DNA of 64,000 nt, taken from positions 25,723,916-25,787,915 of the forward strand of contig CM057148.1 of the NCBI GenBank assembly GCA_029964075.1. The letters are read 5' to 3'. Under the pieces are notes generated by a model that did not search any database, had not been told where the DNA came from, and was given only the letters and a program-made list of their open reading frames with translations. Of the stretch, positions 1 to 64,000 are shown one piece after another. The DNA is from Patiria pectinifera. Its lineage: Eukaryota; Echinodermata; Asteroidea; Valvatida; Asterinidae. The translations under genes and the position numbers were made by a program. Within the stretch, counting starts at the first letter, position 1; each line of letters opens with the position of its first letter.

Positions 1-318
1 ACCATGAACCCTATTTCATCATTTTCTATTTCAACTTCTGCTTACACACCCAACTATGAACAACCCCGTTCCCCGGAACCAATGCAGCTGATTAGTCTAG
101 AATACAACCAAAATGCATTCCCGCTCGCCCCACGAAAATGAAGTAATTTCCTACTGTCCAGACTTACCTTCACACCCAAGGATCAACAAACTAGATTGGT
201 TACCCAAAACGTACGGATAATTTCCCAACCAAATCCTCTTAAATCTGACAGAATGGAAATTAACCCCCCAAAAAGGAAACATTCAAAGCCCTACACGCAT
301 ATTTACGGGTACTGTCAG
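1..318. other. Upstream flank of the NLR gene, no gene seen
   Basis: I see no coding exon, repeat or RNA gene here. The first half of the Death-like domain, the N-terminus and the promoter of the NLR gene must lie in exons before this window or in sequence I cannot recognise. Confidence 0.4.
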
Positions 319-475
319 TCTTTAAGAGCGTCTCTGAATGGGATTCAGCCACCATTTTTCTTATCGCTGTTAGATGCCGGACAGAAGAAGCAGGACAACC
401 CCGCAGACGCCCATGAGCAGATGACTGACGCTCTGAAAGATGTTGGGCGTGCTGACCTTGCATTGCAAGTACAAG
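319..475 (+). CDS. NLR gene, exon with C-terminal half of a Death-like domain (partial)
   Basis: The plus-strand frame ending at 475 encodes a leucine-rich stretch, then DAHEQMTDALKDVGRADLA. This resembles the last two helices of Death domains (a helix ending in a basic QKK-type segment, then an ALK.VGR.DLA helix). The frame runs into a stop at 478-480, but GT at 476 gives a donor leaving one base of a split codon (phase 1). The big NACHT exon at 1661 also starts in phase 1, so splicing 475 to 1661 keeps the frame and removes the stop. The donor (GTTAGA) is weak. The exon start is uncertain: AG at 317-318 or AG at 347-348 could be the acceptor. In known NLRs such a domain recruits signalling adaptors. 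The Death assignment is by motif likeness only; the first helices are not in view. Confidence 0.5.
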
Positions 476-1660
476 GTTAGAGCTAATTAACCGAAAAGGT
501 CAATGTTCTCTTCTTAGAGCAAATTAATAGTGAAGAGCAATGAACTGTTTCTCGGTCGAATTTAGCTTATTATACATCACTGTTTTACTTTTGACATCAA
601 CTTTAAAGTAATACAGTGAAGGATAAACTTTCAAAAGCTTTGTAAGGCGATATAAAGGCGATATAAAGGTTGTACCTCTTTAGTGAATGCAATCATGAAA
701 CTGAATTATCTGGACAATGACTCTGTGCATATCTTCTCTTCATGAAGTTCCAACTACTGACAAACGATACAAACTTCCATAAAATGTTAAAGGCCCATGC
801 CATGAACTTAGTTTGTTCGACACTCTTTTTCTCCTAAATTTATTAAAATTTTTCGACATCCCCTTTGTGTAATTCTCATTAAAGTGTACTTCTTCTATTG
901 AAGTCATTTTAGAGAAGCTTGCCATTTGCTTACTGTTATTTACTGAGACAAAATAAATCAACAAAAGTGGGAACACAAGAAAAACAAAAGAAGACAATTC
1001 ACGACGTTTGGCGATGAATTTGCTGTAACATTTCTGCCGGAAATGACATCACATTTTTTCTCATGATTAAGAAAATTCACATTTTGCATATCACCAAGAA
1101 GGCACCAACATACCCTTGACAATGGTCAAATTTAAATTCAAACTTAAGTTAAATGGGACACAAGGGAACCTTTCAGGGACTGTATTTAAAAAAAAATACA
1201 TAACATGCAACCTTTATATAAAAGTATGAAGTATCTTGAATGTTTACATCCTTGGCCTTTCGAAGGCCAAATTGCATACAAGGACAATCTGAGAGCCGTT
1301 TTGTGCGTTGCTTAATTAAGTGGCAGAAAAAAACCTGTTACAGATGTAGTGCATCTGTGCCAACTTTAAGTAATTTTCATGGCCTTAATTTGCCTACAGT
1401 TGGGAGTGCCTTGAGGTTCGTATTTTTATTGCGTCACTTTTTAATGTTTTTTTCATGCAGAAAATAGCATGTCTTTTGTTGTACTTGCTGCTTACCTACT
1501 GCGTACGGTCTATAAAAAAATGATGAAGGCTGTCTTTAGCATGTGCTTAGCAGCGCTATTAAATTTGGTCTTTTTTAACTAACAGGTCAACGTCTTTCGA
1601 CATATGCTGATAGTTTATCTGACTGTTCCACCGGAATTACTTCTTCTATTTTCTGCACAG
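476..1660 (+). other. Intron of the NLR gene, holding a MITE copy
   Basis: This is the inferred intron between the Death-like exon and the NACHT exon. The acceptor is TTTTCTGCACAG ending at 1660, preceded by a pyrimidine-rich tract. It carries a TTAA-flanked MITE (787-1217). I see no other coding exon in it, but a small one cannot be excluded. Confidence 0.45.
787..1217 (+). mobile_element. MITE family B, copy 1 (piggyBac-type, TTAA-flanked)
   Basis: Starts TTAAAGGCCCATGC and is alignable by eye to three other copies at 27,645, 35,290 and 35,948 (inverted). Shared landmarks in order are a 'GCTTACTG..ATG/TTACTGA' segment, a 'TTTCTGCC' segment, 'ATGA..ATG..AATTTGCAT' and a terminal part ending CCTTTA. 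No coding capacity. Confidence 0.55.
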
Positions 1661-4600
1661 GCACTGCAGTAACTTCTTTTGACGTTCAACGGTGTGCAAT
1701 AGAACTGGCAGCACATTACCAGGAGACGATGAAAGTGAGGACACATCCTACAGAGATGCACATGGCTAGAGAGATGGATGATATGTACGTCAACCTACAG
1801 CTAGAGAAAGAGACCAACATACCAACTCCTGTTTCCTCGTCGGAGACAAAGATGCAGGCAGAAACAGGCAGCCAATCGGAGCAGTTGAAAGCTTCAAAAA
1901 GAGGTACCCCTGTTCTCCCAAAAGCACATCCCGATAATGACAACAAAATTCATGTTCAGAAAATTTCCCTTGACTCATATAAAGACATGCTTGCGCTCAA
2001 ATCAAATCGATTATTAATCAGAGCTGAGGCGGGTTACGGGAAAACCACACTCCTTAAAAGGATTGCATACGATTGGGCTAATCTGAAAACCAAGGGGGAT
2101 CAAACAGAAAACCAACAACAACCTGAGCCCATATCAGTTCTGGGAAGTTACGAGCTTGTCTTTATATTAGAGGTCAGTCGAATGGGTAAGAAATTCGACA
2201 TCATCGACGCCGTTTTCTCTCAAATACTCACAGACAGCAAACTGAAGAGGAAAGATTTAGAAAAATACATCCATGAGAACCCAAAGCGCGTATTAATTCT
2301 ATTAGATGGCGCTGATGAGATTTCTTTGCAAAGAGTAAAGGGCGCACGATGCAAGAACGGAGTTGACTTGAACGGTGTACTCTCGTTCAAATCACTCAAG
2401 TCGTGCAAGGTAATAGTTACCAGCCGACAGAAGACGGCAAATGAACTGCTGAATATGCATGCACACTACACAAAACTTAACATTTTGGGCTTTGACGAGA
2501 AAGACAGTGAAAAATACGTGAGGAAATACTTGGCAAAGTTTGAACCAGATAATCAAAACAGCTTCCTGGAATTGGTGAATGGATCTGAAACGCTTCGTAG
2601 TTTAGCGGAAATACCGTTATTTCTGTGGCTGCTGTGCCAGACATGGGCAGAAGAAGGAAAACTGCCTGATCAAGTTACAAGCCTTTTACAGAAAAACATT
2701 CAGCTGCTTTTAGAGCATAAGGCCAGTAAGGAAACAGATGAGCAAGTATCTGACACTGAGACAATTCTTTCCCAAATCGGTCGGATAGCTCTTGAAGGTT
2801 TGTTAGATCTGAATGGCGAAAGGCTTCATTTTGAGGAAGATGAGATCAAAACAGAGGACTTATTGATTTTTATGAAGGGATGTGATGTTGGCTTGTTGTC
2901 AAAACGAACAAAGTGTCAAGGTCTCAAGACGGTTTCTCACTTTTCGTTCCTGCACAAGACTTTCCAGGAATACTGCGCGGCGGCATATCTGGCAGATTTG
3001 TCAAGGACTGACAGACAAGCCTTTGGCCAATACTTGTCTCGTATATTTCATGGTGATGTGGAAAGTCTGGAATACGTTCTGAGATTCTGCTGTGGGCTGA
3101 ACACAAATGCCGCCAAGGAGATTTTGAGGCGAATGGCAGATCTCTTGAAGGAAGACAAACTGAACAAGTCCATGCATAAAATCTCGATGTTGCTCCTATA
3201 TGAAGCTCAGTCAGAATCCCTCATTAAAGAACTTCTTGAGACTATGAAGATTGAGTGCCCATATAAACTCCAAGGTGAAGTTCTCGTGGCTGCGAATTAT
3301 TTCTTTAAAATCGGGTCTAAATGTACAGCTCTGCACAAAGTAGACGTAAAAGAAATTAGTGCTACATGTCGAGATTTTGCTGACTTCAGACTTTTAGAGG
3401 ATATCATGACACACATACAAGGTAAACCCCCATTAAATCTTGAACTTCATAACGTCAGCTGGGATAAGTTTGTGGATAACTCCACAGGGATATTGAATTA
3501 TCTGAAGACTTTAGCAATTCAAAACTGCGATTGGAACCTCGTTAAACTTTTCCACTTGTTATCAAAAACCAACACACACAGAATTGAAATAGGTGGCATA
3601 AATTTGCATGATAAATTATCTGAACAAAACATTCAACAAATACCATCCCTGAAAGAATTTTGTCTAATCGAGTGTGGTCTGACAAACAGTGATATTGGGC
3701 CACTTTTCTCACTTATTTCATCAGCAGGCGGCATAAAGAAACTTTTTCTCCAAGAAGACAATTTTCATGGTTTGCAGCATGTCGAGATCCCAGGTGTCCC
3801 TTCTCTTGAATATTTTGATCTACGTGCAAATGGTCTGACAAAGAGTGATATTGAGGCACTTTTCTCTCTTGTTTCATCAGCAGGCAGCATCAAGACAGTT
3901 GTTCTGAAGGGAAACAATTTGCACGGTTTGCAGCCTGTCAAGATCAGTAGTGTCCCTTGCCTTGAAGAACTGTACCTAGTTGAAAGTGGTCTGACAAACA
4001 GTGATATTGGGCCTCTTTTTTCTATTGTTTTATCTGCAGGCAGCATAAAGAGAGTTATTCTAAGAGGAAACAATTTGCACGGTTTGCAGCATGTCGAGAT
4101 CCCCAGTGTCCCTTCCCTTGAAGAACTGCATCTAGATGAAAGTGGTCTGACAAAAAGTGATTTCGAGCCACTTTTCTCTATTGTTTCTGCAGCAGGCAGC
4201 ATAAAGACAGTTGCTCTGGACGGAAACAATTTGAACGGTTTGCAGCCTGTAAAGAACACTAGTGCCCCTTCCCTTGAAGAACTGTACCTAGTTGATAGTG
4301 GCCTGACAAACAGTGATATTGGGCCTCTTTTTTCTATTGTTTCATCTGCAGGCAGCATAAAGAAAGTTGTTCTGAAAGGAAATAATTTGCACGGTTTGCA
4401 GCTTGTCATGATCTATAGTGTCCCTTGCCTTGAAGAACTGTATTTAGTTGAAAGTGGTCTGACAATCAGTGATATTGGGCCTCTTTTTTCTATTGTTTCA
4501 TCAGCAGGCGGCATAAAGACACTTTTTCTCCAAGAAGACAATTTTCACGGTTTGCAGCATGTCGAGATCCCCAGCATCCCTTCTCTTGAATATTTTGAAC

Positions 4601-6915
4601 TAGGTGCAAGTGGCCTGACAAAAAGTGATATTGAGCCTCTTTTTTCTATTGTTTCATCTGCAGGTAGCGTAAAGAAAGTTGTTCTGAGGGGAAACAATTT
4701 GCACGGTTTGCAGCCTGTCAAGATCGGTAGTGTCCCTTCCCTTGAAGAACTGCACCTATATGAAAGTGGTCTGACAAACAGTGATATTGGGCCTCTTTTT
4801 TCTATTGTTTCATCTGCAGGCAGCATAAAGTCAGTTGTTCTGAAAGGAAGTAATTTACACGGTTTGGAGCCTGGCATGATCGGGAGTGTCCCTTCCCTTG
4901 AAGAACTGCACCTTTATGAAAGTGGTCTGACAAACAGTGATATTGGGCCTCTTTTTTCTATTGTTTCATCAGCAGGCGGCATAAAGACACTTTTTCTCCA
5001 AGAAGACAATTTTCACGGTTTGCAGCATGTCGAGATCCCCAGCATCCCTTCTCTTGAATATTTTGAACTAGGTGCAAGTGGCCTGACAAAAAGTGATATT
5101 GAGCCTCTTTTTTCTATTGTTTCATCTGCAGGTAGCGTAAAGAAAGTTGTTCTGAGGGGAAACAATTTGCACGGTTTGCAGCCTGTCAAGATCGGTAGTG
5201 TCCCTTCCCTTGAAGAACTGCACCTATATGAAAGTGGTCTGACAAACAGTGATATTGAGCCACTCTTCTCAATTATTTCATCATCAGGCGGGATAAAGAG
5301 ACTTTTTCTAAAGGAAGGCAATTTTCACGGTTTGCAGCATGTCGAGATCCCAAGTGTCCCTTCTCTTGATTATTTTGATTTAATTGAAAGTGGTTTGACA
5401 AATAGTGATATTGAGCCTCTGTTTTCTATTGTTTCATCTGCAGGCAGCATAAAGAGAGTTGTTCTGATAGGAAACAATTTACACGGTTTGCAGCCTGTAA
5501 AGAACGCTAGTGTTCCTTCCCTTGAAGAACTGCAGCTAATTGAAAATTGTCTGACAAACAGTGATATTGGGCCGCTTTTTTCTATTGTTTCATCTGCAGG
5601 CAGCATAAAGAGAGTTGTTCTGAAAGGAAACAATTTACACGGTTTGCAGCCTGTCAAGAACGCTAGTGTCCCTTCCCTTGAAGAACTGCAGCTAATTGAA
5701 AATGGTCTGACAAACATTGATATTGGGCCGCTTTTTTCTATTGTTTCATCTGCAGGCAGCATAAAGACAGTTGTTCTGAAAGGAAACAATTTACTTGGTT
5801 TGCAACTTGTCAAGAACGCTAGTGTCCCTTCCCTTGAAGTACTGCACCTTGTTGAAAGTGGTCTGACAAACAGTGATTTTGAGCCTCTTTTTTCTATTGT
5901 TTCATCTGCAGGCGGCATAAAGAAAGTTGTTCTGAGGGGAAACAATTTGCACGGTTTGCAGCATGTCAAGATCGGTAGTGTCCCTTCCCTTGAAGAACTG
6001 CACCTAGTTGAAAGTGGCCTGACAAACAGTGATATTGGGCCTCTATTTTCTATTGTTTTATCTGCAAGCAGCATAGAGAAAATTGTTCTAATTGCAAACA
6101 ATTTGCACGGTTTGCAGCATGTCAAGGTCGGTAGTGTCCCTTCCCTTGAAGTACTGCACCTAGTTGAAAGTGGTCTGACAAACAGTGATGTTGAGCCTCT
6201 TTTTTCTATTGTTTCATCTGCATGCAGCATAAAGAAAGTTGTTCTGAAAGGAAATAATTTACACGGTTTGCAGCCTGGCATGATCGGGAGTGTCCCTTCC
6301 CTTGAAGAACTGCACCTATATGAAAGTGGTCTGACAAACAGTGATATTGGGCCTCTTTTTTCTATTGTTTCATCTGCAGGCAGCATAAAGACAGTTGTTC
6401 TGAAAGGAAGTAATTTACACGGTTTGGAGCCTGGCATGATCGGGAGTGTCCCTTCCCTTGAAGAACTGCACCTATATGAAAGTGGTCTGACAAACAGTGA
6501 TATTGGGCCTCTTTTTTCTTTTGTTTCATCTGCAGGCAGCATAAAGAAAGTTGTTCTGAGGGGAAACAATTTGCACGGTTTGCAGCATGTCAAGAACGCT
6601 AGTGTCCCTTCCCTAGAAGAACTCTACCTATATGATAGTGGTCTGACAAACAGTGATATTGGGCCTCTTTTTTCTATTGTTTCATCTGCAGGCAGCATAA
6701 AGACAGTTGTTCTTAACAGAAACAATTTGCACGGTTTGCAGCCTGTCAAGATCGGTACTGTCCCTTCCCTTAAAGAACTGCACCTATATGAAAGTGGTCT
6801 GACAAACAGTGATATTGGGCCTCTTGTTTCTATTGTTTCATCTGCAGGCAGCATAAAGACAGTTGTTCTGAAAGGAAATAATGTACACGGTTTGCAGCCT
6901 GGCATGATCTATTGA
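1661..6915 (+). CDS. NOD-like receptor: NACHT ATPase plus 21 tandem 52-residue LRR pairs
   Basis: One uninterrupted exon. The first ATG is at 1729, but the frame is open back to the acceptor at 1660, so I take the exon from 1661 (phase 1). Counting from the ATG, a P-loop AEAGYGKTT lies at residues 99-107, a Walker B segment RVLILLDGADE at about 187-197, a sensor-1-like VIVTSRQ at about 228-234, and a winged-helix motif FLHKTFQEYCAAAYL near 410. These are the hallmarks of NACHT STAND ATPases, which oligomerise on ligand sensing in the cytosol. From about residue 630 follow 21 copies of a 52-residue unit holding two leucine-rich repeats (consensus fragments LEELHLYESGLTNSDI, then VVLKGNNLHGLQ). 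The units are nearly identical at DNA level. The stop at 6913-6915 arises where part of a repeat unit is missing, so the natural C-terminus is probably lost. No signal peptide or membrane segment. The protein could still work as a shortened receptor. Confidence 0.9.
3640..6912 (+). repeat. Intact LRR-coding tandem array, 156-bp unit x 21
   Basis: The unit is 156 bp, exactly 52 codons, so gain or loss of units keeps the frame. The anchor 'AGTGGTCTGACAAACAGTGA' recurs about every 156 bp. The stretch from about 4465 to 4788 is repeated at about 4933 to 5256 (offset 468 = three units) with no difference I can see. A second shared segment occurs near 4850 and 6410 (offset 1560 = ten units). This indicates recent unequal exchange or gene conversion. 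Confidence 0.92.
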
Positions 6916-8956
6916 GCCACTCCTCTCACTTATTTCATCAGCAGGCGGGATAAAGAGCCTTTTTCTAAAGGAAGGCAATTTTCAAGGTTTGCAGCATGTC
7001 GAGATCCCAAGTGTTCCTTCTCTTGAATATTTTGATTGAGCTGAAAGTGGTCTGACAAATAGTGATATTGAGCCTCTTTTTTTCTATTGTTTCATCAGCA
7101 GGCAGCATAAAGAAAGTTGTTCTGGAAAGAAACAATTTGCACGGTTTGCAGCCTGTTGAGAACGCTAGTGTCCCTTCCCTAGAAGAACGGCAGCACGGTT
7201 TGCAGCCTGTCAAGAACGTTCGTGTCCCTTCCCTTGAAGAACTGCAGCTAGATAAAAGTGGTCTGACAAACAGTGACATTGGGCCTCTTTTTTCTATTGT
7301 TTCATCTGCAGGCAGCATCAAGAAAGTTGTTCTGAGGGCAAACAATTTGCACGGTTTGACGCCTGTCAACATCGGTAGTGTCCCTTCCCTTGAAGAACTG
7401 CACCTATATGAAAGTGGTCTGACAAACAGTGATATTCGGCCTCTTTTGTATATTGTTTTTTCTGCAGGCAGCATAAAGAAATTGTTCTGGAAAAAAAATC
7501 TACACGATTAGAAGCCAGCCAAAAACGCTAGTGTCCTTTCCCTTGAAGGACTTCATCTAGTTGAAAGTGGTCTGACGAATAATGATATTGAGCCTCTTTT
7601 TTCTATTGTTTCATCTGCAGGCAGCATAAAGAGAGTTGCTCTGGAAAAAAACAATTTTCACGGTTTGCAGCCTGTCAAGAACGCTAGTGTCCCTTCCCTT
7701 GAAGAACTGCACCTAGTTGAAAGTGGTCTGACAAACAGTGATATTGGGCCTCTTTTTTCTATGTTTCATCTGCAGGCAGCATAAAGACAGTTGTTCTGAG
7801 TGGAAACAATTTGCACGGTTTGCAGCCTGTCAAGATCGGTACTGTCCCTTCCCTTGAAGAACTGCACCTATATGAAAGTGGTCTGACAAACAGTGATATT
7901 GAGCCACTCTTCTCAATTATTTCGTCAACAGGCGGGATAAAGAGCCTTTTTCTAAAGGAAGGCAATTTTCATGGTTTGCAGCATGTCGAGATCCCAAGTG
8001 TCCCTTCTCTTGAATATTTTGATTGAGCTGAAAGTGGTCTGACAAATAGTGATATTGAGCGTATTTTTTCTATTGTTTCATCAGCAGGCAGCATAAAGAA
8101 AGTTCTGGAAAGAAACAATTTGCACGGTGTGCAGCCTGTTGAGATCAGTACTGTCCCTTCCCTTGAAGAACTGCACCTATGTGAAAGTGGTCTGACAAAC
8201 AGTGATATTGAGCCACTCTTCTCACTTATTTCGTCAGCAGGCGGGATAAAGAGCCTTTTTCTAAAGGAAGGCAATTTTCATGTTTTGCAGCATGTCGTGA
8301 TCCCAAGTGTCCCTTCTCTTGAATATTTTGATTTAATTGAAAGTGGTCTGACAAACAGTGACATTGGACCTCTTTTTTCTATTGTTTCATCTGCAGGCAG
8401 CATAAAGACAGTTGTTCTGAGTGGAAACAATTTGTACGGTTTGCAGCCTCTCAAGATCGGTACTGTCCCTTCCGTTGAAGAACTGCACCTATATGAAAGT
8501 GGTCTGACAGTGATATTGAGCCACTCTTCTCACTTATTCCATCAGCTGGCGGGATAAAGAGCCTTTTTCTAAAGGAAGGCAATTTTCACGCTTTGCAGCA
8601 TGTCGAGATCCCAAGTGTCCCTTCTCTTGAATATTTTGATTTTAGCTGAAAGTGGTCTGACAAATAGTGATATTGAGCCTCTTTTTTCTATTGTTTCATC
8701 AGCAGGCAGCATAAAGAAAGTTGTTCTGAGGGCAAACAATTTGCACGGTTTGCCGCCTGTCAACATCGGTAGTATCCCTTCCCTTGAAGAACTGCACCTA
8801 TATGAACAAACTGTGATATTCGGCCTCTTTTGTACATTGTTTTTTTCTGCAGGCAGCATAAAGAAAGTTGTTCTGGAAAAAAAAAATCTACACGGTTTGA
8901 AGCCAGCAAAAAACGCTAGTGTTCTTTCCTTTGAAGGACTTCATCTAGTTGAAAGT

Positions 8957-9280
8957 CATCATCATCGGCTGTCACTCATTATGAGTATGACGTCGGCAAC
9001 GTTTCTCGTGTGAGTATAGCCCAATTCTGTGGGCGCAGGTTCTTCCGCAGTGGCGGCACTTGGGAAGGTGTTCTCCCTGCTGGTTGCAAGTGGAGTCGGT
9101 CCTGCTGACTCGGCGACGACTGCGCTCAAGGGTTTCAATTTCCAATCTGTTTTCCACTTCCCTTGCAGCGTTGGTGATTCGGCGTCGCCACTCTGAGCGG
9201 TTAGTGGCAGCAGCTTCCCATGTGGCAGCGCCAATATTGCCGGCTACGAGGTGGCGTTTAATACAGTCTCTATAGCCTGT
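8957..9280 (-). mobile_element. 5'-truncated non-LTR retrotransposon (LINE) 3' end inside the LRR array
   Basis: The sequence is foreign to the 156-bp repeat. Read on the minus strand it encodes a C-terminal zinc-finger-like segment CRHCGRTCAHRIGLYSH followed by a basic tail, as found at the C-terminus of many LINE reverse transcriptase proteins. Its 3' end is a GATGATGATG run at the array junction (8957-8968), a typical LINE microsatellite tail. The host repeat reads GTTGAAAGT before the insert and AGTGGTCTTACG after it, so AGT (8954-8956 and 9281-9283) looks like the target-site duplication. Truncated at the 5' end and dead. Confidence 0.7.
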
Positions 9281-11483
9281 AGTGGTCTTACGAATAATGA
9301 TATTGAGCCTCTTTTTTATATTGTTTCATCTGCAGGCAGCATAAAGACAGTTGCTCTGGGAAAAAAACAATTTGCACGGTTTGCAGCCTGTCAAGAACGC
9401 TAGTGTCCCTTCCCTTGAAGAACTGCACCTAGTTGAAAATGGTCTGACAAACAGTGATATTGGGCCTCTTTTTTTCTATTGTTTCATCTGCAGGCAGCAT
9501 AAAGACAGTTGTTCTGAAAGGAAACAATTTGCACGGTTTGCAGCATGTCAAGATCGGTAGTGTCCCTTCCCTTGAAGACCTGCACCTAGTTGAAGGTGAT
9601 CTGACATACAGTTATGTTGAGCCTCTTTTTTCTATATGTTTCATCTGCAGGCAGCATAAAGACAGTTGTTCGGAGAGGAAACAATTTCCACGGTTTGCAG
9701 CATGTCAAAAACCTTAGTGTCCCTTCCCTTGAAGAACTGTACCCAGTTGAAAGTGGTCTGACAAACAGTGATATTGGTCCTGTTTTTTATATTGTTTCAT
9801 CTGCAGGCAGCATAAAGACAGTTGTTCTGGAAAAAAAAATACACGGTTTGCAGCCAGCCAAAAACGCTAGTGTCCTTTCCCTTGAAGGACCTCATCTAGT
9901 TGAAAGTGGTCTGACGAATAATGATATTGGGCCTCTTTTTTCTATTGTTTCATCTGCAGGCAGCATAAAGAGAGTTGCTCTGGAAAAAAAACAATTTGCA
10001 CGGTTTGCAGCCTGTCAAAAACGCTAGTGTCCCTTCCCTTGAAGAGCTGCACCCATATGAAAGTGGTCTGACAAAAAGTGATATTGAGCCACTCTTACCA
10101 CTTATTTCATCAGCAGGCGGCATAAAAAGACTTCTTTTTTTCAAGGAAGGCAATTTGTAGGGTTTGCAGCATGTCGAGATCTCCAATATCATTTCTATTG
10201 AATATTTTGTTCTAGGTGCAAGTGGTCTGACAAAAAGTGACATTAAGCCTCTTTTTTTCTCCTGTTTAATCTGCAGGCAGCATACAGAATGTTGTTCTGA
10301 GAGGAAACAATTTGAACGGTTTGCAGCCTGTCACGATCGCTAGTGTTCCTTCCCTTCAAGAATTGCTCCTATATGACTGTAGTCTAACAAACAGTGATAT
10401 TGAGCAAAATGTTCTCTCTTCTTTCATCAGCATTCTGCATAAAGCAACTGCAAGAAAACATTTTGAACGGTTTGCAGGATGTCACGATAGTTAGTATACC
10501 ATCCCTTGGAATGTTGTGCCTGAATAAAAGTGGTCTGACAAGAATTGATATTTAGCCACTTTTCTCAATTATTTTATCAGCAGGCGGCATAAAAAGACAT
10601 TTCTGCAAGAAGACAAATTTCACGGTTTGCAGCATTTTGAGATCCCCAGTGTCTCTTCTCTTTAATATTTTGGTCTAAGTGAAAGTTGTCAGACAAAGAG
10701 TGATATTGAGGCACTTTTCTCTCTTGTTTCATCAGCAGGCAGCATAAAGACAGTTGTTCTGAGGGGAAACAATTTGCAGGGTTTGCAGCCTGTCAAAAAC
10801 GCTAGTGTCCCTTGCCTTGAAGATCTGTACCTAGTTGAAAGTGGTCTGACAAACAGTGATATTGGGCCTCTTTTTTATTGTTTTATCTGCTGGCAGCATA
10901 AAGACAGTTGTTCTGGGAAAAAAAAACCAATTTACACGGTTTGCAGCCAGTCAAAAACGCAAGTGTCCTTTCCCCTGAAGAACTGCACCTAGTTGAAATT
11001 GGTCTGACAAATAATGATATTGAGCTATTTTTCTTTTTTTTCTTTTATCAGCATGTAAATTACAGACTATTGTGCTGAGAGGAAACAATTTACATGGTCT
11101 GCAGCCTATCACGGTTGCTAATGGCCATTCAATTGAGGAAGTGTGCCTAATTGAAAGTGGTCTGACAAATACCGATATTGAGCCACTATTCTCTCTTCTC
11201 TCATCAGTAGACATCTTAAAAACAGTTTATCGAAAAGGGAACAATTTGCACGGTTTGCAGCCTGTATCAATCGCTAGTGTCCCGTCTCTTGAAAAGTTAG
11301 AGATACATGAAAATGGCCTGACAAACAGTGACATTAAAACACTTTTCTCTCTTCTTTCATCAGCACTGATCATAAACTTGAATTTCTTGAATGTGGTCTG
11401 ACAAACAGTGATATTGAGCCCCTTTTTTCTCATCTTTCATCAGCAGACAGCATGCAGACAGTTGTTCTAAAAGAAAACAATTT

Positions 11484-11900
11484 GCACGATTTGCAGCCTG
11501 TCACTATTGCTAGTGTCCTTACCCTTGAAGAAATTGAACTACGCGAAAGTAGTCTGACAAACAGTGATATTAAACCACTTTTCTCTCTGATTTCATCATA
11601 GTGTCCCTGCCTTTGAGGAACTGCAACTTTTAGAAAGTGGTCCGACAAACAGCGATATTCAGCCACTTTTCTCTCTTATTTCATCAGCAGGTAGCATTAA
11701 GACTGTTGGTCTGAAGGGAAACAATTTGCACGATTTGCAGCCTGTCACTATTGCTAGTGCCCTTACCCTTGAAGAAATTGAACTACGCGAAAGTAGTCTG
11801 ACAAACAGTGATATTAAACCACTTTTCTCTCTGATTTCATCATAGTGTCCCTGCCTTTGAGGAACTGCAACTTTTAGAAAGTGGTCCGACAAACAGTGAT
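11484..11900 (+). repeat. Recent 244-bp tandem duplication within the decayed array
   Basis: A block starting TTTGCACGATTTGCAGCC at 11,481 recurs at 11,725 (offset 244, not a multiple of 156). It includes an identical internal deletion ('CTGATTTCATCATAGTGTCC') in both copies. The deletion came first and was then duplicated. Confidence 0.75.
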
Positions 11901-13814
11901 ATTGAACCACTTTTCTCTCTAGTTTCAACAGCAGGCAGCATAAACAAAGTTTCACTGAAAGAAAACAATTTGCACGGACTGCAAATTGTCACGATTGTGA
12001 GTGTCCTTTCCCCCAAAGAACTGCACCTATATGAAAGTGGTCTTACAGAAAGTGATATTGAGCCACTTTTCTCTCTTATTTCAACAGCAGGCAGCATAAA
12101 GAGAGTCTTAATGAAAGGAAACAATTTGCACGGACTGCAGCCTGTCACGATGGCTAGTGTCCCTTCTCTTGGAGAACTGCACCTGTATAAAAGTGGTCTA
12201 AACTTACAAAATTCGATATTGAGCCACTTTTATCTCATATTTTGACAGCAGGCAGCATAAAAAACCTTTTACTGAAAGGAAACAAGTTGCACGGCTTGCA
12301 GCCTGTCACGATCGTTAGTGTCCCTTCCCTTGAAGAACTGTACCTATATGAAAGTGGTCTTACAAAGAGTGAAATTGAGCCACTTTTTTTCTCTTATTTC
12401 AAAAACAGGCAACATAAAGAGAGTTTTACTGAAAGGAAACAATTTGCACGGACTGCAGCCTATCCCGATCGTTAGTGTCCCTTCCCTTGAAGAACTCTAC
12501 CCTTATGAAAGTGGTCTTACAGAGAGTGAAATTAAGCCACTATTCTCTCTTATTTCAACAACAGGAAGCATAAAGAGAGTTTCAATGAAAGGAAACATTT
12601 TGCACGGACTGCAGCCTGTCACGATCACAAGTGTCCCTTCCCTTGCAGAACTGCACCTATATGAAAGCGGTCTTACAACGAGTGATATTGAGCCATTTTT
12701 TCCCTTCTTTCATCGGCAGGCAGCATACAGCTTCATGGTCTAAGATGAAACAATTTTAACGGTTTATCCCATGTCAACATCGACCCTATCCCCTCCCTTT
12801 ACTTAATTAATTGATCGAGTGTGGTCTGCGAAACAGTGATATCGGGCCAGTTTTCCATTTACTGTCCTCTCTTGGTCATGTGAGGGAAGTTCATTTAACT
12901 GATAACAAGTTGCACGGTACAAATATCCGAGACCTTGGCTTCTGTTCCTACTCTGAGCTGGTTGATCCTCGGTACTGATGGACCATCGATCATTAGACAT
13001 ATAACAGACATAGATTTTGGTGCAAAGAAAAACAATTCTGATCATTTCTTTGCCATTTTTCTAAAAATCCATTTCTCTAAATATCCAGACATCCCCGTTG
13101 CCTTATATATTGTCCAGTGAACCACCATTTACCATAATTGAAATCAGTCATCGTCTCATCTCATCTCAATGTTTAGTTGTCCAAGGCTGTTCAATTATTC
13201 TACTTCTGCCAGATACATTTCAAGTGTGTTTTAGGACAATCGAGGGAAGTCCGACTTTGCGCGGAACTCAGTCAGACCAGAATGCCTATATTCTTTTACG
13301 ATTACAAACATTCAGCGATTTAGAAGATACACTTCACTGTTACAAAACTACGAAAACAGCTTGGCAATATTTACATCACAATCAGTTCCGATCAGATCAA
13401 ACGTCAGCAAATTTGTCAAACATACAGCGGGCCATTTCAACTTTCATTTAGTGGTTGTTTACTAACACGTTATATCTTTTAAGGTTGCTGCTTTTGGTTC
13501 GCAGATATTCATTAACTTTCGCCAACTTGAACTTTCAATATTTACCAACCAAGTCACAACAAGACCTTTACTGATTAAGGTCCCTGCACAGAACTGTGTT
13601 TTGTTGCAACATCTCAATGACCAACTCTCAAAAGTTGCAATGGAAACAACAACATCAACAACACTCTGATGTGATAAAAACATTAACAGAGGAAGGCAAA
13701 GTTGAAGAAAATGAGCACTGTTGAGTCACGCGTCTGAAATATGTAACTTATCATGTGCCACTAATGCAAAATAGAGAAATTCCATACATGTTTTCAAATA
13801 AAAGCTAAGAATAA

Positions 13815-13875
13815 CCAGTCATCTGCTATATAGAAAGCAGGAAGTGGTAAGTTCGAATCCCATTCGCGCAACATT
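13815..13875 (+). repeat. tRNA-like fragment (SINE or tRNA pseudogene)
   Basis: Contains AAGTTCGAATCCC, a good match to the polymerase III B box, followed by a short acceptor-like end. No complete cloverleaf could be folded by eye. It shares a 'GAAAGCAGGA..' block with the tRNA-like repeats near 58,300 and 58,500. Confidence 0.35.
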
Positions 13876-16739
13876 TTATTTTAGTTTCTCGCAAATCTTC
13901 GACGACACCATGTATATATGCAGCACCTATCACATGAAATCGGTAAAAGAAAACCTAGAATTGAAATAAAAGTGAAAAAAAAAGCTTTATTAGTATCAGA
14001 CAATACACAAGCCGAGTATACACCCCTTGCCGCTGGCGTCACATTGAGGGCAGTGCTTTGTTGCTTTGTAACACGCATGAGTAGACGCATTGTATGGTAA
14101 ACCTGCCCACAGTAAGGGTGCATCGTGCAAGGGTCTGCTGTAGAGATGCGAATGATATTTCATTTGGCACAAGTTTAAGAGCGTTAAGGCATACTGCTAG
14201 TGATGGGAGTCAATCTGGTACATCTAATTCACCGAGAATAAGGCTGTGCATAATTGCTGTTTTCATGTGAGAATTTGAGAAATTAAGGCGAGATGATGTT
14301 TCAATGGCAACAACTGTAGGAAATATATCGCAACATTTTTGGAAGCATGACAGTAACAGTTCACTGACAGTGGAAATAAAATGTATACCTTCCCTCTGTT
14401 TATGCGTAAGATGTGTATAAACAATTGGTTTTGTTTAAAGTTGTACATATTAAACAGTAATACATAAAGTGCTATCATTTGCTGAATTATATTGTACTTA
14501 ATGTGCGGAAGAACATACGTTAACGCCATAATTAATACGTTAAAATCTATTTTTTTTCTGCCAAATCATTTCACAGGTGTTCGTTCTGAACTTGTTTTAT
14601 AAATGTATGTATGATAAGATTTTGAAATCCTACGGAAATAGATTTCAAACTTTGGACCTGCATGTTTAGAACAGGAAAAGACCCGTCGCATTTCAGGATT
14701 TACGCCTAAACATCGAGTGACGCTCATTTGCAAATCAAGTTTTGTTGTGAATGACTGTCAAATTTTCGGTGTATTCCACTCATATTAAAGTGAATATCTT
14801 ACAAATGTTAGATGCCATGTTTTCGAGCGGATGAAAACACTGATGAAACGTCATTTTGAGGCCGAGAAGATAACTGAAATATCTCGCAAATCAAAGCAAC
14901 TTGAAGCAGTTTAGTATCTGATAATTGCTTTAACTCAAAAATTTATGGACGTACAAATGTAACTTCGAATTGGTAAAGTACATGTCTTTGTACAAAAATA
15001 GATGCATTACACACGACCTTTCATTCACTCAATTAAGGCTCAATGCGATTTTACATCAGTTTTTTATTCAGCTGAGTTATGAATTAAGTTATAGACAAGC
15101 ACAGGAAGGAGTATGTACAGGCACAATAGGCCACACCTTTATAGTGACGCGGTAGGAAAACAATATGTCGGATTATATAAGGATTTATCGTCGTATTTAA
15201 TGGTACTGTTACTCTAACGTTTATTCGTTTGCTTAATTAACTTGACGTTTGAGTGAAGGTATAATAAATTACTGCGTTATTAGGCCTATTTTCCAGAGCC
15301 GGCAATTCAAGTACGATACAAAAAAAAGTTTGTCAAACAATGACTGCTAGTTTATCGATTGGATAAATTTACGCAAAACAGTTGAAAAAGACGAAAGCAT
15401 CTTTTGCTATTCGTAAAAGATGTGTCGTATTAACATATTTTGTTGAAACAACTTGTTTTAAGAGAAAATCATTATACAAGAGAAGCCCAATTTATATCGG
15501 TTGTGGGTAAAGGCAGTTGATATTGTGTGACTATGATGCAACACAATGTAACTACTGTTTAATTGACACATTTCTAAATAAAACCGTTGACGCAGACAAT
15601 CTTGTAATTGATGGATTGTTATTGAAACTTTGGTAAGATCACTGCTGGGGAAGATTGTTCACATCTCCGAGAATGTTATATTGCCGTGTATCGCTGCCCC
15701 TCCCAGGTTCTTTGAAAGGCATATGACGTCAATTGGAAACTATTACAATGTACTTAGGATGCACCTATACTTAACATTATTCATGGCTATTTCATGTCCG
15801 TCACTCAAAACGAACCCTCATCAACCCCCCCCCCCCATCCCACTCTCTGGTTACAGAATGGATTAAACTTGTAGAGTAGGCTAAGTCTCACCACTTCTTT
15901 GTTTCGTGTGCAGCAATGCAGTGGCGGACAGTAGATTTTCCAAAGGGGATGGGTGTGGTATTGATGTTGAAGAATTGCAGGGGGTGAGGAATTGCGAGCA
16001 GCGCAAAAAGGGCAAAAGAGGATTGAAACAACAAACCAAATTGTGCAATAGTGGGTGACGGGTGTATACACATACCTTAATATTTGGGATTTTGCAATGA
16101 CGAAAAAATGAAAACGGGTCAATCGTGAGGTGGGGGTGAAGATGGGGTGGAATGGCAACTACTGCCGGGGTGGATGGGGTGGTAACCACTGCCACTAAAC
16201 ATCCCACCTATACAGTCCATCCTTGCATCGTGTATAAGTTCCTGCAGACGAATAAGTAATAGCGCCCTCTTTCAGAATTTTATTTCCGCCTGAAGGATAT
16301 TTTACCGCCATGTCTGCATGTAGCCTTAGCACGCTGAAACAATTTTTTGTATTAATACTTAAGCATTCCCCTCCCTGTTCCTGTCCAAATTAACCGTCAG
16401 CCAATGAAATAAAGTTTCTTCCGGCGCTTCAAGGTATGCTTTTGTGATGAATGAACATTTTATGGACAGAGAGCGCCCTCATGTGGTGTGGTCTTGTGGC
16501 ACTCGTCAAAGCTGAAGTCATTACAGAGATCCTTCAACTCAACTCCATGTTTTCAAAAGTCTGACGATAAGATATCGGTCAAGGTAAATTCTTGACAGCT
16601 AAAACCTCAACGAGATTTTAAATAAATTATAACCTGAGATGCAATGGGGATACATTGTTCACGGCTATTTCATGTTTGTAATTAAATCCATTCAGATCGG
16701 GAAAACAAAAAAACAAACAATTGCAGCCTTATAATCTTA

Positions 16740-16805
16740 TTCTGATTGGGATTCGAACCAACGACTTCTTACCCATCCATCATTGTGGTATCATGATAAT
16801 AAGAA
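16740..16805 (-). repeat. tRNA-like fragment (SINE or tRNA pseudogene)
   Basis: The minus strand carries TGGTTCGAATCCCAATC, a B-box match, at the end of a tRNA-sized stretch beginning near ATGATACCACAATGATGG. No intact tRNA structure is evident. Confidence 0.35.
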
Positions 16806-17924
16806 AAAAAAATGGAAAACGGAGAGTAGTTTGTGTGAGGGTTGGACCGTAGAATTCGAAACGAAAGTGAAAACACGTAACACACGTTGGAAACAAAATT
16901 GCCAAAAACACAAATCCTTCCCTTGACATCTCGAGATCGAATCAGAATAAAGGAAGTTACCATCCAGGGGTATTTTATCGTCATTTAAGTAAAAAAAAAA
17001 CACTCTGCACACGAGATTGTTAAAAAGATAGACCATGTACATGATGTAATGAATAAAACACTCAAAACGGTGGCCAGGGCCCCCCCCCCCAAAAAAAAAC
17101 CCAAAAATATTTTGTTTTGTTTTTAAGTGACGTCCCAATAACGGCTGGCACTGCGTGAACCACCAACTTCTTCTCAAAAAAGTTTTGTTAAAGTGGTCAG
17201 AAATCGCCTCAAACAACACCAAGGAGTATCTAGACTCCATCAAAACAAATAAATAAAAGCGGACCCCGAGGCCCTCGCCGTTGTTTGTTTTACCCATCAT
17301 TTTTTTTGCCCCCCCCCCCACAAAAAAAACCAAGTTGTGCTCTGGATCAGCCCTTGTAGGCACCCAGACCTATATCAGCAGCTAAGCTGAGTACCCAGTC
17401 CTAGCATTACAATAATAACAAAGAAACACAGTGTTTCAACCGATGTAACATTTGGTCCATTGTGATCATAAAGAATCGCGGAACTTGCGAACGCTATGTC
17501 AATTCTGTAATTTTAATTACCCTATGGAACAGGTTAGTTACTCTAGTACAATTATAACGCCAAAAAGAGTTGTAAAGGGTGACCGCTGCAAGCTAAACAC
17601 ACCCTGAAGACGTTCCCAGACCTGACCCTCACTGAAATCCTCATTGAACGTGAAATTCACGTAAAACAGGTGAACGCACGCAATTATACTTGCCAACTTT
17701 AAATCTATACTTGAGAAATAATAAGCACTTACTTCACAATATTGCAGACTCATTTACTTTACAGTCGTCCCAAATGCGGCGGTCAACAATGATTTTGTCG
17801 AGAGACAAGAGGCCAGCCAGCAAACCCCCCCCCCCCCCCCCCCCCCCGCTTGCAATAAGCCTTTGGTAAACATAATCCACTTCGGCAAGGTTCTGGATCG
17901 GCATTGTTACGCAATTAATACCAA

Positions 17925-18240
17925 TAATTATAATTTCGGATGCTAATCATCCTTACTCGCAGCTGAGAAGCTGAATTGCGAAGGACGCGGCTACAACGTG
18001 GTCGGGCCGCTGGCACGTAAAGGCGCCTATGGCTGACCACGGAGCACAGCCTGAGATCGAAAGTGTTTGATTTTTCCGGAGGGAGGAAAACCGGAGGGCC
18101 CGGAGAAGAAAAAAAAACACTAGTGAAACAGGAGGGAACCAACGCACAACTCTACTCACATGCGATCCGCGGCCAGGATTCGAACCGTGGCCACCTTGGT
18201 GAGAGGCGAGCGCTTTACGTACAAACCATTATGCCACCCT
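17925..18240 (-). mobile_element. tRNA-derived SINE
   Basis: Read on the minus strand, a tRNA head begins near 18,240. The A-box-like TGGCATAATGG (18,226-18,236) and B-box GGTTCGAATCC (18,176-18,186) are about 40 bp apart, followed by a GC-rich body to about 17,925. This is the layout of polymerase III SINEs. The anticodon region is degenerate, so it is not a working tRNA gene. Confidence 0.65.
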
Positions 18241-19479
18241 CAATAATGTACTCTGTGAAATTCCAGTTTTAATATTGTAACGGACAACTGTATAACTTTT
18301 TGATGTTGCTATAGTTCACTAGCCGCCGCCGGGGGGCTCCGGCTGCGCGTTGTTGGCGCCTTGGGCCACAGGTGCGTTGATCTAGATCTTTTATCTAGCT
18401 AGCTAAGTGCGCGCTCCGGAGATTACTTTCTATAAATAGGTCAGTGAATGGTTTGGCTACTCCAAGTTGTTACATTGTAATACATTTTGTGAAGCTGTAC
18501 TTGACTGCTTGCCTATGCCTGGGAATGAGCAGATGTTGGTCTCATCCTTACTAAAAAAAATCCGAATTAGAAATCATGTGTCCCTTTTCCTTGCATTTTT
18601 CCTTGCGTTCCCAATACACTATCAATAGCAACAGTATTATAACTATAAGTTATTCCCTGTAAACTGGAGCCTGAAAACGTCATTTTAATTGTGTTTACAT
18701 GTAGCTTGTTTACATAAGGACTATGCCGAGGTCGTGGACCACTGTGATCCACCCAGACCAGGTCTTAAGCGAATATAGGTTAGAAAGATTTCTAACACTG
18801 GGGACTCCCCTATTGAGCACTGTGCAAAAAAGAACAATTAATAAAGGCTTATTGCACGTGAGTTTTGAAATATTGTAAAATAACCATATAAAGTCAGATA
18901 ACACATCTTTCAGAAAAACTTTATTTTATTCAAATTGATGCATTGGAACATACGCTATGCTTCATCGAACTCAAGGGTTAACAATCGTCTTGGGCCATTT
19001 TCCTTGAAAGTGAGAAAGCGCAGTTAGAGCGACAAAAAAATTTATTATCTGTGTTTAAAAATAACTTGTGACTTATACTTCCGGCTTGGATCTGTGAACT
19101 TGATGGGTAAAGAAAGTGGCCCAATTGGTTTTTCAACCGTATTGTGATTGCTGTAAAAAGCATTTGGGAAACCAATTATTCTACCCAGCGATACATTAGA
19201 CACGATTATGAATACTACCTCCCACTTTTCTGAAAACATGCCAAATTCGACTTGGTTATTTTCTAGGTCCCTAAATTGTCCTTCGGACTTCGAACAATGT
19301 AGGGAACGATAGCTAGCAGTGAATCCCGTATAGATTTAGGTTTTTCTCATAATGAATGCACATTATATGCAAGACTAGCCGCGGTCTTATTCTCGCCCCC
19401 TGAAATCACAACAATAATGCTTGCGCAGAACCAGTTTATTGCGAACTTACAACAAGGCTACCACTAATATGCAGTTTGC
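18241..19479. other. Non-coding stretch, nothing recognised
   Basis: AT-rich sequence without a frame, repeat or RNA gene that I can support. A GC-rich block at 18,320-18,360 is unexplained. Confidence 0.4.
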
Positions 19480-19491
19480 GTGCGATTTTTG

Positions 19492-19934
19492 ATGAATTTG
19501 AAAGTGTACCTGGCAACTATCCATAAAGAGATAGAGGGGCATTACTGTTCAGTATTTGAAACCTATGCAGTAGAAATGCTTGAAAGTTGCTTTCATGGAG
19601 ACACTCAGCCTGCTGGTTATGAAAAGAGTCCGTTTCTTGATAACCATGTGTTCATGTGTCATCCATACACAAATTAGCTGTGAACATCGTTTTCAGAAAA
19701 TCAAAAATAATGTTGCGCACGCGAAAAGATGATCCTATCAATGGCTTCAAATGGGAACTAGTACCGGTCCCCGTATTTTATAAGGGGAGGGCAGTCGATA
19801 CTGTCAGAGCATTTACTTACCCAGATTACGAACTACTTTGTATGGACGAATTTGGGCACGTGATACACACACGGAGGTCCTCTTCAATGGTGAATGCGTT
19901 GTGTCAGCTTTTGTACAAAACGACTGCTTCATGA
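19492..19934 (+). CDS. Possible coding exon(s) or gene relic of unknown function
   Basis: Two overlapping plus-strand frames have protein-like composition. The first (ATG 19,492 to stop 19,677) reads KVYLATIHKEIEGHYCSVFE. The second (ATG 19,710 to stop 19,934) contains NGFKWELVPVPVFYKG and DYELLCMDEFGHVIHTR. An AG at the end of GTTTTCAG just before the second could be a splice acceptor, which would make it a terminal exon. Otherwise a frameshift separates the two, as in a relic. I do not recognise the family. There are no close neighbours that suggest a role. Confidence 0.35.
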
Positions 19935-21474
19935 CTATTCATTCTGAACAAAAGGGAGCACAGTGCACAGATAGAAGTGATAGCATGCAAATGGGTCTAA
20001 AGAGAGAGTGAAATAGCTCGGGTACATTTTTTGGACGCCATTTCTGGTCCCCCTCCCCCCCCCCCAAAAATGGAAACTGTCCGTACATACAACGTACATG
20101 TTCACCCGTTGTCGCGTCATAGATATGGGGAAAATAGACACAACAAACATGCGCTCTGTGTTGTGTTACATGATACGCTCCAAGCTTGTCTAGGTTTAAT
20201 AAATCTATGCCCGGCCGTTGTTGTATTACAAAACACTGCATTCGAATTGACCAATCAAACATTTAGCCCTAATTTGGGAACGAAATGACGTCATGATTTA
20301 GTAAAGTCAACTCCGATTGGCTGAGGCGCGGGATCGCATAACTCTGGATATTTAGGTATATCAGACGTTAGACTGGAGACTGGGCTCCGTGGAAAACTGA
20401 ACGGGTGGTACTCAGACTAGTCTATACACGGCGCTGCAAAGATTTCATTGAGCTGCGGTTAACTGAACTGTACTGAAATAAACTTAAATGAACTGAACTG
20501 AACTGAACCGCGCCCTATAAATATTGATTTTGCTGGGTGGAAGGAATCTTCGACCGTAAAATATTAAACGAAAAAAGGCATCCTTTACTGATTGGAAATG
20601 GTTTTATTTAACTTTCTTTTCAAAATAACTTATATAGGACGAGGATCTACTTTACTTTTCAATGTCTTATAACACAAAACGCAGCAGAAATAAGAAACTA
20701 TTGTTAGAGTTTTGTCATTCCTTGTAAATACTAAGCTTTATTCCACTCAAATTTGTTCTCTTTTTCCTTGACAACAATTGCAAAAACATTTTTTGTGTGA
20801 AAAAAAGTAACAAGTCATGTAACTCTTTATAAAGCTTCACACCATGCTTTGTTAATAACAACAAGATGTTCTTCAACTATTTTGTCTATGTAGTATGTTT
20901 GCCTTTAAATTTACTTATGGATTTGAGAGCAACCATTACAAGCGTAAAATAACGCATGAGTAAAAAAAATCGATAGGTTGATAAAACTAAAGAATACAAA
21001 TAGGCATTAAAACTTTGTATATTCAAAGAAACAATTATGTTTCAGAAGCATGTTTTAAGAACCAATAAGCATTCATCCAATTTTAACAGGTGTATTTTAA
21101 GATGCCGGTTCTTAAGTGAAGGGAATCATCATAGAAAAATACGTCAAACAATTTATGGTCAAATACTGCTTTAGAGAATAAGATATTGAAATTTAAGAAC
21201 TTTTTTTGACATTTTGTATCCATATTGACAATAATGTCAGTGACATTCTTAGACGTCAAAGCAGAGTTATAACGACTGTGCATCTGCTTTTGATTTGTTC
21301 CGATATTATCTACGTTCGCTACATTCAATATGGAAACCAGATTTTATGTGATCTGACCAAAGAAATAGGTACAACCACGCCCCTACCCTGATCCTAATAA
21401 TCCAATGCTGAACGCTGCTGATTTATCAATCAATTATCGTAAGGTGGTTCCAAGCCCGGTCGATCTGCGGTTGT
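19935..21474. other. Intergenic; probable 3' UTR of the His-rich gene at 21,475
   Basis: No exon seen. A palindromic CRE-like TGACGTCA lies at 20,286-20,293 with an inverted CCAAT (ATTGG) about 25 bp on, but no gene start nearby is evident. A short TGAAC repeat lies at 20,490-20,510. A minus-strand AATAAA near 20,605 could end the transcript of the His-rich gene upstream of it. Confidence 0.35.
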
Positions 21475-24400
21475 TTAGTGGTGATGTCCGTGATGATGGG
21501 GATCGTGATGTGGGGGAGGGTGGTGCTGTAAATCAAAAAGAAAGAGACAAATAGTGATTAGTCAGATGATATACAGACAGATAGACAACATAAACAGATG
21601 GGCAAACAGATATATCAGATGAGAAAATTATTACAACTGACGCAAAGAGCTTCTGAAAATCCGTCTGAATTGCCATCTAAGATTTCATAGGATTTTTTTA
21701 ATCATTCGGCAAAGTGTGTGGTCTTTTTGGCAACTGAGACAGCATTGTATGCTGTAGTTGAGCTGGACCTAAAAGAGTCTGTCTACGACATTTTAAACTC
21801 GGCTAATCAGGGCAGTCAGATCGTCAGTCACTCAATCATTCAATAGACCATTATCATGTTGCAGCTATCTTGATTTTTCCCATTCGAATCAACGTAACCG
21901 ACGCGGGGCTGGAGGAAAAAATAGTATGGTTCCTTTTTGCACAAAACATTATGATTTATTGCTGTTATTGGATACAGGGAACACAACTGAAATGGTGGCA
22001 ACATGATAAAGGTCTATATGGTCAGTCAGTCAGTCGGGCAGACGGACGGGGAGTCAGCCAGTCACTCTCTCAGTCGGTCGGGGAGTGTGCCAGTCACTCG
22101 GTCAGTAGATATGAGTCAGTCAGGCAGTCACCCGAGGAGTCAGTCAGGGAGGCAGTCAGTCAGCCAGTCACTCAGTCAATAGGTCAGGCAGTCATTTCGG
22201 GAGTCGGTCAGTCAGTCACTCGGGGAGTAGGTCGGGGGGGGGGAGGCAGTCAGTCAGCCAGTCACTCGGTCAGGAGGTCAATCAGTCAGGCACTCACTTG
22301 GTCAATGGGTCAGTAAGTGAAGCAGGCAGTCAGTCCGCCAGTCACTCAGGGAGTAGGTCAGGCAGTCACTCGGTCAGTAGGTCAGTCAGTCGGGGAGACA
22401 GTCAGTCCGCCAGTCACTCGGGGAGTAGGTCAGGCAGTCACTAGGTCAGTGGGTCAGTCAGTCGGGGAGGCTGTCAGTCAGCCAGTGTCTCACTTAGACG
22501 GTCGGGGAGTCGGCCAGTCACTCACCCTGTCGGGGTCGGTCAGTCGGGGAGTCAGTCAGTATATCGGTCAGCAAGTCACTCAATACGAGCAATAATGCTG
22601 GCCCGTTAAAAATTCCGTCTAGGCTTGAATAGTGATGTTTGGGCTTATGAGGGGTAAATTTTTGGAAAATGAACCTACATGTACATCATGGTGCACAGGC
22701 GCGTGGTGCGGGTCCACGTGGAGGTGAGGATCAACGTGGTGATGTGGGTCCACGTGGTGGTGAGGATCAACGTGGTGGTGAGGGTCCACATGGTGAGGGT
22801 CATGGTGACCTCCATGGTGAGCATCGTGGTGACTATCCTGATTTGAAGAAACAGAAATATCCCAATCCAAATCAAAGTGGTCCTTTCGTGAATTCCCATC
22901 ATGACGAAGAGGTGGTGGATTTACAAACTCATGTGGAAAAGTACTTTTATAGCAAGTTTAGCAAAATAATGCAGTTTGTTTTTAAGTACAACTTAAGACT
23001 GAAAGGAATCGAACGCATAGACCCCTAAATTGCAGTACCTGCGATATATACTGTGATATACACTTTACATCTTTTTAGGGCATTTGACAAATTCGAAAAT
23101 AGTTGAGTTAATTTTTAATTGTCCTACTTGGAGTACAAAAGGAACCATTATTATTCCTTTTGACTTTTCTTGGCAACGAAGTATAATAGTTTATCTAGAG
23201 AGCTCAACAATCCCCAATTGGGGAGGAAATCCTCAAGCGCAAATGGAGGTGGATCGGCCACACTCTAATGCTAGGTCGTTCACACATTCCCGAACTATTG
23301 CCACGAATACCCCGATCTGTATAGCGAATACAATTTTTTGATGGCATCGGGAGAAATTAGCCCCTATTCGCTGTTAGTAAGAATAACTTAAAGGGAAGAT
23401 ACAGCATTTGCAAACATCACAATAACGAAATTATCAAATTATCATGAAATATCTTACTGGATTGTTAGGGAATGACAGTCTAAAGCATCCTGTAAAATCG
23501 TGGCTCCTGGTTTGCTATCATTCTCAAGAAAAATAGTATTTTTCCAACGCTGGTTGGCCGACCAGCGTTGAAAAAAAATGGCTTTTTTTCAAAACCTGCT
23601 TCTAATTTTTCATAATTAGTCATTCATTGTTTTCTGTGCAATTGATTGCACACCATTGAAGGGTTACAGGCCCGCTAGACTGATTCTCTGACCTTACAAT
23701 TTTCAAAAGTCTATAAATTGCTCCGTTTCATCTTAAGTGGGGTCGGGGAATCAGACTACAAGAACATGATAGGTTTTCTTGGTTTTTTCAACATCTACAA
23801 GCCAGAAACGTGAAACAAGTCATTTTAACGTATTTGGTGATAACATACGAATCCTCCAAATCCATTTACTTCTGAAAATTTCAACAAAATCAAATGTTGT
23901 ACATTCCCTTTAAGAATGAAACAAAATAATCAAGAACTAGGTACGAATTGAAAGCCGAATCAGACCGAATCAAGCCGAATGATTGCGATTAAGTGCAGAA
24001 TAAAACCGAATGGTAGCGATTTCGTCAAGTATAATATACGAATGACTCCAGAATCATGCAGAGTGACCCAATATTATAATATAAATACATTTCTTCATAC
24101 ATTCGTAATGATTCGGCATGATTCTTGACTGTTAACACTGAACATAACTCTACAAAACTTTTAGGGGCGGATTCCGCCCCCCCCCAAGATCTCGGCCATC
24201 GAGTAACGAACAATTTTGAAACTCGGTACATGCATAGAGCAACTCTTCCTAAACATACCCAATGAATTTCATGACTCTAGGTCAAAGGGTTTTGGAATTA
24301 TGGCTAATTAATTATTCATATGTACAAATGGCAATTATGCTCTGTGTACACGACGTATATGCGAAAATTCATTTTTCACGGCGCGTAGCGCCGGAAAATG

Positions 24401-25217
24401 TTTCGCTACGCGGCAACCCGTGGTCCAATTTTTATGTTGTTGGTATCAAAAGATGTGCAAAGCTCGAGGCTAAAAAGTCATAACAGCTCAGGTCGCGAAT
24501 TTTTTTTTTTTAGAGGCTATCACGGAAAATGTTGACGGGGGGGGGGGCGGATTCCGCCCCGGCCCCTTTAGGGTTAAGAATGCTGTAAACACTAAAAATA
24601 ACAAAACAAAGTTGTAAGAATGGTCTACGAATATCCAGAAGTAGTAACGAATACGACAAGAGTAAACCAAGAAATGAAATTGGTTCCCGAATTACCCCGA
24701 CAATTTTGAACATGTCCAAAATTGTCGGGGCGCTTCCTGATCTTTAACGATCTTTCACCGAACTAACAGAATCATCCCGAGGCAGCCAAGAACCATCCCC
24801 GATATACTCAAGAATTGGTATTCGCGGCGATTCGGCTTAAAAATTGGGAATGTGTGAACCTAGCATTACAGGAAGCCGATCACCAGAAAAGCCTTGACTT
24901 AAGAAATAGAGGAAGGCCAAAGAACACCTAGCAGCGAGACACAATGGCCGATGCGAGACAAATGGAAGACAGCTGGAAGGTGCTGGAAAAGCTAGCAAAG
25001 AACAAAGATGGAGGAGCTTATGGCTTATGTGCCACTATGCATCATCAAGGCATAATAAGTATCTAAAGACACTTAAGCGGCAGGTTAACCTGAAAAAGTA
25101 CAAATTTTCACCGAAGAAATCTTGGGGAAAACTTACATGATGTCCACCACCGAAGATGTTGCCTAGGATACCATGGCCGTGGCCATGCCCTTGTCCATGT
25201 CCATGATGATGGCTCAT
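21475..25217 (-). CDS. Histidine-rich small protein, paralogue 4 (three exons, 96 aa)
   Basis: Minus strand, exons 25,217-25,137, 22,837-22,679 and 21,525-21,475. All introns are GT-AG and phase 0 (donors GTAAGT and GTAGGT; acceptors AAATCAG and TTTACAG). The start is the ATG at 25,217 and the stop is TAA. Exon 1 is MSHHHGHGQGHGHGHG followed by ILGNIFGGGHH. Exon 2 is His/Asp rich with repeated HHVDP units. Exon 3 is a short HHPPPHHDPHHHGHHH tail. It lacks both the glycine-zipper segment and the Pro/Tyr tail of its paralogues. No signal peptide or long hydrophobic segment, so probably cytosolic. Dense imidazoles suggest binding of zinc, copper, nickel or protons, which is an inference from composition. 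Intron 1 carries the nested transposons at 23,215-25,060 and the CAGT array lies beside exon 2's downstream side. Confidence 0.75.
22017..22592. repeat. Degenerate CAGT-based satellite in intron 2 of His-rich gene 4
   Basis: About 575 bp built from CAGTCAGTCGG, CAGTCACTCGG and GGGAGTAGGTCAGG variants. Longer blocks repeat, for example 'GTCCGCCAGTCACTC' at about 22,332 and 22,407. Open frames through it are low complexity and not taken as genes. Confidence 0.85.
23388..23913 (+). mobile_element. MITE family A, copy 1 (piggyBac-type, TTAA-flanked)
   Basis: Bounded by TTAA on both sides, with inverted ends AGGGAAGATACAGCATTTG and AGGGAATGTACAACATTTG. The interior matches copies at 54,001-54,409 (same strand, left end missing) and 39,692-40,181 (inverted), including 'AAAGCATCCTGTA' and 'AGACTGATTCTCTGACC'. 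No coding capacity. Confidence 0.75.
24160..24574. mobile_element. Short element bounded by a repeated palindrome
   Basis: Near each end sits GGGGCGGATTCCGCCCC (24,164-24,180 and 24,544-24,560), itself an almost perfect palindrome. The outer ends are TTAGGGGC and GCCCCTTTA, roughly inverted. The interior holds two further GC-rich inverted words around 24,380-24,415. No coding frame. Confidence 0.5.
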
Positions 25218-25372
25218 TCTGCTTGACGGCGGAAACTGAACAAATTCAGACCAAGAAACTGAAGGAAGTTGATGAGTTGTTGGCGGCCCAAGCTGAAATG
25301 AAAAGCACCCGGAATCACACCCCTAGATATAACCAGCCTCGTGACAAAGGCTTGTCACCTGACCGGATCAAT

Positions 25373-25397
25373 CTGCGTCACGAAATGCGTCATTGGG
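25373..25397 (-). promoter_or_regulatory. Promoter module of His-rich gene 4 (two TGACG sites)
   Basis: On the minus strand CCAATGACGCATT is followed by CGTGACGCAG, about 156-180 bp before the ATG. A TATA-like GGTTATATC follows downstream. The same arrangement precedes the other three paralogues. Confidence 0.6.
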
Positions 25398-27319
25398 CTA
25401 TGGGTGGGAAACGTGACAAACCAGAAGTCAAGGAAATAATAATAATTGCGGTATACAACACTATCAATTTAATTGCCAAATTGCTCCGTTTTATCGCTCA
25501 AGGTCCATCTTCTCGAACCGAAAGTAGCCCCGTGACCCATCTTGCGTCGGTAAAGGCCGATAAGGCGTGAATTTTTAGCCCAAAAATAAACAAACAAAAC
25601 CCTTCAAAAGATAGCTTGATGCTTGACATTTGAATTTAAGTTTTGGACGTTAGCTAAGGTCAAAAACTTACACCTTAAATATATCTCTTTTTTGTGTGAA
25701 ATAGTTTTGTTTCGTCGATAAATGTACACGCAACAAATAATTCTGCAAGGTGTTAAATCGGTGAGACGGAATCTGACTCTCGGTTTAAAAATGTGTGAAT
25801 CAATCATTCATGGTGACGTCATTGTATCGTGTTCAAAATAAAATAAGACAATGTCCACATCCACAATTACGTAGCTCTCTCTTCACATACATTAGGCCCT
25901 AATGACGCGTTTGTTAATAGACTTATCCAACGATCAAAATCTAAGCCGTTATTGAGGTATTCACCACGCTCGAGCGCAGGCAATACGCCCACACTTGGTG
26001 CTCGAATAGTACGCCGTGGATAGAAAACTTTCTTCATGTATCCTGATTCTATACCGCAATTGGCTAGTTTATCGCAAATATCGTGTATTTGGTGTTGTGA
26101 TTTCCAACGTGCATGTGTTTTCACGATTACTGTAATTCAGTGGCGTGGCCAAGGGGGGCGTGGGGGGGGCGACAGCCCCCCCTGAAACCTTGTCGCCCCC
26201 CCCCCCGTCGCCCTCCCCCACTAAGATTTTGAGTTTCTAAAAAAAATAGCATTGATCAACATGACGCCCCCCATGAAATGTTCCAGGCCCCACCCCCCCC
26301 CTCCATCCAGCTCACCCCCACTGAACAATTCCTGGCTACGCCACTGCTGCAGTTATAACGTCCACGCCATCTCAACAATACTCATTTCCTTTCCAATTTA
26401 CTCATATCAATATGAAATATGGTGCTGCATAATTGCGGAATAAGATTGTAACATTTTAACTTTGAAAACAATCGTTTTCAATCGTCTTTTTGTAACTCAC
26501 GGCGCAACAATTGATAATGTTTTTATCCCAGACACAGCACAGTTTAAGGTACATAAACGATCTACAGACTATGATGTTTTGACAAAATCCAGATTACTGT
26601 GCACTTTGAAGTCCAAACATTAACAAAATTCGAGTGTCATGTATGTGTATTTTAAAATGAATCAAACCCAAACATGCATTTTACTTTTTATATAAATGAA
26701 ATGGCCCCACAGGAAAGAGTAATAATTTTCGTGATCCTTCTTCTGTTTTAAATTAAAATTATTCACAACTGGGCAATGTCTTATGAAACAGTTTTCGGCC
26801 CGATTACTCTGCGTTTGTAACTCACAAAACTCAAATCTCTATAGTTTTACACTACTTAGGTCATTTACATCGGCAGGGGCTTAATCGGGCGGGGGGGGGG
26901 GGGGGCATATCACCCATTTTTTTGGAACGCCACCCACCTGTACAATGATCAGCGCCCCCTATTGTAATTTGGTGTCCAACCAGCTGCCCGGCAGCCGTCA
27001 CCACCTCCACCCCTCCCCCCGCCGGCACCTAGTGTAATGTGGTGTCAAACCATCCCCCCTTCTTTATTGAGAAGGCAAAAATTACGTTGCATTGTTAACA
27101 ACTGTGTAAGTGGCCCCCCCCCCCCCAGAAACGGATTGTCTCATGCAAATGCCCCCACGCCTCTACCGCAGAGACACTCAGTACAATCATTTTCAACCCC
27201 GAGATAATGTATTATATAAAGCAAATTGTTCTTCACGTTTCACCCCAATGTTGGGAGTCCATATGAAGACACAAAATTGTGCTTAACATTCTATAATCGA
27301 TATTGAACACAGACAAAAG
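25398..27319. other. Intergenic, MITEs and homopolymer runs only
   Basis: No exon found. Contains a hAT-like MITE (26,138-26,346), a run of about 18 G near 26,890 and C runs near 27,110 to 27,130. Confidence 0.45.
26138..26346. mobile_element. hAT-like MITE family C, copy 1
   Basis: Ends CAGTGGCGTGGCCAAGG and CCTGGCTACGCCACTG form inverted repeats. Possible 8-bp target duplication CTGTAATT / CTGCAGTT (six of eight match). Related copies at 34,771 and 36,888 have cleaner duplications. The interior is C/G-rich and non-coding. Confidence 0.65.
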
Positions 27320-27341
27320 TGAAGTAACCTAAAATCAATAA

Positions 27342-27347
27342 TTTATT
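27342..27347 (-). terminator. Likely polyadenylation signal of His-rich gene 1
   Basis: AATAAA on the minus strand about 720 bp past the stop, in a stretch (27,320-27,590) clearly homologous to the one ending His-rich gene 2 at 31,882. Confidence 0.5.
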
Positions 27348-27644
27348 CAGCTATCAACACAATAACACAAAATCACTGAGAATAACTCTTTTATAAAGCA
27401 CCTTATAATACATTTATAAAAAAAAAAAGATTATATGTGACAAAGTTTTTACAACACTTCTTTGCAAAACATGTATTGGCGAACAACTTCTACAAAATCT
27501 AAATATTTGTAAGCACATAAATACTGTATATTTAAATGGTTGTTGCACGAATGTTATCAACGATATCCTGAAGTCACGACGCGTATTTTTATTTTTTCAA
27601 TCTTTTCCGGAAAACTGAGGGCGCTGTTGCCGTGATGTCATTTC

Positions 27645-27979
27645 AGGAAGACACTGTTCAGTTAAGGGGTTCTCTGTTCAAATTTTGAACCCACAAATGT
27701 GCCCACTGAAAACATCTGTGAGAAATGTTTTCTCACTGGCTTACTGCTATGTACTGACACAACGGGTCACCAAAAGAACAGAACATTTACGATAGCAAAA
27801 TATCCAATATTCTGGCAACTTGTGGTACTGACTTTTAACATTGAGGTTTCTGCCTGAAACGGCGTCACACATTTTACTCATGAATATGTAAATTTGCATT
27901 ACCAAAAAGCATCAAAATACCCTTGAAAATGGCAAAACAAAAATTGAAATATTATTAAATAATTGCATTGCCCCTTTAA
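27645..27979 (+). mobile_element. MITE family B, copy 2 (left end missing)
   Basis: Right end GCATTGCCCCTTTAA with TTAA at 27,976-27,979. The interior aligns with copies at 787, 35,290 and 35,948. It lies within the inferred 3' UTR of His-rich gene 1. Confidence 0.55.
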
Positions 27980-28068
27980 GTGTCCGGGAAATTGAACAAG
28001 AACTGTCAAGTACATGTATCACTTCCAATCATCAGCAAGGTTTTCCAAGGGAGATACGAGGTTCCTGT

Positions 28069-29567
28069 TTAGTGTGGGTACTGTGGCGGGCCGGGGTAGG
28101 CTGGAGCTGACGGGTAAGCTGGGTACGCAGGAGCAGCTGAATAGGCGGGTGGAGCGGGGTAGGCTACCGGGGGTGGAGGTGCGTGTTGCCCGGTGTGGTA
28201 GGCTGGAACGACCACGGGTGGGGCCTGAAAATAACACAAAGGAAAAGGCGATGATTAGATAATGATTTAAAACACTGAATCAGCCACAATCTCTTGTCTC
28301 TCTCTTAGTCTTATTTCATGTGTCAAAGATTCATTTTGTACTATAGGCGATTCTTGCCTCTTCTTGGCATGAGGCCTATCTAGGCTGATACTATATAAAC
28401 AAAAAATACACACACGCACACCCAAGTGTGTATTTTTGCCTTCAATTCGGGACCCCTATTGTCCCTCTTTTGTTTGCACTACATTGTAACTTTTTTTTAA
28501 GAAGACCTCCCACATGTTTTGTACACGAATCCAATCGGGAATTGGGGACACTATTGTCCTCTATTGTTTAACGTCCCCTATTGAATGCAGAAACAAACTC
28601 ACGCACATCTCGTTTTTACTCTACTCATGAGGACAAGATCCTTTCCTCTTTGTGTTCCCTTTAGTTTGTACAACAGTTCCCATAAGATTTGTACACGAAT
28701 TCTTCCGAGGACTAGTGCCCACGTTCTCGGGCCATTTGAAATCGCACACACCCCCATTGTCCTAGTCCTTAGTCGTGAACGGATAACCAACCCAAATCAG
28801 CAGTTTCCCTGCCGTTTTTATCTTTCAGGGAACTGGGAATCGCTGACCGCAACTGAGATTTAATAGTTAAAGAGAGAAGCAATTTGGGGACAGAGAAGGA
28901 AAGGAAATATCATCTGTATCATATCCTTTCATTGTGGACTCAATTCAATTCACTGTAAGCATAATAGAGACGACTGGAAAAACGTTTATTATTTAAACGG
29001 CGGTACGCGGGCGTGAACTCACCTGTACGTGTACAACTGCTGGCTGTTCATGTCGTCTAGACGCCGCTCCGATCGCTGCACCGACCGCCAGACCGGTTAC
29101 GATCCCACCGTGGTGATGATGACCATGATGATGATGGTGATGGTGACCATGCTGTGAAGAAATCAATTCAAATCACATGTCAGATTTGTATCATCTCCAA
29201 TCTAATACTACCATTATGAGGCTTGTGTTAAAACGCAGCAGGCAACGATATCCCTGACAACAGAATATCCGAGGCCTAAATAAGAGTACCGACTACCAGT
29301 TTTTAATTTATTCATAAGATGGAATTTTGTGTCGGGGTGATGTAAATCAAATTAACTTTTGCCCTCCACCGACGTATAAACACTGTACACTCAGTGTGTT
29401 ACCTCCCGAGTAAAAATTGTCTATTTCCCACTTTTTTATTTTTTTTTATTTGAATGAAATTTGAACCACCTTATTTAACATTTCTTTTTTCAGTTTTATT
29501 TCCCTCCAATACTTACGTGGTGACCAAAGAGTCCATGTCCGTGATGGTGATGGTGATGCAGCGGCAT
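28069..29567 (-). CDS. Histidine-rich small protein, paralogue 1 (three exons, 111 aa)
   Basis: Minus strand, exons 29,567-29,517 (17 codons), 29,151-29,023 (43) and 28,224-28,069 (51 plus TAA). Donors are GTAAGT and GTGAGT, acceptors TTCACAG and TTTTCAG, both introns phase 0. Exon 1: MPLHHHHHHGHGLFGHH. Exon 2: a His tract (two runs split by Gly), then a glycine-zipper-like GIVTGLAVGAAIGAAS and a basic/polar end. Exon 3: Ala/Pro/Tyr-rich with AYP repeats ending GPPQYPH. No signal peptide. The short GxxxG segment could insert in or associate with membranes, or drive self-assembly; His suggests metal binding. These roles are inferred from composition. I do not recognise a named family. Closest relative is gene 2: same layout, homologous promoter and 3' UTR. 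Confidence 0.8.
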
Positions 29568-29716
29568 TTTAGACAAAACAAATTGACGATCAAAAATATC
29601 AAAGTAAAATATCAGAATGCGTTCGGTTAGAAAATGATCAGTTATCCGACGCTCTCTCAATTTATGGATGTGGAAATGTTTAATAATAATAGCTTGTCAC
29701 ATGATGATTGCGCGTT

Positions 29717-29744
29717 CCTACGTCATCACACAAATACGTCATTG
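29717..29744 (-). promoter_or_regulatory. Promoter module of His-rich gene 1 (two TGACG sites)
   Basis: Minus strand CAATGACGTATT followed by GTGATGACGTAG, 150-177 bp before the ATG. The surrounding 200 bp aligns with the upstream region of gene 2, including a CATAAATTGAG word about 80 bp before the ATG that may serve as the TATA element. Confidence 0.65.
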
Positions 29745-31839
29745 ATTTCTGGTTGTCGAAGCACCGCGTGACTACAGTTAGGCTATATAAACCAAGAGTA
29801 CTATTTACATTGGTTTCTTATCGCAAGGACCAACAATAGTCGCTGACAATGGGAAATAGATGCGGGAAAGGTTATTCTAAAAACAGAACATTAGTCACTG
29901 TGCTCGTGTGTTTTTATAGCCTATTCAACCTACGTTATTTACCAGTGCTCATGCGCACCACGTTTTGAAGCAGACGACAGCGTTTATGTAGTCTGGTTCC
30001 CAGACCACAAGAATCAGACTATTTTTTGATGAATCTCAGGACAGGTAGCTGCCAAGGCACGTGCCCAAAAAGGGAGGAATGCCTTCAGGTTCCGAAAATG
30101 TCCGAGGGGTGCCGAATGCGTATCGTTGACAATCTTGGCGCCCGGGTATTTTGGGGTATAAGTAGGTTGTATTTATGCCATGGGTATTAACATTTTCAAA
30201 AATGAGTTGATAATTAATATTCATTGCTTGCATTAAAAAAAACCTTTAAATTCAATGACGATTTTGTGCATCAAGTATGCACCCGGATCGTACGAGGGGC
30301 GAACTTTGCTGCGTCATGTATTATATTTTGGATCTGACAACGGTTACAAAACTCAGCGTGGTCTCCATTTCCGCTTCACCTGCTATTTGTGTCCCTTACT
30401 TTGAAGATTCCAGCTCAACATTTGTCACTGCTTACAGAAACACACATCTATGATATATGAAGCGTGTGATTTTCTTGCTAATTGATTGGAACATCAATGG
30501 TAAACCCAAACCGGAAACGGAGCCGAGCTTTGAAAAAGGACCATTATGCTTATTTGTTTAGCCAGCTGGCGGTTACCTGACCTACAATTTTGACGTCAGG
30601 GCGTCAGTGAATTGTCAGGTAAGGGAACCTGACTAAGTTGATGACGCTTGCAGACGACAAAATCTGAGAAAATAAGTAGCAGGGATAATTAACTGGCAGA
30701 ATTGACAATCGCAGACATTATGAAAGTGGTTATTATTGTTTTAAGACTCATCCCTCGCCCACCACCCAAAAAAGAAATCTATCTATCTACAATGCAAGAA
30801 GGGTAAAATTGTGAAACAACCATTATTCTATGCTGTACCCCTCCCCTCCATGTGCACGTTTTCAGAATCCGCATTGGTAACTGACAAGTCTGTCTGATAC
30901 GTGTGGACAAAACACAGAGCCATGCACGATTGTTTCCATGGTTAAAATTCAAACTCCACAGCCGACCCTAGTCTCTATCCTGGGCCTGCCTAGCCTCAAT
31001 TCATGGCTCTTCCTTACCGTTAGCGGAAAAAAACTCCCCCCATCCTGTAGCGCAAAATTCCTTGCTTATGGGAAGCATATTTCACGGTTTAAGGAGGCAT
31101 GTTGGCTTATGCCCATGAGTACTATGGTACATCCTAGAACTGCAAACAGGGTTAGCACATATTATTTTTGCTAGCACTGTTAGAAATAGCAGAAAATGGT
31201 GATCGTAGGCGCAGAATTCTTTGGTTAACTAAGCCACGGAATGGGGCCCTGGCCCCAATCCGACCACTGTTGGCTATACCCAGTGGATCGCCCGCAGCCC
31301 CTTTCTTTAAAACCATCTTCACTTTGCATACTTTGAGCAATGTTTTTTCTCATTAAATCATCCTGTCGGGTTAGTAAGTGTCTTTAAAAACTCATTGAGT
31401 GCCCCTCTCCTGAAAATGAGGCCCCTAATCCCCCCTCCCTGTAAATGGGCGGCGACTGCAACAAGATGACAGCAACACTTACCCAACAGTTTCAATACTA
31501 CGGTTGCGGTTTTCATATAGTCGTTTTTATTGAGGGCGGGATACAAACGTCTTGAAAAAGGCACTCGTACATCCGTGCTGAAATGTAGACAGGTATTTTT
31601 CTCCAGACATTTGGCCTCAGTAAAATCAAATAGTGGAGGGACTTGTTTTTTTTTTTGTTTTTTTTAATCATTGGAGGGGTACGCAAGTAAAAAGAAGGCA
31701 CTTGAATGGAAAAGGGCAGTCTTTACACAATATTGCGGTGGCCACCCCCACCCCGCTGTACTAAATGTGTGCCTAATGTCGCGAGTCCACATAAATGTGG
31801 CAAAAAACTATAATTTTTCGTTATATATTCGAGAAATCA
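29745..31839. other. Intergenic, nothing recognised
   Basis: No exon, RNA gene or clear repeat that I can support. A CRE-like GACGTCA followed by GGGCGTCA lies near 30,591 without an adjacent gene start. Confidence 0.4.
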
Positions 31840-31881
31840 AAATTAAAACAAGTACACGTAGTTGGTATTTAGTACACTGTT

Positions 31882-31887
31882 TTTATT
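31882..31887 (-). terminator. Likely polyadenylation signal of His-rich gene 2
   Basis: AATAAA on the minus strand, at the position homologous to 27,342 of gene 1. The shared block includes 'TTCTTTGCAAAACA' and 'TGGTTGTTGCACGA'. The inferred 3' UTR is about 1.2 kb and is lengthened by SINE-like insertions. Confidence 0.5.
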
Positions 31888-32517
31888 CATCTATCCAAAC
31901 ACACAAAACATTACCGAAAATAAGTTATATAAAACACCTTATAATAAAATTTCTAAAAAGCATAATATGTAACTAAAGTATATACAGCAGTTCTTTGCAA
32001 AACAAGTACTTGCAAATAAATTATACAAAATTCTCACACACAAAAAACAAATAAATACTTTATATTTAAGTGGTTGTTGCACGACAATCTACAAAAGGTG
32101 TCACCGACTTGCTGAAGTCATATTGCGTAAATGTATTGGTCTTTCGATGGGACATAAGTCTAAAGACAAGCAGGCAAACTTTCTTGAACACAGAATGTTT
32201 GGTTTACCTGTACTAACAAAGTACCAGCCAAAACAATGTATGTTTTTGCTGATGTAATTTTTCATAAGATAGAACAGCCATCTCATAAACACCAGGGACA
32301 ATACTGAGTGAACTGTGTTTGTTATAATACATCGGTAAAGGGTAAAAACCCAATATTCAACGTACATCACCTCGACGAAAATTTCATCTTATGAATAGTT
32401 TTCTTGCAGGACCCGCTGGTTGTTGTTTTTTCTTAAATACCACACGCTGTTAGTATATTTAGAATTATGCTGGAGGGCCCTATATATGCTGAAGTATAAT
32501 GTTTAAAACTACCGCAT

Positions 32518-32812
32518 CAATCGAATCACTGCTGTAGTGTCATGGCTACTACATTGGATTACAAATCCGATGGTGCGAGTTCGATTCCCATTGGATGCTA
32601 TTTAAAGTCCGAGAACCTGACTTGCAACTCAACTTACTTCGAAATACGCCCACATATGCATGTGTACAAATAAAAAAGGTGTACGGAAAAAAATAGCGCT
32701 ACCCGCTGCTATATCAGATTCCAAACAGCCAGCTGACTCTAGCAAGCTCGGACGTCTGTACAAGTAAGCAAGAGGTCGTGAGTTCGAATCGCAACCGATT
32801 GATTTGTTTCTA
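32518..32812 (+). repeat. Two tRNA-like SINE fragments in the 3' UTR of His-rich gene 2
   Basis: The first carries GAGTTCGATTCCC (32,577-32,589) and an A-box-like TGTAGTGTCATGG. The second carries GAGTTCGAATCGC near 32,780-32,795, after 'CAAACAGCCAGCTGAC', a block also seen near 58,240 and 58,450. Absent from the homologous UTR of gene 1. Confidence 0.45.
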
Positions 32813-33079
32813 ACACTCACCCGGGTCAACACTGGAGTACACAATGTTTATAATAAAAGTACGCCCGTGAAGGGAAAACCCAAAATTGATGTAGGGTGTT
32901 TTTTTTTCTATTAAAGCAATGTGACGTTCGGCACTTTGGCTGCTCCTTAAAATTTTATCAAGATGTTTACTTCCGCATTGTATAAAGAAAGATTGTTGTA
33001 CTTTGGCAAATGAACAAGAAGTGTCCAGTATCACTTCAAGTCTTCAGTTAGGTTTTCCAGTGGAGATGCGAGGTTCCTT

Positions 33080-34243
33080 CTAGTGTGGGTACTGAGGAGG
33101 TCCGGGGTAGGCAGGAGCTGTAGGGTAGGCAGGAGCTGACGGGTAGGCTGGAGCTGACGGGTACGCTGGGGCTGCTGGTGCAGCCTGTACTGCCGGAGCA
33201 GCTGAGTAGGCGGGTGGAGCGGGGTAAGCTACCGGCGCCGGAGGTGCATGTTGCCCGGTAGGGTAGGCCAGAACTACCACTGGCGGTGCCTGGCAAAATA
33301 ACACCAACAAGGAAGAGGCGATGATTAGAGAATTGTCTGATTGTACAGTGGCTGTGCCAAATTTGTTTTAGTTTTCAAAAACTGAAGGTTTACAGTTTGA
33401 ACAAGGGATAATATTAAATTGAGGATTGGTCTTTAAAGTAAACGAACGTCACAAACAAATCAAGTTTTTATGGAAATCGCCAACCACAAGTCAAATCCAA
33501 GGTGGAACCAAACAAGAAACAAACAGAGGAGAATATGTTGATATTTTATTCAAAGAGTGAGATGTTTTAAGACAGGGTTAAAAAAGATAGTAGAAGGGAT
33601 ATCCTTTCGTTATGAAATAAACATAGATATTCTGAATGTAAAACAAACGGGGTAATTTGTCCATTGAGGAAACAGTAACAAAAACGACTCGGAAAAAGTC
33701 TAGTATTTACTAACATGCGTTGAAATGTACTACTCACCTGCGCAGCAACTGCACGTCGTTCCCGTCGCCTAGACGCTGATCGAATCGCTGCACCGACCAC
33801 CAGGCCGGTTATGAGTCCACCGTGGTGATGATGACCATGGTGATGATGGTGATGATGACCGTGCTGTGAAGGAATCAATTCAAATCAATTGCATCATCTC
33901 CAATCTATTCTAGCATGCGGAGGTTTGTGTTAAAGCTGAGTACGTCAATGACTGATCGTTTGAAATAACAGAGTTTCCGAAATCGTGTTTCGTGGTCAAA
34001 AGATTGCGCATGGCTTTTTCACTGTTTTCTCGGAAAGTGTATAGTATCCACCGAGTTAAACATTCCAATTTGAAGACTCTTTTTTGGATTATGAGTAGGT
34101 TTTTTATTTGAAACAAACGAAGTACATGGAGAGTAAATGATCCTATAATTGTACTACAATTGAGTTTGTCAAATTATTACTCAAATACTTACGTGGTGAC
34201 CAGGGAGTCCATGCCCGTGATGATGATGGTGATGATGCAGCAT
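33080..34243 (-). CDS. Histidine-rich small protein, paralogue 2 (three exons, 128 aa)
   Basis: Minus strand, exons 34,243-34,193 (17 codons), 33,863-33,738 (42) and 33,289-33,080 (69 plus TAG). Donors GTAAGT and GTGAGT, acceptors TTCACAG and TTGCCAG, phase 0 throughout. Exon 1: MLHHHHHHHGHGLPGHH. Exon 2: His runs, then GLITGLVVGAAIRSAS and the basic patch RRRERRAVAAQ. Exon 3: AYP/SAPAYP repeats, longer than in gene 1 by 18 residues through repeat expansion, with the same GPPQYPH ending. The sequence after the stop is homologous to gene 1 (GGAACCTCG..ATCTCC). The pair is a fairly recent tandem duplication. Function not recognised; metal or proton binding is inferred from composition. Confidence 0.82.
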
Positions 34244-34389
34244 TTTGGACAAACACAATTTAACAACCAAAACAACACAAGTAAATTATCGGTATACGAT
34301 CGGTCGAGGAATGAAAAGTTATCCGACTCTCACTCAATTTATGGATGTGGACATGTTAATAATAGCGCGCCCCGTGACAATTGCGTGTT

Positions 34390-34415
34390 CCTACGTCACA
34401 CAAGTACGTCATTGG
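34390..34415 (-). promoter_or_regulatory. Promoter module of His-rich gene 2 (two TGACG sites)
   Basis: Minus strand CCAATGACGTACTT then GTGTGACGTAGG, 148-172 bp before the ATG. A CCATAAATTGAG word shared with gene 1 lies between it and the start. Confidence 0.65.
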
Positions 34416-34770
34416 TTTCCGATTGTAGAAACACCGCGTGACTGCAGTTAGTATACAAGCTCGAGGACTTTTCACAAACGGTCAACAACAATAATATGCG
34501 CTGACAATGGATCTATATCAGGAAAAGGTCATTCTAAAATTAGAACAGTACTCGCTGTGTTCACCTTTCACATAGCGGCGTTTACCAAACCACGGCTACA
34601 TCTGCAGTTCCGTTTCGTACCTGGATAAAGAATCATTTTCTGAAGCCCAAACTCGGGGAAAAATGTAATATTCCTTGTCTGTTCGTCCGAGTTCAACGAT
34701 TTTAAAGATGGAATCGGTACAGTTCTGATGTTTTATATTGTAATAACTTGATGTGCCTTCATGCAGTAAG

Positions 34771-34987
34771 AGCCACTTATTGGCGTAGCCAAGATGGGGG
34801 TGGGGGGTCCTGGGGGAGGGGCACGTCTTTCCCCTCCTCCCACCCCTGCTTTTCGAATTTGCTGCGCTTATGGTGGCGTGGAAATTTGGGTGAAGTTTTC
34901 TTGGGTCCACCATTGATGCCCCCTTAATGCTTGTGTCCCCCCCCCCTCCGGGCCCCCACTGCACAGAAAATCCTGGCTACGCTACTG
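34771..34987. mobile_element. hAT-like MITE family C, copy 2
   Basis: Contains the TGGCGTAGCC / GGCTACGCTACTG inverted ends. The flanks GCAGTAAG (34,763-34,770) and GCAGTAGG (34,988-34,995) match at seven of eight bases, an 8-bp target duplication as made by hAT transposases. Confidence 0.7.
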
Positions 34988-35289
34988 GCAGTAGGGACAC
35001 TAGAAGGGTACATGCCTCGGATGGCCTGGGCGTGCCCTATAATACCTCCCCCTTCCTGTTACGCCACTATAATTACACCTGCCAAAGGATTTGCACGTTT
35101 TTGCCTCCCAAAGGAAACGTGCATTCCTGGGTCAAACCATGGTGAAATAAGCCCCTGTAAAGGGTTCAAACGATGAATTCTTTTTAGGAACACATTTTGT
35201 TCAACTTTCTACTCCTCCTAAATGTATGGAAACTATAAGACAACCCCCTTTTTGATTAATTTTATTTAGGAGTGCACTTTTTTTAAAGA

Positions 35290-35690
35290 TTTCAAATGAT
35301 GCTATTTCAGAAAAACACTTTTCTGTTTAGGAATTTAATTTTCAAATTGCGAATCCAAACTGTTCTCATTGAAAACATCGCTGCGAAAGGTTTGCTTACT
35401 GCCATGGACTGACACAGCAACGATTCACCCAAGAAAAGAAAATTTAAGACAGCAAAATATACAAACTTATCGCACTTTTCATCCTGAAATGGTTGTAACA
35501 TTGCGGTTTCTGCCCAGAATGACTTCACAGTTTTGTTCATGAATATGGAAATTTGCATTAGCAGAAAAACAAAAAGGACACTAAAAAAATAAAAATGGCA
35601 AAATAAAAAAATGAAAATTAGGTTAAATCGGACACAAAGATGCATTTCAAGGATTGAATTAAAAAAATACATTGTATGGGCCCTTCAATT
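35290..35690 (+). mobile_element. MITE family B, copy 3
   Basis: Interior aligns with copies 1, 2 and 4: a 'TTTGCTTACTGCC' block, 'GCGGTTTCTGCC' and 'ATGAATATGGAAATTTGCAT'. The ends are worn. Confidence 0.5.
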
Positions 35691-35947
35691 AAAAACGAAA
35701 CACATTCCTGGATTAATCATTACACGTTGAAACATCCGATCTCGTGATACGCTATCACGCGTCTAGTGCTACACACATGTTGATAAACAGTAAAACGAAA
35801 GCGAAATTCAGGATCTGGCAAGTCTCTTCATAATTGTTATTGGATGTGCAATGACTGTATACCGTGGACCAGAGTTCGTGTGAATTTATGATGAAATAGG
35901 AATTTGAAATATTGTTTCAATAATTATATCCGGCAGGGAAGGCTATT

Positions 35948-36394
35948 TTTAATGCAATCCTAGAAAATGCACCTTTGAGTCCAATTTAACCTTATTGTTT
36001 TCAAGGGTGTTTTGTTCCCATTTTGTTATGCTGTATCAAATTCCTATATTCATGAGCAAAACTGTGGTGTCATTCCAGGCAAAAACCTCAACGTTACAGC
36101 TATTTCGGCACAAAATGATGCTAGAATTTTGGATACTTGCTGTCGTAAATTTTCCTTTTTTTCTTTATTTTTTCCCCCTTTTTGGGGGGGGGGGGATTTG
36201 TTGTTGTATCAGTACATCAGTAAGCCAGTGAGCAAAACTTTCTCACAAATGTTTCAATGAGTGAATTTTGGGGTTCACAATTTGAACAGAAAGCCCCTAA
36301 GCTGAACAGTATGAAAATGTTCATACATTTTATAGGCCAGTAGAAAGATGAACATTATGTTCCTAAGAAAAACATCACTGCATGACCCCTTTAA
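35948..36394 (-). mobile_element. MITE family B, copy 4 (inverted)
   Basis: Reverse complement starts TTAAAGGGGTCATGCAGTG (end at 36,394) and follows the family order. With copy 3 it forms a large inverted pair about 250 bp apart. Interrupted by a G run near 36,190. Confidence 0.6.
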
Positions 36395-36887
36395 GTTGTT
36401 TGACTGAACAGGCCTAGCATAATTTTCCATCTTTGTTTCCCTTTTGCACTACTTAGAGGGTAAGTCAGAATGATTTGGACCCAAAATGAAAGAAAATATT
36501 TAAAATATGTATTAACAAAACAAGTGCAAAAGAGATATGTTGTAGGCTGGTATTTTGGGTCATATTTGGTAAAAGTTTCATGTTTATCCATTTTACATCG
36601 CGTATAGTGATGTGACTTCATAGTTTCAATAAATTTGTTGAACAATGGAACCGAGGTCAGAGTGTTTTGGCGTGTGTTCTTGGCTAGCGCTTTTCATCAA
36701 AATGGTACAATGTAGGCTATACACATGAAACTTTCAGAAAATATGACCAAAATACCAGCCTTTAACATATCTCATTTGCACTTGTTTTGATAATTGCTAC
36801 AAATTGTAACGGTAACACTGCGGTATAGATGTGTCGTTTAGCTTGTTATCATTTGCGGCATTTAGCTCTCGGAAAGGGAAGCGACAG

Positions 36888-37037
36888 CCGTGGCGTAGCA
36901 ACGGGGGACAAAGCCCCCTGTCACCACCAACTGAGATTTTGCGTTCCAAAAAAAAATATCATTGATCTATATGACGCCCCCCCCCCCCATGAAATGTTCC
37001 AGCCCCCCACTGAAAAAAAATCCTGGCTACGCCACTC
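36888..37037. mobile_element. hAT-like MITE family C, copy 3, with perfect 8-bp duplication
   Basis: A 150-bp element beginning CCGTGGCGTAGCAACGG and ending CCTGGCTACGCCACTC. It is flanked by AGCGACAG on both sides (36,880-36,887 and 37,038-37,045), a perfect 8-bp target-site duplication. Confidence 0.8.
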
Positions 37038-38174
37038 AGCGACAGACATTCGTTTCAGCGCTTATTCCAAAGAATAATGCGATTGAAAAAAGAGGATTCC
37101 CTAGGCCACATTTCTGTTCAGTGTAATACCGATATCAAAGAGTTAAACCAAAAAAAGCAAAATACATTTACATGAGTTCAGAGAGGGAAGGAAATTTGTT
37201 TGATATTATTTTGTACATAACAGTTTATTAAAATATAATTTACAAAGAATGTAGAAAGGAATACATACATGTACTTTGTTTCAGAAATAGGATTTCAGAA
37301 ATCCGCTTTTCATCAAAATAATCATGTTCATAAACATTCAATTTTTCACTTTAAAAGATTAACTTTCCTCGATATTTCGGATATTTGTTAAAATCTGTTG
37401 TGTAAAATATTTACATCATTTCAACATTATTTGTTAAATGCACAAAGTATTTCAGATAGAAACAAAAGCATGTTGCAAACATTTGTTTACATTGCTGTTT
37501 CAGAGATTGCCTTTACCGCAAAGCAAGAACATACCTTGATTTCAGTTGAAATGTTTCCGATTAAAGACAAATGTAAACTGAGATGTATCAACTTATTGTT
37601 ATAATGGTCCATAATTGAATTTAAACTCAACTCGAACAATTGCCAAAAAGTTTATTGTACAAATATGCCTTCCCCTTTAATTGAAACCTTTGCTTTGTTT
37701 TGTCAGTATTCATTTTCGTATTCCTTTATCGGCTTTAAAGACCCAGCCAAATGGTTACATATAAATCAAGTTGAAGGGAACTTTGAAACCCATTCACTGT
37801 TGAAAAAAAATGATTATGTCACGCCAGCATGCATCGTCCAACAAAGAATGCCAGTTGTATTTAAAAAAAAAAAAATAGAGAAATATCTACATCCATGCAT
37901 TACGACCATGACCTTTACAACATAACAGAAAAGCTTATCATTCAAGATTGAGGGCAGGTCTTCGTTCATTGGTTATAATTATGCATAAGTAGCAATAGTT
38001 ATGCAGATGTTGCACTGAATTTGAATAACCAAACCTGCCTTGGCGCGGTACGAACGCTCTGCGCATGAGTTGGTAGAAGCGGGGGATTAGGAAAGAATGA
38101 AGCCACGCCCATTCTGTCCTCGCATTGGAGGTTTTCATAAAGGTGTTCAAGTCTCGTTAACCGATGATGTGATT

Positions 38175-40597
38175 CTAGCGTGGATAGGCAGGATATCCCG
38201 GAGCTGATGGGTAGGCAGGCTGCGCAGGCTGTGGGTAGGCAGGCTGTTGGTAGACAGCAGGGGCGGGTGGAAGCATCGCACCGGTCGGGTAAGCTGGCGG
38301 GGCAGCAACCGCTGGAGGAGCCTGTAGGTGGGGTAACAAAAAAAAAAGATCGTGTCTAAACTACCTGGGTTACAATGGATCATTCCTGCCTGTCAATCAA
38401 GAGTGCCTCTCAGTGACCAATCACATTACGTCGTTTGGTCAGGTGACCATGGTATACATTAAGAAACTCGGTGACACACACAGTGCAACATTTATTCAAA
38501 CCAGAGGTGGGCGGGGCTCAATATGGTTTGATTCTGTGTTTATTTAAATTTCCATTCATACAAAAAGTTGTTACACAAATTATAGAATAAACGAAATAGG
38601 TTATATAATAAATGTTGCATCAAGAGTAGAATAATGATATGAATGGGTGGGACATCCGAGAGAAGGACAAAGCCCTCTGCAGAGGAGCACCCAAGACTGG
38701 CGCCGGATTACAGAAAAAAAAGTAATGAAAAATATACAATTTATTTCGGTTGCATAACTTCAAAAAGATGTTTATTTACGAGTATAGTTGAGGCCACACT
38801 CGGCCTAGTCGTGAGACTTAACACAAGAACACCATTATGAACGGTTAACATCACTGTCAATATAACTTTCTCCAGAAATGTATTTTAGTTGATTCAGTTG
38901 AATTTAACTTAATTGAAACATCAAACATACCAGACCACAAAAAAACAATAATCATTTTTATGAAAATTTGAATTAAAGAAAACCTGACCTAAAAAAGGGC
39001 AACCGGAAAAAATAAGCGAAAAATCTGGGGACGGTCAGAAAATTAAATCAAAAAGACAGACCGACCAGCAGTAATTTGAAACACGCCTTTCAGAGTTTGT
39101 AATACTTTTACATGCAAGACATGTGCAGACGCTATGTCACTAACTTGTACTAACCACATAAGCACACAAATAGCCAACAAGAGGTTGGCTAACAAATGGA
39201 TACAAGAAGTTCACACGACTCGAAACACGTCTGTTTTTTGCTTTATACTCACTTGAACGTGTACAACCGCAGGCTGCCGTTGCGCAGCACCAATGGCAGC
39301 CCCGACCGCAATTCCAGCCGCTACACCGCTGACGTGTGGGGCGTGATGATGGTGATCATAATGATGATCGTGGTGATCGTAGTGGTGATCGTAGTGGTGG
39401 CCGTGGTGATCGTAGTGGTGATCGTGGTGATCGTAGTGGTGACCGTGGGGGTCGTGGTGAATCACGTGGTGGTGATGATCATGATGGTGATCATCGTGCT
39501 GCATAAAAAAAAGAGAGAAAACATCGAACAATTACTTTTACATGCAAACAGCATGATGCAGTCATAAATTAAATTAAAAAAACAACAAAACCCCCAACAA
39601 ACCAACAAACAACCCAACAACCTAACAAACAGACACCTCAACACCCCCAACAAACAAACAAACATACACAACGCAAAGACTATAATAAACTTTAAAGGGA
39701 AAATACATCATTTGCTTTTGCTGTAATTTTCAGATATGGATTGATTTGGGGGTTGGTAATATATAGCAAATATTGTTACACTGACTTTTTTGACGTTTTG
39801 GGTTCGTAAATGCTCTAAAAACTGAGAAAAACAATCAGTTTCCTGTAGTCTGGTTCCCTGACTCCATTTAAAATGAAGCAGAGCACTTTATAAATATTTA
39901 GGAATTGTAAAGTCGGGGAACCAGTCAAGCTGACTCGTACTAATTAATTATGTTCCATTCCGGCTAGCATTTGAAAAAAAGCCAGTATTTTTTTCCCAAC
40001 GGACGACCAGCGTTGGAAATTTATGAATAAAACCCATTTTTCTTTAAAATTACATTACACCAGGTGCCACGATTTTACAGAATGCTTTAGACTGCCATTC
40101 GCTTACAGTCCAGCAAGGTATTTCAAATTGATTTGGTATTTTTATTGTTTGAAGTTTGCAAATGCTGTATTTTTCCTTTAAGGTTTTTAGGGAAGGTAAT
40201 TTAAAAAAAAAACGAAAGAAAACTACTTCCGTAGGCCGTGTAAAAAGATGTTAGAAACAAAAAGTCTCTATTTAAATTTCAATTGTACCACTTATTCTGA
40301 AAATAAATTTGAAAAAACTGCACCATTCTCAAGATCTTATTTGATCCCAGGCTTTAGGCATAACTCATTCAAATTACGCCACTACACTAAAGCCAAAGTA
40401 CGCCAACCACCGTCCTGCCTCATGCAGTACAGTCTTTTTTTATGATTTTGCATGGCTTTTAATTTTGTTGGGACCAATCCTTGTCCAAAAAGGGTAAAAA
40501 AACAGAAAAGACAATCTAGAAACCGACTTACATGGCCAAATAGACCGCCAAACAATCCATGTCCATGTCCATGTCCGTGGTGATGATGATGGCTCAT
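38175..40597 (-). CDS. Histidine-rich small protein, paralogue 3 (three exons, 152 aa)
   Basis: Minus strand, exons 40,597-40,532 (22 codons), 39,498-39,253 (82) and 38,321-38,175 (48 plus TAG). Donors GTAAGT and GTGAGT, acceptors TTATGCAG and CCTACAG, phase 0. Exon 1: MSHHHHHGHGHGHG then LFGGLFGH. Exon 2 is the longest of the family: a His/Asp/Tyr array with repeated HHYDHHDHH units, then the zipper-like GVAAGIAVGAAIGAAQ and PAVVHVQ, the latter also ending exon 2 of gene 1. Exon 3: Ala/Pro/Tyr/Gln-rich with PAYP repeats ending GYPAYPR. No signal peptide. It has the gene 4-type leader but the gene 1/2-type tail, so it may be closest to the ancestral layout. Metal binding is inferred from composition only. 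Confidence 0.78.
39692..40181 (-). mobile_element. MITE family A, copy 3 (inverted), in intron 1 of His-rich gene 3
   Basis: TTAA at both ends (39,692-39,695 and 40,178-40,181). The interior is the reverse complement of copies at 23,388 and 54,001, with the same 'GACCAGCGTTG' and 'CAGAATGCTTTAGACTG' landmarks. Confidence 0.7.
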
Positions 40598-40745
40598 CTT
40601 GAATTTATTCAACAAATGAAGGTTCAACGGAACGGAAAAAAAGAGTCAACGCTGGCAATTTCCCAAGCAATGAACAAATTTCTGCCAACTGGCCAAATTA
40701 TACGAAAGCCAACAACGCCCCGCGCAGTGGATGCCACCTGACTCC

Positions 40746-40770
40746 CTGCGTCACGAAAACACGTCATTGG
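40746..40770 (-). promoter_or_regulatory. Promoter module of His-rich gene 3 (two TGACG sites)
   Basis: Minus strand CCAATGACGTGTTTT then CGTGACGCAGG, 149-173 bp before the ATG, as in the paralogues. A TATA-like GTATAATTTGG follows about 60 bp downstream. Confidence 0.6.
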
Positions 40771-42240
40771 ACTTGTTTGTTTACAAAGAATCTTTGATAA
40801 TCAAAAACAAACAAGCAAACAATGTCCAGCTTGTGCACAGAATCCGGGGCTGTGTTATTGCAAAGACCAAAGCAAAGGCGAGTTGGATTTAAAACTTGCA
40901 CAAGGGTACCAAAGTATTATTTGCTAAAGACAGACGAAGACGGAGTCAAGTGGTCCGAAAATAGTTATCGCGCCAAATAAAATACTCAAGTTGTAGATAA
41001 GCTCGAGTTGAAAAATCAGGCCCAAAGGTCGAGACTTTGAACAATGACATTCTCGCAAACCTTTTTTCGTTCTGAAACTGCAGGCTATAGGCACGCATGT
41101 GATTGGTGCCTACATGGCCTATTTCAGATGGTCGACATGGTAGCAGGACGCTATTTTTTTTTAAAGTAAATACAAAATACTTCACAGAAAACAGCGCCCT
41201 CTCATTGTACATTTAACTGCATACCTATAGGTTAATGTCTTTAAAACCATTTAGATACTTTCTGGACTGTTCAATAAGTGCTTGTAATTCTTGGTACACA
41301 TGATGTTTTAAGTTCTGGCAGGAGACTTCTACGTGTCACTTGGTGGTCGGTCTGCCTGTCTGTCCGTCTGTCTGTCCCAAAAGTAATTTACTAAAATAAT
41401 TGTAATGACCAAAATAATTAACTAATTGACAAAATGTCAAGCCGTGAACATAAAATGCACCCTTGCTACGGTTTTCGGAACACATATGTTGTTTTCATCG
41501 ATGCACATGCGTTTTATATTTTGCATATGTCTGTCCCCAAAATGTGACAAAAAAAAACAACATCGAGCTATAATATCAAACTACTATAGAACGCTAACTT
41601 CGTGTACAAAGTAATGCCTGCTGGGCGCATCCATGTTTGTGCGCAAACCTATGAAGACCTAGAAATTGTGTACGGCTTTTGTACGGCTATTTGCACATCT
41701 GCGTTTGTATTCCAAACCGGTGCGTAATCGAAGCCAATACGCCCAAAACCGAAACGCACGATCAGCATATGAGGGTGTCATTTTGCTCTTAGTACGCAAA
41801 CAGCGCAACGCGTGCGCGTATTCGCTGCCGTCACGTTTTTTTGAACCGTCAATGACGCGCTTAAATTGTTTGCGTACATTGTATTTGCGCGTTGCATTTA
41901 GAATATGCTTTCAAAATTCAATCCATCAAATTTCATTATGTTTTACAAACACGCACATGAATTCAAAATGTCTGCGCCCAGAGCGGCTTCAAAGCGTCTC
42001 CGCGCGCAGAATGAGGGGTTAGCGCTCTAGTAATTTAATATAGCTCTATGCAAAAAAACTGAGCCCCATAAGTTTCCCACAGACAAGTTTTCCAATTACC
42101 AAATTGCAGGATAAAAAGTGAACAAAATCAAAAATTGTTTGCAACAATCGGAAAGATGTTTATTAAAACGTATGTACATGGAGGCAAAGTATGTGCAGTA
42201 ATGTTACAGTCACGTGGTATTCATCACAAATCACTTAATC
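40771..42240. other. Intergenic, nothing recognised beyond simple repeat
   Basis: A short GTCT/GTCC microsatellite lies at 41,355-41,377. No exon supported. Confidence 0.4.
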
Positions 42241-42250
42241 TAGGGGCAAG

Positions 42251-42560
42251 TTCGCGCAAAGACTATGGTCAACCATTGTTCGACTAATTACGCTTGCCCG
42301 AACTCTGTCTAGTCGACGATGGTTAACTACGCTAGTCGACTATTTGGAACCAACCTACGGAGGTCGGTTGCATCGCTGGTAACCATAGACACGCACATTC
42401 ATAACGTACAGCAGGGAGCGTGGAACCAGACAATTTGCATTGATATTTTGACCAGCGTTTGACTAGAGACGTTTGCACTTTGCTATTAGTGCGCAGGCGT
42501 AAGGTACGTCATAAATCAACCACTAGTCGACAAATCATTCCTTGCCCGAACTTGGCCCAT
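42251..42560. mobile_element. Inverted-repeat element with GGGCAAGTTCG-type ends
   Basis: Left end GGGGCAAGTTCGCGCAA; right end read inward GGGCCAAGTTCGGGCAAGG. Both ends are followed inward by 'GACTA'-type words (TTCGACTAATTA / GTCGACTAGTGG). Non-coding interior. Exact limits and target duplication are uncertain. Confidence 0.45.
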
Positions 42561-43089
42561 GTAACATCAGACTGAAGTATAGTGTTCCACATGTGCCATT
42601 GGCGTTGCATTTTTAAGCTCTGTCAGGGATCATTTTGATAGATTTCATGCAAAACTTTAATGCGAAACGGCCAGAGCTTAATGTGCACTTGCACTTGTTA
42701 GGGGCTACGTTAAACGATCGATATTGGAGATTACGTTGGTTTTAACAGTCTCAGAATCGTTTTATCGGATGACCACAAGAGGTTGCATAATAATATTTTC
42801 AATTGTATTCAGTACAACGTTTATTTCTATTCAACCACATAAAAAAAAAACAATTCATACAGAATGTACATTGAGGGAAAATCATGAAACAGCATGTTTA
42901 GAAAAAAACAAATATGAAAAAAATGTAAAAGAAATGCAATTACTTAATAATCATAATTTAAGTAAGTTTTATAATAAAACGATCATTAAAACGTACTCAA
43001 GCAATATAAATGTTAGTAAATAGGTAAGGAATACAGAGGAAAAATAACTAGTAAATATTGGAACAAAGAAAAACAAGGAGAATATTTAA

Positions 43090-45390
43090 ATGCATGAATT
43101 AAAAAGTTTTTCTCTGCTTTGAAACATAACACTGTTGAGGTAGAGAAAAACAATAGCTTGTCTAAATCTTCAGTCTAGTTTGTCTTTTTTTTCATGATGA
43201 ATCACCTGACCACCATTCAATTTAATGCATGGCTTATTTTGTTCAGATAGTTTGTGGACGTGACTATCGTTTCCGAGCAAAAAGTGTGGAAAATGGTCTG
43301 CTTGGACTGGGGCTGCATATTCTCGCCATTTTTTTTCTCTTTGCGTTGAAACAAGACAATGTTGAGGAAGAGAAAAACAATATTTTGTCTAAATCTTATG
43401 TTTAGTTTGTCTATTTGTCATGATAAATCACCTGGCCACCTTTCAATTTATTGCATTGCTTATTTTTAAAGATAATTTGTCGACTTGACAATCGTTTCCG
43501 TGCAAAAAGTGTGGGAAATGGTCTGTTTGGACTGGGACTGAAAACTCTCGCAATTTTTTTTTTCTCTGCGTTTAAACAGGAAAATGTTGAGGGAGAGAAA
43601 AACAATATTTTGTCTAAATCTTCCGTCTAGTTTGTCTATTTTTTATGAAAAATCACCTGGTCACCGTTTAATTAAATGCATTGCTTAATTTTTTGGAGAT
43701 AATTTGACGACGTGACAATAGTTTCTATGCAAAAAGGGTGGAAAATGGTCTGTTTGGACTGGGACTGCATACTCTCGCCAAGTTTTGTTTCCGCGTTGAA
43801 ACAAGACACTGTTGAGGGAGAGAACAACAATATTTATTCTATATCTTCCGTCTAGTTTGTTTAATTTTTTACGATAAATCACCTGGCCAGTGTTCAATTG
43901 AATGCATTGCTTAATTGTTGAGATAATTTGTCGACGTGACTATCGTTTCCATGCAAAAAGTGAGGAAAATGGTCTGTTTGGACTGGGACTGCATACTCTC
44001 GCCAAGTTTTTCTCGGCGATGAAACAAGACACTGATGAGGGAGAGAAAAACAATGTTTTGTCTAACTCTTCTGTCTAGTTTGTCTATTTTTCATTACTAA
44101 TCACCTGGACACAGTTTAATTTAGTGCATTGCTAAATTTTTGAGAAAATTTGTCGACGTCACTATCATTTTCGCTGAAAAAAGTGTAGAAAATGGAGTGT
44201 TTGGACTGGGACTGCATGCTCTCGCCAAATTTGTCTACGCTTTGAAACATGACACTGTTGAGGGAGAGAAAAACAATATTTTGTCTAACGCTTCTCTCTA
44301 GTTTGTCTATTTTTCATGATAAATCACGTGGCCACCGTTCAATTTAATCCATTGCTTAATTTTTGAGATAATTTTTCGACGTCACTATCGTTTCGCTGCA
44401 AAAAGTGAGGAAAATGGTTTGTTTGGACTGGGACTTCATACTCTCGCCAAGTTTTTCTCCACGTTGAAACAAAACACTGTTGAGCTGGAGAAAAACAATG
44501 TTTTGTCTAACTTTTATGTCTAGTTTGTCTATTTTTAAATGATAAATCACCTGGCCTCCGTTCAATTTAATGCATTGCGTAATTTTTGAGACAATTTGAC
44601 GACGTGACTTTTGTTTCCCAACAAAAAGTGTGGAAAATGGTCTGTTTGGACTGGGACTGCATACTCTCCCCAATTTTTGCCCGGGTTGAAACAAGGTCTG
44701 TTGACGGAGAGAAAAAAAATAGTTTGTCTACGTCTTCTGTCTAGTTTGTCTATTTTTTATGATAAGTCACTTGCTTACTGTTCAATTAAATGCATTGCTT
44801 AATTTTAAAAATAATTTATCGTCGTGACTATCGTTTCAGTACAAAAAGTGTGGAAAATGGCCTGTTTTGACTGGGACTGCATACTCTAGACAAGTTTTTC
44901 CCCAGGTTGAAACAAGGCACTGTTGAGGAAGAGAAAAAAAATATTTTGTCAAAATCTTCTGTCTAGTTCGCCTAGTTTTCATGAAAAATCACTTGCTTTA
45001 TGTTCAATTAAATGCATTGCTTAATTTTTGGGACAATTTGTCGTCGTGACTATCGTTTGCGTGTAAAAAAGTGTGGAAAATGGTCAGTTTGGACTGGGAC
45101 TGCATACTCTCCCCACGTTTTCCCCCGGGTTAAAAAAAGACACTGTTGAGATAGAGAAAAAACAATATTTTGTCTAAATCTTCTGTCTAGTTTGTATATT
45201 TTTCATGATAAATTACTTGCTTACTGTTCAATTAAATGCATTGCTCAATTGTTGAGATAACTTGTCGTCGTGACTGTCGTTTCCGATAAAAAAAAGTTTG
45301 GAAAATGGCCTCATTGGACTGGGACTGCATACCCTCGACAAGTTTCCCCCCGGGTTGAAACAAGGCACTGTTGAGACAGTATAATAAGGT
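43090..45390. repeat. Tandem satellite, about 223-bp unit x 10
   Basis: The word GGACTGGG recurs at about 43,304, 43,529, 43,756, 43,980, 44,203, 44,425, 44,648, 44,868, 45,091 and 45,316, a spacing of 220-227 bp. Each unit also has 'GTCTAGTTTGTCTATTTTT', 'AATCACCTGGCCACC' and 'TGCATTGCTTAATTTTT' in that order. Units differ by point changes and small indels. No coding frame is conserved. Confidence 0.92.
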
Positions 45391-48300
45391 TGTATTGTGC
45401 CCGTATGAATAATCTGGTGCCATCCTATTCAACAATTAACAGTTAATAAAATACATTCATGGAACTCGACATAAATGACCAACTCGTGAATAATTTATTT
45501 GATTGGGTACACCCGGCCTAGCGGTCTCGATCTCGCTCCATTGCCTACTTTATTTTTCTGTCAATAAAGGGCGCGCCACACAAATAGCGGTCTCGATCTC
45601 CCGTGCACCAAACTCGTTTTGGGGGCAACAACTCAAGAAATACAAAATGTGAATAAGTGAATTTTTGACCACTGATTTGTCGTTATTTGAAAAAAATAGC
45701 AGATTTATTTTCATAAACCAACCAACAGTGAAGCTCTTATAAACATAACGATGCAGTGTTTTACGCAATCCGATAGAGTCAACGTGGATTTTTCGCGTGT
45801 AAAACACTTTACAGTTATGATCATATTAATTTTATTGGTCAACGGTTTCTCGTAATATTCAATACACTTATGTTACACATGGTGAAAAATCAGTGCTCGA
45901 AATTTCAATTGAATACGTCTCCTTTTTCTTGTCTTGAGTAGTTCATCGGAAACGAGTATGTTCATTTTGTTCAATAGTGCAGCGTCCATGTTGTTGCTTT
46001 GTGGAGGCCACTAATTATGCGGCGCGCCCTTTATTGAATAAATCTTAAATATAAAGCAGGCTCGTTTGTCTTGGTGCCGGTGCGAGAAGTTTGATTTAGC
46101 GCTCCTTTCTGGTTTCTCTTCTATTTGAATCTCCTATTGTAACAATCAAGACCGATCACTGGCCGAACTTAGTATAATACCGGTCAGAAAAGGGTCCGCC
46201 GAGCTCATGAATAAAAGTTAAACCTTCAAATCTTTTTTTTTGTTTATATTAGAGGCTTCTGAGAGCCATGGAAGCGGGTATTTGAAGCAAATTTTGAAAA
46301 ATTTGAAATACCCCTCTTTTCCGGACTTGGGCTTCCAATTCGGAGTATTTTAGACGCAATTGGTTATGAAAGTGGCGCTATTTAGCCATGTTGTGGAGGG
46401 ATCCGTTTTCAAGATGGCTGCTTGCACATAGTTGGGAAACAACACTCGTTTCAGGGGTCGTCTTCTTTGGGCGAGAATTTCTCGAAAAGTCATCAGTCTA
46501 CCCACCAAAAATTGTAAAAAAAATAAATAAAAGATAACATGTTGATCATTATTTTTGTGCAGCCTGAACACCTGTGAGAGTTTTATTGTAGTTTCTAGGA
46601 ATTTTGGACTATGGGCATTCATCGCTATTGTCTACAGGCCTTATTCACGAGTTAGCCATCTTGAATTGAAAGTGAGGTAAAATCGTCAATTTTGGAACTT
46701 GCGAAGAGAAAACGAATTAATTTATAATAAATTGCAATCTGCTTCAATGAATAATATTCAAATTTGTAATTAAACATTCCCTAATGTTTAACGCCGTATT
46801 AAAGAAAATAAAAAGACAGAATAAAAAAAAAGGCTGCATTGTGCCTGCATAAAAATAGCTGGTGCCATCCCTTTCAACAGTTAACAGTTAATAAAATACA
46901 TTCAGGGAACTCGACAAAAATGACCGACTCGTGAATAATCCATATGATTGGGTACACCCGGCCTAGTGGTCTCGATCTAGCTCCATTGCCTACTTTATTT
47001 TTCTGTCAATAAAGGGCGCGACACATAAATAGCGGTCTCGATCTCCCGAGCACCAAACTCGTTTTGGGGGCAACAACTCAAGAAATACAAGATTTTAAAA
47101 ATTGAAATTTTGACCACTGATTTGTCGTTATTTGAAAAATTAGCAGATTTAATTTCATAAGAAACCGACCAACATTGAAGCTCTCATGACCATAACGATA
47201 CAGTGTTTTACGCAATCCGAATGAGAGTCAACGTGGATTTTTCGCGTGTAAAACACTACATTGTTACGATTATATCATTTTTATTGGTCAACGGTTTCTC
47301 GTAATATTCAATACACTTATGTTACACATGGTGGAAAATCATTGCTCAAAATTTAATTGAATACGTCTCCTTTTTCTTGGGTAGTTCATCGGAAACGAGT
47401 ATGTTCATTTTGTTCAATGGTGCCGCATCCGTGTTGTTGCTTTGTGGAGACAACTAGTTATGTGGCGCGCCCTCTATTGGACAAATCTTAAATATAAAGC
47501 AGGCGCGTTTGTCTTGGTGCCGGTGCAAGACATTTGATTTAGCGCGCCTTTCTCGAAAGAAACTTTCAGTTGTTCTTTCATGGTTTCTCATCTATTTGAA
47601 TCTACTTTTGTAACCATCAAGACCGGTCACTGGCCGAACTTGGTATAATGCCGGTCAAAAATCCGTCCGCCGAGCTCGTGAATAAAAGTTATACCCTCAT
47701 TTTTTTTTTTTTTTCATTAGAGGCTTCTGAGAGCCATGGAAGCGGGTAATTGAAGCGATATGGCAATGCACCTCTTGTCCGGACTTGGGGCTTCCAATTC
47801 AGAGTATTTTGGACGCAATTGGGCATGAAAGTGGCGCTATTTAGCCATGTTTTGGAGGGATCCGTTTTCAAGATAGCTGCTTGCACTTAGTTAGGAAACA
47901 ACACTCGTTTCAGGGGTCGTCTTCTTTGGGCGAGAATTTCTCAAAAAGTCATCGATCTACCCACCAAAAATTGTAAAAAAAAAAATAACTAAAAGAAAAC
48001 ATGTTAATCATCATTTTTTTTGTGCAGCCTGAGCCCCTGTGAGAGTTGTGTGTATTTTCTAGGAACTTTGGACTATGGGCATTCATCGCTATTGTCTGCA
48101 GGCCTTATTCACGAGTTGGCCATCTTGAATTGAAAGTGAGGTAAAATCGTCAATTTTGGAACTTGCGAAGAGAAAACGAGTTAATTTATAATAAATTGCA
48201 ATCTGTTTCAATGAATAATATTCAAATTTGTAATTAAACATTTCCTAATGTTTAACGCCGTATTAAAAAAAATAAAAAGACAGAATAAAAAAAAGGCTGC

Positions 48301-49867
48301 ATTGTGCCTGCATAAAAAAAAGCTGGTGCCATCCCTTTCAACAGTTAACAGTTAATAACATACATTCAGGGAACTCGACAAAAATGACCAACTCGTGAAT
48401 AATCCATATGATTGGGTACACCCGGCCTAGCGGTCTCGATCTCGCTCCATTGCCTACTTTATTTTTCTGTCAATAAAGGGCGCGACACATAAATAGCGGT
48501 CTCGATCTCCCGTGCACCAAACTCGTTTTGGGGGCAACAACTCAAGAAATACAAGATTTTAAAAATTGAAATTTTGACCGCTGAATTGTTGTTATTTGAA
48601 AAATCAGCAGATTTAATTTCATAAGAAACCGACCAACAGTGTAGCTCTCATGACCATAACGATACAGTGTTTTACGCAATAAGAATTAGAGTCGACGTGG
48701 ATTTTTCGCGTGTAAAACACTACATTGTTACGATCATATCATTTTTATTGGTCAATGGTTTCTCGTAATATTCAATACACTTATGTTACACATGGTGGAA
48801 AATTAGTGCTCGAAATTTCAATTGAATACGTCATCTTTTTCTTGAGTAGTTCATCAGAAACGAGTATGTTCATTTTGTTCAATAGTGCAGCGTCCGTGTT
48901 GTTGCTTTGTGGAGACCACTAGTTATGTGGCGCGCCCTCTATTGGACAAATCTTAAATATAAATCAGGCGCGTTTGTCTTGGTGCCGGTGCACGAAATTT
49001 GATTTAGCGCGCCTTTCTCGAAAGAAACTTTCAGTTGTTCTTTCATGGTTTCTCATCTATTTGAATCTCCTTTTGTAACCATCAAGACCGATTACTTGCC
49101 GAACTTAGTATAATACCGGTCAAAAATCCGTCCGCCGAGCTCGTGAATAAAAGTTATACCCTTAATTTTTTTTATTTTTTATTAGAGGCTTCTTAGAGCC
49201 ATGGAAGCTGATAATTGAAGCAATTTGGCAATACACCTCTTGTCCGGACTTAAGGCTTCCAATTCAGAGTATTTTGGACGCAATTGGGTCTGAAAGTGGC
49301 GCTATTTAGCCATGTTTTGGAGGGATCCGTTTTCAAGATGGCTGCTTGCACATAGTTGGGAAACAACACTCGTTTCAGGGGTCGTCTTCTTTGGGCGAGA
49401 ATTTTTCAAAAAGTCATCGGTCTACCCACCAAAAATTGTAAAAAAATAACTAAAAGATGACATGTTGATCATCATTTTTTTGTGCAGCCTGAGCACCTGT
49501 GAGAGTTTTGTGTATTTTCTAGGAACTTTGGACTATGGGCATTCATCGCTATAGTCTAGAGGCCTTATCACGAATTGGCCATCTTGAATTGAAAGTGAGG
49601 TAAAATCGTCACTTTTGGAACTTGCGAAGAGAAAACAAGTTAATTTAAAATAAATTGCAATCTGCTTCAATGAATAATTTTCAAAATTTGTAATTACACA
49701 TTCCTTAATGTTTAACGCCGTATTAAAAACAAAAATCATGACAGAATAAAAAAGGCTGCATTGTGCCTGCATAAAAAAATCTGGTGCCATCCCTTTCAAC
49801 AGTTAACAGTTAATAAAATACATTCAGGGAACTCGACAAAAATGACAGACTCGGGAATCATCTATTT
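45391..49867. repeat. Tandem array of about 1.46-kb units, three and a part
   Basis: Units begin near 45,391, 46,828, 48,288 and 49,752 (partial, ending near 49,867), each opening with 'GTGCC' and 'TGGTGCCATCC' then 'AACAGTTAACAGTTAATAA'. Landmarks repeated in each: 'CGGTCTCGATCTC' twice, 'AATAAAGGGCGCG', 'GGGGTCGTCTTCTTTGGGCG'. A hairpin-like pair GTGTTTTACGC and GCGTGTAAAACAC lies inside each unit. No frame is conserved across the copies, so I see no gene. Confidence 0.9.
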
Positions 49868-50715
49868 CAATCGAGATACATGAGAGCCATGTCGGCTGTC
49901 GCTGACAAGCCTTGCTATGCGACTTTCTGCATGAAGACGAAACTAGTGGCAACATGTACCTACATCTGGGACTCACTCCAAAAGTTTCAAGTCTGAAGCC
50001 TTGCCGATTTGTCAGCTTGTTAACCCATTCATCCGCCATCCAACAAGCTATAGTTTGTCAAAATCCATCGATGATAAGGTACCTTTAGACGGCGACACAT
50101 GAGAGCCATGTCGGCTGGGGCTGACAGCCCTTGCTATGGGACTTACTGCATGAAAACGAAACTAGTGGCATCATGTACCTACATCTGGAGCTCACTCAAA
50201 AAGTTTCAAGTCTGAAGCCTTGCCGATTTGTCAGCTTGTTGACCCATTCGTCCGCCATCCAACAAGCTATAGTTTGTCAAAATCCATCCATGATAAGGTA
50301 CCTTTAGACAGCGACACATGAGAGCCATGTCGGCTGGCGCTGACAGCGCTTGCTATGGGACTTACTGCACAAAAACGAAACTGGGGGCATCATGTACCTA
50401 CGTCTGGGGCTCACTCAAAAAGTTTTAAGTCTGAAGCCTTGCCGATTTGTCAGCTTGTTTACCCATTCATCCGCCATCCAACAAGCTATAGTTTGTCAAA
50501 ATCCATTCATCATAAGGTACCTTTAGACCGCCACACATAAGAGCCATGTCGGCTGGCGCTGACAGCCCTTGCTATGGGACTTACTGCACAAAAACGAAAC
50601 TGGGGGGCATCATGTACCTACGTCTGGGGCTCACTCCAAAAGTCTGAAGCCTTGCCGATTTGTCAGCTTGTTGACCCATTCATCCGCCATCCAACAAGCT
50701 ATAGTTTTTCAAAAT
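49868..50715. repeat. Tandem array, about 219-bp unit x 3.9
   Basis: GAGCCATGTCGGCTG recurs at 49,883, 50,103, 50,322 and 50,541. Each unit also has 'CTTGCCGATTTGTCAGC' and 'CATCCAACAAGCTATAG'. Unrelated in sequence to the 223-bp satellite despite similar length. Confidence 0.9.
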
Positions 50716-51841
50716 TGTTGCAATATATTTGTTACGCAGTGATTTTGAGCAGTGTTGTGGCCTCTAACGAAAAAAAAACTCTTATGAACTCTGAAAAAAA
50801 ACCCCAAAAGTAAATGATCCTTTAAAATATCTGTGGCGTGTGAGCATGAAAAATCCAATCACTTTCAATAACAATCCTTAATATTAGTGTCATTTTTTCC
50901 ATGATGCCTATATTATTGAGAATGAAGTTTATATTCCCCGAGTCTTATTAGGCCTATATATATTTGTTTTTGTTTTTTTTGTTTTTTTTGGGGTGGGGTA
51001 TCCAATCTTCGAAATGTTATTCTATGAAGGAGATCGCTTTGCGGATCAGATTTTCTGTAGTCAAAAAAAAAAAAAAATTGAATATAACGGGGTAGTATGT
51101 GAAGGTTATGAACTTAAAGGAGGTCAGGCAGGATTTTTTGTGCATCTCTGCATTTACAGATGACCGAGTGCAATTGATTTCAAAAGAAAGGGCTCCCAAA
51201 TAACTTTATTCTAGTGATAGTGAAATGAGCTGTCCAAACAAAAAGTATTGTAGGTGTTGATTATTGGGATTTACGACTAAATTCACCATTTCATCTTTCA
51301 TATCTTGTTTTAGGTATTCAAAGAAAAGGCCTACCCCATGCCAAAATGCACTAAAATTATATCTTGGACAATACCGACCTTGGCAAGGATTGGGCTATGC
51401 CCATGGTACACTTTGATATGATAGCAGTTTTACGTGGGATAAATACTTCTACAAGTTAAACAAACTTGGGAATTATGATAAAGTTATTCATGATGATGTT
51501 CCATTTTATGCACCAGTATCTCCGACATATCTCCCCTTTTAACGCACGGTACACAGCGGCAACATATATATATTTTTTTCTGGTCATCTTACCTCACTTA
51601 TGATTCAGCCAATTTGCATATATTGCTAACATTAGGAAATTATTGTAAACTGCTAATCCATTATTTTTGGGCATACCCTCTCTATGGTACACGCTGCTTA
51701 AGCTAATCATTTATTTGGTATTTTGTTTTAGGTCTCGTTGTTGAAATGAAAAGATGTCACTTTGATGCCAGGGGAATGAAAAGAAATAACACACCTTGCA
51801 AATCGCTCAAAAGATCGTTTGCTTTATGTATTTCAATGTAG
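50716..51841. other. Upstream part or first intron of the discoidin gene; no exon resolved
   Basis: The exon at 51,842 starts in phase 1, so a signal-peptide exon should lie upstream, perhaps beyond the satellites. I could not identify it here. Confidence 0.35.
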
Positions 51842-54800
51842 TGCTGGTGTCATGCCATCAGGTCTGCTTCATCGGATCGGAGTTCAACCCACAATCTGGT
51901 ATCCCACCCCGTTGGTTCCTGCCGTACAAAGATCCGTGCAAATGCACCGCTATACGTCTCGGTGGGATGCGCATCCCTGCTCCGTCAAACCTCCAGGGGG
52001 CGCCCTACTACCTGAACGAGCTTGTCCTGAGTGAAGACTCCGACGAAATACAAGCTTACTTCAACTGTAGCCGAGGTAGGAATGCCAGTAGTTCTACCAA
52101 GAAAAAAAACGTTCTCTCCAAATTCGTGAAAGAGACACATATACATGTACAATTGGTCAGTTTCGTTTGGTTATTAGGCGGTGTCGTTTGATATAATCAT
52201 TAGTATAGGACTAGATTTTGTCTAATTCAGGCAAAATATCAGTCGTGAAAACGCTATTTTTCTGGAGTTTGATAATTTGAAATTCTAGGTTGCAGGCTTT
52301 ACACCATTTAACAATCGAAAATGCTGTTCATGAACTCTCCGCTGTGAGATCGTGGTCTTAAATCAACTCCGGTTTTCTGACATTTTTTTTTTACTCCGAA
52401 ACCTTTCGGTCAAAAAAATTCAAATTCGACACTTTCCTTATTTAAACATAGCCAAACAACTTTGAGTGGCCTTTAATTGTTTGTAAGTGTACATAACGTA
52501 GGCCTATATGCGATGCTCCCCGTTTTCACAGCTACTTTTACTTCTTTTCGCTGTTATATCGAAACGAACATCATGATCGAAAATGCGGGGGAAAAGGAAG
52601 ATGACCCCACGGGCAGTCTTGATGCAAGACTGGATATGGATTGTGTTCTCTTAATATGCACCCGCTCACGATCCATGGCAAAAACGATCAAGCCATTGCG
52701 GCTGTTGACAGCACTATCAATGCGATAAAGTCTTTGGAACTTTGACACTGATATCCGCCAAGACATTTCAAGCATACCTTGTGGTTTAATCCAGCTAATG
52801 CAATCGTATAAGGTATGTTGGTGGTAATTTCGCGGGTCCCAGTGCCACAATTTCAAAACCTTGATTGTATTATTCTTGCTCAGAGCACCCTCTATTGGCC
52901 GCTTGACTGCACTCACCGGTCAGGGACCGGCTGCATAATGGACCAAAATGCAAATCCTACTTCATAGACTTCCTTACGGTCCGCCCCTGACCCAAAAAAA
53001 GGAGGGTTCACATAGTTTCATGGGTGTCGCCCACCTCACCCAGAAATCCTTGTACTTTACCATCAAATTCACGATTTATCATTTTTCGAGGGTGGGAAGG
53101 GACATTTGCCCCCAACCAAATTAACAGCAATATGACTCTTTTTCTATTTGTTTTCCCCCTTTTTTGGGGTGGCTTTTCCGAGGGGGATGCATAGCTTTGC
53201 CGTCTTCCCAGGGAATCACGCCCTGGCTTTGTTATTAGATTAAAAGTCAGTCTAGGAATATTGCTTTTATATGCGCCGATCAATTTTGGTGAGACTACGT
53301 ACAAACTCGTTTTCTTGCTTGGCAGAGACAGCAGTGTGTTGGAGTCCACAGCCTCTTGGTATGGAGGACGGGACGATCCCTGATGAGAGTATTAGGGCTT
53401 CCAGTTTCTTTGATAATCCATGTTGTACACCCCAGAGGGGACGGCTGAACAGTGGCAGTGTATGGGCACCATCGAGGTAGGTATTAAAATAAACCATTGT
53501 TAACCACCACAAACGACACCCAACACTCACATCTCCCTATAAGATGCTCCAAGGGCGAAACAGATTGTGTTTAATTCGATTTCATTTTTTTCCCTAGCCG
53601 ACATTGTACTTTGTATTTAAATGACATCGTATTTAATGAAATAAAGTATTTTTTTGTTTATTTAATGTGTCTGCAACTCCCTCAATAGCCTTTTTTTATG
53701 TTAAGGTTACTGTAGCCACAAACAAATCTGCCTTGCAAGTCTGGTTTCCGATCCCTAACTATCGATTCTGATAGGTAGGCGAGGACCAGTCTAGCCTGAG
53801 AGAATTGAATTAGTTTTGGGTCGCAATTAATTTGAAATTTATTAAGTAATTGTTCCTTACATTTTATTACGAGGGCCGGTTTATTTGGGTTGAAACCTTT
53901 ATTCAAAACTGAACATCTTTTGTATTGCTAGAAAATTAGCAAATAATAGGAAACCATTTTCCAAGATGAAACTTGAAACTAGCACGGTCAGTACATTTTT
54001 TTAGGGAAAGAAAGTCTAAAGCATCCTGTATAATCGTGGCTCCTGGTCGGCTGACCAGTGTTGAAGAAAACTGACTTTTTTTTTCTCAAAAACTGCTTCT
54101 TATTGTTCATATTTGGTTATTCCGCATTTTCTTTGCAATTGATTACACACCTGTGAAGGGGTACAAGCCTGCTAGACTGATTCTCTGACCTTGCACTTCC
54201 CCACATTCTATAAATTGCCCGTTTCATCTGAAGTAGGGTCAGGGAACCAGACTACAAGAACATGATAGGTTTTCTTGGTTTTGTCAGCATCTACAAGCCC
54301 AAAACGTGAATCAAGTCATTTTAACAATATTTGCTATAACATACTAATCCTCTAAATCCATTTATTTCTGAAAATTGCAGCAAAAGCAAATGTTGTACAT
54401 TCCCTTTAAGGAACAACGGAAACTATTAAAACTCCAGTAAAAAGCTTCAGTAATTTATCTATATTCGGTATTGCCAACCTTTCTTCTGATAAAGGCGGGT
54501 TTGATTGCACAATTTCACTGTGCCTCGTCCTCTTCACTCTGTGTACAGTGGTGATACCAATCCCTGGATCGAGGCGGACCTGACTAAAAGTACATTGGTG
54601 ACTGGAGTCATCACAAAAAGCCAGTTTCACGTGGGTTTCAGTGGATACGTAATGAAGTACAACGCGGCCTATAAGAAGCAGCTCGCATCAACTGTTTATG
54701 AATATGTGTTGGATGGAAACGGAAACGTCAAGGTAACGATTATAATTTTCGTTCCGTTGTTTGGGGGGAGCCCTTTGCCGCTCGTCTCCGGGATATTTTG

Positions 54801-55280
54801 TATTTGGAAACCAAAACAGCCGCTATAACTAGTGTAAAAGAAATTGAGTATTGCTCGCTTTGACGAGTTCCATATTTACAGGTGGTATCCAGCCCCTTTC
54901 TTTTTGTTTTATATTGCGGCAACCGGTTGGAGGAGTCGAATTCCTGGCTACCTCTCATTGCAAAGTGACCCCCAGGTTGGCAAAACCTGGATAATTTTAG
55001 TTTACGCTACTGGTACAATCATGTGCAATTAATCAATCGTGTACAAGCTAATCTGGAAGAAGTGTACTTTCGTTCAGTAAATTCTCACTTATAGAGATCA
55101 ACAACACGTTTATATATTTTATTTTTATTGCAGGTATTCATCGGTATCACTGATGTCCACAACCAAGTCGCTAACCTGTTTGTTAAGAGTTTGGTGGCCA
55201 CGGCAGTGCGCATTGAGCCTAATGAATGGCATAGCGAGATTCGTCTGCAATTTGAGTTGCTTGGATGTCACCGTAATTAA
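51842..55280 (+). CDS. Secreted discoidin (F5/8 type C) domain protein, four last exons
   Basis: Exons 51,842-52,075, 53,326-53,476, 54,549-54,732 and 55,134-55,280 (stop TAA). Introns are GT-AG and join in phases 1, 2 and 0 without a break. Exons two to four form one whole F5/8C domain of about 160 residues: opening CWSPQPLGMEDGTIPDESI, then DTNPWIEADLTKSTLVTGVI, YVLDGNGNVK, VFIGITD, VRIEPNEWHSEIRLQFELLG and a closing Cys. The paired Cys at the domain ends are present. Such domains bind glycans or phospholipids on cell surfaces. The first exon, phase 1 at both ends, encodes 78 residues (PCKCTAIRLGGMRIPAPSN, YYLNELVLSED) that I cannot assign; its acceptor is weak. A signal-peptide exon is expected upstream but not seen. 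Ending right after the domain makes it a short secreted lectin-like protein. Confidence 0.82.
54001..54409 (+). mobile_element. MITE family A, copy 2 (left end missing), in a discoidin intron
   Basis: Right end TACATTCCCTTTAAG with TTAA at 54,406-54,409. The interior follows the copy at 23,388 almost word for word from 'AGTCTAAAGCATCCTGTA' on. It ends only about 140 bp before exon three of the discoidin gene. Confidence 0.7.
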
Positions 55281-56199
55281 ATTAAGTGGTATTCTGAACA
55301 TTATTGCCCAATATTTCATTTTAATATAGATTCAATTCATTACCAAACTATCAGAAATAACCACAATAGGCCATTTGCGTTAATGGCGCGTATTCACATT
55401 TTGCAATAGTACCCGGAAGTTTAACAAGAACATCCTTGCTTAAAGGGAGGAAATAAGGTAGGCTTTAACAAAATGCCCTTTAAATTTAGTCCGCCAGGAA
55501 TGGTATTATTCTGAAAACAGAAGAAGAAGAAAATAATCTTTGAAGGGGGTTAAAAATCAAAATTGACGAATTATGTGTGACTAAATAGACTTAAAAACAA
55601 AAATTAAAACAGTTAAGGATGACTTGTTCGTGTTGTTTAGATAACCTTTTCAAAACATTGATTGTATATATGAAATATTCGTTCAAATACCGCAAACTAT
55701 TTATATTTTTTAACAGCTTTCATTATCTCAATGCAAAAGTCTTACAATTCTTAATCGATGCCAACAAGCAATTTGTATTTTTACATTACACATGAACTTT
55801 AGGATATGAAATGGGTTTTGGTTTTGTGTGCACCACGGTAGAATAAAGAAAGAAAAGAAAACAAATTGTAACATATGGAGCTTTGCTCTGTGAAAACGTT
55901 CATCGTTTACATAGAGGTCAATATACGTTTTGAATATTATGAGTATTTGTCTCAATCGTTTTACTAGGTAATGTTTACTCAAGTTTATTTAAAATTAAAA
56001 TAGCAATACTACTCAGAATATATTCTTGTTCTGAATATTTAATATTATTTTTTGGCTTTATAGAATCGGAATTCGTGAAGACGCGGAATACCATGCCATG
56101 TATTGATAAGGCATAAAGGTTCAATGGATCGATTGGTTGATTGATTGCCATTTTATTTTATCAGGGTAACCCCATCAGTTATCTAAGAACCGTTCTCTA
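55281..56199. other. Downstream of the discoidin gene, nothing recognised
   Basis: Presumed 3' UTR and intergenic sequence. No further exon or repeat that I can support. Confidence 0.4.
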
Positions 56200-58210
56200 T
56201 GGGGCCCCTAAATGGGCCCCCACCTGTCCCTTCCCCTCCCCATCAACCACCGACTTTCCCACTTTGAGATTGCAACGGCAAATCTTGATTGTGCAACAGT
56301 TTTCTTGGCCTCCGATATTTGTTTGTGGATCCGCCGGTTTAGATAGTACTACACACAGAGACACTGCGGCGAGTGTTACGCGCATTGCTTGGTGTTCAAT
56401 CGTTCTTTGTATCGGCAACATGAAAAATTGATTTATGAATGGAAATTAAATTCATTTGTTCCATGCTTTTGAAATTAATTTGACAATTATGTCGAAGCGA
56501 CGAGGCAGATGGCAAGCAGTTAATTGTTGTATTCTTTTGTGTACATCCCCGGTGGTAGTGAATTATATATCGTAATGGTAGCATATTACGCTGGGCTTAT
56601 ACGTCAGGGTAAAAAAACACTTTTGGATTCGCCTCATATAGTCTTATATTGCCATTTTATTGCAGAAGTGCTGAGGGTTTAATTTAATCCGAAAGAAAGT
56701 CTCACAGAAATTCGAATGTCTAAACTCGTTGGTTGTAATTCTTTTTTAGTTGGTGCTACTGACTAAATATCAACAAGAGATGTAATTGGTACGCAACACC
56801 AACCAATTCAAACTATGCAACAAACTGATCGCTAGACTCAAAACCTCGAAACGCTGCTGCACATAGGATCACCGCCTCCCCTCCTCCTCACCAATGTTGC
56901 TGGGCACAAATAACGACGCCGATCATGCCGTTCTCTAGTCTATATAATAAATAAGTGCTTGAATGAACAATGGAAAGCAGAAAGAAAGAATTATGACTGA
57001 ATGTTTCCCATAACATGTCCGGTGTAACGTGGATATCCGACTCCATGAAATATGGACTGGTTGATAGTATTGCACATGTTTATGGTAATTAGGAGAGTGA
57101 CTGGTCACGTGCGAGGGATTCACCTATTACTATAGAAAAAACTGAAGAGTCCAATTTTCACAGGAGTCGGATTTTCATATGACACCGGCACTGGACCATT
57201 GGGTACTATTGTCATAAGCACCGCCCACCCATGATTTTTATACAGTTCTCTCATTGGTTGCGACCAAGGTAAGAACATGGTCAACTTACCAAAAGCCGTG
57301 ATATAATTGGTAAATGGGTTATATATTATGATCGACATGGAAGACAAGTTTGTTATGTAAAACTCCATGCGCTGTATTTCAGAGGTGCGGCGAGGGTTAC
57401 GCGTACTCTGCCGGATGAACAAGTAGTAAAAACAAAACGGAGAGAAGCTCTTAAATCATTCATTTCTCTCGGCACTGCGCTTCAGTGAATAACACAATAA
57501 TGGAGTGATTATTGTAGCAAAATTCATTCCCCCCCCCCCCAAACAAAAAACCACATTAACGGACTCGAGGCAGAAAACAGGCTGTTAATAGCTCAGTTCC
57601 TTTGTACGAATTCCAGCAAATACCGTAATTAATGATTCCTACGAGATAAAACGACGTATAGATATCATCATAAACATGGTTCACCAACGACCAAATTTTG
57701 TGGGGGTGTTTTCTTCGTTCTCCAGTTATGAACCAAATACTCCTACATGTGGGCGTCGCCAGAGGGAAAAAAGAGGGGAAAAACAAAATAAAGAAAAAGT
57801 AATAGAATCAAATGAAACCGTTGAAAAGAGGCTTAAAAACGCGGCTACATGAATATCCTTATAAAACAATTGAACAAGAACCCAAGCGACAATTGCCGAT
57901 TATCCCCATAGACACCTCAACCCCCATCCCCATCCCCATCCCTCCCCTCCTTGGTATTTTTACACCTGGAGGTTTATCGTGGTACCGGTACTTGAATGTG
58001 CTGTCCCCCTCATTTCTAGAAAATATTCTGAAGACTCCTATGCTTGCAAGCACGGTAGGCGATGGGGAGCAGGGAGCATGCCCTCCCCACATCAACGCAA
58101 TATTTGTGGCGGAGGATTCCAATAGTGATGCCCCCACTGCCGACATTGCGTGTTTATACGACGGTGAAGGGCAAAGTCTAGTATTGAATTTAAATCACCC
58201 TGACGCAAAT
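56200..58210. repeat. Unit 1 of a thrice-repeated 2-2.5-kb non-coding sequence
   Basis: Shares long stretches with 58,740-60,725 and 60,727-62,690. Landmarks: 'GATAGTACTACACACAGAG' (about 56,342), 'CGACGAGGCAGATGGCAAGC' (56,498), 'GGCACTGCGCTTCAGTGAA' (57,470), 'CCCCATCCCCATCCC' (57,914). No open frame is conserved between the copies. Confidence 0.8.
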
Positions 58211-58224
58211 TTAATCTGATGAAT

Positions 58225-58525
58225 AGTTGCTAGAGTAGATTCGGATCAGTCAACCGATCCCGCAAGCTCTGTGGTCGAGATGCAACGGTATCTGCACTAG
58301 AAAGCAAGATGACATGGATTCGAGTCCCACCGAATGATTTTTCTCAATTTCACTCGAAGGGCGAAACCTAATGTTGAATTTACATCACCTTGACGCCAAT
58401 TCCATCGTATGTATAGTTTCATTGCGGTACCCGTGGCTACATCCGATTCGAAACAGCCAACCGATCTCACAAGCTTGGTGGTCGAGTACTAAGATGTCTG
58501 TAATAGAAGGCAGGAGTGACTTTTC
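58225..58525 (+). repeat. Two tRNA-like SINE fragments between repeat units
   Basis: GATTCGAGTCCC (58,317-58,328) is a B-box match preceded by 'GTGGTCGAGATGC'. A second copy of the block 'CAACCGATC..CAAGCT..GTGGTCGAG' starts near 58,458. The same block occurs near 32,715. Confidence 0.45.
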
Positions 58526-58739
58526 TCCCTTCACTCGGGGGTAACACACTGAGTGTGCAGTGTTCATACGTCGGTGAGGGGACAGTTAGCTAAAATAGTG
58601 CAAATCAAATTGTGATAGGCGATTATAATTCATTGCGAGAACGCAGGTTTAACACTTAAGCCTCTGACTTCAAAGTGCAGATCGTGAAATACAGAAAGAC
58701 TGGGAAAAAGAGAAAGCGCCTGAAAGTTATATGAGGCCT

Positions 58740-60725
58740 AGCCTCCCCCTTCCATTCCTCTCCCCTACCCCTTCCTTAGCAACCAACGATGTTCCCATTT
58801 TGAAATTACAACGGCAAATCTTGATTGTGCAACAGTTTTCTTGGCCTCTGACCTTTTTCTGTGGATCCGCCGGTTTAGATAGTACTACACACAGAGACAC
58901 AGCGGCGAGTGTTACGCGCAATGCTTAGTGTTCAATCGTTCTTTGTATCAGCATATATTTATAAAATATTGATTCATGGATGGAATTAAATTCATTTGTT
59001 CCATGCTTTCGAAATTAATTTTACAATTATGTCGAAGCGACGAGGCAGATGGCAAGCAGTTAATTGTTGTATTCTTTTGTGTACATCCCCGGTGGTAATG
59101 AATTATGTATCGTAATGGTAACATATTACGCTGGGCTTATAAGTCAGGGGAAAAACACTTTTGGATTCGCCTCATATAGTCTTATATTGCAATTTTAATT
59201 CAGAAGTGCTAAGGATTTAATTTAATCCAACAGAAAGTCTCACTGAAATTTGAATGTCTTAACTCGTTGGTAGTAGTTCTTTTTTGTTGTGTGCTACTGA
59301 CTGAGTATCACAGAGGGATGTAGTTGGTACGCAACACCAACCAATTCAAACTAGGCAACGACTGATCGCTAGACTCAAACCTCGAAACGCTGCTGCACAT
59401 AGGATCACCGCCTCCCCTCCTCCTCACCAATGTTGCTGGGCACAAACAACGACGCCGATCATGCCGTTCTCTAGTCTACATTAAATAAGTGCTTGAATAA
59501 ACGATGAATTACAGAAAAAAAGACTGAATGTTACCCATAACATGACCGTTGTAACGTGGATATCAGACTCCATGATATATGGACTCGTTGGTAGTAATGC
59601 GCATGCGCAAGTATGATATTTAGGAGTGTGACTGGTCACGTGCAAGGGATTGACCAATAATAGGGAAAAGAAGTCCGATTTTCACAGGAGTCGGATTTTC
59701 ATATGACACCCGGCACTGGACAATTGCTTTATTTCGTCATTAACACCACCCACCCATTATTTTTATGCAGTTCTCATAGTGGTTGCAACTAAGTTTAAAA
59801 CTATATCTAGTAACTAGTGGTCACCTGTTTAAAAGCCGTGAGCTAATTGGTAAGTGTGTTATAATGATCGATATTGAAGACAAGTTTATTCACTTGAACA
59901 TGTATTTTGTTATGTAAAACTCCATGTACTGTACTTCAGAGATACGGCGAGGGTTAGGCCTGTGCGTACTGAACAAAATTGCCGGATGAACAAAATTAAT
60001 AGTAAAAAAAACCGGAGAAAAGCTCTTCAATCATTTATTTCTCTAGGCACTGCGCTTCAGTGAAAAAACACAATATTGGAGGATAAATGTAGCAAAATTC
60101 ATTTCTTTACATTAAAAAGAAACCAACAACAGACACGAGGAAGAAAACAGCTCGGTTCATTTGTGTGAACAAATACCGTATAATTAATACCTAAGAGATG
60201 AAACGACGTATATATTGTCATACATGGTTCACCAACGACCAACTTTTGTGTGGGTATTGTTCTTCTTTCCCCTGTAATGAACCAAATGCTCCTATGTGTG
60301 GGCGTCGCCATCAGAGGGTGAGATCAAGGGGGATAAAAACATACAGAATAGTGTAATAGTATCAAACGAATATTGGTCGCAAACAATATCATCTTCTCAA
60401 TTATATTGTAGCAACTCCAACTGTTGACAAGAGGCTTAAAACGTGGCTACATGAAAATCTTCATAACAAAATTTGTACAAAGACCCCGTGCGACAAATGC
60501 CAATTACCCCCATAGACACCTCAACCCCCATCCCCATCCCAACCATTCCCCTTTTGGTATTTCTACTGCTTAAGGGGTTTATCGTGGTACCGGAACTTGA
60601 ATGTGCTCCTCCTTTTTGGAAGATATTGTGGAGACTCCAATGCTTGTAAAGCAAGGTAGGCGATGGGGAACAGGCAGCATGCCCTCCCCACATCAACGCA
60701 TTATTTGTGGCGGGGAGTTCCAATA
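58740..60725. repeat. Unit 2 of the thrice-repeated non-coding sequence
   Basis: Same landmarks in the same order as unit 1 at about 58,880, 59,037, 60,045 and 60,528, offset about 2,540-2,600 bp. Ends near 'GGCGGGGAGTTCCAATAG', matching 58,110 in unit 1. Confidence 0.8.
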
Positions 60726-60726
60726 G

Positions 60727-62700
60727 ACATCATGAAAAATTGATATATGGATGGAAATTAAATTCATTTCTTTCCATGTTTGGGAAATTAATTTAAAATA
60801 ATTTGTCGCAGCGACGAGGCAGATTACAGGCAGTTAATGGTTGTGTTCTTTTGTGTACATTTCCACTGGTACTGAATTATGAATCCTAATGGTAGCATTT
60901 TACGCTGGGCCTACATCAAGGGGAAAACGACTTTTGGATTCACTTGAAGCCATACACTGTTGAAGCGTTTTTTCTTTATAAATTTGAATCGTACGACTTC
61001 AGAATAACTTTATATTTTAAAATGTAGTTCACCATGTCCAATTTTAATGTCTGGCTTATACTTTCTTTTCATTCCAGAAGTGTTGAGTTTTTATTAAAAC
61101 CGAAAGAAAGTCTCACTGAAATTCGAACTCATTGGTTGTAACTCTTTTTCATTCGGTGCTACTGACAAAATGTCACCGAGAGATGTAATTGGTACGCATC
61201 ATCAACCAAATTGGAACAAGGCAACGACTGATGATCGCGACACTCAACACCTCGAAACGCCGCTGCCCATAGGATCCCCCACCTCCCACCAATGTTGCTG
61301 GGCACAAACAACGACGCCGATCATGCAATGCCGGTTTCTATAGTCTGTATTAAATAAGTGCTGGAAAGAACAATGAAATATATAAAAACAAAACATGCAT
61401 GATTAGTAATCATCGACTGAAATAACTTTGACTGAATGTTACCGGTTACATGGCCGCGACTGGACCGTAATTGTGTATTGCGGCCACAAGCTCCGCCCAC
61501 CTACGATTGGTATACGTTTCTCTCATTGGTTAGGACCGAGTTTAGAACTAGCTCCTGACCAAAAGCGGTGATCTGATTGGTCAATGCGTGTTATATAATA
61601 GACAAGCAAGAAGAGTTTATTGGCATGAACCTGCAGATACTTTTGCATAACTCCATGTACTGTACTTAAGGGACACGACGAAGGTTACGCGTACTCTGTC
61701 GCAGTGAACGAATAAAAAAAACAAACAAAGTGAAGCTCTTAAATCATTCATTTCTCTCGGCACTGCGCTTCAGTGAATTACACAATTACAGAAGGATAAA
61801 CGTAGCAAAATTAATTTCTTCCCATTAAAAATAAACAATTAGCGGATACGAGGCAGAAAACAGGTGGTTGGTGGATCGGTTCTTTTATGTGTATTCCTGT
61901 AAATACTAAATAACTAATGACACATTGTCACGAGAGATAGCACCATTTATTATTACATGCCACGACGCGGATTTTTTTTTGGCGTTTTTATTTGAGCTGC
62001 GTGATAGCAGCTCTACAAATCATCGTTAGTCAGTTAGTTCGTAAAAGCGTTGACATTTGCCTAGTTGTCTATTGCTCCTACAAATTTTAAACGATTTCAA
62101 CCAAACTTTGTCAAAAGTATCAGTAGCCCAGCCCCAACATGTCACTTGACCAAACTGGGGTCAAAGGTCACGATGGGGTTAATACAGGGGCCAAAAACCT
62201 GTGTTTTTTTTCAAACATGAATTCGTTGGCCCGCAGCTTCCGAGATATTTCCTAACGTTTCATTGGGGATAGTATTCCTCTGTTCTTGTGAATCCAGATA
62301 CTAATAACTCGTAAGCATGGACGTCGCGAGAGCCAGGATAAGGAGGATAATCAAAACAGAATTAAAAGAAACTGGTCAAAACAATGTTATCTTAGTTAAA
62401 TAGATCCATATTTAATAAAAAAACACCGCGGCAACACGAATACCCCAATTCAAATTTTGAACCTACTAAAACAAGAGAAACAATGTGTTTAACCCTCACA
62501 ATCACCACCTCAGCCCCCACCTCCACCAATCTGCCCCCCCCCCCTTCTCAATATTTATACTGCCGGTGATTTCTGACATTCCTGGCGATCGTGGTAGGGG
62601 AAGCATGTCCTCCCCACTCCCCAACAATACTTTTGGCGTGGGACGCCAAAGCGGTTATGGCTTTGACCACATCTCAAGATTTGTTTTAAAGAGCACGTAG
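60727..62700. repeat. Unit 3 of the thrice-repeated non-coding sequence
   Basis: Begins directly after unit 2 with 'CATGAAAAATTGAT' (compare 56,419), so it lacks about the first 220 bp. More diverged and with internal deletions. 'GGCACTGCGCTTCAGTGAA' recurs at about 61,759. A separate element-like stretch (61,980-62,330) has been inserted. Confidence 0.7.
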
Positions 62701-63300
62701 ATTTAAAAAAAAAAAATTACAAGAATCTTCACAGTAGTATTCCCTCCAAGTAATACCGGTGAAAGGTATTGCTCTTCCAACGCCATTGACAGTAAACAGT
62801 GCGAGAAATGGACGTAAAACGTATACATGTACATGCAGACATGAATGTGTGAACAGCGCCCCTTAATTAGGTGTCATCTTTCCCCAATCCATTTTCGACT
62901 TTTCCAAACTGTCGATCCCCCAAATGCTATAACAAGAAGTCGCCAATGCTGCTACTTTAATTGCATTTAAGTGCTTTTACAATTGAAATCCATTCAACCT
63001 TCTCCTAGCTACACTTCCATGTTATTCAAATGTCTAACTTAGGAAAAAATGCCGAATTTTCCCTGGAATCCCGAAACAAAGGTCGTCGAAAAATATAGGC
63101 TATTCAAACAGGCGCTGTGAGTGTCACAAAGGGTGTAATGGCCACTCTAATACTATGCGTCGTCAATATTTTGCATTCACATCAATATCTCACACAGCTA
63201 CTCCTGTGTTTAAAATTGATAAATAAAAGTGTCAACTCAGATAATTGATTGCAATATCGCCCGCTCCCACTTAAACCCCGCCCATCTTGTTAACATGCAC
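62701..63300. other. Intergenic, nothing recognised
   Basis: No exon or repeat that I can support. Confidence 0.4.
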
Positions 63301-63467
63301 CAATGAGAGACAAGAATATGATTGATCTAGTTCGTGTTCTTTCCTGATTGGCTGGCTGGTTATAACGTCTTCCTGTAGCTGTCTGCAAAGCGCAGCTGCT
63401 GGGGTGTTTTTTGTGCACGGTGATATACCATCAACCTGACGGATTCTCAATCATTGCATCTGTGACA
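63300..63467 (+). promoter_or_regulatory. Probable promoter of the gene starting at 63,468
   Basis: A CCAAT (63,301) and an inverted CCAAT (GATTGGCTGGC, about 63,347) precede a TATA-like GGTTATAACG near 63,358, about 110 bp before the ATG. The spacing suits a TATA promoter with a short 5' UTR. Confidence 0.4.
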
Positions 63468-63513
63468 ATGGACGGAGCAGTAGCTTGGATTCTGATGGTA
63501 TCATCACTGACAG
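63468..63513 (+). CDS. Signal-peptide exon of a secreted or membrane protein (partial gene)
   Basis: ATG at 63,468 opens MDGAVAWILMVSSLTG, a short acidic start followed by a hydrophobic core typical of signal peptides. The exon ends CACTGACAG at 63,513 with the donor GTAGGT, leaving one base of a split codon (phase 1), the usual phase for signal exons joined to extracellular class 1-1 modules. The rest of the gene is outside the window. It may be a relative of the discoidin gene upstream, but nothing here proves that. Confidence 0.5.
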
Positions 63514-64000
63514 GTAGGTTGAAGTTTGCTCTGTGAAGAAGTTTATTTGATAACCAGAAATAGCACGTAGTATACAAACGCCACTTTGGTGAATGTGCAC
63601 GTGGACAAAGTCCATTTACAGTGTTGAAAGACTTCTAAGTATTATTTGGCAATTACAAATGAATTCGTTTTTTTCAATCCCTGTTTTTTTACTAATCCAA
63701 AATGATAGACTGCACTCGATCTGCCCATATATTAAATATTCAGCCTGCACCACCATGCAGTTTTAAGAAAAAAACACAGTGGACACAAGATTGTGTACCA
63801 AACATTAAGTCGTCATTGTTTGTAAGACGAAGTACAATTTTCTTTCTCCGAATTTTTTTTTCATAGTCGGAGAGCTAGAGATGAAGTGGTATGTGTTTCG
63901 AGGATGCACATATTAGGCAGTGACCGGTTTTTTTTTTTTTTTTTGTGTGCCGTGTTATAACGCCAGTCCGACCAATTGCATACTGTTTTGATTAATCAGG
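63514..64000 (+). other. First intron of the gene at 63,468, no exon seen
   Basis: Non-coding to the window end; contains a T run at about 63,930-63,944. Confidence 0.4.

Follow-up and report, generated by a model that had tools for sequence, protein, structure and literature searches.

We have analysed a 64,000-nt stretch of the Patiria pectinifera genome (hereafter the window; C20:25723916-25787915 within a 613.5 Mb assembly). Between window positions 40597 and 21475 its minus strand carries four genes of three exons each. We refer to them as A (40597-38175), B (34243-33080), C (29567-28069) and D (25217-21475). GT/AG ends are found at 8 of 8 introns, and every exon length is divisible by three, so that all junctions are in phase 0. 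The coding sequences contain no internal stops and encode proteins of 152, 128, 111 and 96 residues, respectively. An in-frame stop lies 45-132 nt upstream of each ATG; the His-rich leader is therefore the N-terminus, barring an unseen upstream exon. An earlier reading, made from the sequence only, had proposed four minus-strand, three-exon, phase 0 genes, and these models are confirmed by the intron ends, the exon lengths and the codon-level selection described below. We consider this anatomy to be near certain. The features are listed in Table 1.

Table 1. Exons, promoter elements and a repeat of the four-gene cluster (window positions, with contig positions in parentheses)
Feature	Position	Strand	Remarks
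A shared promoter element	40745..40769 (C20:25764660-25764684)	(-)	172 nt before ATG; pattern match
A exon 1	40532..40597	(-)	His/Gly leader MSHHHHHGHGHGHGLFGGLFGH
A exon 2	39253..39498	(-)	His/Asp/Tyr tract and GVAAGIAVGAAIG zipper, helix predicted
A exon 3	38175..38321	(-)	AYP-rich tail, 1 PPxY, 1 P(S/T)AP, stop
B shared promoter element	34390..34414 (C20:25758305-25758329)	(-)	171 nt before ATG; pattern match
B exon 1	34193..34243	(-)	His/Gly leader
B exon 2	33738..33863	(-)	His tract, GLITGLVVGAAIR zipper and basic stretch RRRERR
B exon 3	33080..33289	(-)	AYP tail, 2 PPxY, 3 P(S/T)AP, stop
18-nt tandem repeat in B exon 3	33105-33174
C shared promoter element	29717..29744 (C20:25753632-25753659)	(-)	177 nt before ATG; TCAAT (copy: CCAAT)
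C exon 1	29517..29567	(-)	His/Gly leader
C exon 2	29023..29151	(-)	His tract and GIVTGLAVGAAIG zipper
C exon 3	28069..28224	(-)	AYP tail, 2 PPxY, 1 P(S/T)AP, stop
D shared promoter element	25372..25395 (C20:25749287-25749310)	(-)	178 nt before ATG; pattern match
D exon 1	25137..25217	(-)	His/Gly leader MSHHHGHGQGHGHGHGILGNIFGGGHH
D exon 2	22679..22837	(-)	(HHHVDP)n His/Asp tract, without zipper
D exon 3	21475..21525	(-)	HHPPPHHDPHHHGHHH and stop, without AYP tail

The extreme histidine content remarked on in the sequence-only reading is borne out by counting: histidine accounts for 42 of 152 residues in A, 24 of 128 in B, 26 of 111 in C and 43 of 96 in D (19-45%). Cysteine is absent from all four proteins and from their copies, described below. 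A common modular plan had also been proposed. It stands for A, B and C, each of which is composed of a leader, a His tract with a glycine zipper, and an AYP tail, with one module per exon. It does not extend to D, where neither a glycine zipper nor an AYP tail is found within 21475-25217. What D has in common with A is the leader exon, which belongs to one DNA family in the two genes (80% over 41 nt), an exon 2 in His/Asp style, and the promoter element.

Glycine-zipper proteins carry the pattern GxxxGxxxGxxxG within a hydrophobic helix. This pattern is exact in A and C, and B has R for the fourth G; the short zipper noted earlier is thus present in A-C. An AlphaFold2 model of exon 2 of A, built with three relatives, predicts a helix at residues 57-73, over the zipper, with a mean pLDDT of 71 for residues 61-70; the whole model is of low confidence (mean pLDDT 55, pTM 0.23) and its remainder is poorly defined. 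The zipper segment is weakly hydrophobic, with summed values of +1.7 to +3.6 on a position-independent hydropathy scale. Given this modest hydropathy, membrane insertion is doubtful, and the segment may have an oligomerising or docking role instead of a membrane-spanning one. By hydropathy, no N-terminal stretch resembling a signal peptide was found in A-D, in agreement with the earlier statement that signal peptides are lacking.

A largely colinear copy of window segment 13519-49862 is present on the same contig at a distance of about 190 kb (C20:25545801-25580082); the main pieces of this copy are 87-96% identical to the window block. The left end of the block has a second partial copy at C20:25538964. 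Leftward, the match between block and copy continues into an NLR-like gene at ~83-86%; rightward, homology stops at 49862 except for short inverted pieces. The copy may be a segmental duplication, or a retained haplotype or assembly duplicate; the test for selection that follows is independent of this distinction. In the copy A-D are each intact and retain GT/AG splice sites. Comparison of the four coding sequences between block and copy revealed 35 synonymous changes, over 340 synonymous sites, and 3 nonsynonymous changes, over 1112 nonsynonymous sites, a dN/dS of ~0.02 (Fisher p 9e-20). By gene, the synonymous/nonsynonymous counts are 11/0 for A, 4/0 for B, 6/2 for C and 14/1 for D, and the A and B proteins are identical in block and copy. 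The copy's C is three residues shorter and its D one residue longer, both in frame. Third codon positions take 34 of 37 substitutions, second positions 2 and first positions 1; these were counted from the nucleotide alignment, the totals of which are slightly off the codon comparison (35 + 3). When the reading frame was shifted as a control the ratio was reversed, to 1:34 synonymous:nonsynonymous at +1 and 3:33 at +2. Of 136 codons that specify His in at least one of the two copies, 10 differ silently and one differs in residue, the window having Leu where the copy has His. Between the older paralogues B and C there are 35 synonymous and 19 nonsynonymous changes. Outside the coding sequence, ~42 of 1584 sites differ between block and copy in the 400 nt upstream of the genes, and 438 of 6566 sites differ in the introns. 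The upstream divergence is uneven (1.8-4.3%, with B at 4.3%), and the second introns of B (0.7%) and C (2.6%) diverge as little as, or less than, the upstream parts.

On the strength of this substitution pattern we conclude from the sequence that A-D are real genes and that their amino acids matter despite low complexity. That they might instead be chance open frames within simple repeats could be suggested by their repetitive sequences and by library searches that returned no real match; third codon positions dominate the substitutions, however, the copy keeps every splice site, and a promoter element is common to all four genes. The pattern of substitution between the copies refutes such an artefact, the probability of which we put at next to nothing. 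His-rich low-complexity genes are easily written off as noise; here the protein, including its histidines, is under strong purifying selection.

The sequence CAATGACG(N)TGACGYAGR is found 168-178 nt before the ATG of A-D and of their copies (171-178 nt in the window, 168-178 nt in the copies). Apart from one block, alignment of the sequences upstream of A, B/C and D is poor. Searched as CAATGACGN{4,16}TGACGYAGR, the element matches the 613 Mb assembly exactly at nine places, eight of them at A-D and their copies. These eight sites are not independent and represent about three lines (A, B/C and D), since the copies are duplicates and B is closely paralogous to C. All five matches to a narrower form of the pattern are at A-D or the copies. 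The ninth match to the broader form, on contig C19, has no His-rich frame within 3 kb. A reversed-pattern control had no match, and base composition predicts 2.2. The pattern was derived from A-D themselves, so the weight of these counts lies in its rarity elsewhere and in its position. Seven of the eight sites read CCAATGACG, and that of C in the window reads TCAATGACG. CCAATGACG is common to A, B and D, and any shared 9-mer arose in 3 of 3000 mononucleotide shuffles. The element resembles a CCAAT motif together with bZIP half-sites; we take CCAAT to be the NF-Y box and TGACG to be a bZIP (CREB/ATF/XBP1) half-site. The element and its rarity elsewhere are new findings here; they suggest that a single CCAAT/bZIP-type signal, as predicted from the motifs, would turn on all four genes, which are probably co-regulated.

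Metal-response genes regulated by MTF-1 have clustered MREs (TGCRCNC) in the proximal promoter. In the 600 nt upstream of the four genes, this core occurs once, against ~1.4 expected (background 0.34 per 600 nt). The same four promoters contain no match to the TGCRCNCG, heat-shock or antioxidant patterns and show no enrichment of full CRE sites. These counts lend no support to metal induction of the classical kind. RCGTG cores, of the hypoxia type, number 12 in the four promoters against ~5 expected; because of this excess, hypoxia-type or E-box-like input, that is, signals other than bZIP, may also be possible.

Searches for relatives returned nothing convincing. None of the four proteins matches Pfam at E values up to 1, in line with the earlier failure to recognise a named family, and the single NCBIfam match (B, E 0.096) is meaningless. 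A sequence search of the PDB covered A and C. For A it gave a complex I subunit at E 0.023, and for C it gave 42 matches, the best a GMP synthase chain at E 0.00064; 35 of these 42 begin at chain residues 1-5, resembling purification His-tags, and both results were rejected as tag or composition matches. Scanning the window together with the 194 kb to its left, 258 kb in all, for His-dense stretches (12 rows), the zipper pattern (8) and frames with at least three [AGQ]YP (6) found solely exons of A-D and their copies. A query spanning zipper to tail gave 13 matches across the assembly, of which the best 10 all lie in the cluster and its copy and the other three have E values of at least 2.9; this query missed the tails of A and all of D, and diverged low-complexity relatives could escape it. 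The tail of B used as a query did not retrieve that of A. Two of six tail matches, weak ones elsewhere in the assembly (contigs C8 and C1), were set aside, as there is no His-tract, zipper or AYP frame within 3.2 kb of them. A DNA pattern for exon 1 matched A and its copy only; in the form used it cannot match B, C or D and so carries little information. These searches revealed no further member in the assembly beyond the cluster and its copy, and a literature search on such His-rich proteins, conducted at the level of listed records, yielded nothing recognisable as this family. Judged by sequence, A-D are a family without a described relative in the libraries searched. In the same assembly, a match to bindin (PF02084), an echinoderm protein, was seen at one place (E 1e-33, frame LRHLRHHSNLLARIGDP), pointing to an echinoderm; a search for COX1 had no match, which precluded use of the mitochondrial code for placing the organism.

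What these proteins do we infer from their composition, from which a metal or pH response is plausible. As a whole mechanism we tentatively favour, as a serious possibility, that they are intracellular assembly proteins driven by histidine and responsive to metal or pH. Four tandem paralogues would be driven by one common proximal promoter module, with transcription set by CCAAT and bZIP-type TGACG sites and not by MTF-1. The products would be small intracellular proteins with conserved His tracts; binding of transition metals by these tracts, or a change in their charge near neutral pH, would switch self-assembly. A precedent is provided by His-rich peptides of squid beak, which phase-separate when His is deprotonated, at about pH 6-7 and above (PMC6884462). 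In A, B and C, the zipper helix that follows the His tract may promote oligomerisation or dock the protein weakly to membranes; the Pro/Ala/Tyr tail would serve to bind partners, with PPxY directed to WW domains and P(S/T)AP to the UEV domain of TSG101. D, which has neither of these modules, would be produced alongside them as a plain soluble His/Asp binder. A more elaborate version, in which A-D form a private co-regulated set with His metal/pH switches on zipper assemblies, ESCRT/NEDD4-docking tails and a near-exclusive CCAAT/bZIP-like module, is decidedly improbable in all its parts at once.

Three other functions deserve consideration. The proteins could be metal buffers induced by MTF-1, metallothionein-like with His replacing Cys, which we regard as unlikely. 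Their 19-45% His with no Cys, and the ligand-like His/Asp repeats of A and D, are in keeping with a buffer, but a zipper and a Pro tail would be superfluous to one, and the lone MRE core, with no 8-base form, does not point to MTF-1. The tails raise the alternative of ESCRT/NEDD4 adaptors, in which they would recruit WW-domain ligases and TSG101 while the His tract acts as a sensor of endosomal pH or metal load, thereby steering membrane cargo or vesicle release. PPxY and P(S/T)AP are described in the literature as motifs that engage NEDD4-like ligases and ESCRT-I. A, B and C each carry both motifs (PPxY/P(S/T)AP 1/1, 2/3 and 2/1), the counts are kept in the copies, and P(S/T)AP stands at an equivalent place in all three tails. 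Both counts together were reached in 2.6% (A), 0% (B) and 1.4% (C) of 20,000 composition shuffles. PPxY alone, however, is expected from tail composition, 17-50% of shuffles reaching the observed number, so that chance occurrence is likely; its position in A is not aligned with those in B and C; P(S/T)AP alone is borderline in A (6% of shuffles) and C (8%); and D has no tail at all. As partner-binding sites the tail motifs are a lead, and an adaptor function appears somewhat less probable than a metal buffer.

A slightly smaller probability still attaches to structural or adhesive material proteins in the style of squid beak or worm jaw, released by a non-classical route. Worm jaws provide another likeness to His-rich material proteins. 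In their Gly-His leader and His/Tyr repeats the proteins are similar to His-rich peptides that form coacervates (PMC6884462). Against a material role, there is no signal-peptide-like stretch and no GHGxY motif, and the leaders are short and single-copy. Our preference remains with intracellular assembly switched by histidine. If the proteins do assemble with metal or pH, they would offer a small natural system for a His-switched intracellular condensate or scaffold.

Several known systems share part of this design. Metallothioneins are small, dense in metal ligands and rich in Cys in CxC/CC motifs; A-D are likewise small and ligand-dense, but have no Cys and no excess of MREs. Proteins of the CHCHD2/CHCHD10 type, and other glycine-zipper segments, combine a short Gly/Ala/Val helix bearing GxxxG with a small, largely disordered protein. 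The likeness lies in the zipper helix within a small protein; here the absence of Cys precludes a CHCH motif, a His tract and an AYP tail are added, and there is no Pfam match. The adaptors LITAF, NDFIP and ARRDC have PPxY and P(S/T)AP in a Pro-rich region, as do A-C, which in contrast have no Pfam domain and a composition that favours such motifs. Plant XYPPX proteins and glycine-rich protein A3 unite Tyr-Pro repeats, an Ala/Gly hydrophobic stretch and a His/Gly region in one small protein. A-C contain the same ingredients in reversed order in a distant organism, and by this comparison the likeness is likely to be one of convergent composition. Squid-type His-rich beak proteins are secreted, with a signal peptide. 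These squid HBPs bear load in the beak and contain GHGxY repeats, a motif that is absent from 8 of 8 proteins here (A-D and their copies); unlike them, A-C carry a glycine zipper and an AYP tail, and by hydropathy A-D show no signal-peptide-like stretch, barring an unseen upstream exon. For the squid peptides GHGxY was found to be necessary (PMC6884462). The same source describes HBP-1 and HBP-2 as consisting, like A-D, of His/Gly-rich disordered repeats with hydrophobic or aromatic residues between them (PMC6884462), and self-assembly switched by histidine is a plausible trait common to the squid proteins and A-D.

The block that carries genes A-D, the four minus-strand genes for His-rich proteins, occurs twice at a spacing of about 190 kb, reflecting either segmental duplication of the region or its duplication in the assembly. 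Its right edge is sharp; at the left the likeness continues, at lower identity, into NLR-like repeats. Four stretches similar to the NLR-like open frame at the left of the window, with about 80-82% identity, lie upstream on the same contig. In the window, intron 2 of gene D, which harbours a GTCA-rich repeat, exceeds its counterpart in the copy by 210 nt, and the tandem arrays in and beside the block are listed below.

Features of the duplicated block, its surroundings and the outlying promoter-pattern match (C20, the window's contig in assembly coordinates; L036, a stretch of C19)
Feature	Position	Strand	Remarks
NLR-like open frame	window 1579-6915	+	1778 aa between stop codons; carries a NACHT domain along with leucine-rich repeats in tandem
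Block of about 34-36 kb	window 13519-49862; C20:25545801-25580082		two copies on one contig
GTCA-rich tandem repeat	window 22021-22486		within gene D intron 2
Array of about ten 223-nt units	window 43104-45375		present in copy too
About three repeats of a roughly 1.45 kb unit	window 45852-49862		one matching unit in copy
Array of about four 219-nt units	window 49878-50715		
Sole other promoter-pattern match	L036 1501-1523 (C19:25123550)		contains full CRE TGACGTCA

Outside the gene cluster and its copy, the CCAAT/TGACGYAGR-type promoter pattern was matched only once. This match is followed downstream by a further GTGACGTA site, and no His-rich frame was found within 3 kb of it. The 600 nt upstream of genes A, B, C and D contain 2, 3, 4 and 3 RCGTG cores, respectively, against 1.25 expected per gene.
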